A stretch of DNA of 64,000 bases from Vibrio artabrorum (lineage in GTDB: Bacteria > Pseudomonadota > Gammaproteobacteria > Enterobacterales > Vibrionaceae), in the NCBI RefSeq assembly GCF_024347295.1, contig NZ_AP025458.1:1364001-1428000 (forward strand), written 5' to 3'. A model generated the notes under the pieces. It ran no database searches. It saw only the letters and a program-made list of their open reading frames with translations, and was not told the origin of the DNA. Every line of letters starts with the position of its first letter. Position 1 is the stretch's first letter. A program made the position numbers and the translations under genes. Shown here one piece after another: positions 1 to 64,000 of this stretch.

Positions 1-1162
1 CAACAACCGTTGCTTCGGCCGTATTGTTATTGTACGGGTCGCCCGACAAAACGTGACCATTAGGGTAACTATCAAAGTTATCGGCAAACACTAATTCATC
101 GGTGGTTGTGTCATTGGAATAAACTTTCAAGTTGTCGGCGTTTAGCTCGTAATTTGTCGTATTAGAAGTGTCACCAAGTTTGAGCGCTATGACGGTAACG
201 GCATTTTTGTCAACCGATTCAAAGCCGTTGCCGTTATTGTCGTATACGGTGTCATTGACTTTAAATGTGTAGTAGCCACTTTCCCAACTTAATTCCACAG
301 CGAGATCCTCGCCTAAGTTATAAGTACCCACTGGCTGATCTGAAACTTGAGGTTTACCATCAACAAGGACATTTGAACGATAGAAAATCTGCCCAGCATT
401 GAATATCACCTCACCGTGCAGGTTAATGTTAGAGGTGCCCGAACCGTAAAGACTGATATAGGCGTTATCTCCGTTGCCATTAGCTGCTTGTGCTGAGTCT
501 GGGTCAACCTGATAGATGAGATCAACAGTGACTTTTCCTGATTCGATACTATCTACAGTCGCGCCTGTGCTGTTGTCTGACAGCTTTAAACGTAACTCAC
601 CGACATCATTTTTCGCACCATTATTGTTGGTGTCGAGTATCTGAACATAGCCATTGATACCGTTTGCTGCATTCGCTTGGATAATGGCATCTTGTACATT
701 CCCAGTTTCTGTCTGATCTGAACCTGAATAAGCAATACCCGTTGAGCTATCTGAAATGATGAGGGCACCTGAGTCATCGAAAGTGAATGTACCATCTAAG
801 ATTTCAAGCGTTGATGAACCCGTTTCATAGTAAGTGAAAGATACCGTACCTGCATCTTCATCATAATTATTGGTCGAAGCACTTGCGTCCTTAATGGTAT
901 AAGTGCCTAAGTTATCGTCGTCATCATAGTACTTATGGTGACCATCTTCTTGGAAAACATAGACGTTGGGTAAATCGGCGTTTGACGATGCGGCTATTGA
1001 AGAAGAATTGCCATCGCCAATTTTCCAGTACCCCGTCGTTAACACGGATTTTTGGCTATCTGGAGTGTTCGGGTCCGTTGGAATAGGTAGACCATCACTA
1101 TTACAACCAAAGAGTAAACCGGTTGAAAGAGTGACCGCTATAGCGACTTTAGAAATCTGCAT
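1..1162 (-). CDS. Partial surface lipoprotein of the alginate locus, C-terminus cut by window edge
   Basis: The reading frame is open from the ATG at 1162 to the window edge, giving about 387 residues with no stop. The N-terminus (MQISKVAIAVTLSTG then LLFGC) is a lipoprotein signal with the lipidated Cys near residue 20, so the product should be anchored in a membrane and face outward. The rest is rich in Asn, Asp, Thr and Gly with alternating beta-strand patterns, as in carbohydrate-binding or lyase beta-sandwich proteins. The last visible stretch contains FADNFDSYPNG, a pattern common at the start of concanavalin-A-like domains. It lies on the same strand as, and downstream of, the KdgM-like porin, and a PL7 lyase is close by. 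A multidomain alginate lyase or alginate-binding lipoprotein is therefore likely. No catalytic motif lies in the visible part, so this rests on context. Confidence 0.7.
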   Translation of the reverse strand, partial: MQISKVAIAVTLSTGLLFGCNSDGLPIPTDPNTPDSQKSVLTTGYWKIGDGNSSSIAASSNADLPNVYVFQEDGHHKYYDDDDNLGTYTIKDASASTNNYDEDAGTVSFTYYETGSSTLEILDGTFTFDDSGALIISDSSTGIAYSGSDQTETGNVQDAIIQANAANGINGYVQILDTNNNGAKNDVGELRLKLSDNSTGATVDSIESGKVTVDLIYQVDPDSAQAANGNGDNAYISLYGSGTSNINLHGEVIFNAGQIFYRSNVLVDGKPQVSDQPVGTYNLGEDLAVELSWESGYYTFKVNDTVYDNNGNGFESVDKNAVTVIALKLGDTSNTTNYELNADNLKVYSNDTTTDELVFADNFDSYPNGHVLSGDPYNNNTAEATVV

Positions 1163-1355
1163 AAAATATTCTCTTTATGATATTTAAACCATATGTAAAT
1201 TACATAGGAAATAGATAATGAATAGTCGTTAAATATTTTATTAGCGCAAAACTAATAGCTATTTAAACAGACTATCCTTTTAAAGAAATTAATTAAATAT
1301 GCCCCAAAATTTGACAAGAGGAAGGGGGGGATTTAATAAATTGACTATTTTCTAC

Positions 1356-2216
1356 TTAGAACGAATAAGCAACGCCCACACGGTATTTTGCTTCACGATC
1401 TTTTGAAGATGAACTGATATCAGAAGACCAAATTTCTGCAAATGGTTTCCAAGATCCGAATTTGTAGTTTACTTTTAGCCCAGCATCCCATTCCCAGTCA
1501 TCGCTATTATATAGAAGTACGTTATCCAAAGATTTTACGTAGTTAGCTTCGTAAGCGAGTCCGAGTTTAGGTAACGATTTTATTTTATAAGCGCCGGTTA
1601 ATGTGATTTTAGATTTTTGAGCCGACTCTAAACGTTCACCGGTCTCTGAATCTCTATCACCAAATTGGGTGTGATTACGGAAGTCAGAATATTCATGACG
1701 GTAACGAATAGCGGTCGTTAAGCCCATCTCTGCTTTATAGCCAACACGGAATTGTGGTTTGTAAGTGACCTTTTTCATTTTCCAGTCACCATCGTTAGCA
1801 TTAGGCTCATCCCAATCCCAAGCAATAGGCATCCCCATTTGTAAGTACCAATTGTTGTTTATTTCATAGGTAGCAGTATTGTCGATTTCCAAACCATAGA
1901 TGTACCAATTGCCGTTGTAGAAACTCTGGCTGTTCGCTGACTTAACAGATTTTGAATCTTCATCGTAGTATGAATCATCAGTGTGGAACTTCAGTTCTAA
2001 GCCCGTAGAGTGTTTCCACTTATCGGATAGTTTAAAACTTTCACCCAGTTTAACTCGATGTTGATGACGAGCATCGACGTGATCTGTATCACCATTCGTT
2101 TTTGTATAATCCGTCGCTGCACGATATTCGTAACGATAATCTAGAGTTGCGGCAGTAGCGGTGCCCGCTAAAAGAGTACAAGCTACTGTAGCTGCTATTT
2201 TTGTAACTGAATGCAT
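1356..2216 (-). CDS. KdgM-family oligosaccharide-specific outer-membrane porin
   Basis: The 286-residue protein has a Sec signal peptide (MHSVTKIAATVACTLLAGTATAA) followed by LDYRYEYRA. It has many short amphipathic beta strands, the family's RYRHEYSDFR-like segment around residues 165-175, and ends in RVGVAYSF with a C-terminal Phe, as expected for a BAM-assembled barrel. KdgM and KdgN let acidic oligosaccharides such as oligogalacturonate cross the outer membrane. In Vibrio alginate loci the same family takes up oligo-alginate, and the adjacent PL7 lyase supports that substrate here. The gene is divergent from the lyase, with a 490-bp shared upstream region containing palindromes. A second, shorter paralogue lies at 11427-12098. 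Confidence 0.9.
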   Translation of the reverse strand: MHSVTKIAATVACTLLAGTATAATLDYRYEYRAATDYTKTNGDTDHVDARHQHRVKLGESFKLSDKWKHSTGLELKFHTDDSYYDEDSKSVKSANSQSFYNGNWYIYGLEIDNTATYEINNNWYLQMGMPIAWDWDEPNANDGDWKMKKVTYKPQFRVGYKAEMGLTTAIRYRHEYSDFRNHTQFGDRDSETGERLESAQKSKITLTGAYKIKSLPKLGLAYEANYVKSLDNVLLYNSDDWEWDAGLKVNYKFGSWKPFAEIWSSDISSSSKDREAKYRVGVAYSF

Positions 2217-2708
2217 ACCTTTGTCTCACTATTATTTTTTAGTCTGGATATATCCAATATACCCTTGGCTCACAAACCAATATCATAGATGATATTAAAT
2301 TAATGTATGACAAATATGATATTTATTTTGGAGGGAAATTTCTGTGAGGCCTATCGTAAAATCCGGAGTGATGAGCAACTATGCGGCGAAATGCAATGAA
2401 TGTCTCAATTTCTGGCGGATAAGTTAAACCATTCATGATGCACTTCTCATATTCATTACTCTTGCTAATTTACGCATCTGTATGTGTTAAAATAAGACAA
2501 ATACTAGGGTGTGCTTAGGTTTTACGCCTGATTTATGCGTTATCTGGCTAAATCATCACGCTTAAAGGCATGAATATAAGTATTTGCTAAAAGATTAAAG
2601 CCAACTTTATTGATGGTTTATTTAAGTCGAAGAGAAAATATTTACTATTCAAATGTGATTTATGTACTGAGAGTGTGCTCGGTATCGGTTTAAAATAGAG
2701 GATGAGTC
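2217..2708. promoter_or_regulatory. Divergent control region between KdgM-like porin and PL7 lyase
   Basis: This 492-bp stretch contains no credible gene. It holds an 18-bp perfect inverted repeat, AATATCAT-AG-ATGATATT, at 2279-2296. Close by is AAATAT-G-ATATTT at 2312-2324. The 8-mer ATGATATT occurs in both, with starts 27 bp apart (2289 and 2316). These sit 63-108 bp upstream of the porin start and are candidate operator sites. The two FadR-type regulators at 6.6 and 7.7 kb are possible binders, but that is inference. Confidence 0.5.
2279..2324. repeat. Pair of palindromes upstream of KdgM-like porin
   Basis: AATATCAT/ATGATATT (2279-2296, 2-bp spacer) and AAATAT/ATATTT (2312-2324, 1-bp spacer) are perfect inverted repeats about three helical turns apart. 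They look like operator sites for a dimeric regulator. AT-rich sequence makes such repeats easier to find by chance. Confidence 0.5.
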
Positions 2709-3746
2709 ATGTTTAAGAAAAACATATTATCAGTGGCATTATTAGCAACGGTACCAATGGTTACTTTTGCTAATAACGGTGTTTCTTACCCTGTGCCAGC
2801 AGATAAATTCGATATGAATAATTGGAAAATAACGATACCTTCAGATATTAATAAAGATGGTCGAGTTGATGAAATAGAAGGTGTAGCAATGTTGAGCTAC
2901 TCACACAGTGATTTCTTTCATCTTGATAAGGATGGAAGCTTAGTCTTTGAAGTTCAAAATCAAGCGATCACTACGATAAACTCAAAAAATGCACGTTCTG
3001 AATTACGCCAAATGCCGCGTGGCGCAGATTTTTCGATTAATACGGACGACAAAGCCAACCAGTGGGCATTATCAAGTCATCCGTCTGCCAATGAGTACAG
3101 TGCCGTTGGTGGAACCTTAGAAGCGACATTAAAAGTTAATCACGTTTCGATGAATGCCAAGTTTCCTGAAAGGTACGCCGCTTATTCGGTGGTTGTCGGC
3201 CAAATACACGCGAAGAAACACGATGATCTTATTAAAGCAAAAACCGGCTTTGGTTATGGTAACGAACCTCTAAAGATCTTTTATAAAAAGTTTCCGGGTC
3301 AAGAAACGGGCTCTGTATTTTGGAACTACGAAAGAAACCTAGAAAAGAATGATCCTAACCGTGCCGATATTGCTTACCCTGTTTGGGGGAATACTTGGGA
3401 AAACCAAGCGGATCCTGGAAAAGCAGGCATTGCGTTGGGCGAAGAGTTTAGCTATCGAGTGGAAGTTGAAGGCACGATGATGCATCTGACTTTTGAATCG
3501 GCTGGTCACGATACCGTTAAGTATGACATTGATTTGAGTAAGGGCATTGATGAGCTTGATTCATCAAGGGGCTATGCTGAAGATGATTTCTACTTCAAAG
3601 CGGGTGCGTACGGACAATGCAGTGTTAACGACTCTCACCCTGTCTGGGGGCCGGGTTGTGCTGGCACTGGAAACTTCGCCGTTGATAAAAAGAATGGTGA
3701 TTACAATAGTGTTACCTTCTCGGCACTTAAGCTTAATGGTAAATAA
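2709..3746 (+). CDS. Secreted alginate lyase, polysaccharide lyase family 7
   Basis: The 345-residue protein cleaves alginate by beta-elimination. A signal peptide (MFKKNILSVALLATVPMVTFA) sends it to the periplasm or outside. The three PL7 signatures are present in order: RSELR near residue 96, QIH near 164 and YFKAGAYGQ near 295. They supply the catalytic Arg, Gln, His and Tyr. In characterised PL7 enzymes a QIH motif goes with activity on polyG or mixed blocks and QVH with polyM, so G or MG preference is a reasonable guess. It is a single-domain enzyme with no carbohydrate-binding module. The start ATG follows an AGAGGATGAG ribosome site. A strong terminator follows at 3799-3833. The nearby KdgM-type porins would import the oligosaccharides it releases. 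Confidence 0.93.
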   Translation: MFKKNILSVALLATVPMVTFANNGVSYPVPADKFDMNNWKITIPSDINKDGRVDEIEGVAMLSYSHSDFFHLDKDGSLVFEVQNQAITTINSKNARSELRQMPRGADFSINTDDKANQWALSSHPSANEYSAVGGTLEATLKVNHVSMNAKFPERYAAYSVVVGQIHAKKHDDLIKAKTGFGYGNEPLKIFYKKFPGQETGSVFWNYERNLEKNDPNRADIAYPVWGNTWENQADPGKAGIALGEEFSYRVEVEGTMMHLTFESAGHDTVKYDIDLSKGIDELDSSRGYAEDDFYFKAGAYGQCSVNDSHPVWGPGCAGTGNFAVDKKNGDYNSVTFSALKLNGK

Positions 3747-3798
3747 ATAGCCTAATGGCCAATAAATAAGCCGTAACAAACAACATTGTAGATAAATA

Positions 3799-3833
3799 AA
3801 AACCACTTAGCGGAACGTTAAGTGGTTTTTTCG
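3799..3833 (+). terminator. Intrinsic terminator of the PL7 lyase gene
   Basis: Stem AACCACTTA (3801-3809) pairs with TAAGTGGTT (3819-3827) and is followed by a run of T. It lies about 50 bp behind the lyase stop codon. Confidence 0.85.
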
Positions 3834-3855
3834 CGTTAAAACACAGGTATTTTAT

Positions 3856-3864
3856 GGTGTTGGT
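3856..3864. repeat. Left copy of 9-bp target-site duplication
   Basis: GGTGTTGGT directly abuts the left end of the insertion sequence and is repeated exactly at 4919-4927. A 9-bp duplication is characteristic of the IS903 group of the IS5 family. Confidence 0.95.
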
Positions 3865-3880
3865 GGCTTTGTTGCGTAAT
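3865..3880. repeat. Left terminal inverted repeat of the IS
   Basis: GGCTTTGTTGCGTAAT is the exact reverse complement of 4903-4918. Confidence 0.95.
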
Positions 3881-3943
3881 TCAATGGAACTAAATCAAGA
3901 ACCTACGATCTGATCAGCTACCTCCCCCCTCTCTCGTAGCCCT

Positions 3944-4864
3944 ATGCCTAAGCCTCGTTACAAAACAACCAACTGGAAGCAATACAACCAATCACTCATT
4001 AACCGTGGCTCTCTGACCTTTTGGATTGATGAAGAAGCAATAAGCGGGTGGGCGCAAAGTAAACAGAATAAGCGCGGGAGGCCGCGTCGGTTCAGTGATT
4101 TAGCTATCACGACAGCACTCATGGTGAAACGAGTTTTTTCTATGCCATTGAGAGCGCTTCAAGGATTTATCGACTCGATATTTAGGTTAGCCCATGTACC
4201 GTTAAGTTGTCCGCATTACACCTGCATCAGTCGTAGAGCCAAGCAAGTTGAGGTTTCATTTAAGACTAAAACGAGAGGAGCGATACAACACCTAGCCATT
4301 GATTCAACTGGCCTTAAGGTTTATGGCGAAGGTGAATGGAAAGTCAAAAAACACGGGACGGATGGCAAGCGTAGAGTCTGGAGAAAGCTTCATATTGCCG
4401 TCGATACCAACACTCATGAGATCATTGCCGCCGAGCTAAGTTTATCGACGGTTACAGATGGAGAAGTATTCCCTAACTTACTGAAACAAACACGCCGAAG
4501 TATCCTTGAGGTGTCTGGTGATGGCGCTTACGACACGAGAGCGTGTCACGCTGCTATTAAGATTAAGGGAGCCATTGCGCTTATTCCCCCAAGAGAAGGG
4601 GCAGCCTTCTGGGAGCGTGGTCACCCTCGAAATCTCGCCGTGGGTTGCCAGAAATTATACGGCTCAAATAAGTATTGGAAAGAGCGGTATGGATACCACA
4701 AACGTTCACTCTCAGAAACAGCAATGTATCGAGTTAAACAGTTGCTAGGAGGGCAACTGAGCTTAAGAAATTACAATGCACAGGTGGGTGAAACTTACGC
4801 GATGATAAAAGCGTTGAACAAGCTTACTGGGTTAGGTATGCCTGAAACTTGTCGTATTGACTAA
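3944..4864 (+). CDS. IS5-family transposase (DDE)
   Basis: The 306-residue transposase has an N-terminal DUF4372-like/IS5 DNA-binding part containing the RGRPRRFSD segment. It is followed by an RNase-H-like DDE core. The catalytic residues are visible as AIDSTGLK (Asp near 119), SGDGAYD (Asp near 193) and HKRSLSETAMYRVKQ (Glu near 258, in the YREK-like context of the family). The frame is full length and uninterrupted, so the enzyme is probably active. It cuts and rejoins the element's own terminal repeats. Confidence 0.95.
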   Translation: MPKPRYKTTNWKQYNQSLINRGSLTFWIDEEAISGWAQSKQNKRGRPRRFSDLAITTALMVKRVFSMPLRALQGFIDSIFRLAHVPLSCPHYTCISRRAKQVEVSFKTKTRGAIQHLAIDSTGLKVYGEGEWKVKKHGTDGKRRVWRKLHIAVDTNTHEIIAAELSLSTVTDGEVFPNLLKQTRRSILEVSGDGAYDTRACHAAIKIKGAIALIPPREGAAFWERGHPRNLAVGCQKLYGSNKYWKERYGYHKRSLSETAMYRVKQLLGGQLSLRNYNAQVGETYAMIKALNKLTGLGMPETCRID

Positions 4865-4902
4865 GGAATACGCGAAACGGGGTGGCTCTATCTCTAAATT
4901 TA

Positions 4903-4918
4903 ATTACGCAACAAAGCC
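4903..4918. repeat. Right terminal inverted repeat of the IS
   Basis: ATTACGCAACAAAGCC is the exact reverse complement of the left end at 3865-3880. Confidence 0.95.
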
Positions 4919-4927
4919 GGTGTTGGT
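4919..4927. repeat. Right copy of 9-bp target-site duplication
   Basis: GGTGTTGGT is identical to 3856-3864 and directly follows the right end of the IS. Confidence 0.95.
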
Positions 4928-5013
4928 CGTTCTATTTTGTAAAAAATACAACCTGACCAAAGGGAAGCTTGTATTCGACGATATTGAGCTTAAGTTACAG
5001 TAAGCAATCATTT

Positions 5014-6372
5014 CTAGTCATACATCAACTCATTGGCTTTGTCCGCATCAAACTCTTTCAAAGATTTACGCGCTAAGTGGCGGAACGGCAGCGCTTTAAT
5101 GATCTCTTCGAATGGCTGAATAGCAAATGCCCAAAATATTGATCCATCTAACCCCAAGATAATCAAAGCACATAATGGGATTGAAATTACCCACTGGCCG
5201 GTAAAGTTAATTTTGAATACATCCGTGGTTTTCCCTAGTGCTCTTAATATGTTTCCGTGAACCGTGTTGTAGCCTCGAACAATGGGTAACACGATGTAGA
5301 GTGGGGCAATAAGCGATAACGCTTGATAAGTCGAAGGATCCAGTGCTGGATAAATATCAGCAATCACTAAACTTAAACCGGCAAACATCACCGCACAAAC
5401 AATAGAAATACCCACCGCAATATCAATACTGGTATCCACATTTTTTGTTAAATCGTCTATTTTTTTTGAACCAATAGCTTGGCTAATGGTGATCGCAGAA
5501 GATTGAGCCCAAGCGGTAATAAATTGAGTTCCTGCTCGTATCCATGGCATGACCAAGGTGATTGCCACGTAGGCATTGATATTGAGCTGTGAATACAATA
5601 GTTGATAGACGGTGATACCGATAGACAGCATAACCACATTGGCCGCGACTGGAAATATCTCGATGAAATGACGACGAATGTTGTAAATGAACTCCGATTT
5701 CTTAGCCTCCACTTTCAGTGAAACAAAAGAATCGAAATGGACACACAAAACCAGATACAGCAGACGAATGGTGATAGCCATAACACTACCGAGGGCGGCA
5801 CCCTGAACACCGATACCTTCAAAGGTTGAATAACCATGAATAAGCGTATACGAGAGTAGGGCGTTAATCGGCAGTTCGATCAAGTAACCCTTAAAAGGAA
5901 TTTTGGTTCGCCCCAAGGCATTAAATTGAGCGATGATTACCTGTGTGACAGCGGTGAATAGAATGAGATATTTTGCAATGTCCAGATAGTGTCTGATTTC
6001 CAGATGAAGGTTTTTATCGTCGGTTAAGGATTGAATCAAAGGTTGATCGAAAAAAGTAAGCAAGAACCAAAATATCGTTGCCAATCCTAAGTTAATGAAC
6101 AGGCCCGACCAAAAAGCTTTAGCAAGAGAAGATTTTACACCAGAGCCGACAGCACGACTCAGCACCAGTTGCGTACCATTCGCGAGTGCCATTTGGATCC
6201 CTAATACAAAGGAGATGATGGTCGTTGCAATACCCATTGCGGCGAGAGGCGTTTCACCAAGTGGAGAGATAAGCAGGGTGTCGATCATCAACATCGACTG
6301 CATCAGCAACCCATTTAAGGCGAGAGGCCAGGCGAGAGAGAAATTTTTCCTAACGTATGACTGCGAAGACAC
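5014..6372 (-). CDS. MATE-family multidrug/sodium-coupled exporter
   Basis: The roughly 452-residue protein has 12 predicted membrane helices in two similar halves, the MATE layout. Typical segments are the N-terminal WPLALNGLLMQSMLMIDTLLIS and the second-half repeat starting near IEIFPVAANVVMLS. The family exports cationic drugs or metabolites using Na+ or H+ gradients at the inner membrane. There is no in-frame ATG near the N-terminus. A GTG at 6372 lies 8 bp after an AAGG ribosome site and is preferred over the TTG at 6378. The gene is convergent with the lyase/IS side. Why it sits among alginate genes is not evident, and the substrate cannot be predicted. Confidence 0.85.
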   Translation of the reverse strand: MSSQSYVRKNFSLAWPLALNGLLMQSMLMIDTLLISPLGETPLAAMGIATTIISFVLGIQMALANGTQLVLSRAVGSGVKSSLAKAFWSGLFINLGLATIFWFLLTFFDQPLIQSLTDDKNLHLEIRHYLDIAKYLILFTAVTQVIIAQFNALGRTKIPFKGYLIELPINALLSYTLIHGYSTFEGIGVQGAALGSVMAITIRLLYLVLCVHFDSFVSLKVEAKKSEFIYNIRRHFIEIFPVAANVVMLSIGITVYQLLYSQLNINAYVAITLVMPWIRAGTQFITAWAQSSAITISQAIGSKKIDDLTKNVDTSIDIAVGISIVCAVMFAGLSLVIADIYPALDPSTYQALSLIAPLYIVLPIVRGYNTVHGNILRALGKTTDVFKINFTGQWVISIPLCALIILGLDGSIFWAFAIQPFEEIIKALPFRHLARKSLKEFDADKANELMYD

Positions 6373-6567
6373 AAGCAATACCTTATATGTCTAACCGTAA
6401 GCTTTTTATAAATGATCTAAGTTCACCGATTGAAAATCAAACACTACGGTAATTGATGGTTAAAATAAAATCGTTGATTCGATAGCGCTAATGGTCAAAA
6501 TATGGCTGAATCTTGCGTCAGAGCACCTCGGTTTTGATGCGCGATAATCACAATCATTCGATCTTGG

Positions 6568-7290
6568 TTAATTGATGGATAATTCAACTTGAGACAATTT
6601 TTGGTTTTCATCATCCAGTAATACTCGAGAAGCTATTCGTGCTTGTTGCTCATTGCCCGACATAATCGCATCGTATATGGCTTTGTGTTCTTCAAGGCAG
6701 AAGTGACCGCCTTCAGCTGAATGGTCGATAAACTGTTTGAAAATCGTCGATAGAATGTTTGTGAATGGAATGTAAAACTGATTACCCGTTGATAAAAAGA
6801 TGGTCTGATGAAAAAGGTGGTCATGCGTTGTCCATTCTTCATAATCAAAGCTGTTTGCTGCCATGGTCATCTTTTGAAATAAAATTGAGAGTTCTTTTCG
6901 TTGCTGGACGGTAGCATTGGTTGCTGCCAACGCACACGCTTCTGGGTCAATGGCCTTTCTTAAGCCTAAAAATTGAGATAAGAAGGGTTTAGTGTCTTCT
7001 AAATCTTGAATCCAATACAGTAATTGTGGATCTAAGAAATGCCATTGTGTTCTCGGCTTGATATGAGTACCTACTTTCGGTTTTGACTCAATCAATCCTT
7101 TTGCAGAAAGTAGCTTGGTTGATTCTCTAAGGGCAGTTCTGCTCACACCAAAGATATCGCACAGCTCCATCTCACTGGGTAATTTTTGATTTTCTTGTAA
7201 CTCACCAGACAAAATCTTACGCGCAATTTGCCTTGCCACTTGAACGTGAATTCGGCGGCTTGAATCTTCCACCAATGTAAATATTGACAT
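6568..7290 (-). CDS. FadR-subfamily GntR transcriptional regulator
   Basis: The 240-residue protein has an N-terminal winged helix (residues 8-75, with LPSEMELCDIFGVSRTALRE) followed by an all-helical FCD effector domain. The FCD metal-binding pattern is visible as HDHLFHQTIF and a later EEHKAIYDAI segment. It is about half identical by eye to the regulator at 7741-8460, so the two are paralogues. They are transcribed divergently from a shared 450-bp region. FCD regulators of the ExuR/UxuR type respond to sugar acids. Control of the alginate/uronate genes around it is therefore likely but inferred. The start is supported by AGGTGG upstream. Confidence 0.88.
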   Translation of the reverse strand: MSIFTLVEDSSRRIHVQVARQIARKILSGELQENQKLPSEMELCDIFGVSRTALRESTKLLSAKGLIESKPKVGTHIKPRTQWHFLDPQLLYWIQDLEDTKPFLSQFLGLRKAIDPEACALAATNATVQQRKELSILFQKMTMAANSFDYEEWTTHDHLFHQTIFLSTGNQFYIPFTNILSTIFKQFIDHSAEGGHFCLEEHKAIYDAIMSGNEQQARIASRVLLDDENQKLSQVELSIN

Positions 7291-7740
7291 TTAAACCACC
7301 TGAAATTGAAAAACAAAAAACAGACTGAATACTGTTAAGGCTACACCAGAGGAAGACTTGTCATTAGAGTGTATTTGCTTTTAAAAGTGCTAAAGAACAG
7401 AGTCTCTTTGAGAATAGGGCTCTTATAATTATTAAATATTACAATAACACTTGTAATATTCAAGGACGTTTCTTACAAAACCGATCAATAAAGCCACAAA
7501 TAGCGATAGCAAGACTGGTTTTGTGATTTACCGCATAAAAAAATGGCATGAATACGAATTATTTGTATGTCTAAGCTGTTCAATTTTTTTTGGTGACATT
7601 AATCTTTACAAGATGGACGGTATCTTGTTCTAGCCTTTATTCCCTGTGACCTCACGTTCTTCTTATACTTAGTTGGAGCGGATATAAATCAATGCTATAG
7701 TCTGAGTTAAATAATACATATCTAATAAGTAAGCAGACTA
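7291..7740. promoter_or_regulatory. Divergent control region between the two FadR-type regulators
   Basis: No gene is seen in this 450-bp region. It contains a perfect 10-bp inverted repeat with a 6-bp spacer at 7435-7460 and a 17-bp near-palindrome (ATACGAATTATTTGTAT, one mismatched pair) at 7552-7568. Both are candidate operators, for example for auto- or cross-regulation by the two flanking regulators. Confidence 0.55.
7435..7460. repeat. Perfect 10-bp inverted repeat, candidate operator
   Basis: AATATTACAA (7435-7444) and TTGTAATATT (7451-7460) are exact complements separated by TAACAC. The half-site AATATTACAA recurs upstream of the second KdgM-like porin at 12293-12302. This hints at a shared regulator. 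Confidence 0.6.
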
Positions 7741-8460
7741 ATGGCTGGTTCTTTTCATTCAATTTCAGGCTCTAAGCGAAGCCTTCATGTGCAAGTTGCA
7801 CGTGAAATCGCTCGTGGTGTTTTGTCGGGCAATTTGCCTCAAGGTTCGATTATTCCGGGTGAAATGGCTCTTTGTGAGCAATTCGGTATCAGTAGAACGG
7901 CTTTAAGAGAAGCGGTTAAACTTCTCACATCTAAAGGCCTACTCGAGTCTCGACCTAAGATTGGTACGCGTGTTGTTGACCGTGCGTTCTGGAATTTCCT
8001 AGACCCACAATTGATTGAATGGATGGATGGTTTGGCTGACACTGACCAATTCTGTCAACAATTTTTGGGGTTGCGTCGTGCGATTGAACCGGAAGCGTGT
8101 GCTTTAGCCGCCCAGTTTGCTAGTGCTGAACAGCGTATTGAATTATCGGGTATTTTCCAGAAAATGGTAGAGATCTCGAGTGCAGAAGAGTTTAATCAAG
8201 AAAATTGGTTAGATATCGATATGAAATTTCATAGTCTTATCTTCAACGCAACAGGTAACGACTTCTATCTACCATTTGGCAATATCTTAACGACGATGTT
8301 TGTTAACTTTATTGCTCATTCTTCGGAAGAAGGGAGCACATGTATTGATGAGCATCGCCAAATCTATGAAGCCATTATGGCGGGTAACAGTGATAAGGCG
8401 CGTCAAGCATCAGCAAGTCATTTGTTAGAAACGAATCACCGATTACCTGTGGCTAGTTAG
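7741..8460 (+). CDS. FadR-subfamily GntR transcriptional regulator (paralogue)
   Basis: The 239-residue protein has an N-terminal winged helix containing IPGEMALCEQFGISRTALRE and a C-terminal FCD domain. The metal-binding Asp/His set appears as DIDMKFHSLIF, HSSEEG and DEHRQIYEAI. It shares the unusual FLDPQLIEW linker (about residue 82) with the divergent neighbour at 6568-7290, which supports an old duplication. It probably binds a sugar acid and controls nearby catabolic genes. Which genes each paralogue controls cannot be read from the sequence. A terminator follows at 8561. Confidence 0.88.
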   Translation: MAGSFHSISGSKRSLHVQVAREIARGVLSGNLPQGSIIPGEMALCEQFGISRTALREAVKLLTSKGLLESRPKIGTRVVDRAFWNFLDPQLIEWMDGLADTDQFCQQFLGLRRAIEPEACALAAQFASAEQRIELSGIFQKMVEISSAEEFNQENWLDIDMKFHSLIFNATGNDFYLPFGNILTTMFVNFIAHSSEEGSTCIDEHRQIYEAIMAGNSDKARQASASHLLETNHRLPVAS

Positions 8461-8560
8461 TTGTTTTAAATAATTTTTTATTGATATTTTATCGGGTTAC
8501 CCCTCACTATCGAGTGGCATAATCCGCTGAATCAACACTGATTGAGAGACTGACTATTTG

Positions 8561-8587
8561 AAAAGCACGTTGAAACGTGCTTTTTTT
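8561..8587 (+). terminator. Intrinsic terminator after FadR-type regulator
   Basis: AAAAGCACGT (8561-8570) pairs with ACGTGCTTTT (8575-8584) across the loop TGAA and is followed by T. Confidence 0.85.
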
Positions 8588-8718
8588 ATGCCCAAAATTG
8601 ATAAAAATCTGATCAACACCTAAATATTTAAACGATTGTTTTCTGTTTTGTTGAAAGCGCTAGTAACTCACATTGTTGGTTATATAATAATACTAATTAA
8701 ATTAATGCGAGTTTGATT

Positions 8719-10581
8719 ATGCCTCAGTCTCTATTGCCAAACATTCTTCAGTTCATCGGTCAGATAGACCCTTTCGATAAGATCCCTAAACAAGCGCTTC
8801 GAGAACTTGCTTCGAACGTTCAGATTACTTATCTCGGAAAAGGCGATGTGGTTGATCTGTGTGAATCGGGTAAAGAAAAGTCACTCTATATTATTCGTAC
8901 GGGGTCAATGGAGCAAAGAAAATCCGATGGTGTACTCCGCGCGCGTTTAGGCACTGAAGACTTATTTGGCTTCACGTTCTTAGATTCTGAAGTTAATGAT
9001 GAGAAAGGCTATCGAGCGATCGCCATTGAAAGCACCTTACTTTACATCATTCCACACTCGGCACTTCAAACACTGTTTAAAGCGTTTCCAAGTTGTGCAG
9101 AACACTTTGCTTCTCAAGCTCAAGTGCGCTTGAAATCTGCACTGAATGTGGTGTGGTCAAATAAAGAAAAAGGCTTATTCATTCGTAAAGTGTCTGATGT
9201 TGCAAGTGGACAGGTGGCGATTGTTAACGCCAAACAGACGATCCAGTCGGTCGCATTTGAAATGCTCCATCAACGCTCACCCTGTGCTGTGATTTATGAA
9301 GGTGACGCCATTGTTGGTTTGATTACTGACCGAGATATGACCAAGCGAGTGATTGCGCATGGTGTCAGTACGGACAACTTGATTTCTGAGGTGATGACTC
9401 ATTCTCCGCTTACGGTTAAACCGGATGATTTGGTGTTGCACGCTGCATCTATCATGATGCAGTTTAATATCCGCAACTTGCCAGTAGTGAAAGAGAATAA
9501 AGTCGTTGGCTTACTGACCACGTCACACCTAGTCCAAAATCATCGAGTACAGGCGATATTTTTAATCGAGAAGATTAAGTATTCGGGTAGTGTGAAAACC
9601 CTATCTTCGTTCACTTCTGAACGCCAAGCTATTTTTGAGGCGCTGGTGGAAGGTAAAGTTGCACCGGAAACGGTCGGTAAAGTTATGACCATGATCATGG
9701 ATGCCTATACACGGCGATTGATTCAGATTGCGATTGACAAATTAGGCCCGCCCCCTTGTGAGTTTTCTTGGATTGTTGCGGGTTCACATGCGCGGAATGA
9801 AGTGCACATGTTATCGGATCAAGACAGCGCGATTGTATTATCTGATGATGCGAACGAGAGTGACCGTATTTATTTTAAACACTTAGCTATGATGGTAACC
9901 AATGGCTTGGCAAGTTGTGACTATCCCTTGTGTCCAGGTAAATTTATGGCAGCGACACCTAAATGGTGTCAGCCACTGAGCGTTTGGAAGCATTACTATA
10001 AGAAGTGGGTAGCGAACCCTGAATATGAGCGCTTGCTGAACATCAGTGTGTTTTTAGAGATTCGTACTATCTATGGTAACAGTGAATTTGAAGGCATTCT
10101 TCGTGAAGAGTTGCACTCCAATATTCGTAACAATCGAGAATTTCTCAGTACGTTGGTGAGAGATGCCGTGAACACCAATCCACCACTGGGCATTTTTAAC
10201 AGCTTGGTGCTAGAGAAGTCCGGTGAGAACAAGAAAACACTGAATGTGAAAAAATACGCAATTAACTTGATTATTGATCTTGCGCGTATATACGGATTAG
10301 CCGTTGAATGTGATTTGTCTGCAACCGATGAACGATTTACTGCTGCGAATGAGAAAGGCATGCTCAGTGACGACGCATTTAAAAATATACTCGGTGCTTA
10401 CCAATACATTTTATCTTTCCGCTTTGGTCATCAACTTGAAGCGTTGAAGAATGGGGAGGTGCCAGACAATAACATTAATCCGGATAGTTTTGGCAGCTTT
10501 GAACGTAAGCACTTGAAAGATGCTTTTAGGATCATCGCTGATCTCCAAGATGTGGTTAAGATTCGTTTCGGAGCGCGTTAA
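8719..10581 (+). CDS. Cyclic-nucleotide-binding/CBS/DUF294 putative nucleotidyltransferase
   Basis: The 620-residue cytoplasmic protein has four parts: a CNMP-binding-like beta barrel (about residues 15-130), two CBS repeats (about 160-280), a DUF294 nucleotidyltransferase-like domain with GSHARNEVHMLSDQDSAIV (about 350-370), and a DUF294 C-terminal helical domain. The DQD pair in that motif matches the metal-binding Asp residues of the GlnD-like nucleotidyltransferase fold. The family is often found beside acetate-metabolism genes or a DnaQ-like exonuclease, as here. The real substrate is unknown. The ATG at 8719 is preferred over an in-frame TTG 6 bp upstream. Its stop overlaps the next start by one base, so the two genes are translationally coupled. 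Confidence 0.85.
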   Translation: MPQSLLPNILQFIGQIDPFDKIPKQALRELASNVQITYLGKGDVVDLCESGKEKSLYIIRTGSMEQRKSDGVLRARLGTEDLFGFTFLDSEVNDEKGYRAIAIESTLLYIIPHSALQTLFKAFPSCAEHFASQAQVRLKSALNVVWSNKEKGLFIRKVSDVASGQVAIVNAKQTIQSVAFEMLHQRSPCAVIYEGDAIVGLITDRDMTKRVIAHGVSTDNLISEVMTHSPLTVKPDDLVLHAASIMMQFNIRNLPVVKENKVVGLLTTSHLVQNHRVQAIFLIEKIKYSGSVKTLSSFTSERQAIFEALVEGKVAPETVGKVMTMIMDAYTRRLIQIAIDKLGPPPCEFSWIVAGSHARNEVHMLSDQDSAIVLSDDANESDRIYFKHLAMMVTNGLASCDYPLCPGKFMAATPKWCQPLSVWKHYYKKWVANPEYERLLNISVFLEIRTIYGNSEFEGILREELHSNIRNNREFLSTLVRDAVNTNPPLGIFNSLVLEKSGENKKTLNVKKYAINLIIDLARIYGLAVECDLSATDERFTAANEKGMLSDDAFKNILGAYQYILSFRFGHQLEALKNGEVPDNNINPDSFGSFERKHLKDAFRIIADLQDVVKIRFGAR

Positions 10582-11297
10582 TGAAAGCACGGTTAAATTA
10601 TTTTCATCCACTTGAGCGAATTAAACGCAAGCGCAAGCAATACTTAAATTCGGTAAAATTACCTGAAGCGTTGCATGATCTTGTTGAACAGCCCTGCCCG
10701 GAGATAACGGATAAGGCTAAAGATATTGATTACATTGTGTTAGATCTTGAAACAACAGGCTTAGACAGTGAACAAGATCTCATCCTATCGATGGGGTGGG
10801 TTTATGTAGTTAACGGGCGAATCGATTTAGCTTCGGCCAAGCATATCTATCTTAATAATGACTCACAGATCAATGCAGAAACCGCAGTCATCAACCATAT
10901 TACGCCAAAAATGTTGGAAGAGGGTGTAAGTATTCACGATGCAATGCTAACCTTTTTTGAAGCAGCAAAAGGCAAGATCATTGTCGCGCACGCTTGCATT
11001 GTGGAAGAGCGCTTTATAAATCAATATCTACTTAGATGCTACGGGCTTAGGGTCGTTCCTTTACTTTGGTTAGATACGTTGTGTATTGAAAAAACGCTAG
11101 AGAAAGCCATCAGTAATCATCAAGAAGTGGACTTAACGCTAGCCGGTTCGCGACAACGGTATGGGCTCCCCGAATACAACAGTCATAATGCGTTAGTGGA
11201 TGCGGTCTCGACTGCGGAATTACTTTTAGCTCAACAAAAGCGAGTGGTGCCTAACGATGAAGTGACCCTTTCACTTTTATATCGGATCAGTCGCTAG
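10581..11297 (+). CDS. DnaQ-like 3'-5' exonuclease domain protein
   Basis: The 238-residue protein is a DEDD exonuclease of the RNase T/Pol III epsilon type. ExoI is visible as VLDLETTGLDSE (about residue 53), ExoII lies around HACIVEERFIN, and ExoIII is HNALVDAVSTAELL (about residues 202-215), giving the DEDDh set. It starts on the TAATG overlap with the DUF294 gene, so the two products are made together. Homologous pairs are common in gamma-proteobacteria. Whether it acts on DNA, RNA or a nucleotide made by its partner is unknown. Confidence 0.88.
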   Translation: MKARLNYFHPLERIKRKRKQYLNSVKLPEALHDLVEQPCPEITDKAKDIDYIVLDLETTGLDSEQDLILSMGWVYVVNGRIDLASAKHIYLNNDSQINAETAVINHITPKMLEEGVSIHDAMLTFFEAAKGKIIVAHACIVEERFINQYLLRCYGLRVVPLLWLDTLCIEKTLEKAISNHQEVDLTLAGSRQRYGLPEYNSHNALVDAVSTAELLLAQQKRVVPNDEVTLSLLYRISR

Positions 11298-11342
11298 GTC
11301 AGCAATTCTACCTTTCATTATTCATTGGAAATAATGAAAAAT

Positions 11343-11364
11343 AAGCCAGCGATTAAGCTGGCTT
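11343..11364. terminator. Hairpin between convergent exonuclease and porin genes
   Basis: AAGCCAGC (11343-11350) pairs with GCTGGCTT (11357-11364). Short T/A runs lie on both sides, so it could end transcription from either direction. Confidence 0.7.
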
Positions 11365-11426
11365 TCATTTCGGTTTCAGAGCATGACGATCGTCATATTC
11401 TCTTGGTCTTTCGGATTACCTGTCGA

Positions 11427-12098
11427 TTAAAAGCTGTAAGTAATACCGACACGGCTACGTAGTTGACGGTCTCGGCTGTCTTGAACATTACCGAACTCAA
11501 CGTACGGGCGCCAGTTCCAGTCAGCTTCTTTATAACCAACTTTCATGTTGTAATCCCACTCGTTGTCAGCACCGCCACCACCGGTCCATTCGTTGTTTGC
11601 AAAGTCTTCAGCGTAGTTAGCTTCAAAGCCGAACTGCCAAGCATTCCAATTGTAATCAATATTTCCGGTGACTTTACTGCGGTTCTTATTTTCGTTTGAC
11701 GAACCGGAAGTGTAGTCACGAAACTCATGACGGTAGCGAAGCTTGGCTTTCACTCCGGAGTCGAAAGCGTACTGGACACGAACTTGCGGCTTGTAGGTTA
11801 TGCTGTCAGAGCCAAACGAGACAGGCATACTAGGTTGGATTAACCAGTGCTCGTCAATCTTGAATTTGTAGCCGTATTCGAACTCGCTGCCTGCTGCAGC
11901 CCATTCCGAAAAAGGTTTGCCTTTTTGTTTCATTTCCACGCCGAAGAAGTGGTTATCAACCGAGCCACCAATTTTTATGCGACTTGCCCAACTTTCAGAG
12001 CCATGTTTGTACTCTTGACGTGCGTCTAATGAAGCGGCTGTCACGCTGCTAGCAAAAAGCGTTGCTACGATCGCTAAAGTAATTTTGTTTTTTATCAT
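11427..12098 (-). CDS. KdgM-family oligosaccharide porin, second copy
   Basis: The 223-residue protein has signal peptide MIKNKITLAIVATLFASSVTAA. It has the family start LDARQEYKHGSE, the LRYRHEFRDY segment (about residue 120) and a C-terminal RSRVGITYSF ending in Phe. It is about 60 residues shorter than the first copy and close to the usual size of E. coli KdgM/NanC. It would form a narrow 12-strand channel for acidic oligosaccharides. The long upstream region carries the AATATTACAA half-site also found between the two FadR-type regulators. The substrate is likely oligo-alginate or another uronate, by context. Confidence 0.88.
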   Translation of the reverse strand: MIKNKITLAIVATLFASSVTAASLDARQEYKHGSESWASRIKIGGSVDNHFFGVEMKQKGKPFSEWAAAGSEFEYGYKFKIDEHWLIQPSMPVSFGSDSITYKPQVRVQYAFDSGVKAKLRYRHEFRDYTSGSSNENKNRSKVTGNIDYNWNAWQFGFEANYAEDFANNEWTGGGGADNEWDYNMKVGYKEADWNWRPYVEFGNVQDSRDRQLRSRVGITYSF

Positions 12099-12807
12099 TT
12101 TCTTCTTTCCACTGTGTCTAACTAAAAAATGGGTTAAATGTTTGCCATTGAGGCTTTGTTATCTTGTATTTCACGCTTTAGGTCAGTCGTTTTGCATGCG
12201 TAACAAGGCGACTTCAGTTTATGTTTATTGGATCATCAGGAGCCTATCGTTATCCATTTCAGCCATAGATGTACAAGTTTGTTTTGAAATAAAATATTAC
12301 AAATATATTAGCGGATTTGTAGGAAAGCGATCTGTGAATTAGATCGTATAGTTGTCTTAAAATCACTAAAAAACATACGACAATGCCACCCTGGACTTAA
12401 GTTGTTGTTTTAAAATGGTTTATATTATTTTGCCTGTAGGCCGTCTATCAATAAATGTGCGCTACAGCAAAAAATAGAAATTTTTGATGTCATTTTGAAT
12501 TGTAATACATTATGATTTATGTTGTCGTCCAAGCATGGCATTGTGATTCCAAATGTTGACGTGATGTGAATAGATCAATTGATGGTTTGCGCGTGCACTT
12601 GCAAGAATGATTTAACAAGATGAGGTAATCGAAACCCTCGATTAAAGAAGGTTTGAAATGTTATTGATGATGGTGTGATGCCGCTTGCTACGCAGAAGTG
12701 ATGTGAGTTAGGTAGTCGCTCTTGTGCTAAATCGATAGCAAAACGAAATCGTTGAAGTGCTCACATAAGCATTTTGATTATTGCTCCCAACTATTTTAAT
12801 TATAACT
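12099..12807. promoter_or_regulatory. Long non-coding region upstream of second KdgM-like porin
   Basis: No convincing gene is seen here. It must hold the porin promoter (reading left). It contains AATATTACAAATATATTAG near 12293-12311, sharing AATATTACAA with the operator-like repeat at 7435. The part from about 12350 to 12800 is AT-rich without recognisable coding signal and may contain a promoter for the RNA proposed next. Confidence 0.4.
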
Positions 12808-12893
12808 TCTTCTTTCGTGATAAAGGAAAGGGGACGGTAGTGAAGATCTGCCTTTACGCTCATGTTGATACAGGCAACATGGGCGTTTTTTTT
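12808..12893 (+). ncRNA. Candidate small RNA ending in a strong intrinsic terminator
   Basis: A clear plus-strand terminator, ACGCTCATGTTG (12856-12867) pairing with CAACATGGGCGT (12875-12886) followed by eight T, has no coding gene in front of it. A weak promoter (TTGATT at 12774, 17-bp spacer, TAATTA at 12797) would start an RNA near 12808 of about 85 nt. The terminator is seen directly; the promoter and RNA are inferred. I do not recognise the sequence as a known Vibrio RNA. Confidence 0.4.
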
Positions 12894-13092
12894 GCCTAAT
12901 GTTTATATGACTATCGTTGAATAACTACGACAGTGTCATTTATGATGGGGTGCTCTGAGTGCTTTTCATTCACTAAGCGTCGATAGGTGAGGGCGGTGAA
13001 ACCTATATCGTTCTCTGTGAGTTCAAGTGATGGAGATGTGGGTCGATGTAGTTGACTCTGAAATATCCAGAATGACTTTAAACAGAATAACA

Positions 13093-13114
13093 GGGCATTC
13101 ATGAAAGAATGCCC
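13093..13114 (-). terminator. Hairpin behind the MORN-repeat gene
   Basis: GGGCATTC (13093-13100) pairs with GAATGCCC (13107-13114). On the minus strand it lies about 20 bp after the stop of the MORN gene. The following T tract is weak. Confidence 0.6.
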
Positions 13115-13133
13115 ATTATATGATGTCGCTTAA

Positions 13134-13742
13134 TTAGCTTTGAGTGGGCATCCAAACCTGTTTGGAGGTGATTTTTTGATCTTTAAAAGTGAGTTCTTCA
13201 ACCTTATCTCCGTTCTGGTTCCAGCGCGTTAATATTCCATCTGCAATTTCACCATCATCAAATTTGGTTTGACTCGCCTTCTTACCATTCGGATAGTAAT
13301 CGGTTTCTAATCCATCCTTTAGTCCTTTGCTGTAGTGTGCAGTCAGGCTCTTTTCACCGTTTGAATACCATCGAGATACCACACCTGAGAGCTGATTATC
13401 TTTATAATGGAGTTCTGCTTTTTTCTGCCCATTAGGATACCAAGTCTCAGCTTTACCTTGTAATTGACCTTTTTCGTAATTCACTTTAGACGCGATTTGG
13501 CCATTCGGGTACCAGTTCGTTTCTAAACCAAGCTCTAAGCCATCAGCAAACTGAGCTTGAGTCGCGATTTGTCCATTATCGAACTTCTCTTCAAACTGAC
13601 CGGTGAAGGGTTTTGTATGGTTAACTTGATAAGCCACGCCGTGACGCATTTGCAAATAGTCAACAGTATTATCGCTGGTGGCTGCATAGCTCATAGAAGA
13701 CATCGAACTAAGAGCAATCAAGATAGGGATGTATTTCTTCAT
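13134..13742 (-). CDS. Exported MORN-repeat protein (YwqK-like)
   Basis: The 202-residue protein has a signal peptide (MKKYIPILIALSSMSSMSYA). It is followed by about six repeats of roughly 22-24 residues built on WYPNGQ...YKxGxLxG, for example TNWYPNGQIASKVNYEKGQ and ETWYPNGQKKAELHYKDNQ. This is the MORN/YwqK-type beta-hairpin repeat. Such proteins are often labelled toxin-antitoxin YwqK antitoxins, but no toxin lies next to this one. With a signal peptide, a periplasmic structural or binding role is more likely. It is monocistronic with its own hairpin terminator. Confidence 0.82.
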   Translation of the reverse strand: MKKYIPILIALSSMSSMSYAATSDNTVDYLQMRHGVAYQVNHTKPFTGQFEEKFDNGQIATQAQFADGLELGLETNWYPNGQIASKVNYEKGQLQGKAETWYPNGQKKAELHYKDNQLSGVVSRWYSNGEKSLTAHYSKGLKDGLETDYYPNGKKASQTKFDDGEIADGILTRWNQNGDKVEELTFKDQKITSKQVWMPTQS

Positions 13743-14147
13743 AATGACACCTTTTTAATGGATGAGATAAAGTGTAATCGGCGTGTTAAAAGCATTCCAT
13801 TTTCGTGAAGAACTGTCAGTATTTATTATTGGTTTTCAAGTTTTCACTATTCGCGGCTAAACGCAGGGAACTTTTTGAAGAAACTTCTGACATGAAATGA
13901 CAGGTTATTTATATTACGAATGTTTCCGATGGGCTTATCTTTACCGGCATTATTCAACCGTATTTTCATGTGTATTTTGCGTAATGAAGGATAGATGTTA
14001 GTGATGCCGAACGTATTCGCTCAGCATGATCTCTATTTGTGAGGAGAGGCTAGAGTTATTTTTATCTTTCCACAACTCTTTGAGCCACGTTCGTTTAATC
14101 GCTAAAAATAAAATACGCGGTGAGTACTTGATTAAACTAACTCAGCG
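13743..14147. other. Intergenic region, nothing recognised
   Basis: This 405-bp stretch holds the promoter side of the MORN gene and the downstream side of the msrA-like gene. No gene, long repeat or strong hairpin was seen. Confidence 0.6.
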
Positions 14148-14645
14148 CTAAGATTTGTATTTATGCAGTAGATCCCAAGGAATATGACAGAGATGGTGGT
14201 CCTCTGGAAAATGGCTTAAGTGGTGTTGGTGAATCTTATCACTTGGCACATAGTTGGTTAGCGGCTTAATTTCGAGAGCGATTCGGTCAGCATCATTCCG
14301 TGATGCGATATAGTGCTTGGCCTCGATTAAGTGTTTCATGTTGCCACTGTATACGCCTGTGCGATACTTTTCTCCAACGTCACTTCCTTGCTTGTTCACG
14401 CTGTATGGATCGATGATTTCAAATAAGTGCTCCATCAGTATCGCAACAGACGTGACACACGGGTTAAAGTCGATTTTTACGCACTCTGCGTAACCATCAT
14501 AGCTTTCACTTACCGTTTTCCCTTTTTGGATCTGAGGTGATCTGCCATTAGCACGGCCGGCTTCGGTGTTGATGACGCCGGGCACGTATTTGATAAATTC
14601 TTGTACCCCCCACAAGCACCCGCCTGCTAAATAAATCTGTTCCAT
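14148..14645 (-). CDS. msrA: MsrA-like peptide methionine (S)-S-oxide reductase
   Basis: The 165-residue protein begins MEQIYLAGGCLWGVQEF. This is the MsrA active-site motif GCFWG with Leu in place of Phe and the catalytic Cys at residue 10. Further family segments are YDGYAECVKIDFNP (about residues 49-62) and SDVGEKYRTGVY (about 88-99). MsrA repairs oxidised methionine using thioredoxin. The protein is shorter than E. coli MsrA (about 212 residues) and lacks its N-terminal extension. No recycling Cys pair is obvious near the C-terminus. It therefore belongs to the short form of the family and may have a narrower role. The gene is monocistronic. Confidence 0.85.
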   Translation of the reverse strand: MEQIYLAGGCLWGVQEFIKYVPGVINTEAGRANGRSPQIQKGKTVSESYDGYAECVKIDFNPCVTSVAILMEHLFEIIDPYSVNKQGSDVGEKYRTGVYSGNMKHLIEAKHYIASRNDADRIALEIKPLTNYVPSDKIHQHHLSHFPEDHHLCHIPWDLLHKYKS

Positions 14646-14973
14646 ACGATTCGTTCAATTCTCTGTATTTGTTTTTGATGGCTTATAGATTCATAACATA
14701 GGCAGAAACAGCCACCAAGTTCTCACCATATTAATCGTTTGAAGTATACTTAAATGGGCGGTGGAATCGTACCTATAAAACGAACACTGATCATTGTGGC
14801 AGCAATGTCGCTGATTAAACTATGTGAAAAGGCTTTCTAAATTAAGCAACCAGACGGTCAAACAGGCGATCGAAAATGAAACTGTTTAAAGAGTAAATTA
14901 GATAGCTTGATTAGACGTTGCTATAGCTCAATGCAAGGGTTTAGTGCTATGGAATTCGAAACATGAGTGATTT
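14646..14973. other. Divergent intergenic region, nothing recognised
   Basis: This 328-bp region lies between the divergent msrA-like and YdjM-like genes and must hold both promoters. I looked for a LexA box (CTG-N10-CAG), because E. coli ydjM is in the SOS regulon, and found none. Confidence 0.5.
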
Positions 14974-15996
14974 ATGGATCCATTAACGCAGGGCGTGTTA
15001 GGCGCTGCTTTGTCACAATCGGCAAGCAAAAAACAACATTTGGTTGTTGCTGGGATATTAGGTTTATTCTCTGGATTGGCGCCAGATTTAGATGCACTGA
15101 TTAAGTCTCAAAGTGACCCTTTGTTGGCTTTGGAATTTCATCGACAATTTACCCACTCACTTTTTTTCATCCCCATTGGCAGTTTGATCTGCGCTTTGGT
15201 TCTGCATCTTCTCATTGCAAAAAGGCGTGGACTTTCTTTCCAACAAAGCTGGCTGTTTTGTGCTCTGGGTTATGGCACTCATGCACTGTTAGACGCTTGT
15301 ACCACTTATGGTACGCAGTTACTTTGGCCTTTCACCAACGCGCGTTTTGCTTGGAACACCATATCAATCATCGATCCCGTTTATACGCTTCCCATCTTAA
15401 TTTTACTTGTGTGTGCAACGTTGAAACGAGCGCCTTGGCTCGCGCGTGTCGCGTTTGCTTGGGCGCTAATTTATCCAACATTAGGGATGATTCAGCGAGA
15501 TAGGGCAGAGGCAGTTGGGTGGCAATTAGCGGATCAAAGACAACACACACCGATTCGATTAGAGGCAAAACCAAGCTTTGCTAATATCTTGGTATGGAAA
15601 GTGGTCTACGAAACAGAGGCTCAATATCATGTAGACGCAGTGCGGGTTGGCACATCGGTAAACGTATATCCCGGAGAGTCGATTGCGAAGCTGAATGTTA
15701 GCAGGGATTTTCCTTGGCTTGACCCTGATTCTCAACAAGCCAAAGACATTGAACGTTTCCGCTGGTTCTCGAATGGTTACATTGCTCAGGACCCAACAGA
15801 CGATCTGCGTATTATCGATGTCCGATATTCAATTGTACCGAATCAAATAAAAGCACTTTGGAGCATCAAGCTATCAAAAGCAGTTGATGCAAACACGCAT
15901 GTAAAATACGAAACGCATAGAGACAACACACCTGAGTCGAGACAGATCTTTTGGGGTATGTTGAAAGGGGATTCACGATCGAGTTCTGAAGAGTAA
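14974..15996 (+). CDS. YdjM-like membrane-bound metal-dependent hydrolase
   Basis: The 340-residue protein has an N-terminal half with four or five membrane helices. It carries the family residues MDPLTQGVLGAALSQ, GLAPDLDA (Asp38, Asp40) and HRQFTHSLFF (His56, His61), plus a later YGTHALLDACTTYGTQ. These His/Asp residues are the presumed metal ligands of the PF04307 family. The C-terminal third (from about residue 190) is soluble and probably periplasmic. The biological substrate is unknown across the family. The gene ends at a strong terminator shared with the convergent M32 peptidase gene. Confidence 0.85.
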   Translation: MDPLTQGVLGAALSQSASKKQHLVVAGILGLFSGLAPDLDALIKSQSDPLLALEFHRQFTHSLFFIPIGSLICALVLHLLIAKRRGLSFQQSWLFCALGYGTHALLDACTTYGTQLLWPFTNARFAWNTISIIDPVYTLPILILLVCATLKRAPWLARVAFAWALIYPTLGMIQRDRAEAVGWQLADQRQHTPIRLEAKPSFANILVWKVVYETEAQYHVDAVRVGTSVNVYPGESIAKLNVSRDFPWLDPDSQQAKDIERFRWFSNGYIAQDPTDDLRIIDVRYSIVPNQIKALWSIKLSKAVDANTHVKYETHRDNTPESRQIFWGMLKGDSRSSSEE

Positions 15997-16028
15997 AAAG
16001 GCTGAGTCAGATGACCTGCTCAGCCTTT
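15997..16028. terminator. Bidirectional intrinsic terminator
   Basis: AAAGGCTGAG (15997-16006) and CTCAGCCTTT (16019-16028) are perfect complements between two convergent genes. Confidence 0.85.
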
Positions 16029-16052
16029 GTTGTCCGGTTACTCAGTGGAAAA

Positions 16053-17525
16053 TCATAAATAACGGTTTCTTAGGTGGTCTTTGAAGCACTGAGCATTCAA
16101 GATTTCACCGGTTGCACCTTTCACCAAGTCATCAGTGGTCAGCAGGCTGCCTTTACTCCAAATGCTTGATTCTAACCAAGTGAAGATAGGCGACAGATCA
16201 CCGCTTTCAATCACAGCGTTCACATCCACCGTTTGCTTCATTGAAGCCATGAACTGAGCCGCGTACATCGCGCCTAGTGTGTAAGATGGGAAGTAGCCGA
16301 ATGCGCCATCTGTCCAATGAATATCTTGCATACAACCGTTAGTGAAATTGCCTTGAGTGCTTAAGCCAAGGTATGACTCCATCTTGGTATTCCATAATTC
16401 TGGAACGTCCGTGTGTTTGATCTTGCCGTTGATCAAGTCACGCTCAATCTCGTAACGTAAAATCACGTGTGCTGGGTAGGTCAGCTCATCGGCATCGACA
16501 CGGATGAAGTCTTTCTTCACGCGCGTGTATATTTTCTGAAAATTGTCTTTCTCAAATTCAGATCCAGAGAATTGTTGCCCCGCGAGGTTTGCTAAGTGCC
16601 CAATGAACGGGTCGCTGCGGCCGACTTGCATCTCAAAGAACAAAGATTGAGACTCATGGATACCCATAGAACGAGCTTGACCGGCAGGTTGGCCTGCTAG
16701 ATGTTTTGGTAAGCCTTGCTCATAACGCGCATGCCCTGTTTCATGCACAATACCCATTAAGCTTTGAACGAACTCCGCTTCGTCGTATCGGGTTGTGATG
16801 CGTACGTCTGAAGGCACGCCGCCACAGAATGGGTGAACACTTTCATCTAGTCGGCCGTGTTCAAAATCGAACTGAAGCAGCTTCATCACTTCTAAACCTA
16901 ATGCTTTCTGTTTCTCGGTCGAATAGATACCAGATGGTGCGTTAAATTGCTCGCTCGATTGTTTTTCGATCACTTCGTCAATCAGGTTTGGTAGCCAGGT
17001 TTTAACGTCTGCAAACAAGATATCAAGCGAAGCAGAGTTGGTACCCGGTTCATAGATATCAAGCATGGCGTCATAAGGGGTTAGATTGGCCGCATCGGCG
17101 CGGATCTGCGCTTCTTCACGAGACAGTTCAACCACTTCACGCCAGTTCTTTTCGAATCCCACCCAGTCGTTGTTACTACGTTGGCTACGCCACGCATACT
17201 CACACTTTGAACCCGCTAGAGATTTCGCTTCAACCAGTTTTTCTGGAAGTAGGTTCGCTTGTTGCCATTGGCGTTTAATTTCACGTAGAGACGATTGTTG
17301 CTCGCCATTTAGCGCTTCGTTTTCAGCGTCTGCAATCCAATCGCCAAGCTGTGGCTGAGTCATTAATCCGTGAATATGAACCGAGAGTTCGGCCATGGCT
17401 TCGCTGCGTGCTTGATTACCCCCCGATGGCATCATTGAAGCTTGATCCCAACCACAAATAGCGGCTAGGTGCTGAAAGCGTGAACATTGTTGAGAATGTT
17501 CGACTAGTTTTTTGAATGCGCTCAT
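16053..17525 (-). CDS. Thermostable-type metallocarboxypeptidase, M32 (Taq) family
   Basis: The 490-residue cytoplasmic zinc peptidase has the HEXXH motif as IVHETGHARYEQG near residue 260. The downstream Glu-bearing segment MGIHESQSLFFEMQVGR and the conserved DVRITTRYDE, RVDADELTYPAHVILRYEIE and WTDGAFGYFPSYTLG blocks are all present. These are the hallmarks of M32. The enzyme removes C-terminal residues from peptides with broad specificity, acting in peptide recycling. Length is typical for the family (about 490-500). It is monocistronic, sharing a terminator with the convergent gene. Confidence 0.95.
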   Translation of the reverse strand: MSAFKKLVEHSQQCSRFQHLAAICGWDQASMMPSGGNQARSEAMAELSVHIHGLMTQPQLGDWIADAENEALNGEQQSSLREIKRQWQQANLLPEKLVEAKSLAGSKCEYAWRSQRSNNDWVGFEKNWREVVELSREEAQIRADAANLTPYDAMLDIYEPGTNSASLDILFADVKTWLPNLIDEVIEKQSSEQFNAPSGIYSTEKQKALGLEVMKLLQFDFEHGRLDESVHPFCGGVPSDVRITTRYDEAEFVQSLMGIVHETGHARYEQGLPKHLAGQPAGQARSMGIHESQSLFFEMQVGRSDPFIGHLANLAGQQFSGSEFEKDNFQKIYTRVKKDFIRVDADELTYPAHVILRYEIERDLINGKIKHTDVPELWNTKMESYLGLSTQGNFTNGCMQDIHWTDGAFGYFPSYTLGAMYAAQFMASMKQTVDVNAVIESGDLSPIFTWLESSIWSKGSLLTTDDLVKGATGEILNAQCFKDHLRNRYL

Positions 17526-17832
17526 TTGACGACTCTTGATTTGGTTTCGTTGAATGATCCATAAGGTTGTATCAGTTTAAGGAGCATCGAGATATTTTGT
17601 ACGTTAAAGCAGAGGTTATTTGACTTTGCCTTATCGGTTATTCTTGCGAGCAGAACATATCGCCTAAACAGCGTAAGACAATGTTATGTCAGTCGTTTAC
17701 TCGTTGTTAACCCGTATCAATGAACCATTGTGCACAAAATTCGTGAGTTGTATAGCAGATGACAATTGCTGCTTGCGAATTGATTCGATACACGGTATTG
17801 ATGATAGATTATTGAATAAGAATGACGGTGAT

Positions 17833-18468
17833 ATGGATATTTTAAACTTTGAGGCATTTCTAATTGCCATCACTATTTTGACACTGACACCGGGTTTAGA
17901 TACCGCCTTGGTGATTCGCAATACCAGCCGATCTGGCTTTGCTGACGGTTGTATGACGAGCTTTGGTATTTGCAGCGGCCTTTATGTACATGCCTTTTTC
18001 TCTGCTGTAGGTATTTCTGCGCTGCTTACTCAATCAGCTGAACTCTTTCAAGCTGTTAAAATGGTGGGGGCGGTTTATTTGATATGGCTTGGTTTAGGCA
18101 GTTTACGAGCGTTGATGAAAAATGGCGGGGGAATGAAGGTCGACGTACAAGTTCACCGAGCATACAGTGCTAAGCGTTCTCTGCGTGAAGGCTTTTTATC
18201 TAATGTGCTTAATCCAAAAACGGCGGTTTTCTATTTGGCCTTTTTACCTCAGTTTGTTAATCCAGAAGGTTCACCGTTAGTGCAGTCTATGCTGATGGCG
18301 TCGGTACACTTTGTGATTGCGATGGTGTGGCAATGTGGTTTGGCCGGCGCGCTTAACTCGGCGAAAAACTTGCTTAAGAACGCCAGTTTTATGAAATGGA
18401 TGGAGGGCGTGACCGGTATGGTGCTGGTTGGTCTAGGTGTGACGCTGTTAATGGAAAAGCGGGTATAG
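17833..18468 (+). CDS. LysE/RhtB-family amino acid exporter
   Basis: The 211-residue inner-membrane protein has six predicted helices. The family N-terminus is FLIAITILTLTPGLDTALVIRNTSRSG, and GFLSNVLNPKTAVFYLAFLPQFVNP (about residues 115-140) is the typical LysE/RhtB signature. It probably exports an amino acid such as threonine, homoserine or lysine. The frame is open upstream to an ATG at 17686. The preceding 49 residues are polar, Cys-rich and unlike the family, so the ATG at 17833 was chosen. Confidence 0.88.
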   Translation: MDILNFEAFLIAITILTLTPGLDTALVIRNTSRSGFADGCMTSFGICSGLYVHAFFSAVGISALLTQSAELFQAVKMVGAVYLIWLGLGSLRALMKNGGGMKVDVQVHRAYSAKRSLREGFLSNVLNPKTAVFYLAFLPQFVNPEGSPLVQSMLMASVHFVIAMVWQCGLAGALNSAKNLLKNASFMKWMEGVTGMVLVGLGVTLLMEKRV

Positions 18469-18523
18469 AAAGCAAAGGCCATTAAGAGTTACGTTAGACA
18501 TTTTATAGTGATTAAAAACGTAG

Positions 18524-18549
18524 AAAGCCCACGGTATTGTGGGCTTTTT
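18524..18549 (+). terminator. Intrinsic terminator after LysE-family gene
   Basis: AAAGCCCAC (18524-18532) pairs with GTGGGCTTT (18539-18547) and is followed by T. Its A-run lets it also serve the convergent symporter gene. Confidence 0.85.
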
Positions 18550-18569
18550 GTTGTGTCTTGTAATTTAGC

Positions 18570-19940
18570 TTACGCTTTGACCGCTTCGCTATGGTTTGAA
18601 GAAGCTAAAGGTTTAAAGAATAGCTTGGTTTCTTCGATGACGACGTGGCGTAGCAAGATAAGCCCAATAAGGTTTGGAATGGCCATTAAGCCATTCACGA
18701 TATCGGCTATTATCCAGATCACGTCGAGCTTTAAAAAGGCACCAGAAGCGACTAATGCAATGAAGATGATCTTGTAAGGTAATACCGCTTTGGTACCGAG
18801 CAAGAACACAACGCAGCGCTCACCATAATAGTTCCAACCTAAAATCGTTGTAAATGCAAAGAAGATTAGGCCGACCGAAACCAACATAGGGCCAAGGGTG
18901 TCAGCGTTCAAACCAACAGCGAATGCATGAGTAGTCATTGCTGCGCCAGAAAGGTCGGTTTGCCAAGCGCCCGTTAAGATTAGCGCTAAACCAGTCATCG
19001 TACAGATAATGATGGTATCGAAGAAAGTACCTGTCATCGAGATCAGGCCTTGTCTCACACAAGAATCAGTTTTGGCCGCTGCGGCTGCTATCGGCGCACT
19101 ACCTAGGCCGGATTCGTTCGAGAATACGCCACGAGCGATACCAGATTGAATGGCAAGCATGATGCTAGCGCCAAAGAAACCACCTGTTGCAGCTGTGTTA
19201 GTAAACGCAGAGGTTACCACAAGAGTGAGAGCATTGAGTAATTGGTCTGCGTTCAAAACCAAAACACTTAAACATGTAATGATGTACAAGATGGCCATAG
19301 TGGGTACCACCTTTCCAGCCACTTTAGCGATAGATTGAATACCACCAATTGTCACCACCGCCACTAATATCGTGAGAACAACCGCTGACATTTCACGCGA
19401 GGCACCAAATGAGATTTGAGTTGCATCTAAGATCGCGTTGACTTGTGGGAAGGTGCCAATACCGAAGCAAGCAACTCCTAGTGCAAAGACGGCGAACATG
19501 ACGGCTAAGATTCGAGAGCCAACGCCGTATTGCAGGTAATACATAGGGCCGCCAACCATTTCGCCATTACTATCGGTTCTGCGGTATTTAACAGCAAGTA
19601 GACATTCTGCGTATTTGGTCGCCATCCCAAATACAGCAGCAAGCCACATCCAGAATAGGGCGCCTGGGCCACCCATCTTGATTGCGGTCGCGACACCAAC
19701 GATGTTACCAGTACCAATAGTCGCAGAGAGTGCTGTACACAAAGCGGCGAAACTCGATACGTCACCCGTACCAGATTTGTCTTTGCGGAACACCATTTTT
19801 AGTGCCGTTGGAAGGTGTCTAAATTGAAGTAAGCCTAAGCGAAAAGTAAAGTAGATACCTGTACCCACGAGCAAAATAAGCAGTGGGGGGCCCCAAACGA
19901 ATTGGTTGATGGTTTGTAGTGTAGCTTGTAGGTGGTTCAT
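18570..19940 (-). CDS. AGCS-family Na+:alanine/glycine symporter under glycine riboswitch
   Basis: The 456-residue inner-membrane protein has about 11 helices. It begins with the AGCS start NQFVWGPPLLILLVGTGIYF and contains FAALCTALSATIGTGNIVGVATAI (about residues 63-86), the family signature around the substrate site. Other conserved segments are GGPMYYLQYG and FSNESGLGSAPIAAAAAKTD. It couples uptake of glycine or alanine to Na+. Its 5' leader carries a tandem glycine riboswitch (20075-20328), so glycine is the likely substrate and signal. The V. cholerae homologue VC1422 has the same arrangement. A hairpin at 19986-20013 between the riboswitch and the ribosome site (AAGGGGAATCTATG) may be part of the expression platform. 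Confidence 0.93.
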   Translation of the reverse strand: MNHLQATLQTINQFVWGPPLLILLVGTGIYFTFRLGLLQFRHLPTALKMVFRKDKSGTGDVSSFAALCTALSATIGTGNIVGVATAIKMGGPGALFWMWLAAVFGMATKYAECLLAVKYRRTDSNGEMVGGPMYYLQYGVGSRILAVMFAVFALGVACFGIGTFPQVNAILDATQISFGASREMSAVVLTILVAVVTIGGIQSIAKVAGKVVPTMAILYIITCLSVLVLNADQLLNALTLVVTSAFTNTAATGGFFGASIMLAIQSGIARGVFSNESGLGSAPIAAAAAKTDSCVRQGLISMTGTFFDTIIICTMTGLALILTGAWQTDLSGAAMTTHAFAVGLNADTLGPMLVSVGLIFFAFTTILGWNYYGERCVVFLLGTKAVLPYKIIFIALVASGAFLKLDVIWIIADIVNGLMAIPNLIGLILLRHVVIEETKLFFKPLASSNHSEAVKA

Positions 19941-19985
19941 AGATTCCCCTTAATAAATTAAAAATTTAAGGAGAAGAGGGAAGGC

Positions 19986-20013
19986 AGTGCCGATCGCAAG
20001 GATCGAGAGCACT
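19986..20013 (-). promoter_or_regulatory. Leader hairpin between glycine riboswitch and start codon
   Basis: AGTGC+CGATC (19986-19995) pairs with GATCG (20001-20005) and GCACT (20009-20013), with a 3-nt bulge. It lies about 45 nt before the start codon on the transcript. No clear U tract follows, so its role as a terminator is uncertain. Confidence 0.5.
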
Positions 20014-20074
20014 ACTTAATACATACGGATTTCTGGATAGAATTCTTTTGTTAATTAAGGCTGTTGCTTTCCAC

Positions 20075-20328
20075 TCCTCTGTCCTTTTGCCTGAGAGTTT
20101 CACTTAGCGAATCACTTATAGATAAGTAACGGGCACTAAGCTTGCTCCTTCGGCGACCGATTTCTACAACTAAGTAGTACGGTTCTCTCCAGAGGTTCCT
20201 CCAACGACAGTCCTCACTTTTCTGGATTTCTCCAGCATAAAGCACCTGAAAGATTTACTTCTTCGGCGGGTCAATCTAACCAAATGTTAAAGTTTGGTTA
20301 AAAACCACTCTCCTGCAGTCTTCATCGG
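20075..20328 (-). promoter_or_regulatory. Tandem glycine riboswitch (two gcvT-type aptamers)
   Basis: On the minus strand, aptamer 1 begins near 20328 (GAAGACTGCAGGAGAG) and contains CCGCCGAAGAAGTAAATC near 20254-20271. Aptamer 2 follows the short linker (GTGAGGACTG) and contains CTGGAGAGAACCG, GCCGAAGGAGCAAGC (near 20141-20155) and the closing CTCTCAGGCAAAAGGACAG (20077-20097). These match the conserved core of the glycine riboswitch in both copies. It lies in the leader of an AGCS symporter. The V. cholerae VCI-II element in front of VC1422 is laid out the same way. Whether glycine turns the gene on or off cannot be read with certainty. Confidence 0.95.
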
Positions 20329-20503
20329 AACAATTACCCAAATAACTAGGTAATCTGCAAGCGTATCCTAGATCATATAAAATGTGATGTCAGCTATAAA
20401 ATGTCTGTTTGCGTAAATCTTGTTCAACTAAATGATCAAACAACGAGTCTCTGACGTAACTTGTTTATTTAAATGGTATAAAATAAAGAAACAAGGAGGA
20501 GTT

Positions 20504-20662
20504 ATGACTCGATTAATCGCGATTGTTTTTTTATTGGCTTTGGCATTTGTACTGTTTCGTTACCGGACAAACGAAAAATTGCAAAAATGGGTAGTGATAG
20601 TGATTGTGAGTAGTTTCCTTTTGTATACTGCCAGCCTGATGATTTTGGAGTTAACTCGTTAA
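20504..20662 (+). CDS. Small two-helix membrane protein
   Basis: The 52-residue protein starts at an ATG preceded by an ideal AAGGAGGAG ribosome site. An upstream in-frame ATG at 20432 lacks one. It consists almost wholly of two hydrophobic helices (MTRLIAIVFLLALAFVLF and WVVIVIVSSFLLYTASLMIL) joined by a short basic loop. It is probably an inner-membrane protein. I do not recognise a family. It is followed 124 bp later, on the same strand, by a membrane-anchored coiled-coil protein. The two may be co-transcribed, since no terminator separates them. Confidence 0.75.
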   Translation: MTRLIAIVFLLALAFVLFRYRTNEKLQKWVVIVIVSSFLLYTASLMILELTR

Positions 20663-20786
20663 ATCTATAAGTAGATAGAATGAGTGAACCAAGCTTAAGC
20701 GTTTCTAACTTAAGCAATAGGTTAAACGTAGCTTCTAGAATTAGTGACCGTGTAACGTTAGATGAATTTTTTGGGGAGTACCCGCA

Positions 20787-21521
20787 GTGAACCAGCAATC
20801 TGAACAAAGTGAACAAGATGATGTGGTTGTTATTGAAGAACGTGATAAGCGCAGTCAGCTCTATATTGGTATTGCTGCGGTTATAGGTTTGGCGTTAGGC
20901 GGTTTAATCGGTTCTACAGTCACGGCTTCGAAGTGGGAGTCGACTTATCAGGTACTCGAAACACGGTATCAAGAGTTAAGTGACAGCAAAACACAATTGG
21001 TGTCATCAGTTGAAGCGAAAGTGGCGAATGTTGATACTGAAATTGATGGGAAAGTAGAAGCTGCATTATTGCAGCAAACAGAAAAGCATCAAAAAGAGCT
21101 CCAAGATCTCGCTAAACAGTCCGCGGTATTAGAGAAAGTGAACTTGTCGCTAGAGCAGCAACTCAATGAACAAAAGCAAACGTTAGAAAAAACCGATCAA
21201 GACAATAAGAAACTGAAACGTCAAGTTGACATGCAGTCCACATTGTTTGAGCGCTCACGTGAGCTTTTCCAAAAAGAATTCCAGATATCTCAAGAACTTG
21301 CAAAACTTAAAAAAGAAAGAGATGAGCTTGATAAAAAGCTGGGTTCATTGAAAACGGCGTGTGATGTTTTCTTAGATGGCACGTCATGGGATTCGAAATC
21401 TGACGCTTGTGAAAAGCAAGATAACGCAAACTCTCGACTGAGTGATATCAGGCAAATGATTGAGGTTCACAACATGGATCTCAAACAAATCAAAGCGCTT
21501 GAGGAAGAGATGGGTTTATGA
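20787..21521 (+). CDS. Membrane-anchored coiled-coil protein, function unknown
   Basis: The 244-residue protein uses a GTG start behind TTGGGGAG. A cytoplasmic acidic tail of about 28 residues is followed by one membrane helix (LYIGIAAVIGLALGGLIGS, about 26-45). A long coiled coil (about 50-180) rich in Lys/Glu/Gln heptads comes next, then a short C-terminal domain with two Cys (KTACDVFLDGTS and SDACEKQ, about 192 and 211) that could form a disulfide if periplasmic. No known domain is recognised. A structural or envelope-scaffold role is possible but unproven. It ends at a strong terminator. Confidence 0.78.
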   Translation: MNQQSEQSEQDDVVVIEERDKRSQLYIGIAAVIGLALGGLIGSTVTASKWESTYQVLETRYQELSDSKTQLVSSVEAKVANVDTEIDGKVEAALLQQTEKHQKELQDLAKQSAVLEKVNLSLEQQLNEQKQTLEKTDQDNKKLKRQVDMQSTLFERSRELFQKEFQISQELAKLKKERDELDKKLGSLKTACDVFLDGTSWDSKSDACEKQDNANSRLSDIRQMIEVHNMDLKQIKALEEEMGL

Positions 21522-21566
21522 TCTGAGAGCCTTCCAACCTTAAGTTAGTGTGACCATCAACAGCCC

Positions 21567-21602
21567 AACGCCCACATTACACACGGTGATGTGGGCGTTT
21601 TG
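21567..21602 (+). terminator. Intrinsic terminator after coiled-coil gene
   Basis: AACGCCCACAT (21567-21577) pairs perfectly with ATGTGGGCGTT (21589-21599) and is followed by T. Confidence 0.88.
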
Positions 21603-21790
21603 CGTTGTATCGGGATCGTAGGAGCGGTGCTTTTTATTATTTGGCTATTGGGGTCTTTTCATTGTTTACTTCGATATTTATGAATAGTTACGTATCACCA
21701 TAACCATATGTTACTGGTGGTCGATTAAATGATTTCGCATACATTATTTAGGCATCGAAACGGTTAGCCATAATACTGGTGATTGAAGTA

Positions 21791-21825
21791 AAAAAATCCC
21801 CACAAGCATGGCCAGTAGGGATTTT
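21791..21825 (-). terminator. Intrinsic terminator of second AGCS symporter gene
   Basis: Read on the minus strand, AAAATCCC and GGGATTTT form a stem followed by seven T, about 95 bp beyond the stop codon. Confidence 0.78.
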
Positions 21826-21919
21826 AGATATGTTGCAGACTGTTCTCGCTTTCTCAAGCAAAGGGGATTCCAAAATTTTTAGAACAGTAAAGACTGTCAA
21901 TCAGTGATTGATGAGACGC

Positions 21920-23461
21920 CTATTTCTCGTAAGTTTTGATTTCACCTGATTTAACACGAGCAACAAATGATTGCAGTTCTTTTTTCACCACAGGCATTAA
22001 AAAGTAAAGACCAAGAATGTTGAAGATAGACATTGCAAAGATAGCGGCATCAGAGAAGTCGATTACCGCGCCGAATTGAATCGTCGCACCGATAACAACA
22101 AACACACAGAACATCAGTTTGAAAATCAGTTCCGTTGTTTTGCCTTCACCAAATAGGTAAGTCCAAGCCTTAAGCCCATAGTATGACCAAGAGATCATGG
22201 TAGAAAATGCAAACATGATGACGGCGAGAGCGAGTGTGTATTTAAACACTTCTGCCGTTGCAGTAAAGGAGGCGGCAGTCAGCGTCACACCGGTTAAACC
22301 AGAACCATCGAACGGACCTACGTTTAAGCCAGCAATAGTGATAACCAGTGCGGTCATGGTACAAATGATCACCGTATCAACAAACGGTTCTAATAGTGAT
22401 ACGAGACCTTCGGTGATTGGCTCTTTTGTTTTAACCGCTGAGTGAGCGATTGCCGCTGAACCAACTCCCGCTTCGTTTGAGAATGTTGCACGTTTCAGAC
22501 CTTGAATTAACGCACCAATAAACCCGCCAACAACCCCTTCACCAGTAAATGCACCGGTAAAGATTGCGTTGAATGCAGGACCAACTTGATCAAGGTTAGA
22601 ACCGATCACAATAAGCGCCATACCGATATACAGAGCAGCCATCCAAGGAACCACTTTTTCCGTTACCGATGCTATCGACGGCATACCACCAACAATCACC
22701 GAAAACACTAAGCTTGCGAGCACAAGTCCGGTGAGAACACCGTATTCACTAGGGACATCAAATGCGTAAGTTAACATGGCGTGTGCTTGGTTCGCTTGGA
22801 ACATGTTACCGCCACCCAATGCGCCTAAAATACACATCAGTGCGAAACCAATCGCGAGCACTTTGCCCAGTCCACCTAAACCTCTTTCACCAAGCCCTTG
22901 GCTTAGGTAGTACATTGGACCGCCTGAAACCACACCGGAAGGTAGGATAGTTCGGTATTTTACACCTAAGGTACACTCACAGAACTTAGAAGCCATACCC
23001 AGAAGGCCACACAAGATCATCCAGAATGTCGCGCCAGGACCACCAATCGCAAGTGCAGCCCCCACACCGGCAATGTTACCAAGCCCGACCGTGCCAGAAA
23101 GTGCGGTTGTTAACGCTTGAAAGTGAGAAACTTCGCCATCTTCTTTCGAGTTAGGGTCGGTATACTTACCTTTGATAATGTCTATCGCCATGCCGACACG
23201 TTTAAATTGAACAAAGCCAAAATAAAGTGTGAAGATAATAGCAGCGAGCAAGAGCCAACCAACAATGATTGGGAAGTTTGCTTCGCCAATCGGTACACTC
23301 TTAAATATCAGCCCAACGAACCAACCTGTGTATTCGTTGAAAAATCCATCAACATTTTGACTTAAGTTACTGATAGATTGGTTAAATGATCCTTCTTCTG
23401 CAAATGCACTGGAACTAAACAATAATATAAACCCAAAAAATAATTCACGTATGTTTTTCAT
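21920..23461 (-). CDS. AGCS-family Na+:alanine/glycine symporter, larger paralogue
   Basis: The 513-residue protein is about 57 residues longer than the paralogue at 18570. It has an N-terminal signal-like helix (IRELFFGFILLFSSSAFA) and an extra loop before the AGCS core. The signature is FQALTTALSGTVGLGNIAGVGAALAI, followed by GGPMYYLSQGLGERG and FSNEAGVGSAAIAHSAVKT, all conserved. It transports a small neutral amino acid with Na+. Unlike its neighbour it has no riboswitch in its leader, which suggests a different substrate or signal. A terminator lies behind it at 21791. Confidence 0.92.
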   Translation of the reverse strand: MKNIRELFFGFILLFSSSAFAEEGSFNQSISNLSQNVDGFFNEYTGWFVGLIFKSVPIGEANFPIIVGWLLLAAIIFTLYFGFVQFKRVGMAIDIIKGKYTDPNSKEDGEVSHFQALTTALSGTVGLGNIAGVGAALAIGGPGATFWMILCGLLGMASKFCECTLGVKYRTILPSGVVSGGPMYYLSQGLGERGLGGLGKVLAIGFALMCILGALGGGNMFQANQAHAMLTYAFDVPSEYGVLTGLVLASLVFSVIVGGMPSIASVTEKVVPWMAALYIGMALIVIGSNLDQVGPAFNAIFTGAFTGEGVVGGFIGALIQGLKRATFSNEAGVGSAAIAHSAVKTKEPITEGLVSLLEPFVDTVIICTMTALVITIAGLNVGPFDGSGLTGVTLTAASFTATAEVFKYTLALAVIMFAFSTMISWSYYGLKAWTYLFGEGKTTELIFKLMFCVFVVIGATIQFGAVIDFSDAAIFAMSIFNILGLYFLMPVVKKELQSFVARVKSGEIKTYEK

Positions 23462-23843
23462 GGTTTTCCCTGTCTTTTTAATAAATTATGTTTGTTGCTG
23501 TTGTGTTTTTTTTCTCATTAATTTGTATATATCGGTGGTTTATCTACTTCATTCGACCGCAAAATAAACGGCTGTAGCTAGGTCGAAAAACGAAACAAAT
23601 ATAACTACGGGTGTTGCTTTATATGGATATCCTTTTGGTATGTACGTTAATAAGGCTATGGCGCTCGGGCTAACAAATCCCACGGACAATCCTATAGATA
23701 AAAATAATGCCAACAAAGAAATTTTCACAATAATTTTACAATTGTTCGGGTTTTGTCATATTTGGGAATAAGCTGATGTCTTTTGAGTTGGAAAAGGCAT
23801 ATGCAGTTGTGGTTATAGAGGCGAGCCTAGGAGGGGAAGGGTG

Positions 23844-23993
23844 ATGGGTTATCGGCAGGTTGCTGAGCTGAATATTCGATATGTTTTGGCGGAGTATAAC
23901 CACATGAAGGTTGAGGATGTATTCAGCTTTGAGGATATCAAAAAAGCCCTTTATCAGAGCTTTTTTGATGATTTCAGCGTACGGAACGTCTAA
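23844..23993 (+). CDS. Possible small protein, 49 residues
   Basis: An ATG at 23844 lies behind a strong GGAGGGGAAGGG ribosome site and opens a 49-codon frame. The product is MGYRQVAELNIRYVLAEYN... after the first Met, with a helical, charged composition and a DDF-rich end. It looks more protein-like than random sequence. However, its 3' part overlaps the terminator hairpin of the convergent export operon (23937-23969). No family is recognised. It may be a real small gene or the remnant of a longer one. Confidence 0.35.
   Translation: MGYRQVAELNIRYVLAEYNHMKVEDVFSFEDIKKALYQSFFDDFSVRNV
23937..23969 (-). terminator. Terminator of the export operon
   Basis: ATCAAAAAAGC (23937-23947) pairs perfectly with GCTTTTTTGAT (23959-23969). 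It lies about 40 bp beyond the last gene of the minus-strand operon 24010-28818. Confidence 0.8.
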
Positions 23994-24009
23994 TACTTAG
24001 AACTTAGAA

Positions 24010-25188
24010 CTAAAGGGCGTGATGTTTGCTGCCATGACTATTGCCAACCGTTCCTTTCGTTGATTTTTGGTAGAGTTTAAGTGCCAATAACGCCCCCCAA
24101 AAAGCGACTTGCCCCCATAGCAATGTCCACTGAGAGGCCACATCTTGCCAAGACGCTCCCATCTGATTGAGCGCCAAAAAACCTTGAATTGCGGGTGTAC
24201 TTGGAAACAGTTGTGATAACAAGATTAACCATTCAGGCATCATTTCAACGGGCCAGATAAAGCCAGATGAGAAAATGAGCGGCATCGAACTGATTAACAC
24301 CACAACCGTAACTAACTCTCTTCTTGGTACTAGCTCACCGATACAAATCCCAATCAAGCAGCTCGATAATAAGAAGGGCAGCAGTAACGTTAAAATCTGT
24401 GTTGTTGAAGCGAGTAAATTAATTCCATACATCGAGAAGCTTGCGCCGAAGTAATACATGGATAAAAAATAATAGATGCCGACTAAGGTACAACAACGAG
24501 CTAGCATCAGTTTTGCGGGAGAGGTTTTACTCCAATAACCAAACGTTGATTGAGCGTTTTGTGTGGCGCCAACTAAACCTGATGCCATGGCTAGAGTTTG
24601 TTGCAGGATCAACACGAATACCGCAGGAACGACGTAATCGATGTAGCCCATGCGACTATTAAACGTTGGTTTCAGGTTCAAGCTGAATGCACTGTAGCCT
24701 TTCGCTGCCGACTCTAAAGGCACACCTTCGACTAACAAATGACTGACCTTAACTTGTGCTGCTAAGGTGCCACCTGCCTTGGCAAGCCCTTCAACGATGG
24801 TCCCGTAGACTAAGAAGTAAGAAGCATCACCAGCGTAAGAAAGTGTCGGACTTTTGCCTAGCAGCAAGTCTTTATAGAAATCTTTAGGGATGACGATGAA
24901 TCCACCAATCTCTTGGTTAAGAACCGCTTGCTTGGCGTCCTCAATGGTTGAATCTCGACGTACCAAGTCGATCTGAGAGGTGGCATCTACCATTCGCTCT
25001 AACTGGTAGCTGCTTTTACTTTTGTCCAAGTTCACCACCGACGCTTTCAATTGTTTAGGCACTTGATTTGCGTAGGGCAGTGGGTATAAGAATGAATAGA
25101 AGAGCACGCCGCCAAACACAGTTAGAAGCACAACAGGATTGCGAAGAACCGCGAACAGTTCTTGTTTTAGCAGTTGAGTAAAGCTCAC
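24010..25188 (-). CDS. ABC-2-type export permease (YhhJ/YbhR-like), second subunit
   Basis: The 392-residue inner-membrane protein has one N-terminal helix, a periplasmic domain of about 130 residues (KQLKASVVNLDKSKSSYQLER...), then five or six helices. This is the ABC2_membrane_3 layout. It overlaps the upstream permease gene by 4 bp (ATGA), so the two are made together and probably form a heterodimer. With the HlyD and TolC genes upstream it should form a tripartite exporter. No ATP-binding subunit gene is in the operon, which is unusual for this family. The substrate is unknown. Confidence 0.88.
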   Translation of the reverse strand: MSFTQLLKQELFAVLRNPVVLLTVFGGVLFYSFLYPLPYANQVPKQLKASVVNLDKSKSSYQLERMVDATSQIDLVRRDSTIEDAKQAVLNQEIGGFIVIPKDFYKDLLLGKSPTLSYAGDASYFLVYGTIVEGLAKAGGTLAAQVKVSHLLVEGVPLESAAKGYSAFSLNLKPTFNSRMGYIDYVVPAVFVLILQQTLAMASGLVGATQNAQSTFGYWSKTSPAKLMLARCCTLVGIYYFLSMYYFGASFSMYGINLLASTTQILTLLLPFLLSSCLIGICIGELVPRRELVTVVVLISSMPLIFSSGFIWPVEMMPEWLILLSQLFPSTPAIQGFLALNQMGASWQDVASQWTLLWGQVAFWGALLALKLYQKSTKGTVGNSHGSKHHAL

Positions 25189-26393
25189 TGTTTGGCTCCT
25201 TGTGGCGTTGGTTGTTCAGGCTGTGGTAATCGTGCTAAGTGCTTCTTGATCAACAATATAACCATGAAAGCCGGAACGGCATACCACAACATAGAAGTGA
25301 GGCTGATGAGTGATTGTGCTGCACTTACACCATAGCTCGATTGCGCGGTCTGGACTTCGATATAGTGACTGACAGGTAATAAGCTTCGCCAAATCTGAGC
25401 GGCTGTGTTCATGTCTGATACCGGGAAGGTTATCCCCATAAACGCAAAACTTGGGGCGGTGAAGGCACCTGCAAAACTCATGGCTCTTGCAGGGTCAAGC
25501 GTCAAAAAGAAAAACAAACACCCCATGATGATACAACTGATAACGGTGAATAGTTGGGCAACGGTTAATGCCATAAAACTCCCATTGAATGGCCAGTCGA
25601 GTAGGCGATAGAACCAGAAGCTAAACGCAATACCGAACATCAAAAATAGCGCAACATAAGGCGCTAATGTTGATACTAACGACTTCATTGGAGAGTTTGA
25701 TAACCACGCTTTAAGCCCACGAGCTCGAACGTTTGCAGTTAAAACCAATATTGTGCCAACGACGATCATGATCTGCCAGAGTGCTGGAATCACAGCAGAT
25801 ACCAAGAACTGCGCGTAGCTGGTGTTTTTGTTAAACAGTGGTGTGATTTGGCTTTGTATGGTAACCGCTTGCCCTAATGCGGATTGGATCGTGGTATTAC
25901 CGTGTGAAAGCTGTTTAATCACTTCAACTTGTGCATTGAACGTGCCTTGGGCGTGTAACAAGGCGGAGTTCACCAGTTTCCCGATCAGGATAAATTGGCT
26001 GTTGTAGAACACAGAGACTTGTGGATTTAAACCTAAGTAGATATCTCGGTCAAAGTGCTTAGGGATGACAACATAGCCATAGATATTACGCTCAATCATC
26101 GCCTTTGCGGCTTCACTTGCAGAGCTGTATCTCTGTGTCACTTGCAGCGTTGGTGACGCATCAACAAGGCGTGTGAACTGTTGTGAAATTTGACTGTGTT
26201 CAAGATCTACCACCGCAATCGGTAAATCGCGAGCGATGCCTTGTGAAAAAATCAGCCAAATACTCGCTGCAAGAAGTAAAGGGACCCAAGTTAAGCACGA
26301 TAACAACCACTTGTCTTTGCGGACAATCGCCCATTGTCTGAGTAAGGCACTGGTTACGTTGCGGCGATCTTGTGTGTGAGAGTTAGTCGACAT
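25185..26393 (-). CDS. ABC-2-type export permease, first subunit
   Basis: The 402-residue paralogue of the following gene shares its topology: an N-terminal helix (LLSCLTWVPLLLAASIWLIFS), a periplasmic domain containing LPIAVVDLEHSQISQQFTR, and a C-terminal block of helices including SFAGAFTAPSFAFMGITFPVSDM. It starts 8 bp after the HlyD-type gene. It resembles the permeases of E. coli YbhGFSR and YhiI-RbbA-YhhJ exporters, which need an ATPase that is absent here. Confidence 0.88.
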   Translation of the reverse strand: MSTNSHTQDRRNVTSALLRQWAIVRKDKWLLSCLTWVPLLLAASIWLIFSQGIARDLPIAVVDLEHSQISQQFTRLVDASPTLQVTQRYSSASEAAKAMIERNIYGYVVIPKHFDRDIYLGLNPQVSVFYNSQFILIGKLVNSALLHAQGTFNAQVEVIKQLSHGNTTIQSALGQAVTIQSQITPLFNKNTSYAQFLVSAVIPALWQIMIVVGTILVLTANVRARGLKAWLSNSPMKSLVSTLAPYVALFLMFGIAFSFWFYRLLDWPFNGSFMALTVAQLFTVISCIIMGCLFFFLTLDPARAMSFAGAFTAPSFAFMGITFPVSDMNTAAQIWRSLLPVSHYIEVQTAQSSYGVSAAQSLISLTSMLWYAVPAFMVILLIKKHLARLPQPEQPTPQGAKQ

Positions 26394-26400
26394 AACTCAC

Positions 26401-27375
26401 CTAAAGCTCAACCACAAGGCTCATACCCATTCGTAATGTCTCGTCGGTATCAATAGGGCGAGCTTCTACTTCAAACGTGCGTAAATCAAAACCTTGAGCG
26501 GCATCTGTTGAACGCCAAGTGGCAAAATCACCCATTACAGCAATATGAGTCACTGCAAAGGTCACCGATTTGTCTAGTGCTGGAAGGTAAGCCTCAAACT
26601 GAGTGCCTTTCTTGAAGTGTTTCAACATGTCTTCGCGAACATTGAGCAAAGCCCACGCATCGTTGGTGTCAATAACAGTAACCACAGGGAATCCTTGTGG
26701 TGCGAGCTCACCGCTGCTTAATAGTACTTGAGAAACTTCACCATTAAACCAACTGTGGATCTGCGTGTCTTTTGCATAAGCTTCAACTTCCGCTACTGCG
26801 CCGGCTGCCATTCGTGCTTTTTGAGTCGCCGCCACTTTGGTTTCATCGCGAGCACCTTCTTGTGCTAATTGGTACATTTGGAAGGCGGCACTTTCTGTGT
26901 ATTTCGCCGCTTGCCATTGTGTTTTGGCCTCGTCACGTTTCTGTTCTGCAACGACGCCATCGTTATAGAGGTTATTCACGCGTTGGTAGGTTTTATTCAT
27001 TAGGTTGGCGGCAGCTTTGGCTTTTAACCATTGATCTTTAGCGGCTTGAATTTGCTGAGTACGAGCGCCATTCTCAGCTTGTTTTGCCAATGCCCCCGCG
27101 GCTTTTTGCCCCGCTTTTGCTTGTTCTAGTTTTGCATCAATTTCAGGGCTAAGAAGAGAGAAGATCAATTCGCCTTTTTCTACAGAATCTCCCTTACGTA
27201 CAAATACTTGGTCTATTCGTCCGGGAACTTTTGAAGAGATAGTGTATTGCTGAGCGTCGATCTGGCCTTGTAATTTAATCGGTTGCGGCTGATATGCTTG
27301 GTAAAAACTGTAGCCGACCCAGCCAATAATGCCGATACCAACTAAAGATAGAAGAAGGGGCTTAATAGGTTTCAT
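26401..27375 (-). CDS. HlyD/EmrA-family periplasmic adaptor (membrane fusion protein)
   Basis: The 324-residue protein is anchored by one N-terminal helix (LLLSLVGIGIIGWVGYSFY). It has a split biotinyl-lipoyl domain (QGQIDAQQYTISSKVPGRI, about residues 37-55, and HSWFNGEVSQVLLSSGELA, about 210-230), a long alpha-hairpin between them (about 75-200) and a C-terminal beta-barrel. It bridges the inner-membrane permeases to TolC. It lies between the tolC-like and permease genes with 3-8 bp gaps, which marks a single operon. It is similar in size to YhiI/YbhG. Confidence 0.9.
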   Translation of the reverse strand: MKPIKPLLLSLVGIGIIGWVGYSFYQAYQPQPIKLQGQIDAQQYTISSKVPGRIDQVFVRKGDSVEKGELIFSLLSPEIDAKLEQAKAGQKAAGALAKQAENGARTQQIQAAKDQWLKAKAAANLMNKTYQRVNNLYNDGVVAEQKRDEAKTQWQAAKYTESAAFQMYQLAQEGARDETKVAATQKARMAAGAVAEVEAYAKDTQIHSWFNGEVSQVLLSSGELAPQGFPVVTVIDTNDAWALLNVREDMLKHFKKGTQFEAYLPALDKSVTFAVTHIAVMGDFATWRSTDAAQGFDLRTFEVEARPIDTDETLRMGMSLVVEL

Positions 27376-27378
27376 GGA

Positions 27379-28818
27379 TTATCCTTTTGACTGGCTATCA
27401 GTGTCTGCTTTTGTATCGAAATCAGACGAAACGGAAGACGTTAAGTAACTTGAGTAAGCATTCATTTCGCTGGTGAGCGCTAAAAGCTTGTTGAGAGAGA
27501 TTAGGTATTTGAACTGCGCAGCAGACTGTTGTGTTTTAATGCTCGCAAGGTAGAGTTCAGCATCAACCACTTCTAACGAGTTAGAAAGCCCTTGAGTGAA
27601 TGCTTTTTTACGAAGTGATAGGTTCTCTTGGGCCAAAGAGAGACTCGAGTTAAGGCCTTGAACCTCTTCAATCGCTTGCTTGGCTTCAAGGTAAGTCTTT
27701 TGGACCAATAAAGTGAGATCTTGCTTCGCTTGCGACTTAAGGAACTTAACTTGTGAAACTGCACTATGAGCGGCGGCGACCTTGCCAGTACGGCCAGATG
27801 TATCAAGCAGCGGTATATTGACACCGATACCAACCAACCAATCGGGTTTCATTTGGCTGGCTAAAGAGTCATCTTCATAGAGGCTGTAATCACCGTAAAG
27901 GTACACCTCTGGGTAGTATTTTCCTTTCTCGGCTTTAATTAAGCTGCTGGCTTGTTTCTCTTTTGCATCAAGGATCTTAAGGCCGGGGTAGGTCATGAGG
28001 GTTTGATCAATGAACACATCCATATCGGGTAGGTTCTTGTTGATAAACAAATGTTCAGCAGGCTCAACACGTTGGCTTTGACCAAGTATTTGGGTCAAAG
28101 CGAGTTGAGCAATTTTAAGGTCATTCTCCGCTTTCCTGCGTTCGACAATGGCTTTATCGAGGGATGCTTCGGCTTGCAGGCGTTCTACTCGTGCGATTTG
28201 ACCTTGTTGTTCAAGCTTGATGGCAAAATCACGGTGCTGAGTTAAGCCTGTTTCAACCGCTTGACGTGTTTTCACGACGTCTTCCGCTAAAATCACGGAG
28301 AAGTAATATTTACTTAAGTCTTCGTAGCGAGCTTGCTTCTCCATCAGAAATTGGCTTTGCGCTTCTTCGCTTTTACCTTCTGCGGCATTTTGCGCAGCGC
28401 TAATGCGACCACCAGTAAAGATAGGCCACACCGCGCGAATGGAAGAGCTAAAGATATCTTGTTCGGTAATGGTCGAGGTCACACCGCCAAGTAAGCCTGC
28501 AAATGCTGGTGGTATTGGAAATAGCAGTCCACTCAGGCTGTCACTAAACTGTTCACCATTGATGGTCACATCATCATCAAGGTGCGTGTAGTTTGCCCCT
28601 AAAGTGATCGAAGGGAGGTTAAGGCTATTTGTTGATTTCTGAAGGTGTTGATAACGTTCAACATTGGCTTGTTGAGCTGCAAGTGAGTTGTTGTTTTTTT
28701 GTAATATTTGCCACGCTTCAGAAAAAGTGATCGGGGCTGCATAGCTTGGCGAACTCATGACGCTGAGAAGCATGCTGGTGAGCGCAAAGTGTCGGAATTT
28801 TGGTTTGATCATCTGCAT
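27379..28818 (-). CDS. TolC-family outer-membrane efflux protein
   Basis: The 479-residue protein has a signal peptide ending near SYAAPITFSEAWQ. It has two internally similar halves of long coiled-coil helices, typical of outer-membrane factors that trimerise into a channel-tunnel. Segments such as SLNLPSITLGANYTHLDDD and YPEVYLYGDYSLYEDDS are the usual TolC beta-strand parts. It is the first gene of the export operon. The ATG at 28812 (two codons downstream) could also be the start. Confidence 0.9.
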   Translation of the reverse strand: MQMIKPKFRHFALTSMLLSVMSSPSYAAPITFSEAWQILQKNNNSLAAQQANVERYQHLQKSTNSLNLPSITLGANYTHLDDDVTINGEQFSDSLSGLLFPIPPAFAGLLGGVTSTITEQDIFSSSIRAVWPIFTGGRISAAQNAAEGKSEEAQSQFLMEKQARYEDLSKYYFSVILAEDVVKTRQAVETGLTQHRDFAIKLEQQGQIARVERLQAEASLDKAIVERRKAENDLKIAQLALTQILGQSQRVEPAEHLFINKNLPDMDVFIDQTLMTYPGLKILDAKEKQASSLIKAEKGKYYPEVYLYGDYSLYEDDSLASQMKPDWLVGIGVNIPLLDTSGRTGKVAAAHSAVSQVKFLKSQAKQDLTLLVQKTYLEAKQAIEEVQGLNSSLSLAQENLSLRKKAFTQGLSNSLEVVDAELYLASIKTQQSAAQFKYLISLNKLLALTSEMNAYSSYLTSSVSSDFDTKADTDSQSKG

Positions 28819-28968
28819 TAAATACCAATTAGAGTATTAACTCTAATGTTAACAGGGCAACAGTCATTTGTCTTGATTAGATTGTCTCACACTTGGAGGA
28901 AGTCTCATAACTCGTTAATCAAGTGTAAATAAGAGTGAGTGATGCGGCTTCAAAGACAAATGAAACTT

Positions 28969-28990
28969 AAAAAGCACGCAGAAGCGTGCT
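28969..28990 (-). terminator. Intrinsic terminator of small gene 29036-29263
   Basis: On the minus strand AGCACGC (28990-28984) pairs with GCGTGCT (28979-28973) across a 4-nt loop and is followed by TTTTAA. It lies about 45 bp beyond the stop of the small minus-strand gene. Confidence 0.78.
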
Positions 28991-29035
28991 CTATAAGTTC
29001 AGTATAGAAATGTTTTACAAAATGAATCAAGAGGC

Positions 29036-29263
29036 TTACTTAAAGCTAGGACAATGGTGATCGGCGCGCCACACCAATTGTCTTGAACCTTGCATCGTTT
29101 GTAATAAATCTCTTCCTGACATTTGTGGAAATGCTAGCAATACCTTGAGATCAAGAGGGGAGGTGCCTTCTCTCTCATAAGCTCTTACGTGAGTAAAAGT
29201 CGAGTGTAAGTGGTTGAACAGCATCGTCTTAGTAAGACAAATTCCAAAGTTATCGCGTTTCAT
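29036..29263 (-). CDS. Small protein of unknown function, 75 residues
   Basis: The 75-residue frame starts at an ATG with AAAGGAAA eight bases upstream and ends just before an intrinsic terminator. It thus has the signals of a complete small gene. The product (MKRDNFGICLTKTMLFNHLH...) is soluble, with two Cys and several His/Arg, and no membrane helix. No family is recognised. It is monocistronic, reading toward the export operon. Confidence 0.6.
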   Translation of the reverse strand: MKRDNFGICLTKTMLFNHLHSTFTHVRAYEREGTSPLDLKVLLAFPQMSGRDLLQTMQGSRQLVWRADHHCPSFK

Positions 29264-30344
29264 TGTCTGGTTTCCTTTTCAACAATGTTGATACGTTATG
29301 TTTTTTATCCTGTTTCTATTGGACGTCGCTACTGATCGACATTTATTACCCATCAATATTCTATTATTGGGTACAGCCTTGATCAGGCGGCTCTGAGTTG
29401 TCAGCTAGCCTATTTTGTAAATTAGGGATGTGTCATGAGGTTGGATAGTAAACCTGTTTATTCAACATTCGTCGCGGCTAGCGTGCAACTTTTAGGTATC
29501 GAAGCGTCCTGTGAGTAAAACTGTGTTGCTTTTTTGTTAATTTAAATTTCTATTTAAAGCGCAGTCTGAAAATCATGACTTCTGGCTTTACAGTAAGAAA
29601 TTTCTTCATATGCAACCATTATAATTGTATTTATTTTAAACAATCTAAAAACACCTAAAACCTGAGTGATCTAGCTCAATATTTACTCGTTTATTTTGGG
29701 TTTTTAAGTTAACTCGTTCTAAAAGTGAACGGTTGATTTGTCTGAACAGCGTATAAGAGTCATCAATTAACCATTTGCTCAATTATTTAGTTGAGTCACA
29801 GTCACAAATTCGCGTACCAAGAAAATTCCTGCAGTTAACTTGCTGTTAACATTGTTCGTCTAGCATGAGGGGCGATGGATTCTAATAATGTGCTCCATGT
29901 TCTATCTGAAGAAACTCAGTAAATTTCGTAACAGTAAGACGCGATTTGGAGTGGTTGATGACAACCGGTGAATTAGCGGGTTTCATTTTCGGTATCCTTT
30001 CTCTCTGTTCACTCCATCGACCAGATGCCATTCTATTTTTATGACGAGGCTTACCAGTGCTTGTTTCGTACCCCCTCTGACTTTTTTAACTTTACAATGG
30101 CTATAATTTGTTCGCAGTAAGTTAATATTTAATCGATTGCTTCTACATAGGTTGATGTAAATCAAATAGTCATAGACAATACGGTCCTGAATAGAGGTGA
30201 TAGTTTTCACCCTCGTTTACCAAACGCATTCTCAAATTTAATAGGCGCTTACTATTGATGTAATAGTTAAGACCTATTATCTATTTTCGTATGTCGCTGA
30301 TACCTTTGGCGAATACTAAAAACCTTGTTTTTATAGGAAAGATG
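29264..30344. other. 1.1-kb region upstream of zwf without a convincing gene
   Basis: Only short unconvincing frames are present, none with both a ribosome site and a protein-like sequence. The right end must hold the zwf promoter. A CRP-like partial palindrome, GAGTGATCTAGCTCAA, lies near 29664-29679. The region is AT-rich and could contain a small RNA, but no clear terminator was found to define one. Confidence 0.4.
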
Positions 30345-31847
30345 ATGGTAATACCTGAAAACAGCAGCATCGTTATTTTTGGTGCGTCGGGAGATCTAAC
30401 TTACCGCAAGTTAATTCCTGCTCTATACCACTTGTATGCTAGCAATCAACTACCAGAATCCTTTGCGATTCTTGGAGTGAGCCGTACTGAGTACAGCGAT
30501 GAGTCTTACCGTGAGAAGCTGAAGAAGTCTCTTCTGGAAATGGAAAAAACTGAACCTGAGACGCTGAATGCATTCATTGAACATCTGCATTACCAAGCGA
30601 TCAACACTTCAGATGTAGACGACTATGCTCGTTTAGCACAACGTCTAGACAAGCTTGAGCAAGACTACCAATTCGAAAACCATAACACTCTGTTCTACTT
30701 GGCAACCCCGCCAAGCCTATACGGTGTGATTCCAGCAAACCTTGCTGCGCATGGCCTCAACGATGAATCGAACGGCTGGCGTCGTCTGATCATCGAGAAG
30801 CCATTTGGTTACGACTTAGCATCAGCTCAAGCGTTGGATGAAGAGATCCATCATCACTTCCAAGAACACCAGATCTACCGTATCGACCATTACCTTGGTA
30901 AAGAGACGGTTCAAAACCTTCTAGTGCTTCGTTTCTCAAACGCGATGTTTGAACCACTGTGGAACCGTAACTTCATTGATTACGTTGAAATCACAGGTGC
31001 TGAGTTCCTTGGCGTTGAAGAGCGTGGCGGATACTACGACGGTTCTGGCGCAGTTCGCGACATGTTCCAAAACCACCTGCTACAAGTGTTAGCAATGGTG
31101 GGTATGGAGCCGCCTGCACAAATTAACGCGGATTCTATCCGTGATGAAGTGGTTAAAGTGCTTCAGTGTCTGAAACCATTAGAAGAAGATGATCTACGTA
31201 AAGACTTAGTATTAGGTCAGTACACAGCATCAGATGTTCGTGGTCAGCACCTACTCGGTTACCGTGAAGAGCATGGTGTAGCGGATGATTCTCGTACCGA
31301 GACTTACATCGGCTTGAAAGCGCACATCAATAACTGGCGTTGGAATGGTGTTCCTTTCTACGTACGTACGGGTAAACGCTTACCAACACGTGTGACTGAA
31401 ATCGTGATTCACTTTAAGAACACACCACACCCAGTATTTGGTCAAGATGCACCAGAGAACAAGCTGATTATCCGTATCCAACCAGATGAAGGTATTCAGA
31501 TGAGCTTTGGTTTGAAAGAGCCAGGCGCAGGCTTCAAAGCAAAAGAAGTGAAAATGAACTTCTCTTACTCTGATTTGCCTGAAACTCAGATGCTGACGGC
31601 TTATGAGCGTCTTCTTCTTGATGCACTGAACGGTGATGCAACGCTGTTTGCACGTACCGATGCGGTAGAAGCCTGTTGGAAGTACGTTCAACCAATCTTA
31701 GACTTCAAGCAAGATCCTCAAGCACTGTTTGGCTATGCTTGTGGTACTTGGGGCCCACAGGAAGCGGATGAACTTCTGCAACGTGATGGCCGCGCATGGC
31801 GTTTCCCATGCAAAAACTTAACAGATACGGATTACTGCGAACTATGA
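30345..31847 (+). CDS. zwf: Glucose-6-phosphate 1-dehydrogenase
   Basis: The 500-residue enzyme oxidises glucose 6-phosphate to 6-phosphogluconolactone with NADP+, the first step of the oxidative pentose-phosphate pathway. The coenzyme loop is [14 protein letters not shown] (residues 9-22). The substrate/catalytic motif [13 protein letters not shown] (about 180) is conserved, as is [10 protein letters not shown]. The frame opens earlier (30291), but the ATG at 30345 follows AGGAAAG and gives the usual MVIPENSS start. The gene overlaps pgl by 4 bp. Confidence 0.97.
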
Positions 31848-32560
31848 TCAATCACAAGATCTTTGCAACGCCTGAACTGGTTGTTGAAAACCTAGCAAAT
31901 GAAATGAAAGCATACAGCGAGCAGGGCAAACCTGTTCACATTTCACTGTCTGGTGGCAGCACGCCAAAAATGCTTTTCAAGCTTTTAGCACAGGCGCCTT
32001 ACGCCGAAGGTATTCAATGGAATAACCTTCACTTCTGGTGGGGCGACGAACGTTGCGTTGCACCAGACGACGCTGAAAGTAACTTCGGTGAAGCGAATGC
32101 ATTGTTGTTTACTCAAGTAAACCTTCCTGCTGAAAACATCCACCGCATCCGTGGTGAAGATGAACCAAAAGCAGAAGCAGAGCGTTTCGCAAAAGAGATG
32201 GCAGACGTAATCCCAACAGAAAACGGCACGCCTATATTCGATTGGATTCTGCTTGGTGTTGGCGCAGATGGCCACACAGCTTCACTATTCCCGGGTGCAA
32301 CCAACTACCAAGATGAGAACCTATCGGTATTAGCTTCTCACCCTGAGTCTGGTCAAATCCGTGTTTCTAAAACAGCGAAAGTTTTAGAAGCAGCAAAACG
32401 AATCAGCTACCTAGTACTGGGTGCAGGTAAAGTTGAGATCGTTAAAGAAATTCATACAACTCCTGCTTCAGAACTGCCTTACCCGGCAGCGAAAATCCAG
32501 TCTCAAACTGGCGAAACAGAGTGGTTCCTAGATTCAAATGCAGCAAGTGCTATCGCATAA
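31844..32560 (+). CDS. pgl: 6-phosphogluconolactonase (DevB/Pgl type)
   Basis: The 238-residue enzyme hydrolyses 6-phosphogluconolactone to 6-phosphogluconate. Family motifs are [18 protein letters not shown] (about residues 35-52), [19 protein letters not shown] (about 66-84) and [15 protein letters not shown] (about 140-154). The start on the ATGA overlap with zwf was preferred to an upstream in-frame ATG inside zwf. It shows translational coupling with zwf; gnd follows 28 bp later. Confidence 0.96.
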
Positions 32561-32588
32561 GTGCGAATAGCCGCAAGGAGATAAAATA

Positions 32589-34037
32589 ATGAAAGGTGAT
32601 ATCGGTGTAATTGGCCTAGCAGTAATGGGTCAAAACCTTATCCTAAATATGAACGACCACGGCTTCAAAGTTGTGGCTCATAACCGTACTGCTGCTAAAG
32701 TAGACGAGTTCCTAGAAGGCCCAGCTAAAGGGACTAACATTGTTGGTGCTTACTCTCTAGAAGAGCTGGTTGAGAAACTAGAAGCGCCACGTAAAGTGAT
32801 GCTTATGGTTCGTGCTGGTGACGTTGTAGACACGTTCATCGAAAACCTAATCCCGCTTCTAGACGAAGGCGACATCATCATTGATGGAGGTAACACTAAC
32901 TACCCAGACACTAACCGTCGTGTAGCGCATTGTCGTGAAAAAGGCATCCACTTCATCGGTACTGGTGTATCTGGTGGTGAAGAAGGTGCTCGCTTCGGTC
33001 CTTCAATCATGCCAGGCGGCGCGGCTGAAGCTTGGGAAGCGGTTAAGCCAATCTTCCAAGGTATCTCTGCAAAAACTGACGCGGGTGAGCCTTGTTGTGA
33101 CTGGGTTGGTAACGACGGTGCTGGTCACTTCGTTAAGATGGTACACAACGGTATCGAATACGGTGACATGCAGCTTATCACTGAAGCATACCAGTTCATG
33201 AAAGATGGACTAGGTATGTCTGCTGACGAGATGCAAGCCGTATTCGCTGACTGGAACAAGACTGAGCTAGACAGCTACCTAGTTGAAATCACGGCTGACA
33301 TCCTTGGTTACAAAGATGAAGACGGCGAAGCGCTCGTTGAGAAGATCCTAGACACGGCAGGCCAAAAAGGTACGGGTAAGTGGACGGGTATCAACGCACT
33401 AGACCTAGGTATCCCACTGACTCTAATCTCTGAGTCTGTATTCTCTCGTTGCCTGTCTGCTCTTAAAGACCAACGTGTTGAAGCTGAAGCTTTGTTTGAG
33501 AAGACAATCACTCCAGTTGAAGGTGACAAGCAAGAGTGGGTTGATGCACTACGTCAAGCTCTACTGGCTTCTAAGATCATCTCTTACGCTCAAGGTTTCA
33601 TGCTAATGCGTGAAGCGTCGAACGAAAACGGCTGGGACCTAAACTACGGTAACGTAGCGCTAATGTGGCGTGGTGGTTGTATCATCCGCAGCGCATTCCT
33701 AGGCAACATCCGTGATGCGTACGAAGCAAACCCAGACATCGCGTTCTTAGGTTCTGACGAGTACTTCAAAAACATCCTACAAGGCAGCCTAGTGGCATGG
33801 CGTAAAGTAGCAGCGAAATCTCTAGAGTCTGGTATCCCAATGCCATGTACGATTTCTGCGCTATCTTTCCTAGACGGTTACACAACTGCACGTCTACCCG
33901 CGAACCTGCTTCAAGCTCAGCGTGACTACTTCGGTGCTCACACTTACGAGCGTACTGACCGTCCACGTGGTGAATTCTTCCACACAAACTGGACGGGTAC
34001 AGGCGGCGACACAGCGTCTACTACTTACGACGTGTAA
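32589..34037 (+). CDS. gnd: 6-phosphogluconate dehydrogenase, decarboxylating
   Basis: The 482-residue enzyme converts 6-phosphogluconate to ribulose 5-phosphate, CO2 and NADPH. It has the N-terminal Rossmann motif IGVIGLAVMGQNLILN, the NRT NADP-binding segment, FIGTGVSGGEEGARFGPSIMPGG (about 120-142) and the C-terminal RDYFGAHTYERTDRPRG region. Length is typical. It has an AAGGAGAT ribosome site and is the last gene of the zwf-pgl-gnd operon, with a terminator at 34095. Its codons look highly biased, fitting strong expression. Confidence 0.97.
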   Translation: MKGDIGVIGLAVMGQNLILNMNDHGFKVVAHNRTAAKVDEFLEGPAKGTNIVGAYSLEELVEKLEAPRKVMLMVRAGDVVDTFIENLIPLLDEGDIIIDGGNTNYPDTNRRVAHCREKGIHFIGTGVSGGEEGARFGPSIMPGGAAEAWEAVKPIFQGISAKTDAGEPCCDWVGNDGAGHFVKMVHNGIEYGDMQLITEAYQFMKDGLGMSADEMQAVFADWNKTELDSYLVEITADILGYKDEDGEALVEKILDTAGQKGTGKWTGINALDLGIPLTLISESVFSRCLSALKDQRVEAEALFEKTITPVEGDKQEWVDALRQALLASKIISYAQGFMLMREASNENGWDLNYGNVALMWRGGCIIRSAFLGNIRDAYEANPDIAFLGSDEYFKNILQGSLVAWRKVAAKSLESGIPMPCTISALSFLDGYTTARLPANLLQAQRDYFGAHTYERTDRPRGEFFHTNWTGTGGDTASTTYDV

Positions 34038-34094
34038 TCGTTAGTTAGAATCCATTGAGAGCACATTTGTTCTTTCAGCTATAAACTCGAAAAC

Positions 34095-34122
34095 AAAAGG
34101 ATGCCGATTGGCATCCTTTTTT
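34095..34122 (+). terminator. Intrinsic terminator of the zwf-pgl-gnd operon
   Basis: AAAAGGATGCC (34095-34105) pairs with GGCATCCTTTT (34110-34120) across GATT and is followed by T. Confidence 0.9.
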
Positions 34123-34168
34123 GTTAGCTCTGCAAGAGAGTGATGTAAATCAAATTTAATACAACCCG

Positions 34169-35317
34169 TTACGCAAATGCAGCTTGTGGACTTTGTACAT
34201 CTCGGTACTGCTCTCGTATCGACATGAAGTCATCTAGGTTTTGTTTTAACGCCTCGACACATTCTGGGTCGAACATCGAACCGTTGTGCGTTTCAATGTA
34301 TCTCATCACCTCATCAGGTGACCAGGCTCGTTTGTACACTCGCTTACTGATTAGAGCATCGAACACATCAGCCAGCGTTACGATTCGTGCTTCTAGCGGT
34401 ATTTCAGTTTTGCTTAAACCATCGGGCAGCCCTTTACCATCAAAACGTTCGTGGTGATGACGCACGATATTCTTAATGAATTGTGCTTCCTCACAACACA
34501 GTGAGTTGTCGTGAAATAGGGAGAGTACATCGTTGATCATCTCTTCACCATATAAAGTGTGATTGTTCATGATGGCTCGCTCTTCTGCAGTGAAGCGACC
34601 TGTGCTGAACAAAATCTTGTCTGGAATTCGGTACTTTCCTATGTCATGAAAAGGTGCGTATAAGCGAATCCGATGGATGAATTGAGGGGAGATTTCATTG
34701 TTGCTGTGAGACATCGTCCGGGCCAGTTGCTCGCTGTATTTACCCATACGAATCAAGTGCTCTTTGGTTTCAGGGTCACGTGCATGACCAATGTTCAGCG
34801 CTATGGTTAATGAACATTGAAAGTGACGCTGTCGTTCGATTAATTGAATAAATAGGGTTGAAACCAGCTGAGCTAAGTAAGCAATATCACATAAAACCAA
34901 TTGATTAGAAAAGAATTCGGTAGACGATGCATTGATAAAAACAAACCCAAAATTCTTATTTTGGTAGTGGATAGGTGCTGTATAACTGCTCTTGTGACCA
35001 AGTTCCAACAAGCCCAATATTGGTTTTGTTGGTGGTAGTGAATTAAGGTCATTCACAATTCGATTTTCTAAAGATTCTGCGATTCGAGATAACGAGCATG
35101 TAGCTTTAAGAGTTTGTTCTGTATAGGTATTTTTTATTTTATCGGAAAGGGTATCCGCAACGAAATAATTTGAAACTTTACTCTCATGGCAGAGTACGAC
35201 CGAAAGTCGAGATAGGCTGGGGTGATACTCACAAGCGAGTCGGAAAAGATCATCTACGATGTCAATAATGTCTTTATCTTGAGCGGCGACTCTATTGAGT
35301 TGAGAATGGTCAAACAT
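34169..35317 (-). CDS. HD-GYP-domain cyclic-di-GMP phosphodiesterase
   Basis: The 382-residue cytoplasmic protein has an N-terminal GAF-like sensory region (about residues 20-165) and a C-terminal HD-GYP domain. Metal ligands are visible in APFHDIGKYRIPDKI (HD near 222), HTLYGEEMI, and RHHHERFDGKGLP (about 284-296), followed by LADVFDALISKRVYK. It should degrade c-di-GMP and so affect motility or biofilm. The name-giving GYP triplet is GLP here. All metal-binding His/Asp residues seem present, so activity is plausible. The gene is monocistronic, with an AAGGATAC ribosome site. Confidence 0.9.
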   Translation of the reverse strand: MFDHSQLNRVAAQDKDIIDIVDDLFRLACEYHPSLSRLSVVLCHESKVSNYFVADTLSDKIKNTYTEQTLKATCSLSRIAESLENRIVNDLNSLPPTKPILGLLELGHKSSYTAPIHYQNKNFGFVFINASSTEFFSNQLVLCDIAYLAQLVSTLFIQLIERQRHFQCSLTIALNIGHARDPETKEHLIRMGKYSEQLARTMSHSNNEISPQFIHRIRLYAPFHDIGKYRIPDKILFSTGRFTAEERAIMNNHTLYGEEMINDVLSLFHDNSLCCEEAQFIKNIVRHHHERFDGKGLPDGLSKTEIPLEARIVTLADVFDALISKRVYKRAWSPDEVMRYIETHNGSMFDPECVEALKQNLDDFMSIREQYRDVQSPQAAFA

Positions 35318-35664
35318 CTTGTATCCTTTATTTTTATTATTGTTTGCTCGTGTTATTTTTTTGTGTCGGTATCAATTGAAAAGTAGCATAGCGTACTGAT
35401 AAAATGGAAATGTCATCACTAGGTAAATAGTTATTTAATAACACAATTATCACTTTTGTGAACGTTACCTTCTTTCGTTGAATAAACTGAAGAATCGACT
35501 GGCTAAAAGGGCAAGATTTCATGACCATTTTGCAATTAAATGAAAAGATAAATAGGATAACTCACATGCTTTATGCCATCATAAAGGCATAAATAAGGGC
35601 AATGGATGTAATGCCCAAGTGATTGAGCTAGAAATGGTCAGTGATGATGGTGTTCTAGAGTAAA
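35318..35664. other. Intergenic region, nothing recognised
   Basis: This stretch lies between divergent HD-GYP and VF530-type genes and should hold both promoters. One 63-codon minus-strand frame is present without a ribosome site or protein-like sequence. Confidence 0.5.
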
Positions 35665-35688
35665 TTCAAGGCCTTTAGTTGCCTTGAA
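35665..35688 (+). promoter_or_regulatory. Leader hairpin directly in front of the VF530-type gene's ribosome site
   Basis: TTCAAGGC (35665-35672) pairs perfectly with GCCTTGAA (35681-35688). The AAAAAGG ribosome site begins immediately after, 8-12 bp before the ATG. The hairpin could influence translation. Confidence 0.5.
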
Positions 35689-35700
35689 AAAGGTAATGTT

Positions 35701-36114
35701 ATGACTGAAGAAGAAAGAATCGAACTGCAACAAAATAACCCGCTACACGGCTTAAAGCTTGAAACCATGATCACTGAATTAGTGGATCATTATGGTTGGG
35801 AAATTTTAGATGCGGCAATGCGTATGAACTGCTTTAACACTAAACCTACAGTGGCCAGTGCAGTTAAATACCTGAAGAAAACCGAATGGGCTCGTGAGAA
35901 GGTTGAAAACTTCTACCTTTACCGTTTCAAGCGCATGCCTAAAGCATCGGACATTGAGTACCAGATGCCGCCGCGTTCACGTACATTCCGCCACGGGCTA
36001 GAGCCACGTGAGCCAATGGAATTAACGGTTGAGTCTATCCACGCTTCTCAAGCTAAAGCGGCATCTGCATTTAAAGAGCGCCGCGGCGGCAACGGTCGAA
36101 ACTTTCGTCGTTAA
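35701..36114 (+). CDS. VF530/DUF2132-family DNA-binding protein
   Basis: The 137-residue basic protein has its VF530 domain at about residues 13-80: NPLHGLKLETMITELVDHYGW, MNCFNTKPTVASAVKYLKKTEWAREKVENFYLYRF. A small helical VF530 domain structure from V. fischeri is known, and DNA binding is suggested from fold and charge. The C-terminal half (after about residue 80) is a longer, Arg-rich tail ending RRGGNGRNFRR, which could bind nucleic acid. Its in vivo role is not established. It has its own terminator. Confidence 0.85.
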   Translation: MTEEERIELQQNNPLHGLKLETMITELVDHYGWEILDAAMRMNCFNTKPTVASAVKYLKKTEWAREKVENFYLYRFKRMPKASDIEYQMPPRSRTFRHGLEPREPMELTVESIHASQAKAASAFKERRGGNGRNFRR

Positions 36115-36166
36115 AAAATAATGGTGTCGCATAATTAATACGCCTAATTAGACAAGCGAAAAACAC

Positions 36167-36192
36167 AAAAGGAGCCTATGAGCTCCTTTTTT
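36167..36192 (+). terminator. Intrinsic terminator after VF530-type gene
   Basis: AAAAGGAGC (36167-36175) pairs with GCTCCTTTT (36182-36190) and is followed by T. It may also serve the convergent small gene. Confidence 0.85.
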
Positions 36193-36219
36193 AATTTGTG
36201 CGATTTAAACTGTAAATGG

Positions 36220-36411
36220 CTAAGCTTCGCGGTTGTTTCTTTGATTCTTCCAAAGATCGGTGAGATAAACGATCGCACTGACCAGTAAGAATAGCGCTGA
36301 CACAGAAAACAGAGCGGGCATTTTTAGGATCCACGCGAACGTGGCAGCAAGAAAAGCGACAAAGCAAATGAGTCGACTTGATGACATGACATGACCGAGT
36401 TTAGTGTTCAT
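36220..36411 (-). CDS. Small two-helix inner-membrane protein
   Basis: The 63-residue protein has two hydrophobic helices (LICFVAFLAATFAWIL and ALFSVSALFLLVSAIVYL) and a basic, Asn/Arg-rich C-terminal tail. The start is supported by an AGGAGG ribosome site 5 bp upstream. No family is recognised. It is monocistronic. Confidence 0.75.
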   Translation of the reverse strand: MNTKLGHVMSSSRLICFVAFLAATFAWILKMPALFSVSALFLLVSAIVYLTDLWKNQRNNREA

Positions 36412-36836
36412 AACGCCTCCTAATGAAGTCTCATTTTCGACAGGAGAATTATCCCATCTTTGGCCAAGTAAAGACTAAAAAACAGTCTAAATTGTTATCA
36501 AATTTGCTAATTGAAGGACTCGTCTCACACATTTTGGCTTGGCTATTTTATAAGCAATAAAATAGCGAAATTGATATGATAAGGGTGTAGTCTTTTTGCT
36601 TTATCTTTCCTGTTGCAAGCCTTGTTACACCGAATGTCTAGTGAACATAAAACCGAGTTGGTATAGAAAAAGTAAGCGGTTAATCTGCCCCAATGATCGT
36701 CTGCGACCCTATCGGTCAAATGACTTGTAAACCAGGTGTATCCATATATGACGGATGGTGTGGGACATAGGAATAAGGGCGATAGAACCTGAAGAGTTAT
36801 TTACTGCTCCCCGCCTTCGCGGGGAGGGTGGGGCTC
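36412..36836. other. Non-coding region between small membrane gene and acnB paralogue
   Basis: No gene is recognised in 425 bp. At the right end a GC-rich hairpin, CTCCCCGC (36807-36814) with GCGGGGAG (36819-36826), lies just behind the aconitase stop. It could act as its terminator or 3'-end stabiliser, although no T run follows on the minus strand. Confidence 0.5.
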
Positions 36837-39416
36837 TTAATCTACGTTTTTCACATCAATGCTTGGTGTGTATTCATGCATTGAGTCAAACTGTAGGTAT
36901 TGATATAGGTCGTTGCTGAGTGACTCTTTAGTAAACTCAAAGTACTCTTCCACGGTTGGGAAGCGGCCCATAATTGATACCACGGTCGCTAACTCTGCCG
37001 ATGCAAGGTATACATTTGCACCTTGACCAAGGCGGTTAGGGAAGTTTCGGGTTGAAGTCGATACTGCGGTGCAGCCAGTTGCAACACGTGCTTGGTTACC
37101 CATGCATAGTGAGCAGCCAGGGATTTCAATCTGTGCCCCTGCGCGAGCATAGCTTGATTTTATACCTTCTTCAGTTAGCTTACGGTCGTCCATTTTGGTT
37201 GGTGGAGCAAGCCATAATTTTGCTTTAGTTCGCTCGCTGGCAAATTTATCTAAGATAGCCGAGCTGGCGCGGAAGTGACCGATATTGGTCATGCACGAGC
37301 CGATAAAGGCTTCATCTACGTCGGTACCCGCAACATCGCTTAGTCGTGCGGCTTTGTCGGGGTCGTTTGGACAACATACTACTGGTTCAGTTATTTCGGC
37401 TAAATCGATTTCAATAACTTCAGCATATTGTGCGTCTGCATCCGCTTGTAGTAGAGATGGTTTTGCTAACCATGCTTGAATGTCTTGTACACGTCCCGCC
37501 AGCGTTTCCGCATGACCATAGCCTTCACGGATCATCCACTCCAGCATTGCCACATTAGATTTCGCGTGAGTGATTACCTTCTCGATGTTTAGCTTGATAG
37601 TACAAGCTGCGGCTGAACGCTCGGCACTGGCATCGGTTAGTTCAAAGGCTTGGTCAACGGTTAGGTGATCCAATCCTTCAATTTCAATGATGCGGCCATT
37701 AAATACGTTTTTCTTGTTTGACGAATCGGTATTGAGTAGGCCAAGTTCAATGGCTTTTAGTGGAATCGAATGCACAAGATCGCGCAGTGTAATACCTGGC
37801 TGCATTTTACCTTTAAAGCGTACTAATACTGATTCAGGCATAGTCAAAGGCATAGTGCCGGTTGCTGCCGCGTAGGCGACAAGACCAGAGCCTGCTGGGA
37901 ACGAAATGCCTACTGGGAATCGAGTATGAGAGTCGCCACCTGTACCAACGGTATCCGGTACTAACATACGGTTTAACCAAGAGTGAATTACACCGTCGCC
38001 CGGACGAAGTGCTACGCCGCGGCGGCTTTCAAAAAACTCCGGCAGGTTTTGGTGTAGTGCGACATCCACAGGTTTTGGATATGCAGCGGTATGACAGAAG
38101 GACTGCATAACTAGCGGTGCAGAGAATGACAGACATGCCAGATCTTTTATCTCATCGCGAGTCATACCACCTGTAGTATCTTGCGAGCCTACCGTTGTGG
38201 TTTTGGGTTCACAGAATTGGTCAGGAAGAACGCCTTCAACACCACATGCTTTCCCTACCATTTTTTGCGCTAGGGTATAGCCATGGTTAGGTGCTGTCGC
38301 TGTTTCATCAAGGAAGATCTCTAATTGAGGTTTACCCAAATATTCACGCGCGGTCTGAGTAAGACGGCGTCCGATAAGGTAAGGAATTCGGCCGCCCGCC
38401 CGAACCTCGTTTAGCAGGCCATACTTAAGGGTGAACTCAGAAATTACCTGATTAGCGGCGTTTTCTATCTTGCCTACATGGGGGTGAATTATGATGGTTT
38501 CACCGTGTTGAATCTTGCTTACGTCACACTGAATCGGTAGTGCGCCAGAGTCTTCTAGGGTTGCGAAGAAAATCGGAGCAATGTTGTTAGCGAGAACTAC
38601 GCCCCCGGTGCGCTTGTTCGGAACAAATGGAATGTCTTCACCGAAGTGCCAGATAAGCGAGTTTGCTGCTGATTTACGGCTAGAACCTGTACCTACAACA
38701 TCACCGACAAAAGCAATCGGTCGTGGTTGGGATTTAGCTTGATTGATTTGTGTAATGCAACCAACTACACCATCTTCATCAGGGTGAATCCCCTTGCGCG
38801 CATTCTTGTACATAGCTTGAGCATGCAATGGGATGTCTGGTCGGGTAAAGGCATCTTGAGCCGGTGACAAGTCATCGGTATTGGTTTCTCCATCAACTCT
38901 AAATACGCTCATTTCGATGGTATCGGCTATCGCTGGACGCGCTTGAAACCATTCTGCCTCAGCCCAAGACTCAATGACTTGTTGTGCCAATATATTGCCC
39001 ATGCTGGCAAGCTTAGCAACCTTGGTAAACTCGTCATAGATCATTACTATGTGCTTAAGCGCCTTAGCAGCAAAGTTTGCGATTGCGTCAAGCTCTAGAG
39101 CTTGAATAAGGTAGCCAACATTGTAACCACCTTGCATGGTGCCGAGCAGTTTTATTGCTTTTTCTGAGGTTAGAAGAGGGCTGTTGCTCTCTCCAGTCGC
39201 GAACTTCCACAGATATTCCGCTTTGACGCGAGCTGCGTCATCAACACCACATGGGGTCATATGGGTAATGAGTTCAAGCAAGTGTTTGTCTTGTTGCTTA
39301 GTATTACCTTGCGCTAAAGCTTGCAAGAAATGTTCAACTTCAGAAACGGTCAAGCTAGGGGCTGCCACTCCAAGCGCTTTACGCTGTGCGATTTTTTCTA
39401 AATATCCTTGATACAT
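36837..39416 (-). CDS. Aconitate hydratase B paralogue linked to the citrate lyase locus
   Basis: The 859-residue AcnB-type enzyme interconverts citrate, cis-aconitate and isocitrate, and the family can also act on 2-methyl-cis-aconitate. It has the AcnB N-terminal HEAT-like part (LLGTMQGGYNVGYLIQALE), the swivel domain and the iron-sulphur core. Cluster Cys residues are seen in GSCMTNIGHFRAS and IPGCSLCMGNQARV. The N-terminal 60 residues differ clearly from the standard Vibrio AcnB I remember, so this is probably a second copy. It follows the IIC-like permease by 30 bp in one operon. The ATG at 39416 behind TTTGAGG was chosen over a TTG at 39428. The context suggests it feeds isocitrate or aconitate into citrate lyase, or the reverse. 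Confidence 0.9.
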   Translation of the reverse strand: MYQGYLEKIAQRKALGVAAPSLTVSEVEHFLQALAQGNTKQQDKHLLELITHMTPCGVDDAARVKAEYLWKFATGESNSPLLTSEKAIKLLGTMQGGYNVGYLIQALELDAIANFAAKALKHIVMIYDEFTKVAKLASMGNILAQQVIESWAEAEWFQARPAIADTIEMSVFRVDGETNTDDLSPAQDAFTRPDIPLHAQAMYKNARKGIHPDEDGVVGCITQINQAKSQPRPIAFVGDVVGTGSSRKSAANSLIWHFGEDIPFVPNKRTGGVVLANNIAPIFFATLEDSGALPIQCDVSKIQHGETIIIHPHVGKIENAANQVISEFTLKYGLLNEVRAGGRIPYLIGRRLTQTAREYLGKPQLEIFLDETATAPNHGYTLAQKMVGKACGVEGVLPDQFCEPKTTTVGSQDTTGGMTRDEIKDLACLSFSAPLVMQSFCHTAAYPKPVDVALHQNLPEFFESRRGVALRPGDGVIHSWLNRMLVPDTVGTGGDSHTRFPVGISFPAGSGLVAYAAATGTMPLTMPESVLVRFKGKMQPGITLRDLVHSIPLKAIELGLLNTDSSNKKNVFNGRIIEIEGLDHLTVDQAFELTDASAERSAAACTIKLNIEKVITHAKSNVAMLEWMIREGYGHAETLAGRVQDIQAWLAKPSLLQADADAQYAEVIEIDLAEITEPVVCCPNDPDKAARLSDVAGTDVDEAFIGSCMTNIGHFRASSAILDKFASERTKAKLWLAPPTKMDDRKLTEEGIKSSYARAGAQIEIPGCSLCMGNQARVATGCTAVSTSTRNFPNRLGQGANVYLASAELATVVSIMGRFPTVEEYFEFTKESLSNDLYQYLQFDSMHEYTPSIDVKNVD

Positions 39417-39446
39417 GGATAACCTCAAATAATATAAAACTGTGGA

Positions 39447-40757
39447 TTAGCTAAATAGCGATAGAACTAGGTGTAGACCTTCACCAAGAATTGAGAAGTC
39501 TGTAGTTGAGTAAGTCGTTGGAGCGGTAACACCTGCATCATGAATAGGCTGGAATACGATGCCAGAGCCGATGATAGAGATGAAACCACATGCCAATGAG
39601 CCCAAGACACAACCGCGTACACCACCGGTAGCGTTACCGATAATGCCTGCACCACCACCACTTGCGAAAGTGAAGAGTAGTGAAGGAACAATCACTGGTA
39701 GACCAAATAGAGGCAAAGAAACCATCGCCACGAATCCTGCCATGGTGCAGCAGATAAAGCCTACAAATACCGCGTTCTTCGAGTATGGGAATAAGCTGTA
39801 GATTTCAACAGCAGGAACCCCATTCTTGATTAGCTTGTCTGAAATCCCTTTAAATGCAGGGATTAACTCTTCAACGAACATATGTACACCTTTGGTTAGC
39901 GTGAATACACCACCTGCGAAGTAACCCGACTGCTTTAGAAGGAAAAGAAATACGTTCTCGTGACCGTGTTTAGCGCTAGCGTTGGCGAGGATCTGTACGT
40001 TGTCAAAACCTGCTACCGCACTCGATATAAGGAAGAACGCTAGCATTACGATGAAGTTTGACGTGTTTTTGTCTGCTAGGAAGCCGATAGCGGTTGGCAT
40101 TGTCATCTGCTCGATATCATTTTCCTTGTTACCAAATTTGTCGCCAAGAAAGCCCGCAAGCATATAGCTGGTTGAGCCAAATTGACCGATTGAGAAGTCA
40201 CCATTGGCACGAAGTGGATCACAATCTTTGATTTTGCGACAGTAGCCAACCAATAGAGATGGACTGATAACACACCATGCCCCGGTAATTACTGCACCGA
40301 TTATCGCAGATTGAGTAATACTAAAGCCGTGTAATATTGAAATAAGCGCAAGACAAGAGACCATAAAGAATACGTGGTGACCGGAAAGTACAACGTATTT
40401 CAATGGGGTAAGGCGTGCAAAAACTAGGTTTAATGCCATTGCACCGATAAGACCAAAGGCGATGGCTGAGCCGAATTCACGACCAAGTTGTACAATCGCT
40501 TCAACGATGATGACTTCGTTGTTTGGTACGATACCTTCCACATGGAAAGCCATCATGAAGATCTTAGAGAACTCTTTTAAAGAAGGAGAGATCATCAATT
40601 TTGCCGCGGCAAATAACAGGATGAAACCGATGAAGGTTTTGGTTACCGAAACGATAGTATCGTTGGCACTTTTCCCCTGAATTAGGCAGCCAACCAGTGT
40701 GAATAAAGATACGAGGATAGAGGCATCTTTAAGTAGTTCAATTATTGTATCGAGCAT
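39447..40757 (-). CDS. UlaA-type PTS IIC-like permease in the citrate locus
   Basis: The 436-residue inner-membrane protein has about 10-11 helices. It matches the ascorbate PTS IIC family (UlaA/SgaT) by eye. Shared segments include KTFIGFILLFAAAKL, YVVLSGHHVFFM, NGDFSIGQFGSTSYMLAGF, TLTKGVHMFVEELIPAFKGISDKLI, and VEIYSLFPYSKNAVFVGF. UlaA moves L-ascorbate with phosphate passed from IIA and IIB. No IIA or IIB gene is present here. The only neighbours are aconitase B and citrate lyase genes, so it may be a carrier for citrate, isocitrate or aconitate that works without phosphorylation. That is inference. A 29-bp element shared with the citC promoter lies 88 bp upstream of the start. Confidence 0.82.
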   Translation of the reverse strand: MLDTIIELLKDASILVSLFTLVGCLIQGKSANDTIVSVTKTFIGFILLFAAAKLMISPSLKEFSKIFMMAFHVEGIVPNNEVIIVEAIVQLGREFGSAIAFGLIGAMALNLVFARLTPLKYVVLSGHHVFFMVSCLALISILHGFSITQSAIIGAVITGAWCVISPSLLVGYCRKIKDCDPLRANGDFSIGQFGSTSYMLAGFLGDKFGNKENDIEQMTMPTAIGFLADKNTSNFIVMLAFFLISSAVAGFDNVQILANASAKHGHENVFLFLLKQSGYFAGGVFTLTKGVHMFVEELIPAFKGISDKLIKNGVPAVEIYSLFPYSKNAVFVGFICCTMAGFVAMVSLPLFGLPVIVPSLLFTFASGGGAGIIGNATGGVRGCVLGSLACGFISIIGSGIVFQPIHDAGVTAPTTYSTTDFSILGEGLHLVLSLFS

Positions 40758-40844
40758 GTTTCTGTCCGTTTGATTAAAGTTGGGTTAATTTAATCCCTGT
40801 ATCAAAGTTAAAGTTTGATTAGAGTAGGGTATATACCAGCCTTT

Positions 40845-40873
40845 AATGTTGATAATGAATTTTATGAATTTAA
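40845..40873 (-). promoter_or_regulatory. Shared 29-bp element upstream of IIC-acnB operon (candidate CitB site)
   Basis: The stretch matches 46857-46885 at 24 of 29 positions, ending in the exact ATGAATTTAA. It is in the same orientation and at nearly the same distance from its gene's start (88 bp versus 84 bp). CitB/DpiA regulators bind AT-rich sites, which fits. The identity of the binder is inferred. Confidence 0.65.
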
Positions 40874-40900
40874 TCCGCTTTTTGGTTATTACATGATTGA

Positions 40901-40923
40901 AAAAAAAGCCGGCTCTCACCGGC
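40901..40923 (-). terminator. Intrinsic terminator of the citC-D-E-F-X-G-FAH operon
   Basis: On the minus strand GCCGG-TGAGAG-CCGGC is followed by seven T. It lies about 30 bp beyond the FAH-like gene's stop and separates this operon from the IIC-acnB unit. Confidence 0.88.
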
Positions 40924-40954
40924 AAAGAGGGAAAATTCAAAAAAGGGTAAAAAG

Positions 40955-41728
40955 TTAAACGACTTGTTGTGTGTATGAAATGACGAAATCATCATTAACA
41001 AGTGCATTTGATTTAATCTTGTCGCTAATAATATCTACAGATGTTTGTTTGCTATTAATTAGAGCGATAGAGATTTCATCATTTGGTTCGATGAAGTTCG
41101 TTTCGCCCCAAGTGGTATAGTTTGGGGCGCCGCAGAATACGACGATTTCTTCCGGGTAACCGGCAGCTTCAAGTTGAGGAAGGATTTCACGAAGAATACC
41201 TTCTGATTGCTGGTTGTTTACTGTCTCTGTTAGCCAATCGCACATCTCTGTGTAAAAGATTTTTAGCTCAGATGGATCCGCAATTGGGGTGTAATCTAGA
41301 TACTCCCCGTCACGCTTGATGATAGAGATAAGCTTGTACTCAGCGGTGAATTTTTCGAGCTTGCTGATCTGCCACCAGTGTGTTGCTAAGCCTTTAGATG
41401 CCTCTCCCCACGTCTTACGCTCGGCAATCTTCTGTGCGCCTTCAAGCTTACGAATGGTCATGTCGTTACCCACAGTTATAGCGTTTGGTGTGAACTTGGC
41501 AACTTTGTTATCTGCATACTCAACCTCGAATTTTACTACGAATTCTGGCTCAGCTTGGATGTTAGTACCGTGTGGTGGGAAGGCGATTTTCTCACCAGTA
41601 GAAATAGTGCGCTCGGTTAGGCCGTTAACAACAAACACACCATTTGGAAGGTTTGATTCGGCTACTTTTTCAGCACCAGAAAGGTGTCCTGAAAAGTTGC
41701 CAATAATACCTAAGCTAAAACATTTCAT
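40955..41728 (-). CDS. FAH-superfamily-like protein in citrate lyase operon, candidate oxaloacetate decarboxylase
   Basis: The 257-residue soluble protein is usually left as an uncharacterised family (possibly DUF5718, from memory). By eye it aligns with FAHD1-type fumarylacetoacetate hydrolase-fold enzymes. LGIIGNFSGH matches the N-terminal GRNYADH with the catalytic His (His15). QAEPEFVV matches HELELGVV with metal ligands Glu60 and Glu62. TVGNDMTIRK matches the LDMTARD block (Asp89). WGEASKGLA matches the LAKSF lysine (Lys112). CGAPNYT and PNDEISIAL match the C-terminal TGTPKGVG and ENDEIEAGI. FAH-fold proteins include oxaloacetate decarboxylases (FAHD1; Odx of Corynebacterium). Citrate lyase makes oxaloacetate and OadGAB is absent here, so this activity would complete the pathway. 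It is the last gene of the cit operon. A fragment of maleylpyruvate-type hydrolysis is an alternative. Confidence 0.7.
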   Translation of the reverse strand: MKCFSLGIIGNFSGHLSGAEKVAESNLPNGVFVVNGLTERTISTGEKIAFPPHGTNIQAEPEFVVKFEVEYADNKVAKFTPNAITVGNDMTIRKLEGAQKIAERKTWGEASKGLATHWWQISKLEKFTAEYKLISIIKRDGEYLDYTPIADPSELKIFYTEMCDWLTETVNNQQSEGILREILPQLEAAGYPEEIVVFCGAPNYTTWGETNFIEPNDEISIALINSKQTSVDIISDKIKSNALVNDDFVISYTQQVV

Positions 41729-41793
41729 AATTATATCCTAAACATTGGAGTTTATATTTTTAATATTAAATGGTAATTAATATTTAAATCTTA

Positions 41794-42666
41794 TTAGTTG
41801 AAAATACTTTCCATTATAGAAATTAACCAGATTGCAGATAAACAATCGGCACTTCCACCTGGGGATAAGTTTTTTTCTACGAATTTAATATCAAGCTGAT
41901 GCAGTTGATTATTAAGCTGACTAGAATCTAAATTTGATTCTAAAATAATTGTTGCTTGCGCTTTTGCATAATTAAGTCCAGTTAATCCACCTCGCTTAAT
42001 TAGACAGCTATCATCATTAATACTGATGCAGCTCAGCAGTGCCATTTTTAAGGCGTGCTGTTTGGTATGGCCATCTCGTTTGGCTCGTTTATAGGTATTT
42101 AGGCCCTGCATTAAAGTCGGGAAGCCAGCTTCAGCTTCACCTCGAATACCGGTAACACCATGCTGGGTAAACGCCTGCTCACCAGCTGTTTTACTCTTGG
42201 TGTTATTGAGCTCTCCGGTTAGCCCTTTACACATTTTGTGTACTGTGTTTTGTAGGTGTAGCGGAGAAATCTTGATGTCTTGTACTGTCATAAACCCAAG
42301 GGCGGCGCACAATACGCCAAGGATAAATATTGCACCTTTATGGGTGTTCACTTGTTTAGTCGCTTGCAGCATGTGTTGCTCTGCCTGAACGCCAATTGGG
42401 CGCAGGGATGCGAGTAACTGAGTTAAATCATCTCCAGTAAAGGAGAGACCGAGCTGCGCAAACTCCACCATAAAAGGTTTTAATGTCATTGCACTGACAC
42501 GGAAGGTCTCAATATTCATATCACAGTGCGAACCTACAGACAGTGCGGTGACTAGCCCAGGCTTGGGATGCAGATTTGCTTCAACCAATAACGCTTGGCT
42601 TGCCAACTCACCAATAATACTGGCGAGTGGGTGTGAGTTTTGCTTGCGAGGCTGATGGTTATTCAT
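41794..42666 (-). CDS. citG: Triphosphoribosyl-dephospho-CoA synthase
   Basis: The 290-residue CitG makes 2'-(5''-triphosphoribosyl)-3'-dephospho-CoA from ATP and dephospho-CoA, the precursor of the citrate lyase cofactor. Family motifs include LLVEANLHPKPGLVTALSVGSHCDM (about residues 30-55), KGAIFILG (about 108), GVTGIRGEAEAGFPTLM (about 170), and the C-terminal NLSPGGSADCLSAIWLI. It overlaps citX by 4 bp. Confidence 0.93.
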   Translation of the reverse strand: MNNHQPRKQNSHPLASIIGELASQALLVEANLHPKPGLVTALSVGSHCDMNIETFRVSAMTLKPFMVEFAQLGLSFTGDDLTQLLASLRPIGVQAEQHMLQATKQVNTHKGAIFILGVLCAALGFMTVQDIKISPLHLQNTVHKMCKGLTGELNNTKSKTAGEQAFTQHGVTGIRGEAEAGFPTLMQGLNTYKRAKRDGHTKQHALKMALLSCISINDDSCLIKRGGLTGLNYAKAQATIILESNLDSSQLNNQLHQLDIKFVEKNLSPGGSADCLSAIWLISIMESIFN

Positions 42667-43175
42667 TTGAACATCTCCAGCACTGCACTTCGCAGCTGTA
42701 ATGGAGTGTGGGCTTGACTGCGAGCACAGGCCTTAGCTGAGTTGTCACATACGATGCATTTTCTTCGATCAAAGCCAAGTTTGGTGCGAGATAGCGGTTT
42801 GCCATCTTCGGCTATAACATCAATATCCATAAGGCGACCTAACGGCAGTGAATTTTCTAAGTTAACCATAGCCTGCTTAATATCATCACTGCTGTGATGG
42901 TTAAGCCCGACTAAGTAGTGGAAGCCAGCCTTATGGTGGAATTGTTGTTTCTTGATGATGTTTAAGGGAGTGCTGTTACACCAATTATCGATAGCCAAAC
43001 AGCCTTGTAGGAACACTCGTGATGTCGCTTCATTAACCTTCACATTTCCCATCATGTTGACGGTAAAACTGATTAGTTGTGGAGCTTTCAGTTGTTGCCA
43101 AGCACGCTGGATAGCGAAGATGCGATCACGAAATTCCATTATATCTTTGGCGGTAATAGGCACTCCCTCAAACAT
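42663..43175 (-). CDS. citX: Apo-citrate lyase phosphoribosyl-dephospho-CoA transferase
   Basis: The 170-residue CitX attaches the prosthetic group made by CitG to the acyl carrier CitD. Its conserved C-terminal block is GRLMDIDVIAEDGKPLSRTKLG followed by RRKCIVCDNSAKACARSQAH, with the family's Cys/His set. The start shares one base with the citF stop (TAATG) and the stop overlaps citG. The genes are tightly coupled. Confidence 0.93.
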   Translation of the reverse strand: MFEGVPITAKDIMEFRDRIFAIQRAWQQLKAPQLISFTVNMMGNVKVNEATSRVFLQGCLAIDNWCNSTPLNIIKKQQFHHKAGFHYLVGLNHHSSDDIKQAMVNLENSLPLGRLMDIDVIAEDGKPLSRTKLGFDRRKCIVCDNSAKACARSQAHTPLQLRSAVLEMFK

Positions 43176-44599
43176 TATTTTGCTACCTGTTTGATCTGGT
43201 CTAGCAAAGAACCATCACGGTAACGCACATTGGCTACGATTTTATCGGCGTATGCAATCGGTGCAGATGTGCCGACCAGAAGCTCCGCTCGTTGTTGAAG
43301 TTCTTCAATAGCAAAGGTTTGAATCCCTTGTGCTTCAAGGCGAGCTTTGACTTCTTCACGAGCAGGATTAACAGCAACACCGTGGTCAGTAACGAGCACA
43401 TCGATTGATTCACCAGGAGTAACAGTGTTGAGTACGCGTTTAACCAATGTTGGGATGCGACCTCGAACTAGTGGGGCAACCACAACCGTCAATTTTGCAC
43501 CTGCAGCGGCATCACAGTGACCACCTGAAGCTCCGCGAATTACCCCATCAGAACCGGTGATAACATTAACGTTAAAGTCAGTATCGATCTCTAGTGCAGA
43601 TAGGATAACAACGTCAAGCTGGTCAACCGTAGCGCCTTTACTTGAAGGATTCGCGTATTGGTTAGCACTGATTTCAATATGGTTTGGGTTACGACCTAAG
43701 CTGTCTGCGGCGTGAGCATCAAAAGATTGCACATCCATAAGCTTCTTGATTAAACCTTTCTCATGAAGATCGACCATCGTTGCTGTAATGCCACCTAGAC
43801 CAAAAGAGGCGGTGATGTCATTACGCACCATTTTCGATTCAAGGAAGCGAGTTACTGCTAAAGAAGCACCGCCAGACCCGGTTTGGATACTAAATCCATC
43901 TTCAAAGTAACCAGAGTGTTCAATCACATCAGCCGCTTTACGAGCAATAAGCAGTTCTCGCGGGTTAGTCGTCATACGGGTTGCACCACCACCAATCTTC
44001 GATGGGTCACCAACACGCTCTACAACGACTACGCTATCGACTTGGTCTTGGGTAAGCGAAGCTGGTGAGTGCGGGTAATCCATCAGCTGTTCGGTTAATA
44101 CAACAACGTGCTTCGCATATTGGGCATCTACCATGGCATAGCCAAGAGAGCCACAACGAGATTTGCCAACCATAGCGTTTGCATTACCAAAGCTGTCTGC
44201 TGATGGTGTACCAAGGAAAGCCACATCGATGCTTAGTTCACCAGTTTGGACCAAGTGAACACGGCCACCGTGTGAGTGTATTTCAACCGGCGTTTCCATG
44301 ATGCCAGCGCTGATTTCATCAGCAAGTCGACCACGAATACCTGAAGTAAAGATCTTAGAGATAACGCCAGAACGCACATGTTCAACCAAAGGTGCGTGGC
44401 AATCGGTCAATGAGCTTGATGCCAGAGTCAGGTGTTTGAAACCCATGCTCGCTATGGTAGCGAGTACGTCATTGATGAGTACATCACCAGCACGAAATGC
44501 GTGGTGAAAAGAGATAGTATCTCCATCTTTTAGGCCCGATGCTACGATCGCATCTTTGAGATCAGAGCGAAGCTTTCTATTTTGTTTGATAGATTCCAT
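43175..44599 (-). CDS. citF: Citrate lyase alpha subunit (citrate:acetyl-ACP transferase)
   Basis: The 474-residue CitF transfers the acyl carrier from acetate to citrate. Characteristic segments are FHHAFRAGDVLINDVLATIA, SSSLTDCHAPLVEH, IHSHGGRVHLVQTGELSIDVAFLG, NPNHIEISANQYANPSSKGA and GSDGVIRGASGGHCD. It is about 35 residues shorter than the E. coli protein at the N-terminus, where the latter has a non-conserved extension. The core is complete. It lies 2 bp after citE. Confidence 0.95.
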   Translation of the reverse strand: MESIKQNRKLRSDLKDAIVASGLKDGDTISFHHAFRAGDVLINDVLATIASMGFKHLTLASSSLTDCHAPLVEHVRSGVISKIFTSGIRGRLADEISAGIMETPVEIHSHGGRVHLVQTGELSIDVAFLGTPSADSFGNANAMVGKSRCGSLGYAMVDAQYAKHVVVLTEQLMDYPHSPASLTQDQVDSVVVVERVGDPSKIGGGATRMTTNPRELLIARKAADVIEHSGYFEDGFSIQTGSGGASLAVTRFLESKMVRNDITASFGLGGITATMVDLHEKGLIKKLMDVQSFDAHAADSLGRNPNHIEISANQYANPSSKGATVDQLDVVILSALEIDTDFNVNVITGSDGVIRGASGGHCDAAAGAKLTVVVAPLVRGRIPTLVKRVLNTVTPGESIDVLVTDHGVAVNPAREEVKARLEAQGIQTFAIEELQQRAELLVGTSAPIAYADKIVANVRYRDGSLLDQIKQVAK

Positions 44600-44601
44600 G
44601 A

Positions 44602-45477
44602 TTATTCCTCTCTGATACCAGATTTAGCTCGTTCAAGTACTAGGCGAGCTCGTTCGATGATAGGGGCATCGACCATTTTTCCGTTGAGAGATGCCACACC
44701 GAGGCCTTTAGCTTCTGCATCCGCAGCGGCTTGAATTACCGCATTTGCGTGTTTTACTTCAGCTGATGTTGGCGCGTATAGGTTGTGTAAAAGCTCAATC
44801 TGACGCGGGTTAACCAAAGATTTACCATCAAAGCCAAGTTGCTTGATGTGCTCTGCTTCTTTTAGGAATCCTTCGGTGTTGTTAGCATCAGAGTAAACGG
44901 TATCGAAGCACTGAATACCGGCCGCACGAGCTGCTTGTAGGATAGAGCAGCGAGCAAATAGAAGTTCTGTCCCCTCTGGTGTACGGTTGGTTTTGATGTC
45001 GCGAACATAGTCTTCTGCACCAAGGGCGATACCGATTAGGCGTTTTGATGCAAAAGCGATCTCTTTGGCGTTGGTGATCCCCATTGCAGATTCGATAGCA
45101 GCTAGCATCTTAGTCGAACCAACTTCGCGCCCAGATGCTTGTTCTGCTTCTGCAATTGCTTGTTCCATATCGATAACATCTTGTGCGGAATCGGTTTTGG
45201 CTAGGCGAACCACGTCAACACCAGCAGTCACTACTGCGTTTACGTCAGCACGGCCCCATTTTGAGTCCAGCGCGTTGACACGAACTACGGTCTCAATATC
45301 TTGATAAAGAGGATGGCGCAGTGCGTTGAAAAGGATCAGACGAGCGGTATCTTTCTCACGAAGAGAGACGCTGTCTTCAAGGTCAAACATGATGGCATCA
45401 GCATCATAGATAAAGGTGTTGGACACCATGGCTGCATTCGACGAAGGAACGAACAGCATTGAACGACGCATCTTCAT
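44602..45477 (-). CDS. citE: Citrate lyase beta subunit (citryl-ACP lyase)
   Basis: The 291-residue CitE cleaves citryl-ACP to oxaloacetate and acetyl-ACP. It has the [15 protein letters not shown] start, [19 protein letters not shown] (about residues 24-42, with metal/substrate Asp and Glu), [15 protein letters not shown] and [14 protein letters not shown] (about 150-163). The ATG at 45477, on an ATGA overlap with the citD stop, was chosen over an in-frame ATG 15 bp upstream within citD. Confidence 0.95.
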
Positions 45478-45761
45478 ACGATCTTCTCCCATGGTAGGAC
45501 TTGTTGTTTCGCACCGCGAAGGGCCGTCGCTTGTACGCGAGCAGTGATAATACAGTCTAGCGCTCCAGAATCAGTGATACGCCACTGACCGTTGGTCACG
45601 TTAAGTTTGTTCAATTCACCACGAACGTGTTGTTCAATTGCATCTCGAAATTGTATTGCTGAAGAGCTAACCCATAGTGAAAATTCTTCACTTGGTTCAA
45701 CTTCAACAAACAAGTCTGAGCTTTCTAGGGTGCCAGCAACCGCTGACTCACATATTTTCAT
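45474..45761 (-). CDS. citD: Citrate lyase gamma subunit (acyl carrier protein)
   Basis: The 95-residue CitD carries the phosphoribosyl-dephospho-CoA arm. The attachment Ser is at position 14 in [16 protein letters not shown] when the ATG at 45761 is used. That matches the Ser14 known in Klebsiella and supports this start over a longer frame from 45803. The C-terminal segment [19 protein letters not shown] is also conserved. The gene begins 10 bp after the citC stop and overlaps citE. Confidence 0.94.
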
Positions 45762-45771
45762 TTCAGCCTCG

Positions 45772-46773
45772 TTAGATTTGTAGCGCATAGCCACATTTTT
45801 CAATTAGATAATTAATAGTGGTAATAGGGAGAAGGTTGACTATTGAAGACGCGGTTTGGGATAGCTGGCGCCTTGCTGTCGAAGCCGAAATACAGCTTCC
45901 TTCTGTATTTAGTCGTTCAAGCTCGGTGACTTGAATTTGAGGTGGAAGGTTCTGCTTCATTACGCCGTTGTAGTTATTGGTTACGGCGCAGTTTGGTTCA
46001 CTGCCGACGAATCTGTGAGTGATAGCGAGGCTCGGAGCGATATATTTCTTAAATACTTCACAATCTATCTCGGCGTGCAGTTGATTCACCAAGCCACTCT
46101 TTTTCAAAAAGTAAGAGGGGAAAGTACGGCGGCTGATGATGAACTCATTGCCTGCGTGAACTGTGATATTCGAGAGATGTGATGTGCCTTGTTTGACCAT
46201 GGCAAAGCGATCTACAAAAGAGAATTCTTGGTCGTTGTCATTGACGACAAAGATGTGTAGCCAATCGCACTGGCTTGCTGATTGCTCTGCAATATAAGCA
46301 TGTCCTTTGGTGAATGGATTAGCATTAATTACAACCACCCCGATTTTATCGCCAGATACACGCTGTTTCCGTAGATCATCTTGTAGTTGTTGCAGCTTGT
46401 CTGGACGATTGATAAGCAGCACTGAGTTGCGATTTAGTGAGGTCAAAGGGGTAAAGCCCATAGACTCAAAGATGGTTACCTTATCTGGGGTGGTGAAGAT
46501 AGACAGACTCTTACGGCCAAGTTGGTGGGCGGTTAGCAGTATCTCAGTGACCATGCTGCGTGATAGCCCTTCGCCTTTAAATGCCTCTTTAATTGCAAAG
46601 TACTTAACTATGTTGCCGACCAAAGCAACACAGCCTACCAACTCGTTATCTTCGCGATGGGCAGTACAGAAATATTCAGCATCCCCCTCATAACGCAGTC
46701 CTTGCGTATCTAATAGCTCCTTTATGTCATCTAAATTGATGATAGATTGTGCGTTTGTAATTGCTATATTCAT
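45772..46773 (-). CDS. citC: [Citrate (pro-3S)-lyase] ligase
   Basis: The 333-residue CitC acetylates the CitD prosthetic group with acetate and ATP, activating citrate lyase. An N-terminal GNAT-like domain (about residues 1-125) is followed by a nucleotidyltransferase domain with NANPFTKGHAYIAEQ (HxGH-like, about 148-162) and the ISASTARRQL motif near 300. The ATG at 46773 preceded by GAGATGGGG was chosen over a start 36 bp upstream. It is the first gene of the citC-D-E-F-X-G-FAH operon, preceded by an FNR-type box and the shared 29-bp element. Confidence 0.94.
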   Translation of the reverse strand: MNIAITNAQSIINLDDIKELLDTQGLRYEGDAEYFCTAHREDNELVGCVALVGNIVKYFAIKEAFKGEGLSRSMVTEILLTAHQLGRKSLSIFTTPDKVTIFESMGFTPLTSLNRNSVLLINRPDKLQQLQDDLRKQRVSGDKIGVVVINANPFTKGHAYIAEQSASQCDWLHIFVVNDNDQEFSFVDRFAMVKQGTSHLSNITVHAGNEFIISRRTFPSYFLKKSGLVNQLHAEIDCEVFKKYIAPSLAITHRFVGSEPNCAVTNNYNGVMKQNLPPQIQVTELERLNTEGSCISASTARRQLSQTASSIVNLLPITTINYLIEKCGYALQI

Positions 46774-46826
46774 TTGGATACCCCATCTCTTGCGTTCAGT
46801 TTCGCTCAATTAGGGAAAGTAAAAGC

Positions 46827-46840
46827 TTGATCAAAATCAA
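46827..46840 (-). promoter_or_regulatory. FNR-type box upstream of citC
   Basis: TTGAT-CAAA-ATCAA is an exact match to the FNR consensus TTGAT-N4-ATCAA, centred about 60 bp upstream of the citC ATG. Citrate fermentation is an anaerobic trait, so oxygen control is expected. Promoter -10/-35 positions are not clear, so activation geometry cannot be judged. Confidence 0.65.
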
Positions 46841-46856
46841 TTTCGCCAGGCGCGCA

Positions 46857-46885
46857 AATGCAGCTAATAAATTTAATGAATTTAA
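46857..46885 (-). promoter_or_regulatory. Shared 29-bp element upstream of citC (candidate CitB site)
   Basis: The element matches 40845-40873 at 24 of 29 positions, in the same orientation and 84 bp upstream of the citC start. It lies in the citC/citA divergent region, where CitB binding sites are known in enterobacteria. Confidence 0.65.
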
Positions 46886-47029
46886 ATACCTGCTTGATTG
46901 TGCTAGCCACTCATCTTGGTAATCTATAGTTCTCTGATGTCGGAAATGTTCATCCTGTGATTTATGCTTAGTTGGCAAAGTGCGAAGAGTTAAGTTTGCA
47001 AAGAGAGTAATTGTTGGAAGGAAGGCGTG

Positions 47030-48616
47030 ATGAAATTTAAAATACGAATTTTAGTGATTCAGTCGTTAGTAGCCGTGTTGATAGCTATTTTTTGTGTGTT
47101 TACGACTTTGGGCGCAATTGACTCCGTTCTGTCTAACGACCGTATGCACGAGTCTCGAAATTTAGCTATGGTGTTAGCGGTAAACTCCGTAGTGGTACAG
47201 GCGACTAAACAAAAAGACACTCGCGCGCTGGACTCGTTTTTTCGGCACGCGACACATATTCAGTCTGACTATGTGGTCATCACCACTGAAGATGGCACTA
47301 GGCTATATCATACCGATCCAGCCAAAGAGATCGGTAAGGTTCAAGGAGAGAGTTTTCAAAGGGTAATGCGTGGTGAGGTTGTGACTCTATACCATACTGG
47401 ACTGTCGGGACTTGGTATAAAGACACGCGCGCCAATTTATGACAATCATGAGATTGTAGGCATGGTGTCAGTCGGGTATTTGGAGAGCCATGTTCATTCT
47501 CTTGCAACTCAATATCTTGTTCAAACAATCATGTTAGCTGTTGTGTTGCTGTTATCTATGCTGCTGTTCTCGTGGATGTTTTCAAATTACGTACAACAGC
47601 AGCTATCCGGTATGACGCCAGCTCAAATAGCGCGCGCATTTCGTCTACGCATTGGTATTTTGAACTCGGTTGCTGAGGGAGTCATTGCGGTCGATACTTC
47701 GGGTAAGATCATGGTTATTAACAAGAGTGCCATAAATATTCTAGGTATAGAAAAACTGAGAGAATCCTTATTTGATAGCCATGTTTCAGAACACTGTTAT
47801 CCGAGTGATCTTTTTATACCACAAGCAGAAGAAGAGGTGAGTGAAACCACAGTTAATATCAACGGGGAAACTCTACTAGCCTCGCGCACCATAATGCGCG
47901 ATGAACAAAAGATTATAGGTTATGTGGTGAGTTTCAGACCACGAAATACGCCTGCTATGCTGCAGCTTATGGTGCGTCAGGTGGCGAAGGAGCGCGATGC
48001 GATGCGGGTGGTGACGCATGAGTATGCGAATAACATGGCGGTAGTGTCAGGTATGTTAGAGATGCAGATGTATGAGCAGGCCCTTAAATTTATTCATAAG
48101 GAAAATAACGTGCTCCAGCAGGATCTTTCGCAGATTACGGGCCATTTTCACCCTATGGTAGCAGCGCTTATTCTGAGCAAAAAACACCGTTCATCCGAGC
48201 TTGGGTATAAACTTACTATTGTTGAAGGTTCAAGCTTACGTTTAAATAACTCGCCTTTAACTGCCGATGAAGTTGCGACTATCCTCGGTAATCTGTTAGA
48301 CAATGCTTATGAAGCGATAGCCAAAACTCATCGTAAAGAGGGAGAGATTGAGTTATTTGTCACTGATGTAGGTAAAGAGATCGTCATTGAGGTATACGAT
48401 AATGGAATAGGCATTAGTGATGATAAAAAAGATAAAATCTTTAGAGACAGATTTACCAGTAAAGAAGAAGATGCCGCTATGCATGGAGTAGGATTGGCGT
48501 TAATCCACGGTTTGGTAACTCGTGCTGGTGGGGATATCGTTGTTGAGGATAATGAGCCAAATGGAACGGTAATTGGTCTGTTTGTCCCGAAACTGGAGAA
48601 TGAAAGTGATAAATAA
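47030..48616 (+). CDS. citA: Citrate-type sensor histidine kinase
   Basis: The 528-residue kinase of the CitA/DpiB/DcuS class has an N-terminal helix, a periplasmic PAS-like sensor (about residues 35-170), a second helix (TIMLAVVLLLSMLLFSWMF), a cytoplasmic PAS (about 210-300), a kinase core with THEYANNMAVVSGML (phospho-His near 329), and ATPase boxes NLLDNAYEAI, YDNGIGISDD and GVGLALIHGLV. It senses an external tri- or dicarboxylate and phosphorylates CitB. It lies divergent from citC. The ATG at 47030 follows GGAAGGAAGG; a GTG at 47027 is possible. Confidence 0.92.
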   Translation: MKFKIRILVIQSLVAVLIAIFCVFTTLGAIDSVLSNDRMHESRNLAMVLAVNSVVVQATKQKDTRALDSFFRHATHIQSDYVVITTEDGTRLYHTDPAKEIGKVQGESFQRVMRGEVVTLYHTGLSGLGIKTRAPIYDNHEIVGMVSVGYLESHVHSLATQYLVQTIMLAVVLLLSMLLFSWMFSNYVQQQLSGMTPAQIARAFRLRIGILNSVAEGVIAVDTSGKIMVINKSAINILGIEKLRESLFDSHVSEHCYPSDLFIPQAEEEVSETTVNINGETLLASRTIMRDEQKIIGYVVSFRPRNTPAMLQLMVRQVAKERDAMRVVTHEYANNMAVVSGMLEMQMYEQALKFIHKENNVLQQDLSQITGHFHPMVAALILSKKHRSSELGYKLTIVEGSSLRLNNSPLTADEVATILGNLLDNAYEAIAKTHRKEGEIELFVTDVGKEIVIEVYDNGIGISDDKKDKIFRDRFTSKEEDAAMHGVGLALIHGLVTRAGGDIVVEDNEPNGTVIGLFVPKLENESDK

Positions 48617-49289
48617 GATAAAGACGCTGGTGGTTGAGGATAAGCTAGAGTTGGCAGAAATGATCGCCGCCTATATAGGGCAGAATCCTTACTATGAGGT
48701 GGTCGGGATAGCATCGACGTTAGCCGATGCTAAGTTTTTGCAAAACACCATGCAACCCCATCTCATTATCTTGGACAACTACCTACCAGATGGCAGTGGC
48801 ATAGAATGGCTGAGACGACTGAGAACCAGCTCAGCTTCTGATGTGGATGTTATCTTGCTGACCGCCACCTCGGATGCGCAGAACGTTACTTCGGGCATTA
48901 GGTTAGGCGCTTTTGACTATTTGATAAAACCGTTAGCCCTTATTTCATTTAATGATGTATTGAATCGTTTCCGAGATTACTATCGGACCATAAATGGTAA
49001 GACGGAGTTAAAGCAGTCTGAAGTGAATCGAGCCTATGGAGTACGCCGCGATAGTAAAGTGGTTGATGAGTTACCTAAGAATATTGACCAATTAACACTG
49101 CAACGCGTGATAGAAGCGTTCGGCTCCGAAACTGAACAGACCTCTGATTCAGTTAGTGGTTTAGTTGGAGTGAGTAAAACAACTGCACGGCGTTATCTTG
49201 AATATGCAGTGAACCTTGGATTTCTTGAAGCGAGTGTCTCTTATGGTAGTGTAGGCAGACCGACACGTATCTATAAAAAAGTCGGTTAG
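48600..49289 (+). CDS. citB: Citrate-type response regulator
   Basis: The 229-residue CitB/DpiA-type regulator has a receiver domain with acidic pocket Glu13/Asp14, phosphoacceptor Asp59 in LIILDNYLPDGSG, and TA/K residues (LLTATSD, LIKPL). The C-terminal DNA-binding region has a helix-turn-helix at VSGLVGVSKTTARRYLEYA (about 190-208). The ATG at 48600 overlaps the citA stop by 17 bp and has a GGAG ribosome site. It probably activates the two operons that share the 29-bp element. Confidence 0.92.
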   Translation: MKVINKIKTLVVEDKLELAEMIAAYIGQNPYYEVVGIASTLADAKFLQNTMQPHLIILDNYLPDGSGIEWLRRLRTSSASDVDVILLTATSDAQNVTSGIRLGAFDYLIKPLALISFNDVLNRFRDYYRTINGKTELKQSEVNRAYGVRRDSKVVDELPKNIDQLTLQRVIEAFGSETEQTSDSVSGLVGVSKTTARRYLEYAVNLGFLEASVSYGSVGRPTRIYKKVG

Positions 49290-49381
49290 ATAAATAATTA
49301 TTCGTTCAGTTTTTTAGAAACTCGGATTTTCAATTTTAGTGACCACTATAAAAGTGGCTGAGTTGTACAGTTCTATAAATG

Positions 49382-49410
49382 AAAGGCGCAGATGAATGCG
49401 TCTTTTTTTT
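49382..49410 (+). terminator. Intrinsic terminator of citA-citB
   Basis: AAAGGCGCA (49382-49390) pairs with TGCGTCTTT (49397-49405) with one G-U pair and is followed by a long T run. Confidence 0.82.
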
Positions 49411-49565
49411 TATCTTGAGTTTATATGTACAAGCGTTAGACCGGTAAGACGTTTAAAAATTGAAAGAAGCAGAGAAAGTAGGTGAATTGATAGCAATTTT
49501 GTTCAATAACGGGTTTTAAAGTTTCGGTACTTTAGTGTTTTAGCAAAAGAATAGACGAAACAATT

Positions 49566-50162
49566 ATGGAACCATTATGGATAGCTATGTTCACATTTGC
49601 GATGATTGGAGCTGTGTCCCCCGGGCCGGTAAATATCGTGGCAACCAGCACTTCGGCTAATTACGGGCTAAAGACTTCGTTGTGGTATGTATTAGGAGCA
49701 AGTATTACTTATGCCACTATCGTCTTCTGTTCGGGGAGTCTATTGCGATTTTTGGCCATTGGGATTCCAGATATTGCATGGTTAATGAAAATTGTAGGGA
49801 CACTTTTTTTACTCTATCTCGCAAAGAAAATTGCTTTTGCGCCATATCAAAGTATTGAATCTATTTCGCAAGACAAAGCCCCTAATGCGTGGCAGGGCGC
49901 ATTTTTGCAATGTATAAATCCTAAGGCTTGGTTAGTTGCGATGTCGGGTATTAGTTTGTATGTTGTCGATCAGCCATCCTCTTACATCGCACTGCTGATC
50001 TTTACCATGATATCTCTAGCTGCATGTTTAGTGGGGGTAGCGAGTTGGGCATTTTTAGGGCAGGCGATAAGAAAGGTATTACACTCTGAGGTAAAGCAGA
50101 CAATGTTCAACCGAGGTATGGCTGGACTACTCGTGGTTTCGATAGCAAGTATTTGGCTATAA
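49566..50162 (+). CDS. LysE-family exporter
   Basis: The 198-residue inner-membrane protein has six helices. The family N-terminus is AMFTFAMIGAVSPGPVNIVATSTSANYG, with QGAFLQCINPKAWLVAMSGISLYV (about 110-133) as the signature with its conserved NPKAW. The substrate is probably an amino acid or similar metabolite. It lies 10 bp upstream of an AraC-type regulator, which likely controls it. Confidence 0.87.
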   Translation: MEPLWIAMFTFAMIGAVSPGPVNIVATSTSANYGLKTSLWYVLGASITYATIVFCSGSLLRFLAIGIPDIAWLMKIVGTLFLLYLAKKIAFAPYQSIESISQDKAPNAWQGAFLQCINPKAWLVAMSGISLYVVDQPSSYIALLIFTMISLAACLVGVASWAFLGQAIRKVLHSEVKQTMFNRGMAGLLVVSIASIWL

Positions 50163-50172
50163 GGAGAATGAC

Positions 50173-50988
50173 ATGGCGAAGGAACGCACGGTCGCTTTTA
50201 AGCAAAGCACCTTGTTGCCAAACATAGAAATTAGAATAGCGGATAGATCGAGCGCATGCTACGACGCACATTCTCACGATGAATTTTCGTTTGGTGTTAT
50301 TCAGCAAGGCGCTGCTCAGTACCGCAACCTAGGTTCGCAACACCAAATAGGGGGTGGCGATATTGTTACTATTAACCCCGCAGATATTCGTTCTTGCAAT
50401 CCTGCTACAGTAAGTTGGTCTTACAACATGCTATTTGTGGATACTCATTGGATGGGTAATATCCAACAGCAAATAACAGGAGATAGACAAAACGATTATT
50501 GTGCGTTTTTGCACAATTACGAGAGAGGATACGAGGTTAGAAACAGCTTTCAACGCCTTTACACTTCTCTTGTCAATGGTCATTCCTATCTCGAGGCCGA
50601 AACTCATTTTTATGGTTTTATTGAAGAATGTTTCCAACAGCCGAACCCCGATACTTTGCGTGCAACGTCCGTGTTACCTCACCTTCAGCGCGTAAAAGAA
50701 AAACTATTGGATAACGTTGAATACAACTTGCGCTTGTCTGAGATCGCGGATGAGGTGGGCGTTAGTCAATATCATCTTATTCGTAGTTTCAAACGGTTCT
50801 ATGGGTTATCACCGCATGCGTATTTACTTGATGAGCGGATTAAACGTGCGAAATCCATGCTTAAGATGGGGCAAACAATTGTCGACACTTCAAACGCGCT
50901 CGGTTTTTCTGATCAAGCGCATTTTCAACGTAATTTTAAGAGGAGGGTGGCAGTAACACCAAGGGTTTATCAATCCTTTTTCCTCTGA
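50173..50988 (+). CDS. AraC-family transcriptional regulator
   Basis: The 271-residue protein has an N-terminal cupin sensor (HDEFSFGVIQQGAAQYRN, about residues 35-52) and a C-terminal AraC domain with two helix-turn-helix units. These are LRLSEIADEVGVSQYHLIRSFKRFYGLSPHAYL (about 184-216) and VDTSNALGFSDQAHFQRNFKRRVAVTP. It is co-transcribed with the LysE exporter, a common pairing for detecting the exported compound. Confidence 0.9.
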   Translation: MAKERTVAFKQSTLLPNIEIRIADRSSACYDAHSHDEFSFGVIQQGAAQYRNLGSQHQIGGGDIVTINPADIRSCNPATVSWSYNMLFVDTHWMGNIQQQITGDRQNDYCAFLHNYERGYEVRNSFQRLYTSLVNGHSYLEAETHFYGFIEECFQQPNPDTLRATSVLPHLQRVKEKLLDNVEYNLRLSEIADEVGVSQYHLIRSFKRFYGLSPHAYLLDERIKRAKSMLKMGQTIVDTSNALGFSDQAHFQRNFKRRVAVTPRVYQSFFL

Positions 50989-51034
50989 TTTTATTATTGC
51001 ATTCTGCTCGTTTCTAAATCCTACCTTAGTCTAA

Positions 51035-51065
51035 ATTGTCGACAATTTTCTTGATTGTCGACAAT
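51035..51065. promoter_or_regulatory. Two identical 12-bp palindromes upstream of the prp operon
   Basis: ATTGTCGACAAT occurs at 51035-51046 and again at 51054-51065, 19 bp apart. The form fits operators of FCD-type GntR regulators. They lie 70-101 bp upstream of such a regulator, the first gene of the prp operon, so autoregulation is likely. Confidence 0.82.
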
Positions 51066-51135
51066 TTAGTCATGTATGCTGTTTTATTGTTGCTAAATTG
51101 TTAATGTTTTGGGGCGACAATTAGAGGTGAGCTGC

Positions 51136-51861
51136 ATGAATATGAATACTGCGATAAAAGATCTCAGCTTAAGTGCAAACACAAAAACACGTGTGAGCGA
51201 TAAAGAGAACACTAAATCAGAAAACCTCACTGAGTATCTCGTAGAGGCGATTGTTAACGGTGAATTACCACCGGGCAGTAAGATCTCGGAGCCTGAATTG
51301 GCTAAACGCTTTGAAGTCAGTCGAGGCCCATTACGTGAAGCGATAATGCGAGTTGAAGGACTTGGCCTGATCGAACGCATTCCTCATGTTGGCGCGCGAG
51401 TTATTACCTTTTCGGCAGACAAACTACTCGAGTTATACGCAGTGCGAGAGGCATTGGAAGGTATGGCGGCTCGCTTAGCAGCAAGACATATCACACAAGA
51501 AGAGCTTGTCGGGCTTGAAGGGTTATTGTCGACACACTCAAAACACATCGATGAAGTCGAAGGGTCTTCTTACTTTCATCAACATGGGGATTTCGATTTC
51601 CATTACCGCATTATTAAAGCGAGTCGTAACAGTAAACTCATTTCGTTGTTGTGTGACGAGCTTTATCACCTATTACGCATGTATCGCTACCAATCGCCAA
51701 GAGCACAGTCTCGTCCAAAAGAGGCGCTCGATGAACACAAATACATCCTACAGGCGATTCGTAATCGTGATGAAGAGCTAGCAGAAATGCTAATGCGACG
51801 ACACATCTCGGGTAGTCGATTGCTAATAGAACAACAAATTCAATCCAAAGATCTTGAATAA
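51136..51861 (+). CDS. GntR-family (FCD) regulator of the 2-methylcitrate operon
   Basis: The 241-residue protein has a basic, Ser/Thr/Lys-rich lead of about 30 residues. A winged helix (LPPGSKISEPELAKRFEVSRGPLREAI, about 45-71) and an FCD domain with metal-binding DFDFHYRIIKASRN and HISGSRLL segments follow. It takes the place of the sigma54-dependent PrpR of enterobacteria, as in other Vibrio and Shewanella. Two palindromes precede it. The ATG at 51136 (AGAGGTGAG upstream) was chosen over an earlier in-frame start. Confidence 0.88.
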   Translation: MNMNTAIKDLSLSANTKTRVSDKENTKSENLTEYLVEAIVNGELPPGSKISEPELAKRFEVSRGPLREAIMRVEGLGLIERIPHVGARVITFSADKLLELYAVREALEGMAARLAARHITQEELVGLEGLLSTHSKHIDEVEGSSYFHQHGDFDFHYRIIKASRNSKLISLLCDELYHLLRMYRYQSPRAQSRPKEALDEHKYILQAIRNRDEELAEMLMRRHISGSRLLIEQQIQSKDLE

Positions 51862-51957
51862 CGGGCGACTGGTATTTGCTAACGGTTCTTCGCTGGCGAG
51901 AGCTAAACATCAGCAGTCAGAAAGCTTAGAAATTAACAATGAACAGGGAGCGTCATT

Positions 51958-52854
51958 ATGAAGTTATCAGCAGGAGCTAAGTTCCGACAAGCTGTGCAAG
52001 ACAACGACCCATTGCAGATCGTCGGTACGGTGAATCCGTATTGCGCGATGATGGCAAAGAACTTGGGGCATCAGGCGATCTATTTGTCTGGCGGAGGCAT
52101 CGCCAATGCGTCTTACGGTTTGCCTGATTTAGGTATTACGACATTGAACGATGTGTTGGTCGATGTTGAACGTATTACTAACGCATGTGATCTGCCATTG
52201 CTGGTGGATATCGATACGGGTTTTGGTGGCGCATTCAATATTGCACGTACCATTCGATCTATGGAAAAAGCGGGTGCCGCTGCAATTCATATGGAAGACC
52301 AAGTCGCGCAGAAACGCTGTGGTCATCGACCCAATAAAGCGATTGTGAGCCAACAAGAGATGGTCGATAGAGTCAAAGCGGCAACCGATGCGAGAACCGA
52401 TGACAGCTTTGTGATTATGGCGCGTACCGATGCATTGGCGGTTGAAGGCATTGATAGCGCGATTGAGCGAGCGATAGCTTGTGTTCAAGCGGGCGCAGAC
52501 ATGATCTTCCCCGAGGCGATGAATCAACTCGATCAATACGTGAAGTTCTCGGCAGCGCTGAAATCAGCAACGGGTAAGCACGTGCCTATCTTGGCCAACA
52601 TCACCGAATTTGGCCAAACACCACTCTACAACTGTAACGAGTTAGCTCAATCAAGTGTCGACATGGTGCTTTACCCATTGAGTGCATTCCGCGCGATGAA
52701 TAAAGCGGCGGAGAATGTTTACAAGCATTTGTTAATTGAAGGCAATCAAGAAGCTCTATTGGATTCAATGCAAACCCGTAAAGAGCTTTACGAACACCTG
52801 AATTACCACGACTACGAGAACAAGCTTGATCAGTTGTTTTCAAGCGAAGGGTAA
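51958..52854 (+). CDS. prpB: 2-methylisocitrate lyase
   Basis: The 298-residue PrpB cleaves 2-methylisocitrate to pyruvate and succinate. The catalytic loop [10 protein letters not shown] (Cys121) and metal-binding VDIDTGFGG (Asp84/Asp86) are characteristic of the isocitrate lyase/PEP mutase family. [18 protein letters not shown] is the typical N-terminal block. It has a CAGGGAGCG ribosome site. It belongs to the propionate-degrading 2-methylcitrate cycle with prpC, acnD and prpF. Confidence 0.96.
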
Positions 52855-53000
52855 ACCGGTTTCAATTAATCAAAAATCAACTTAATCCAATAACGTGAAA
52901 GGGTTCGTCGCCATATCCAGTATCGATGATAAAGATCATCGGACATATAAACAGGCAGCACCAAAGAGTGCAGGCGACTAACACAGAAAAGGAGTTCACC

Positions 53001-54203
53001 ATGTCTGTATCTTTGAGTGATAAAGCCGCTGTCGAAAAGGCTTCAACAGAAAACCAACAACCAAGTGAAAAACCAGCTAGCGCACCTGCAATCGGTGGTG
53101 CTGGTCTACGTGGCCAGAGTGCGGGAACCACGGCGCTATGTACGGTCGGAAAATCAGGAACCGGTTTAACCTACCGTGGTTATGATATTACCGATCTTGC
53201 TAATCATGCTCAGTTCGAAGAAGTGGCCCACCTGCTACTAAGAGGTCATTTACCCAATGAAAAAGAGCTAGACGATTACAAAACATTGTTGATTGGTCTG
53301 CGCGGCTTACCTCAACCTTTGAAAGCTGCACTAGAGCTTATCCCTGCAGACGCTCATCCAATGGATGTGATGAGAACGGGCTGTTCAATGCTAGGTAATC
53401 TAGATCAAGAGTCTGATTTTTCTGAGCAACTGTCCGCGACCGAACGAATGCTCGCACTTTTCCCTGCGATTATTTGTTACTGGTATCGCTTTAGCCATGA
53501 TGGCGTGCGCATTGACACTGAAGATCAAAGCGAAGCGTGTCTGGGTGGCTACTTCTTGAAAATGCTAACAGACAAAACTCCAAGTGAACTTCATAAGAAG
53601 GTGATGCACTGCTCGCTCACCCTATACGCGGAACATGAGTTTAATGCTTCAACCTTTGCCGCTCGTGTGTGTGCATCAACACTGTCGGATATCCACTCTT
53701 GTGTCACCGCAGCGATTGGTACGTTGAGAGGTCCTTTACATGGTGGTGCGAATGAAGCGGCGATGGAAATGATCCAAGATTGGCAAACCGCTGATGAAGC
53801 AGAAACGAACATCATGCAGATGCTTGCTAACAAAGACAAAATCATGGGCTTCGGTCATGCCATTTATCGTGAAAGCGACCCACGAAATGCGCTCATCAAG
53901 CGTTGGTCAAAAGAGCTAGCTCAAGAGGTGGGAGATAAGCAGTTTTACGCCGTTTCTGAGCGTGTTGAAGCGGTAATGAAGCGCGAGAAGGGACTGTTTT
54001 GTAACGCAGATTTTTTCCACGCGTCGGCTTACCACTTCATGGACATTCCAACCAAGTTGTTTACTCCGATCTTCGTGATGAGCCGCCTGACGGGGTGGGC
54101 TGCACACGTGTTTGAGCAAAGAGAAAACAATCGAATTATTCGTCCAAGTGCAGACTACACCGGGCCAGAGCATCAAGACTGGCTACCAATCCATTTACGT
54201 TAG
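53001..54203 (+). CDS. prpC: 2-methylcitrate synthase
   Basis: The 400-residue citrate-synthase-family enzyme condenses propionyl-CoA with oxaloacetate. Catalytic segments are GPLHGGANEAAMEMI (His near 250), MGFGHAIYRESDPRN (His near 290) and a downstream Asp in CNADFFHASAYHFM. The frame opens at 52926, but the ATG at 53001 behind AAAAGGAGTTCACC is clearly the start. It has a longer, low-complexity Ala/Pro-rich N-terminus (to about residue 35) than E. coli PrpC. Confidence 0.95.
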   Translation: MSVSLSDKAAVEKASTENQQPSEKPASAPAIGGAGLRGQSAGTTALCTVGKSGTGLTYRGYDITDLANHAQFEEVAHLLLRGHLPNEKELDDYKTLLIGLRGLPQPLKAALELIPADAHPMDVMRTGCSMLGNLDQESDFSEQLSATERMLALFPAIICYWYRFSHDGVRIDTEDQSEACLGGYFLKMLTDKTPSELHKKVMHCSLTLYAEHEFNASTFAARVCASTLSDIHSCVTAAIGTLRGPLHGGANEAAMEMIQDWQTADEAETNIMQMLANKDKIMGFGHAIYRESDPRNALIKRWSKELAQEVGDKQFYAVSERVEAVMKREKGLFCNADFFHASAYHFMDIPTKLFTPIFVMSRLTGWAAHVFEQRENNRIIRPSADYTGPEHQDWLPIHLR

Positions 54204-54303
54204 TCCTCTATATCGAGCCGACTTATATCTCGAGGTGACTTTCTCTTCATGTGATAAGGCCTCGAGAACCAACGAATAGAATTTAACAGATAATGGTGGA
54301 TGT

Positions 54304-56940
54304 ATGTCTGATGTAAAACTTGAAAGAAACCAAGATCTTGATGAAAACAAGTATCGAAAGGTTCTACCGGGAACGGGTTTAGAATATTTCGATACTCGTG
54401 AAGCGATAGAAACGATATCCCCGGGCAGTTATAAAACCTTGCCTTATACGTCACGAGTATTGGCAGAGCAATTGATAAGAAACTGTGACCCTGTAACTCT
54501 AGGTCGCAGCTTAAAACAGATCATTGAACGAAAGAGTGACTTAGATTTTCCTTGGTATCCTGCGCGCGTGGTGTGTCATGACATTCTTGGCCAAACAGCT
54601 CTAGTAGATTTGGCGGGATTAAGAGACGCGATTGCCGACCAAGGCGGCGACCCTGCCAAGGTTAACCCAGTGGTCGAAACCCAACTGATTGTTGACCATT
54701 CGCTGGCAGTGGAACATGCGGGTTTTGAGAACCAAGCGTTTGATAAAAACCGCGCGATTGAAGAGCGTAGAAACGAAGACCGTTTTCATTTTATTGAATG
54801 GTGTAAAACCGCGTTTAAAAACGTGAGTGTGATCCCTGCTGGTAACGGGATCATGCACCAGATTAACTTGGAGAAAATGTCTCCGGTGATTCAATCCAAA
54901 GAAGGCATCGCGTTTCCTGATACTTGTGTCGGCACAGACAGCCATACACCGCACGTTGATGCTCTGGGCGTTATTGCGATTGGTGTGGGCGGCTTGGAAG
55001 CAGAAACTGTGATGCTCGGTCGTCCGTCAATGATGCGTTTGCCTGATATTGTCGGCGTTAAACTGACGGGTCAACGACAAGAAGGGATAACCGCAACGGA
55101 TATTGTGCTGGCGATTACTGAGTTTCTTCGTAATCAGAGAGTGATCTCAAGCTATTTGGAATTCTTCGGTGAGGGGGCTCGTGCGCTGACCATTGGTGAC
55201 CGCGCAACCATCTCCAACATGACGCCGGAATACGGTGCGACTGCGGGTATGTTCTACATCGATGAGCAGACTATTCAATATCTCAAGCTTACAGGGCGAG
55301 AGCCAGAACAGGTTGAATTAGTTGAACGCTACGCTAAGCAAACTGGGCTATGGGCTGACGCTCTCGATTCTGCTCAATATGAGCGTGTACTTGAGTTTGA
55401 TTTGTCGAAGGTTGAGCGTAATCTTGCAGGGCCATCCAATCCCCATCGTCGTTTGCCAACCAGAGAGCTGGCTGAACAAGGTATCAGTCAAACATCTTGG
55501 AAAGAGCAGCATGCTAAACAGTACAGCGATGATCAGATGCCTGATGGTGCCGTAATCATCGCAGCGATTACCTCTTGTACTAACACCAGTAATCCAAGAA
55601 ATGTGGTCGCCGCGGCATTGGTGGCTAAGAAAGCCAATCAACTTGGATTAGTTCGTAAGCCGTGGGTGAAAACATCATTTGCGCCGGGTTCTAAAGTTGC
55701 CAAGCTCTATCTCGAGTCGGCAGGTTTGCTTCCTGAACTTGAACAATTAGGCTTCGGTATCGTCGGCTATGCATGTACTACCTGCAACGGAATGAGCGGG
55801 GCTTTGGATCCGAAAATCCAACAAGAGATCATCGACCGCGACCTCTATTCAACCGCTGTGTTATCGGGGAATCGAAACTTTGATGGTCGAATCCATCCCT
55901 ATGCCAAACAAGCGTTTTTAGCCTCACCGCCATTGGTGGTTGCTTATGCTTTAGCGGGTACGATTCGCTTTGATATCGAGAAAGACAGCTTAGGCACTGA
56001 CATCAACGGCAAGCCAATCTACTTAAGTGATTTATGGCCGAGTGATGCCGAGATCGATGCGGTTGTCGGTGAACATGTTAAGCCTCAGCAATTCCAACAA
56101 ATCTACCTAAAAATGTTCCAGCCGGACGAGGATCAGGTAACGACAGCACCGCTTTATGACTGGCGACCTCAAAGTACCTATATTCGTAGACCACCTTATT
56201 GGGAAGGGGCTTTGGCGGGAGAACGAAGCCTATCTGGTATGAGACCTTTGGCTATTCTGGGGGACAACATCACGACCGATCACTTGTCTCCATCAAATGC
56301 GATTCTCGCTTCGAGCGCGGCGGGGGAATACCTTACCAAAATGCAAGTGCCGGAAGAGGACTTTAACTCTTACGCGACCCATCGAGGTGATCACTTAACC
56401 GCGCAACGAGCAACATTCGCCAACCCTAAGCTGTTTAACGAAATGGTGAAGGACGCTGGAGAAGTCGTGCAAGGTTCATTGGCACGAGTTGAGCCAGAAG
56501 GACAGGTTACGCGAATGTGGGAAGCGATAGAAACCTATATGAATCGCAAGCAACCCTTGATTGTCGTTGCTGGCGCGGATTACGGACAAGGCTCATCACG
56601 TGACTGGGCAGCCAAAGGGGTGCGTTTAGCGGGTGTTGAAGTGATTGTGGCTGAAGGGTTTGAACGAATCCACAGAACCAACTTGGTTGGCATGGGCGTA
56701 TTGCCTCTGCAATTCAAAGTAGGAACCAATCGCAATACCTTAGAGTTGGATGGCACCGAGCTTTACGACGTGTACGGCGACATTGAAGCGGGTTCTGATT
56801 TGGCTTTAGTGATTACTCGCAAAAACGGTGAAAAGCTTGATGTTCCCGTGACCTGTCGACTAGACACCGCGGACGAAGTGAATGTGTACAGCGCTGGTGG
56901 TGTGTTGCAACGTTTCGCCAAAGACTTTCTTGCAAATTAG
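54304..56940 (+). CDS. acnD: Fe/S-dependent 2-methylcitrate dehydratase
   Basis: The 878-residue aconitase-family enzyme dehydrates 2-methylcitrate to 2-methyl-trans-aconitate. It has the KLERNQDLDENKYRKVLPGT start of AcnD, cluster Cys residues in ITSCTNTSNPRNV (about 422) and GYACTTCNGMSGA (about 488), and the swivel domain with GDNITTDHLSPSNAI and DYGQGSSRDWAAKG. It replaces PrpD and needs PrpF, encoded 9 bp downstream. It is distinct from the AcnB-type enzyme at 36837. Confidence 0.95.
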   Translation: MSDVKLERNQDLDENKYRKVLPGTGLEYFDTREAIETISPGSYKTLPYTSRVLAEQLIRNCDPVTLGRSLKQIIERKSDLDFPWYPARVVCHDILGQTALVDLAGLRDAIADQGGDPAKVNPVVETQLIVDHSLAVEHAGFENQAFDKNRAIEERRNEDRFHFIEWCKTAFKNVSVIPAGNGIMHQINLEKMSPVIQSKEGIAFPDTCVGTDSHTPHVDALGVIAIGVGGLEAETVMLGRPSMMRLPDIVGVKLTGQRQEGITATDIVLAITEFLRNQRVISSYLEFFGEGARALTIGDRATISNMTPEYGATAGMFYIDEQTIQYLKLTGREPEQVELVERYAKQTGLWADALDSAQYERVLEFDLSKVERNLAGPSNPHRRLPTRELAEQGISQTSWKEQHAKQYSDDQMPDGAVIIAAITSCTNTSNPRNVVAAALVAKKANQLGLVRKPWVKTSFAPGSKVAKLYLESAGLLPELEQLGFGIVGYACTTCNGMSGALDPKIQQEIIDRDLYSTAVLSGNRNFDGRIHPYAKQAFLASPPLVVAYALAGTIRFDIEKDSLGTDINGKPIYLSDLWPSDAEIDAVVGEHVKPQQFQQIYLKMFQPDEDQVTTAPLYDWRPQSTYIRRPPYWEGALAGERSLSGMRPLAILGDNITTDHLSPSNAILASSAAGEYLTKMQVPEEDFNSYATHRGDHLTAQRATFANPKLFNEMVKDAGEVVQGSLARVEPEGQVTRMWEAIETYMNRKQPLIVVAGADYGQGSSRDWAAKGVRLAGVEVIVAEGFERIHRTNLVGMGVLPLQFKVGTNRNTLELDGTELYDVYGDIEAGSDLALVITRKNGEKLDVPVTCRLDTADEVNVYSAGGVLQRFAKDFLAN

Positions 56941-56949
56941 GAGCTAGGT

Positions 56950-58122
56950 ATGAACATCAAACAGATTAAAGTACCTGCTACTTACATGCGGGGCGGAACA
57001 AGCAAAGGTGTCTTTTTCAACCTAAGTGACTTACCTGAAGCTGCGCAAGTCGCCGGAGAAGCACGAGACGCATTACTTCTGCGTGTGATTGGCAGCCCGG
57101 ACCCTTATGGCAAGCAAACTGATGGTATGGGTGGTGCAACATCCAGCACCAGTAAAACTGTTATTGTTTCGAAAAGCAGTAAAACCGATCACGATGTTGA
57201 TTACCTATTCGGCCAAGTAGCAATAGACAAGCCGTTCGTTGATTGGAGCGGTAACTGCGGCAATTTGTCTGCTGCAGTGGGCCCATTTGCTATTCATAGT
57301 GGCCTCGTCGATTCGAATCGCATTCCAGAAAACGGTGTGGTCGAGGTGCGAGTATGGCAAGTGAATATAGAGAAAACCATTATTGTTCATGTGCCTATCG
57401 CTGATGGGGAAGTCCAAGAGTTGGGTGACTTTGAACTCGACGGTGTGACGTTCCCCGCCGCGGAGATCCAAGTTGATTTTCTAGACCCAGCCGATGCGAG
57501 TGGCTCTATGTTTCCGACAGGGAATGTTGTCGATTTTTTAGATGTTCCCGATTTGGGTTGCATCAAAGCGACATACATTAATGCTGGGATACCCACCATT
57601 TTTGTGGATGCTGAATCGGTGGGTTACCAAGGCACCGAACTTCAATCCGATATCAATAGTGATACTAAAGCCTTGGCTCGGTTTGAGTCGATACGAGCCC
57701 ATGGTGCAGTAGTGATGGGACTTATTGATTCACTAGAACAAGCTAAATCACGCCAGCACACTCCTAAGGTGGCCTTTGTAGCTAAGCCTCAAGCGTATCA
57801 AGCTTCCAGTGGAAAAGTGGTTGCTGCCGAAGATACTGACCTTCTGGTGCGTGCTTTGTCGATGGGGCAACTGCATCACGCCATGATGGGGACAGCTGCG
57901 GTCGCCATTGCTTCAGCGGCAAGTGTGGCAGGCACCTTAGTTAACTTGGCAGCCGGTGAGGGAGGTCGTGATTTTGTGACCTTTGGCCATCCTTCGGGAA
58001 CTTTAAAAGTAGGGGCTAAAGCAATCCAAACAGAAACAGGCTGGAAAATTGAGAGGGCGTTTATGAGTCGCAGTGCCCGAGTGATCATGGAAGGTGTTAT
58101 TCGGGTGCCTTTTCCCAAGTAA
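56950..58122 (+). CDS. prpF: 2-methylaconitate cis-trans isomerase
   Basis: The 390-residue PrpF, a diaminopimelate-epimerase-fold protein, isomerises the trans product of AcnD. The N-terminus has VPATYMRGGTSKGVFF with the catalytic Lys of the family. DWSGNCGNLSAAVGPFAI (about 97-114) holds the Cys. The C-terminal FMSRSARVIMEGVIRVP is also typical. It has an AGGAGCTAGGT ribosome site and is the last prp gene in the window. No prpE follows. Confidence 0.95.
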   Translation: MNIKQIKVPATYMRGGTSKGVFFNLSDLPEAAQVAGEARDALLLRVIGSPDPYGKQTDGMGGATSSTSKTVIVSKSSKTDHDVDYLFGQVAIDKPFVDWSGNCGNLSAAVGPFAIHSGLVDSNRIPENGVVEVRVWQVNIEKTIIVHVPIADGEVQELGDFELDGVTFPAAEIQVDFLDPADASGSMFPTGNVVDFLDVPDLGCIKATYINAGIPTIFVDAESVGYQGTELQSDINSDTKALARFESIRAHGAVVMGLIDSLEQAKSRQHTPKVAFVAKPQAYQASSGKVVAAEDTDLLVRALSMGQLHHAMMGTAAVAIASAASVAGTLVNLAAGEGGRDFVTFGHPSGTLKVGAKAIQTETGWKIERAFMSRSARVIMEGVIRVPFPK

Positions 58123-58255
58123 AGCGCAGCTGTGGTGGTTTTCATCGAAAAAACGAGATTAAAACATCGGATTCATTCAATAGCTTGTATCGATACGAGC
58201 GACCAGTAAACTAGACGCACTGAGATATTAATTGAGTTTGAGAAGTATACTTGTC

Positions 58256-58735
58256 ATGAAGGTTACATTAAGGGCTGCAAAGCACTCGGATTTGGAACAA
58301 CTTAACGAGTTAATGTTCGATCTCCACCATCACCACCATCTTGCGAGCCCAGAGCACTTTAAAACGGCAGAAGAGATTGAGCAGGAAAAAAGCATTGCAC
58401 GATACTTGGACGATCCTGAATGCTTAGTTTATGTGGCATTAAAAGGCGAGCTCGTTGTTGGCTTTATCTCAGGACATTTTTGTGAACTCATCTCAACGGT
58501 GAGTAAACCTGTGCCTATGGGGAGTGTCGATGAACTGTTTGTGTTACCTGATTATCGAAAAGAATCGATAGCTGAAAAGTTATTTAGCAAAGTTGAAGCG
58601 ACTTTTGATGATTATGGGGTTGAACAAATTTTTGTAGAAGTTTGGGACTTTAATTCACCTGCCAAGGACTTCTATCAAAAAATGGGGTTCACCCCTCACA
58701 TTCAATGGATGAGAAAGGCTTTGCACAAAACATAG
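58256..58735 (+). CDS. GNAT-family N-acetyltransferase
   Basis: The 159-residue protein has the GNAT fold. It starts MKVTLRAAKHSDLEQLNELMFDL, with acetyl-CoA-binding VDELFVLPDYRKESIAEKLFSKVE (about 88-111) and C-terminal WDFNSPAKDFYQKMGFTPHIQWMRK. The His-rich DLHHHHHLAS (about 22-31) is unusual and could bind metal. The acceptor substrate is unknown. The ATG at 58256 was chosen over a TTG 24 bp upstream, and the ribosome site is weak. Confidence 0.82.
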   Translation: MKVTLRAAKHSDLEQLNELMFDLHHHHHLASPEHFKTAEEIEQEKSIARYLDDPECLVYVALKGELVVGFISGHFCELISTVSKPVPMGSVDELFVLPDYRKESIAEKLFSKVEATFDDYGVEQIFVEVWDFNSPAKDFYQKMGFTPHIQWMRKALHKT

Positions 58736-58820
58736 ACAGCGATTTTGTGTGGTTTTGATTACACTAGGTAGGATGCTTTAGCAGTTTTAAATTTCTTCTA
58801 TTATTTATTAGGCAAATTCG

Positions 58821-60233
58821 TTGGTTATTCGATATCTATTCGTTTTCATACTGTCTCTTTTGAGTACGACTTCCGTTTGGGCAAACAACACTTTGCCCGA
58901 TCATATCGCTGGCGCTTTGTGTGTGGTGCGCGCTGATAACCAAATTGTGTTGGTTGATGAGTTGATCACAGGCCAATTGTCTTTACCGGGAGGTACGGTT
59001 GTTTCTGGTGAGCCGCCAGCGGTCGCCGCGCAACGTGAAACCTGGGAAGAAGCGGGTTTGTCCGTCACTGTTGGTGATGTATTGGGGTATACCGATAGTG
59101 CCGTTGTGTATGACTGTATCTCGGATTCTGAAGTGATCAGTTACAAAGCTCGAAATGAGTTAGGTGGCTTTGAGCTGCCTATTTGGTTTGCCCCTCATTA
59201 CGGCGTCGAAGTCAGCCGAGCGATGTTACTTCCACCGAGTGAGTTGCAAGCTCACCAATACCGCTATCCCGATCAGTGGTCTGAGATTAACGAGCTGTTT
59301 TTATCTGCGACAGATCAACCCGTGACGTATGTGACTGAGTTGGTGGGCGCGGCACCCAAAGTTCATCAGGTTGAATTAGGTTGGATTGTATCGCTTCAAA
59401 ATGCATTCGAAAAGATGCCAAGCGTGTTTGCGAATACTGTGTTGTTGACTGACCTGATAGCGAAACCATGGGTTTTCATTGTGATATTACCACTCATAGC
59501 CTGGTACTTTGGTCGTCACTTCGCGTTGAAGTTTGGCTTTACTTTGATCTCGGTAACATTGCTGACTTTAATCGCGCACCAAGGCTTTGGTTTTCCACGT
59601 CCACACGCTTACTTGCCAACATTGAAACTGGTGATGAGCAGTGGATATAGCTTCCCAAGCTTGCTGGCTGCCTTGTGGGTTAGTTTAAGCTTGTTAGTGT
59701 TTTGGAAGTTAAAGTGTTTGTTAGAGCAGAAATCGATATTGATAGTGCTCGCAGGTCTACTGTGGATCATGCTATTTAAGTCTTATTCAGGTAGTGCGTT
59801 CTTTAGTGATGTCTTAATGGGCGGTATATTAGGCGCATTAACGACGTGGCATATTGTCAGATTAGATGCTAAACCTGATGTTGATATTAGTGCCTTATTG
59901 AGCTCTAAAGGTGTTTGGTGGGCATTGTGCTTACTGTCGATCGTTCTCACGATGATATGGCCACTGCCAACCTTCTCTTTCTGGGTGGCTATTTTGATGA
60001 CGATTGCATGTTTAGTGACGTTAACAGATTCGAAGCCTTTGGTCGGCCAGTTCTCATTTAAGATCGTGGTTGGAGTGATGGCGATGTTGCTAGCGGGAAA
60101 TCTGCTGATTAGCTGGGCAGGAAGTTTTGTCTCTTTCAGTGGTATTGCTTCGTTTATTATTGAAACGTTACGCTTCCCAATCTTGATTCTGTTTGGTGTG
60201 GTGGCATTTCGTCTGCCATGGAAAAGAGAGTAA
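58821..60233 (+). CDS. Exported Nudix domain fused to a degenerate PAP2-like membrane domain
   Basis: The 470-residue two-part protein begins with a signal peptide (LFVFILSLLSTTSVWA). A Nudix hydrolase domain follows with a complete Nudix box: GG(T)VVSGE at 57-64 and RETWEEAGL at 72-80. From about residue 205 come six or seven membrane helices resembling PAP2 phosphatases. FPRPH (about 257), GYSFPSLLAAL where PAP2 has PSGH, and AFFSDVLMGG where PAP2 has a His before xxxD mark the motifs, so the catalytic His residues seem lost. The signal peptide would place the Nudix domain in the periplasm. No in-frame ATG exists near the N-terminus. The TTG at 58821 is the only start after an upstream stop. 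Confidence 0.8.
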   Translation: MVIRYLFVFILSLLSTTSVWANNTLPDHIAGALCVVRADNQIVLVDELITGQLSLPGGTVVSGEPPAVAAQRETWEEAGLSVTVGDVLGYTDSAVVYDCISDSEVISYKARNELGGFELPIWFAPHYGVEVSRAMLLPPSELQAHQYRYPDQWSEINELFLSATDQPVTYVTELVGAAPKVHQVELGWIVSLQNAFEKMPSVFANTVLLTDLIAKPWVFIVILPLIAWYFGRHFALKFGFTLISVTLLTLIAHQGFGFPRPHAYLPTLKLVMSSGYSFPSLLAALWVSLSLLVFWKLKCLLEQKSILIVLAGLLWIMLFKSYSGSAFFSDVLMGGILGALTTWHIVRLDAKPDVDISALLSSKGVWWALCLLSIVLTMIWPLPTFSFWVAILMTIACLVTLTDSKPLVGQFSFKIVVGVMAMLLAGNLLISWAGSFVSFSGIASFIIETLRFPILILFGVVAFRLPWKRE

Positions 60234-60257
60234 TCGGCTCGACTAACATAAAATCAA

Positions 60258-60282
60258 AAAGGCTGTGCAGTGCACAGCCTTT
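60258..60282. terminator. Intrinsic terminator after Nudix/PAP2-like gene
   Basis: AAAGGCTGTGCA (60258-60269) and TGCACAGCCTTT (60271-60282) form a long perfect palindrome with a one-base centre. It lies between convergent genes. Confidence 0.78.
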
Positions 60283-60291
60283 GTCATTTAT

Positions 60292-60312
60292 GCAACAAGC
60301 AACAAGCAACAA
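60292..60312. repeat. Three tandem copies of a 7-bp unit
   Basis: GCAACAA is repeated three times head to tail between convergent genes. It is short and probably without function. Confidence 0.6.
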
Positions 60313-60336
60313 TTCACACTAGAGCCTGTTGAGCGT

Positions 60337-61146
60337 TTATGAGTTGAAGATAAACTTCTCAATCGCGACTGCGACACCATGGTCGTCGTTGCTCGCTGTG
60401 ATGTGATCCGCCAGTTTCTTGGTCTCTTCCATTGCGTTGTCCATGGCAATGCCAAGGCCTGCATATTCAAGCATATGGTGATCGTTTTCAGCGTCACCCA
60501 TGCAGATGACTTCTTCTGCTTTAATACCCAAATGCTTAGCTATCGCCTCAATACCGACACCCTTATTTGATTTCGGGTTTAGGAACTCTAAGAAGAATGG
60601 TGCACTTTGCACGATAGTAAACTGAGTCTTAAGCGCTTGTGGCAACTTGCCGATGATTTCAGTCAGCTTACTTGGTTCGGCGACAATCATGGTCTTGATG
60701 ATTTCGTGGTCATCTTCGAGCTGAGAAAAGTCGAACTCGGTGATATCTAAGCCATTAATACGCGCTTCAATACCAGTGTACTCATTGTTCTCAGGTGTGA
60801 TTAAGCCGTGAACCTTGCTGAAAGCATGAACATAACCCCCAAGCTGTTCAGCGAGGGCAGCAATCTCTTTTGCGGCTTTACCGTTGCTGATCTCACTGTG
60901 AATGATCTCTTTTGTCGATACGTTCTGAACCATTGAGCCGTTGTAGAAGAGGACAAAGTCATCGTCACCGTTAATTGAAAGCTCATCGAGTTTACTTTGC
61001 ATACCTTCTAAAGGGCGGCCAGACGCGAGAACCACTTTCACACCGGCAGCTCGAGCTTTGGCAATCGCATCTTTGTTCTCTTGAGAAATCACTTTTTCAC
61101 TGTTGAGTAGTGTGCCATCCATATCAAGAGCAATCAGTTTGTACAT
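60337..61146 (-). CDS. Cof-type HAD-IIB phosphatase (YidA-like)
   Basis: The 269-residue cytoplasmic HAD phosphatase has nucleophile motif ALDMDGTLLNSE (Asp8, Asp10), motif II VVLASGRPLEGM (about 38-49), motif III Lys in NPKSNKGVGIEAIAKHLG (about 192-209), and motif IV CMGDAENDHHMLEYAG (about 215-230). The C2-type cap lies between. E. coli YidA dephosphorylates sugar phosphates. The sequence cannot tell the substrate. It is monocistronic. Confidence 0.92.
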   Translation of the reverse strand: MYKLIALDMDGTLLNSEKVISQENKDAIAKARAAGVKVVLASGRPLEGMQSKLDELSINGDDDFVLFYNGSMVQNVSTKEIIHSEISNGKAAKEIAALAEQLGGYVHAFSKVHGLITPENNEYTGIEARINGLDITEFDFSQLEDDHEIIKTMIVAEPSKLTEIIGKLPQALKTQFTIVQSAPFFLEFLNPKSNKGVGIEAIAKHLGIKAEEVICMGDAENDHHMLEYAGLGIAMDNAMEETKKLADHITASNDDHGVAVAIEKFIFNS

Positions 61147-61330
61147 GTTGTTCCTTACTAAAAAATAAAAGCTAACGAAATCTAATAAGTGAAAGGATAA
61201 GGGAACTTCAAACTTCAGGCTATGCCTTTGATCAACTCATTTACCCGTACTCATTTGTTTGACCAAAAGAGGTAAGTGCTTTAAGGTCTGCGGTTGATTA
61301 ATTTCATCAAATGATTGAGCTGAGGAAAAG

Positions 61331-61999
61331 TTGTACAAGATTAATGAAATGTTTGAAACCATTCAGGGTGAGGGCGTGTTTACGGGCGTTCCTGCTGTTT
61401 TTGTCCGTCTGCAAATTTGCCCAGTCGGCTGTTCTTGGTGTGATACCAAACAGACCTGGGAAGCCTTACCCGAAGATGAAACCAGCCTTGGCGATATTAT
61501 GGTTAAGACACAAGATTCACCCACTTGGTCAGCAATCGATGCTCAAGGAATCGTGAATGAATATATCAAGCAAGGTTACACTGCTAAGCACATTGTGATA
61601 ACCGGCGGTGAGCCGTGCATTTATGATCTTGTTCCTTTGACTGAAGCATTTGAGCAACACGGTTGTCGCTGTCAGATTGAGACTAGCGGAACATCAGAAG
61701 TACAAGCCACATCGGGTACTTGGGTTACGGTGTCACCAAAGGTGGCGATGAAAGCGAAGCTAGAAATCTTAGATAGCGCCTTACAACGTGCTAACGAAAT
61801 TAAGCATCCAGTCGGTACAAGCAAAGATATCGAACAACTTGACGGTTTATTGGAGCGGGCAGCGGTTCCTAGCGACACTGTCGTTGCACTGCAACCCATC
61901 AGCCAAAAAGACCGCGCGACTCAACTTTGTATTGATACCTGCATTGAGCGCAATTGGCGCTTATCAATCCAAACTCACAAATATTTGAGCATCGCATAA
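61331..61999 (+). CDS. queE: 7-carboxy-7-deazaguanine synthase
   Basis: The 222-residue radical-SAM enzyme makes CDG from 6-carboxytetrahydropterin in queuosine synthesis. The 4Fe-4S Cys are C30, C34 and C37 in QICPVGCSWC, the CX3CX2C spacing of QueE. The start MFETIQGEG and VITGGEPCIYDL are typical. It begins at a TTG with GAGGAAAAG upstream. The residue before the first Cys is Ile where Gly is usual. It is followed by queC. Confidence 0.93.
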   Translation: MYKINEMFETIQGEGVFTGVPAVFVRLQICPVGCSWCDTKQTWEALPEDETSLGDIMVKTQDSPTWSAIDAQGIVNEYIKQGYTAKHIVITGGEPCIYDLVPLTEAFEQHGCRCQIETSGTSEVQATSGTWVTVSPKVAMKAKLEILDSALQRANEIKHPVGTSKDIEQLDGLLERAAVPSDTVVALQPISQKDRATQLCIDTCIERNWRLSIQTHKYLSIA

Positions 62000-62057
62000 G
62001 TTGTATTTTTACTAGACAAGATAAGTCGTTAGTAGAAGGTTTTCGTAAGGATTTAAG

Positions 62058-62753
62058 ATGAAAAAAGCAGTGGTAGTATTCAGTGGTGGCCAAGACTCGA
62101 CAACGTGTCTTGTTCAAGCATTAAAAGAGTATGATGAAGTTCATGCGATTACGTTTGATTATGGTCAGCGCCATCGACTTGAGATTGAAGTCGCTCAGTC
62201 ATTGTCGAAAGAGCTTGGTGTGAAAGCGCACAAAGTGATGGATGTGACTCTGTTGAATGAACTGGCTATCAGTTCTCTGACTCGTGACGATATTCCAGTG
62301 TCTCATGAGCTACAAGAGAATGGGTTGCCGAACTCATTTGTTCCAGGGCGTAATATTCTGTTTTTAACTCTAGCGGGGATTTACGCTTACCAAATCGGTG
62401 CTGAAACCGTGATTACCGGTGTGTGTGAAACAGATTTCTCGGGTTACCCTGATTGTCGTAATGACTTTGTGAAGGCGATGAACTCAGCACTTGTACAAGG
62501 TATGGATAAGCCGCTTGATATCAAAACACCGCTAATGTGGCTTAACAAGGCCGAAACATGGGCGTTGGCAGATCAATACTCTGCACTTGAGTTGGTTCGC
62601 AATAAAACACTGACTTGTTACAACGGCATTGTTGGTGATGGCTGTGGCGATTGCCCGGCATGTGAACTGCGTAAAGTTGGCCTTAACGATTACCTAGGTG
62701 ATCGCGAAAGCATTATGGCTGAGTTGGTTCGTAAACAGGTTGAGAGTAAATAG
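62058..62753 (+). CDS. queC: 7-cyano-7-deazaguanine synthase
   Basis: The 231-residue ATP-dependent enzyme converts CDG to preQ0. It has the N-terminal PP-loop [14 protein letters not shown] (residues 7-20), [10 protein letters not shown] and [12 protein letters not shown]. The C-terminal zinc site has four Cys in [16 protein letters not shown] (about 193-208). It lies 58 bp after queE, likely in the same operon. Confidence 0.96.
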
Positions 62754-62888
62754 CGTCCGACCGTTTAAACCGCCATGTTATGGGGTAAGGGCTTAGTCTC
62801 GACAGTGACTTGTTGTCGATGATAGCTTCGATTTATTCGTTATATTAATCGAGAGCTTTTGATGCGATATATCGAGTTTGTTGATGAA

Positions 62889-62918
62889 TATCAGTCGTGC
62901 GTGTTCGCACGACTGATA
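62889..62918. terminator. Perfect 13-bp-stem hairpin between queC and DUF2750 gene
   Basis: TATCAGTCGTGCG (62889-62901) and CGCACGACTGATA (62906-62918) are exact complements around TGTT. It sits between convergent genes. No T run follows on either strand, so it may block or stabilise RNA 3' ends rather than act as a classic terminator. Confidence 0.6.
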
Positions 62919-62925
62919 GTCGAAA

Positions 62926-63276
62926 TTAAATGTATAATTTCGCTAAATCAGAAGGTTCGAGTTCTTTGCCTTCTAATGCTGCATTCCAGTTAGTGCCAAC
63001 AAGAACGCCGTCTTCTGCAAGCGTAAGTAGCCAATCTTCGACAAAGATGTCTAGTGGGATTTCTAAAACTTCAAAATCAGCCCACTCTTCAACGTTATGA
63101 GTTTGAGCATCTTCTTTTGAAGACCAAAAAGGCATTACTTCGCTGTTTTCGAACTCACTTGAGTCACATGCTAGCCAACCTTCTTCGTTACGAAGGCCCC
63201 ATACCAATTTAGTTTCTTGTGTTTCAGAAACGAATAGCTCTAGATTTGTTTGAATATCAGCGGTAAGTTTGCTCAT
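62926..63276 (-). CDS. DUF2750-family protein
   Basis: The 116-residue acidic soluble protein has the family's pattern: SKLTADIQTNLELFVSET, VWGLRNEEGWLACDS, MPFWSSKEDAQ and ADFEVLEIPLDIFVEDWL. DUF2750 proteins have no established function and are sometimes tied to immunity-like SUKH relatives. No partner gene is next to it here. Confidence 0.85.
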   Translation of the reverse strand: MSKLTADIQTNLELFVSETQETKLVWGLRNEEGWLACDSSEFENSEVMPFWSSKEDAQTHNVEEWADFEVLEIPLDIFVEDWLLTLAEDGVLVGTNWNAALEGKELEPSDLAKLYI

Positions 63277-63409
63277 GGATTAATTCTCTATGTTGATAAC
63301 ATAGCAAGGTTAACATTATAGTCGGCTTAGGTATATGCTATTTAAGGAATTGTAAGGAAACTGAAACGTCATCTCAAAACAACGTTTCAGTTATGTGTGT
63401 AGAATATAT

Positions 63410-64000
63410 TCACTTATTAATTTTTGTGAATATATGCCATTCTTCTTTGATATTGCCTTTAAACCCAACGACGGAGGCGACGACTTTCCGGTTTAATGCG
63501 TGATCGATTTGGGTTCCCTGATTGTCGAAAGCAGTGTCTCCGAATCCAATAATAGTCACTCTCGATGGCTCTATGCCATTGCTTATCAGGGCTCGTCTAA
63601 CATTTGATGCTCTTTCTTTGGATAGATCTAAGTTATGCTCCGTATTTCCGACTTTGCTTGCGTAGCCGTGTAAACGAATGGTGGTGTTCCTATAACGCTT
63701 GAGAAACGCCGCCATCTGGCGAATTTGCCCAAGAAATACCGGGTTTATTTCTGTTGAGTTGTTGGCAAATAAAATATGCAGTTCTTTCTGCTCAGTAGAT
63801 TCGAAGTACGAACCACAACCATCATTATCTATCTCAGCTCTAAGTGGTGTACCTATACATAGATCTCGAGCATTGATAACACCATCATTATCATCATCTT
63901 CAAGATCATAACTTTGTGGGATATCGGGCAGTGCACGATATTCAAACTCATCCTTGCTTGGTTCAGCTAAAATGTTGGTTGATGCAGCCATTAAACAGAA
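63410..64000 (-). CDS. OmpA-family protein, N-terminus cut by window edge
   Basis: The frame reads on through the window edge. Residues before the internal Met (FCLMAASTNILA) look like the end of a signal peptide, so the true start lies beyond 64000. A thrombospondin type-3-like calcium repeat (DDDNDGVINARDLCIG) is followed by a C-terminal OmpA domain (about residues 65-170 of the visible part). The OmpA domain contains LHGYASKVGNTEHNLDLSKERASNVRRAL and FGDTAFDNQ. Such domains bind peptidoglycan, so this is a periplasmic or outer-membrane envelope protein. Confidence 0.85.
   Translation of the reverse strand, partial: FCLMAASTNILAEPSKDEFEYRALPDIPQSYDLEDDDNDGVINARDLCIGTPLRAEIDNDGCGSYFESTEQKELHILFANNSTEINPVFLGQIRQMAAFLKRYRNTTIRLHGYASKVGNTEHNLDLSKERASNVRRALISNGIEPSRVTIIGFGDTAFDNQGTQIDHALNRKVVASVVGFKGNIKEEWHIFTKINK

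Follow-up and report, generated by a model that had tools for sequence, protein, structure and literature searches.

The last gene of the citrate lyase cluster in the window, a stretch of 64,000 nucleotides from Vibrio artabrorum, is a real, conserved and uncharacterised gene, the product of which belongs to the Pfam family DUF5718 (PF18985). Judged from its sequence, this protein may be a divergent oxaloacetate tautomerase of the FAH superfamily that serves oxaloacetate-producing pathways. We hold this assignment tentatively, at somewhat less than an even chance, and it draws on the operon position of the gene, the residues of its product, the kinship with FAH proteins at the level of profiles and the repeated linkage to genes for the production or consumption of oxaloacetate. 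A function as tautomerase would give a family of unknown function a role that can be tested. If true, it would also extend oxaloacetate tautomerisation, which is described in one study as a protection of succinate dehydrogenase in respiration (PMC10825186), to fermentation pathways in which oxaloacetate is formed in bulk.

The gene and its citrate lyase operon

The 257-codon ORF fills positions 41728 to 40955 of the minus strand (Table 1). The earlier note had described a 257-residue frame at this place, with the strand unstated, as the last gene of citC-D-E-F-X-G, and it is borne out on both points. Six cit genes lie upstream on the same strand, every one of them above a curated cut-off of Pfam or NCBIfam, the spacing between citG and the DUF5718 gene is 65 nt, and the latter looks like the last gene of the operon because its stop codon is followed by a terminator-like hairpin. 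The frame is no chance ORF, as Shewanella marina and a further genome of the family have homologues with 65% and 70% identity at the corresponding place of the operon.

Table 1. Features of the citrate lyase cluster and its flanks (positions in the window).
Feature	Position	Strand	Basis
Second aconitase B paralogue	36837..39428	-	Pfam/NCBIfam; TTG start set mechanically
Stand-alone PTS EIIC (UlaA/GAT type), candidate transporter	39447..40757	-	Pfam/NCBIfam
Terminator-like hairpin and run of eight T	40908..40923	-	Consensus match only; about 31 nt past the DUF5718 stop
DUF5718 (PF18985) gene, putative divergent FAH-superfamily protein, 257 aa	40955..41728	-	ORF, Pfam, alignment, hhalign
citG, triphosphoribosyl-dephospho-CoA synthase	41794..42666	-	Pfam/NCBIfam
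citX, holo-ACP synthase	42663..43175	-	Pfam/NCBIfam
citF, citrate lyase alpha	43175..44599	-	Pfam/NCBIfam
citE, citrate lyase beta	44602..45492	-	Pfam/NCBIfam
citD, citrate lyase acyl carrier protein	45474..45803	-	Pfam/NCBIfam; TTG start set mechanically
citC, citrate lyase ligase	45772..46809	-	Pfam/NCBIfam; TTG start set mechanically
CitB/DpiA-like response regulator	48573..49289	+	Pfam/NCBIfam; under the DpiA cut-off

Beside the response regulator, a gene on the plus strand (47027..48616), which putatively encodes a CitA/DpiB-like sensor kinase, was found near the cluster, and relatives of this gene occur in other cit loci. Also nearby lies what is presumably a methylcitrate-type cluster (51109-58122, plus strand) with a GntR-like regulator and PrpB-, PrpC-, AcnD- and PrpF-like proteins.

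Family membership and kinship with FAH proteins

The window protein matches DUF5718, a family for which the Pfam description names no function, over residues 44-255 (E 3.5e-45) with 154.9 bits, far above the cut-off of 25. This was the sole Pfam report up to E 1; the FAA_hydrolase family (PF01557) was not matched, nor was any NCBIfam model. A search of the PDB sequences returned one match at chance level for the protein (E 0.71) and none for the 47-row family profile. In the literature searched, no paper mentions DUF5718, and among the titles found for fumarylacetoacetate hydrolase together with citrate lyase none concerned a bacterial cit operon. Within the family, the window protein belongs to a divergent clade with 26-33% identity to 32 proteins of the main family.

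Residues were compared in an alignment (A1) of 47 DUF5718 proteins, which comprises the window's own protein and 46 of the 52 distinct proteins from the loci; those of L060, L078, L079, L089, L099 and L101 were omitted as near copies or to keep the alignment small, and the 30 short loci L005-L034 are absent from it because a motif filter had missed them. Invariant in all 47 are N11, E60, E62, N88, D89, R93, K105, W107, K112, G200, Y204 and D217. The residues singled out earlier as those of the FAH superfamily (His15, Glu60, Glu62, Asp89, Lys112 and the blocks GAPNYT and NDEI) are all present in the window protein, and the putative metal ligands E60, E62 and D89, the lack of which in homologues would have spoken against the proposal, occur in 47/47. 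The full FAH pattern of Glu-x-Glu and Asp as metal ligands, an Arg at Asp+4 and an active-site Lys is represented by E60, E62, D89, R93 and K112 in the same 47 proteins. His15 is kept in 44 of them and is a Tyr in the remaining three, the GAPNYT block is variable and often reads GATRYT, and of the NDEI block the Asp alone is invariant. The His-x2-Glu pair of the FAHD/YcgM type was not found, as there is no conserved Glu at His+3 among the 47 proteins; in the cit clade, an invariant E20 stands at +5 from the His (15/15).

A comparison by hhalign of DUF5718 with ten YcgM/FAHD1-like FAH proteins, drawn from the window's genome and its relatives, gave a probability of 86.5% and a score of 47.0 over 196 columns, while the controls reached at most 23.3 (200 column-shuffled decoys), 19.4 (reversed profile) and 18.8 (citE profile). 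When only the 15 proteins of the cit clade were compared with the FAH proteins, the score was 38.3, and the best of 100 decoys reached 24.3. The match fell to 44.5% and 89 N-terminal columns when FAHD1 was added and a truncated row was dropped, and the second FAH type (alignment A4, mostly proteins of 345 aa) gave noise (1.8%); the FAH alignments A3 and A4 hold 10 rows each, out of 25 extracted FAH proteins. From the earlier claim of an FAH fold, the kinship at the superfamily level is thus retained, being above the decoys with one set of FAH rows and weaker with others, and the fold itself is putative. These profiles support, weakly to moderately, that DUF5718 is akin to the FAHD1/YcgM-type proteins.

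In the aligned columns, H15, E60, E62, D89, R93 and K112 correspond to H30, E71, E73, D102, R106 and K123 of FAHD1 (residue numbers of the 6fog chain). With FAHD1, FAHD2, YcgM and YisK, DUF5718 has in common the order His, Glu-x-Glu, Asp-x3-Arg, Trp, Lys and C-terminal Asp, as well as a profile similarity which exceeds that of every decoy. It differs from them by the missing match to PF01557, by a longer stretch from the Lys to the C-terminal block and by the lack of a conserved counterpart of FAHD1 Glu33, the Glu at His+3, and of Gln109, the region of which falls on the columns of E96 and G97. A YcgM/FAHD1-like protein (L103) is encoded in the window's genome.

Genomic neighbourhoods and the relation to OadGAB

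DUF5718 is present in 86 of 247 genomes of the family and is rare across the phylum (6/398). A search of the order with the cit-clade profile detected it in 89 of 394 genomes and found, by score, no cit-clade member beyond G062 and the window itself. Shewanella marina was the sole match in a scan of genome contigs, and nothing was found in viral contigs (47-row profile) or plasmids (near mode, 13.2 kb). The survey of the 247 family genomes revealed citF in 30 genomes at 32 loci, and DUF5718 occurs in 25 of these 30 genomes versus 61 of the 217 others (Fisher p 8e-9; the genomes are related, so that the p values of the survey are not those of independent samples).

Stretches of 19.9 kb around 31 citF loci were read in addition to the window, with extra stretches beside three of them; absence of oad from a locus hence denotes absence within the approximately 20 kb read. 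L061 was scored as oad-positive from the adjoining stretch L157, and L096, which is the same place as L068, was left uncounted. The DUF5718 gene was detected in 17 of the 32 loci, and in 16 of them 1.4 to 3.4 kb separate it from citF; the exception is L061, where it adjoins citG yet is 10 kb away from citF, and where the genes between DUF5718 and citC (L061:14648-17742, minus strand) presumably encode a TctABC-like tripartite tricarboxylate transporter. The place at the end of the operon, directly 3' of citG in 16 of the 17 loci (not in L045), would suit a regulator or modifier of citrate lyase itself, for example a protein with citrate lyase deacetylase activity, which is an orphan activity. 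Such a role is extremely improbable in view of the DUF5718 genes that adjoin tartrate and oad genes where the stretch contains no citrate lyase, as well as of the 61 out of 86 DUF5718 genomes without citF. A literature search for the deacetylase gave no title on such a gene, and this function was set aside for want of a lead.

The earlier note had reported OadGAB as absent from the locus and had supposed that the soluble enzyme replaces this Na+-pumping decarboxylase. OadGAB is a biotin-dependent membrane complex, unrelated to the DUF5718 protein, which acts on the product of citrate lyase. Its absence was confirmed for the 64-kb window, in which blastp of the ORFs revealed no oad, but not for the genome, since a complete oadG-oadA-oadB set lies at C1:2.51 Mb (L002). 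Moreover, oadA or oadB was found in 14 of the 17 citF loci with DUF5718 versus 8 of the 15 without it (Fisher p 0.13); the two usually share a locus, and the mutual exclusion that such a survey had been expected to reveal did not appear. What was observed is the frequent pairing with oad inside one cit locus that the earlier note itself had named as evidence against replacement. An OAD beta gene is present in 30/30 citF genomes. At the genome level DUF5718 and OAD beta show no association, with OAD beta in 74 of 86 genomes with DUF5718 versus 135 of 161 without (p 0.71). A cit cluster from another family of the order (L155) likewise combines oadGAB, citAB and a 2HCT transporter with DUF5718. 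On account of the 32-locus survey and of oadGAB in the same genome, replacement of OadGAB was rejected, and nothing calls for DUF5718 as a substitute for the sodium pump.

The same idea may be confined to a small variant of the cit cluster, as the window, L065 and the locus of Shewanella marina (L003) all carry DUF5718, and the stretches read there contain no oad. Even in this form it is very improbable, because the window's genome and G091 both possess an OAD beta gene elsewhere, and because oad is likewise missing from 7 of the 15 loci that lack DUF5718, which means that its absence does not require DUF5718. The three loci form one clade (100/97) and have a stand-alone EIIC. In the window, the EIIC-GAT gene and then the second aconitase B gene follow past the hairpin of the DUF5718 gene, and no EIIA or EIIB was found among the scanned neighbours of the EIIC gene. 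Among the 247 genomes, an EIIC homologue at 87% occurs only in G091 (L065), the next one reaching 41%, and the homologue of Shewanella marina matches at 76-79% in two pieces; close homologues are confined to cit loci where the stretch read contains neither CitS nor oad. No 2HCT transporter was found in the window's own genome, and it is a guess that the EIIC acts as an unusual tricarboxylate transporter. The other AcnB gene of this genome is located at C1:2460769, and the second aconitase B may supply citrate lyase from isocitrate or aconitate.

Outside the cit loci, DUF5718 is encoded divergently from a DASS transporter, both subunits (alpha and beta) of L-tartrate dehydratase and oadGAB in L082 and L098, the dehydratase being identified by equivalogs above cut-off in L082 and by clustering in L098. 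In L090, L150 and L154, which belong to one other family, most probably the Pasteurellaceae, it occurs with a DNA ligase and oadGAB, with four genes between in L154. Eight further loci show a cluster of allantoate amidohydrolase, gamma-glutamyltranspeptidase, class V aminotransferase and amidase; the allantoate amidohydrolase of L085 is an NCBIfam equivalog above cut-off, and for the remaining seven loci the assignment comes from blastp clustering. These eight loci indicate that DUF5718 is not tied to oxaloacetate alone. The proteins could be FAH-fold hydrolases, lyases or isomerases whose substrate is a related 2-oxo or beta-keto acid, and the paralogues in purine-breakdown-like clusters would act on ureido acids. 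This is an unlikely alternative, if one with some weight: DUF5718 diverges from every solved FAH protein, and 48 of the 53 non-cit loci are without oad in the fetched stretch (5/53 have it), whereas oxaloacetate is the one obvious metabolite common to citrate and tartrate loci, and the cit-locus proteins stem from two parts of the tree. In this tree of 72 proteins, they are placed in a clade of 16 (14 of them in cit loci), while five others fall separately inside the main clade. The starred branches force at least five changes of the cit-locus label, and finer placements are unsure because of long branches.

Possible role in oxaloacetate metabolism

Oxaloacetate is common to citrate lyase, tartrate dehydratase and OadGAB, and is thus a plausible metabolite of the DUF5718 protein. 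The earlier note had relied on FAH-fold enzymes as oxaloacetate decarboxylases, of which oxaloacetate itself can be kept, while the published FAHD enzymes appear mainly as tautomerases. According to Zmuda et al. 2024, ten FAHD enzymes, including YcgM and YisK, are oxaloacetate tautomerases, they decarboxylate more weakly than they tautomerise by a mean factor of about 2x10^4, and less than 0.1% of the tautomerase activity is left in a D102A R106A double mutant of FAHD1 (PMC10825186). A 2024 review regards decarboxylation by FAHD1 as more than a side activity, with K123 as the base and Q109 supporting the geometry for decarboxylation (PMC12176266). In DUF5718, the equivalents of D102 and R106 (Asp89 and Arg93) are invariant and that of K123 is kept, whereas Q109 is missing. 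These residues favour a tautomerase, as does the proximity of the gene to those for citrate lyase, tartrate dehydratase and OadGAB.

A soluble, metal-dependent oxaloacetate decarboxylase which works beside OadGAB would be another possibility, and a rather unlikely one. CitM, a soluble oxaloacetate decarboxylase of lactic acid bacteria, is of the malic-enzyme type and not an FAH protein. It resembles the DUF5718 protein in being a soluble enzyme encoded in a cit operon, and the cit locus of Enterococcus faecalis contains oadHDB and oadA plus citM (PMC3198936), so that the presence of oad in a locus does not speak against a decarboxylase. In FAHD1, the corresponding metal-binding and lysine residues also serve decarboxylation (PMC12176266). 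Against this stand the low decarboxylation of the ten FAHD enzymes (PMC10825186) and the unconserved Gln109.

As a tautomerase, the DUF5718 protein would interconvert the enol and keto forms of oxaloacetate. We infer its fold, metal binding, substrate and reaction: Glu60, Glu62 and Asp89 would form an Mg2+ site where oxaloacetate binds, and Arg93, Lys112 and probably His15 would surround the substrate. Citrate lyase floods the cytoplasm with oxaloacetate; a tautomerase would maintain this in its keto form, which is used by the decarboxylase and malate dehydrogenase, and would prevent poisoning of succinate dehydrogenase or fumarate reductase by enol-oxaloacetate. From its chemistry, dehydration of tartrate should give the enol form directly. 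Citrate lyase releases keto-oxaloacetate directly, so that a tautomerase seems less clearly required here than for tartrate. In addition, the YcgM/FAHD1-like protein of the genome would make a second tautomerase partly redundant; the DUF5718 protein would then be a second tautomerase that is dedicated to the pathway. The missing genome-level association of DUF5718 with OAD beta and the lack of oad in the fetched stretch of 48 of the 53 non-cit loci also speak against the assignment.

A wider and more speculative proposal, which we consider possible but doubtful, is that DUF5718 arose separately as a second family of oxaloacetate tautomerases, dedicated to citrate and tartrate fermentation, a case of pathway-specific metabolite repair. 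Citrate lyase loci would have acquired it on two or more occasions and a tartrate dehydratase locus would have done so too, in addition to the YcgM-type enzyme of general use, and the cluster of the window would be a variant in which a stand-alone PTS-type EIIC and a second aconitase replace CitS and OadGAB.

Two further observations were made in the cit and oad loci. A second CitX paralogue is encoded on the opposite strand beside citC, oadG or citA (L054:820-1347, minus strand, Pfam CitX), with matching places in L046, L050, L053, L057, L059-L061, L063 and L064, and the tartrate locus L098 contains a CitX paralogue beside oadB, near the end of the stretch (L098:15296-15844). Furthermore, a family of Cys-rich proteins of about 91 aa, often adjoining DUF5718 or oad, was detected in 15 cit or oad loci and in L148, for example at L148:7393-7668 (no Pfam match), L054:12860-13135 and L082:273-566.
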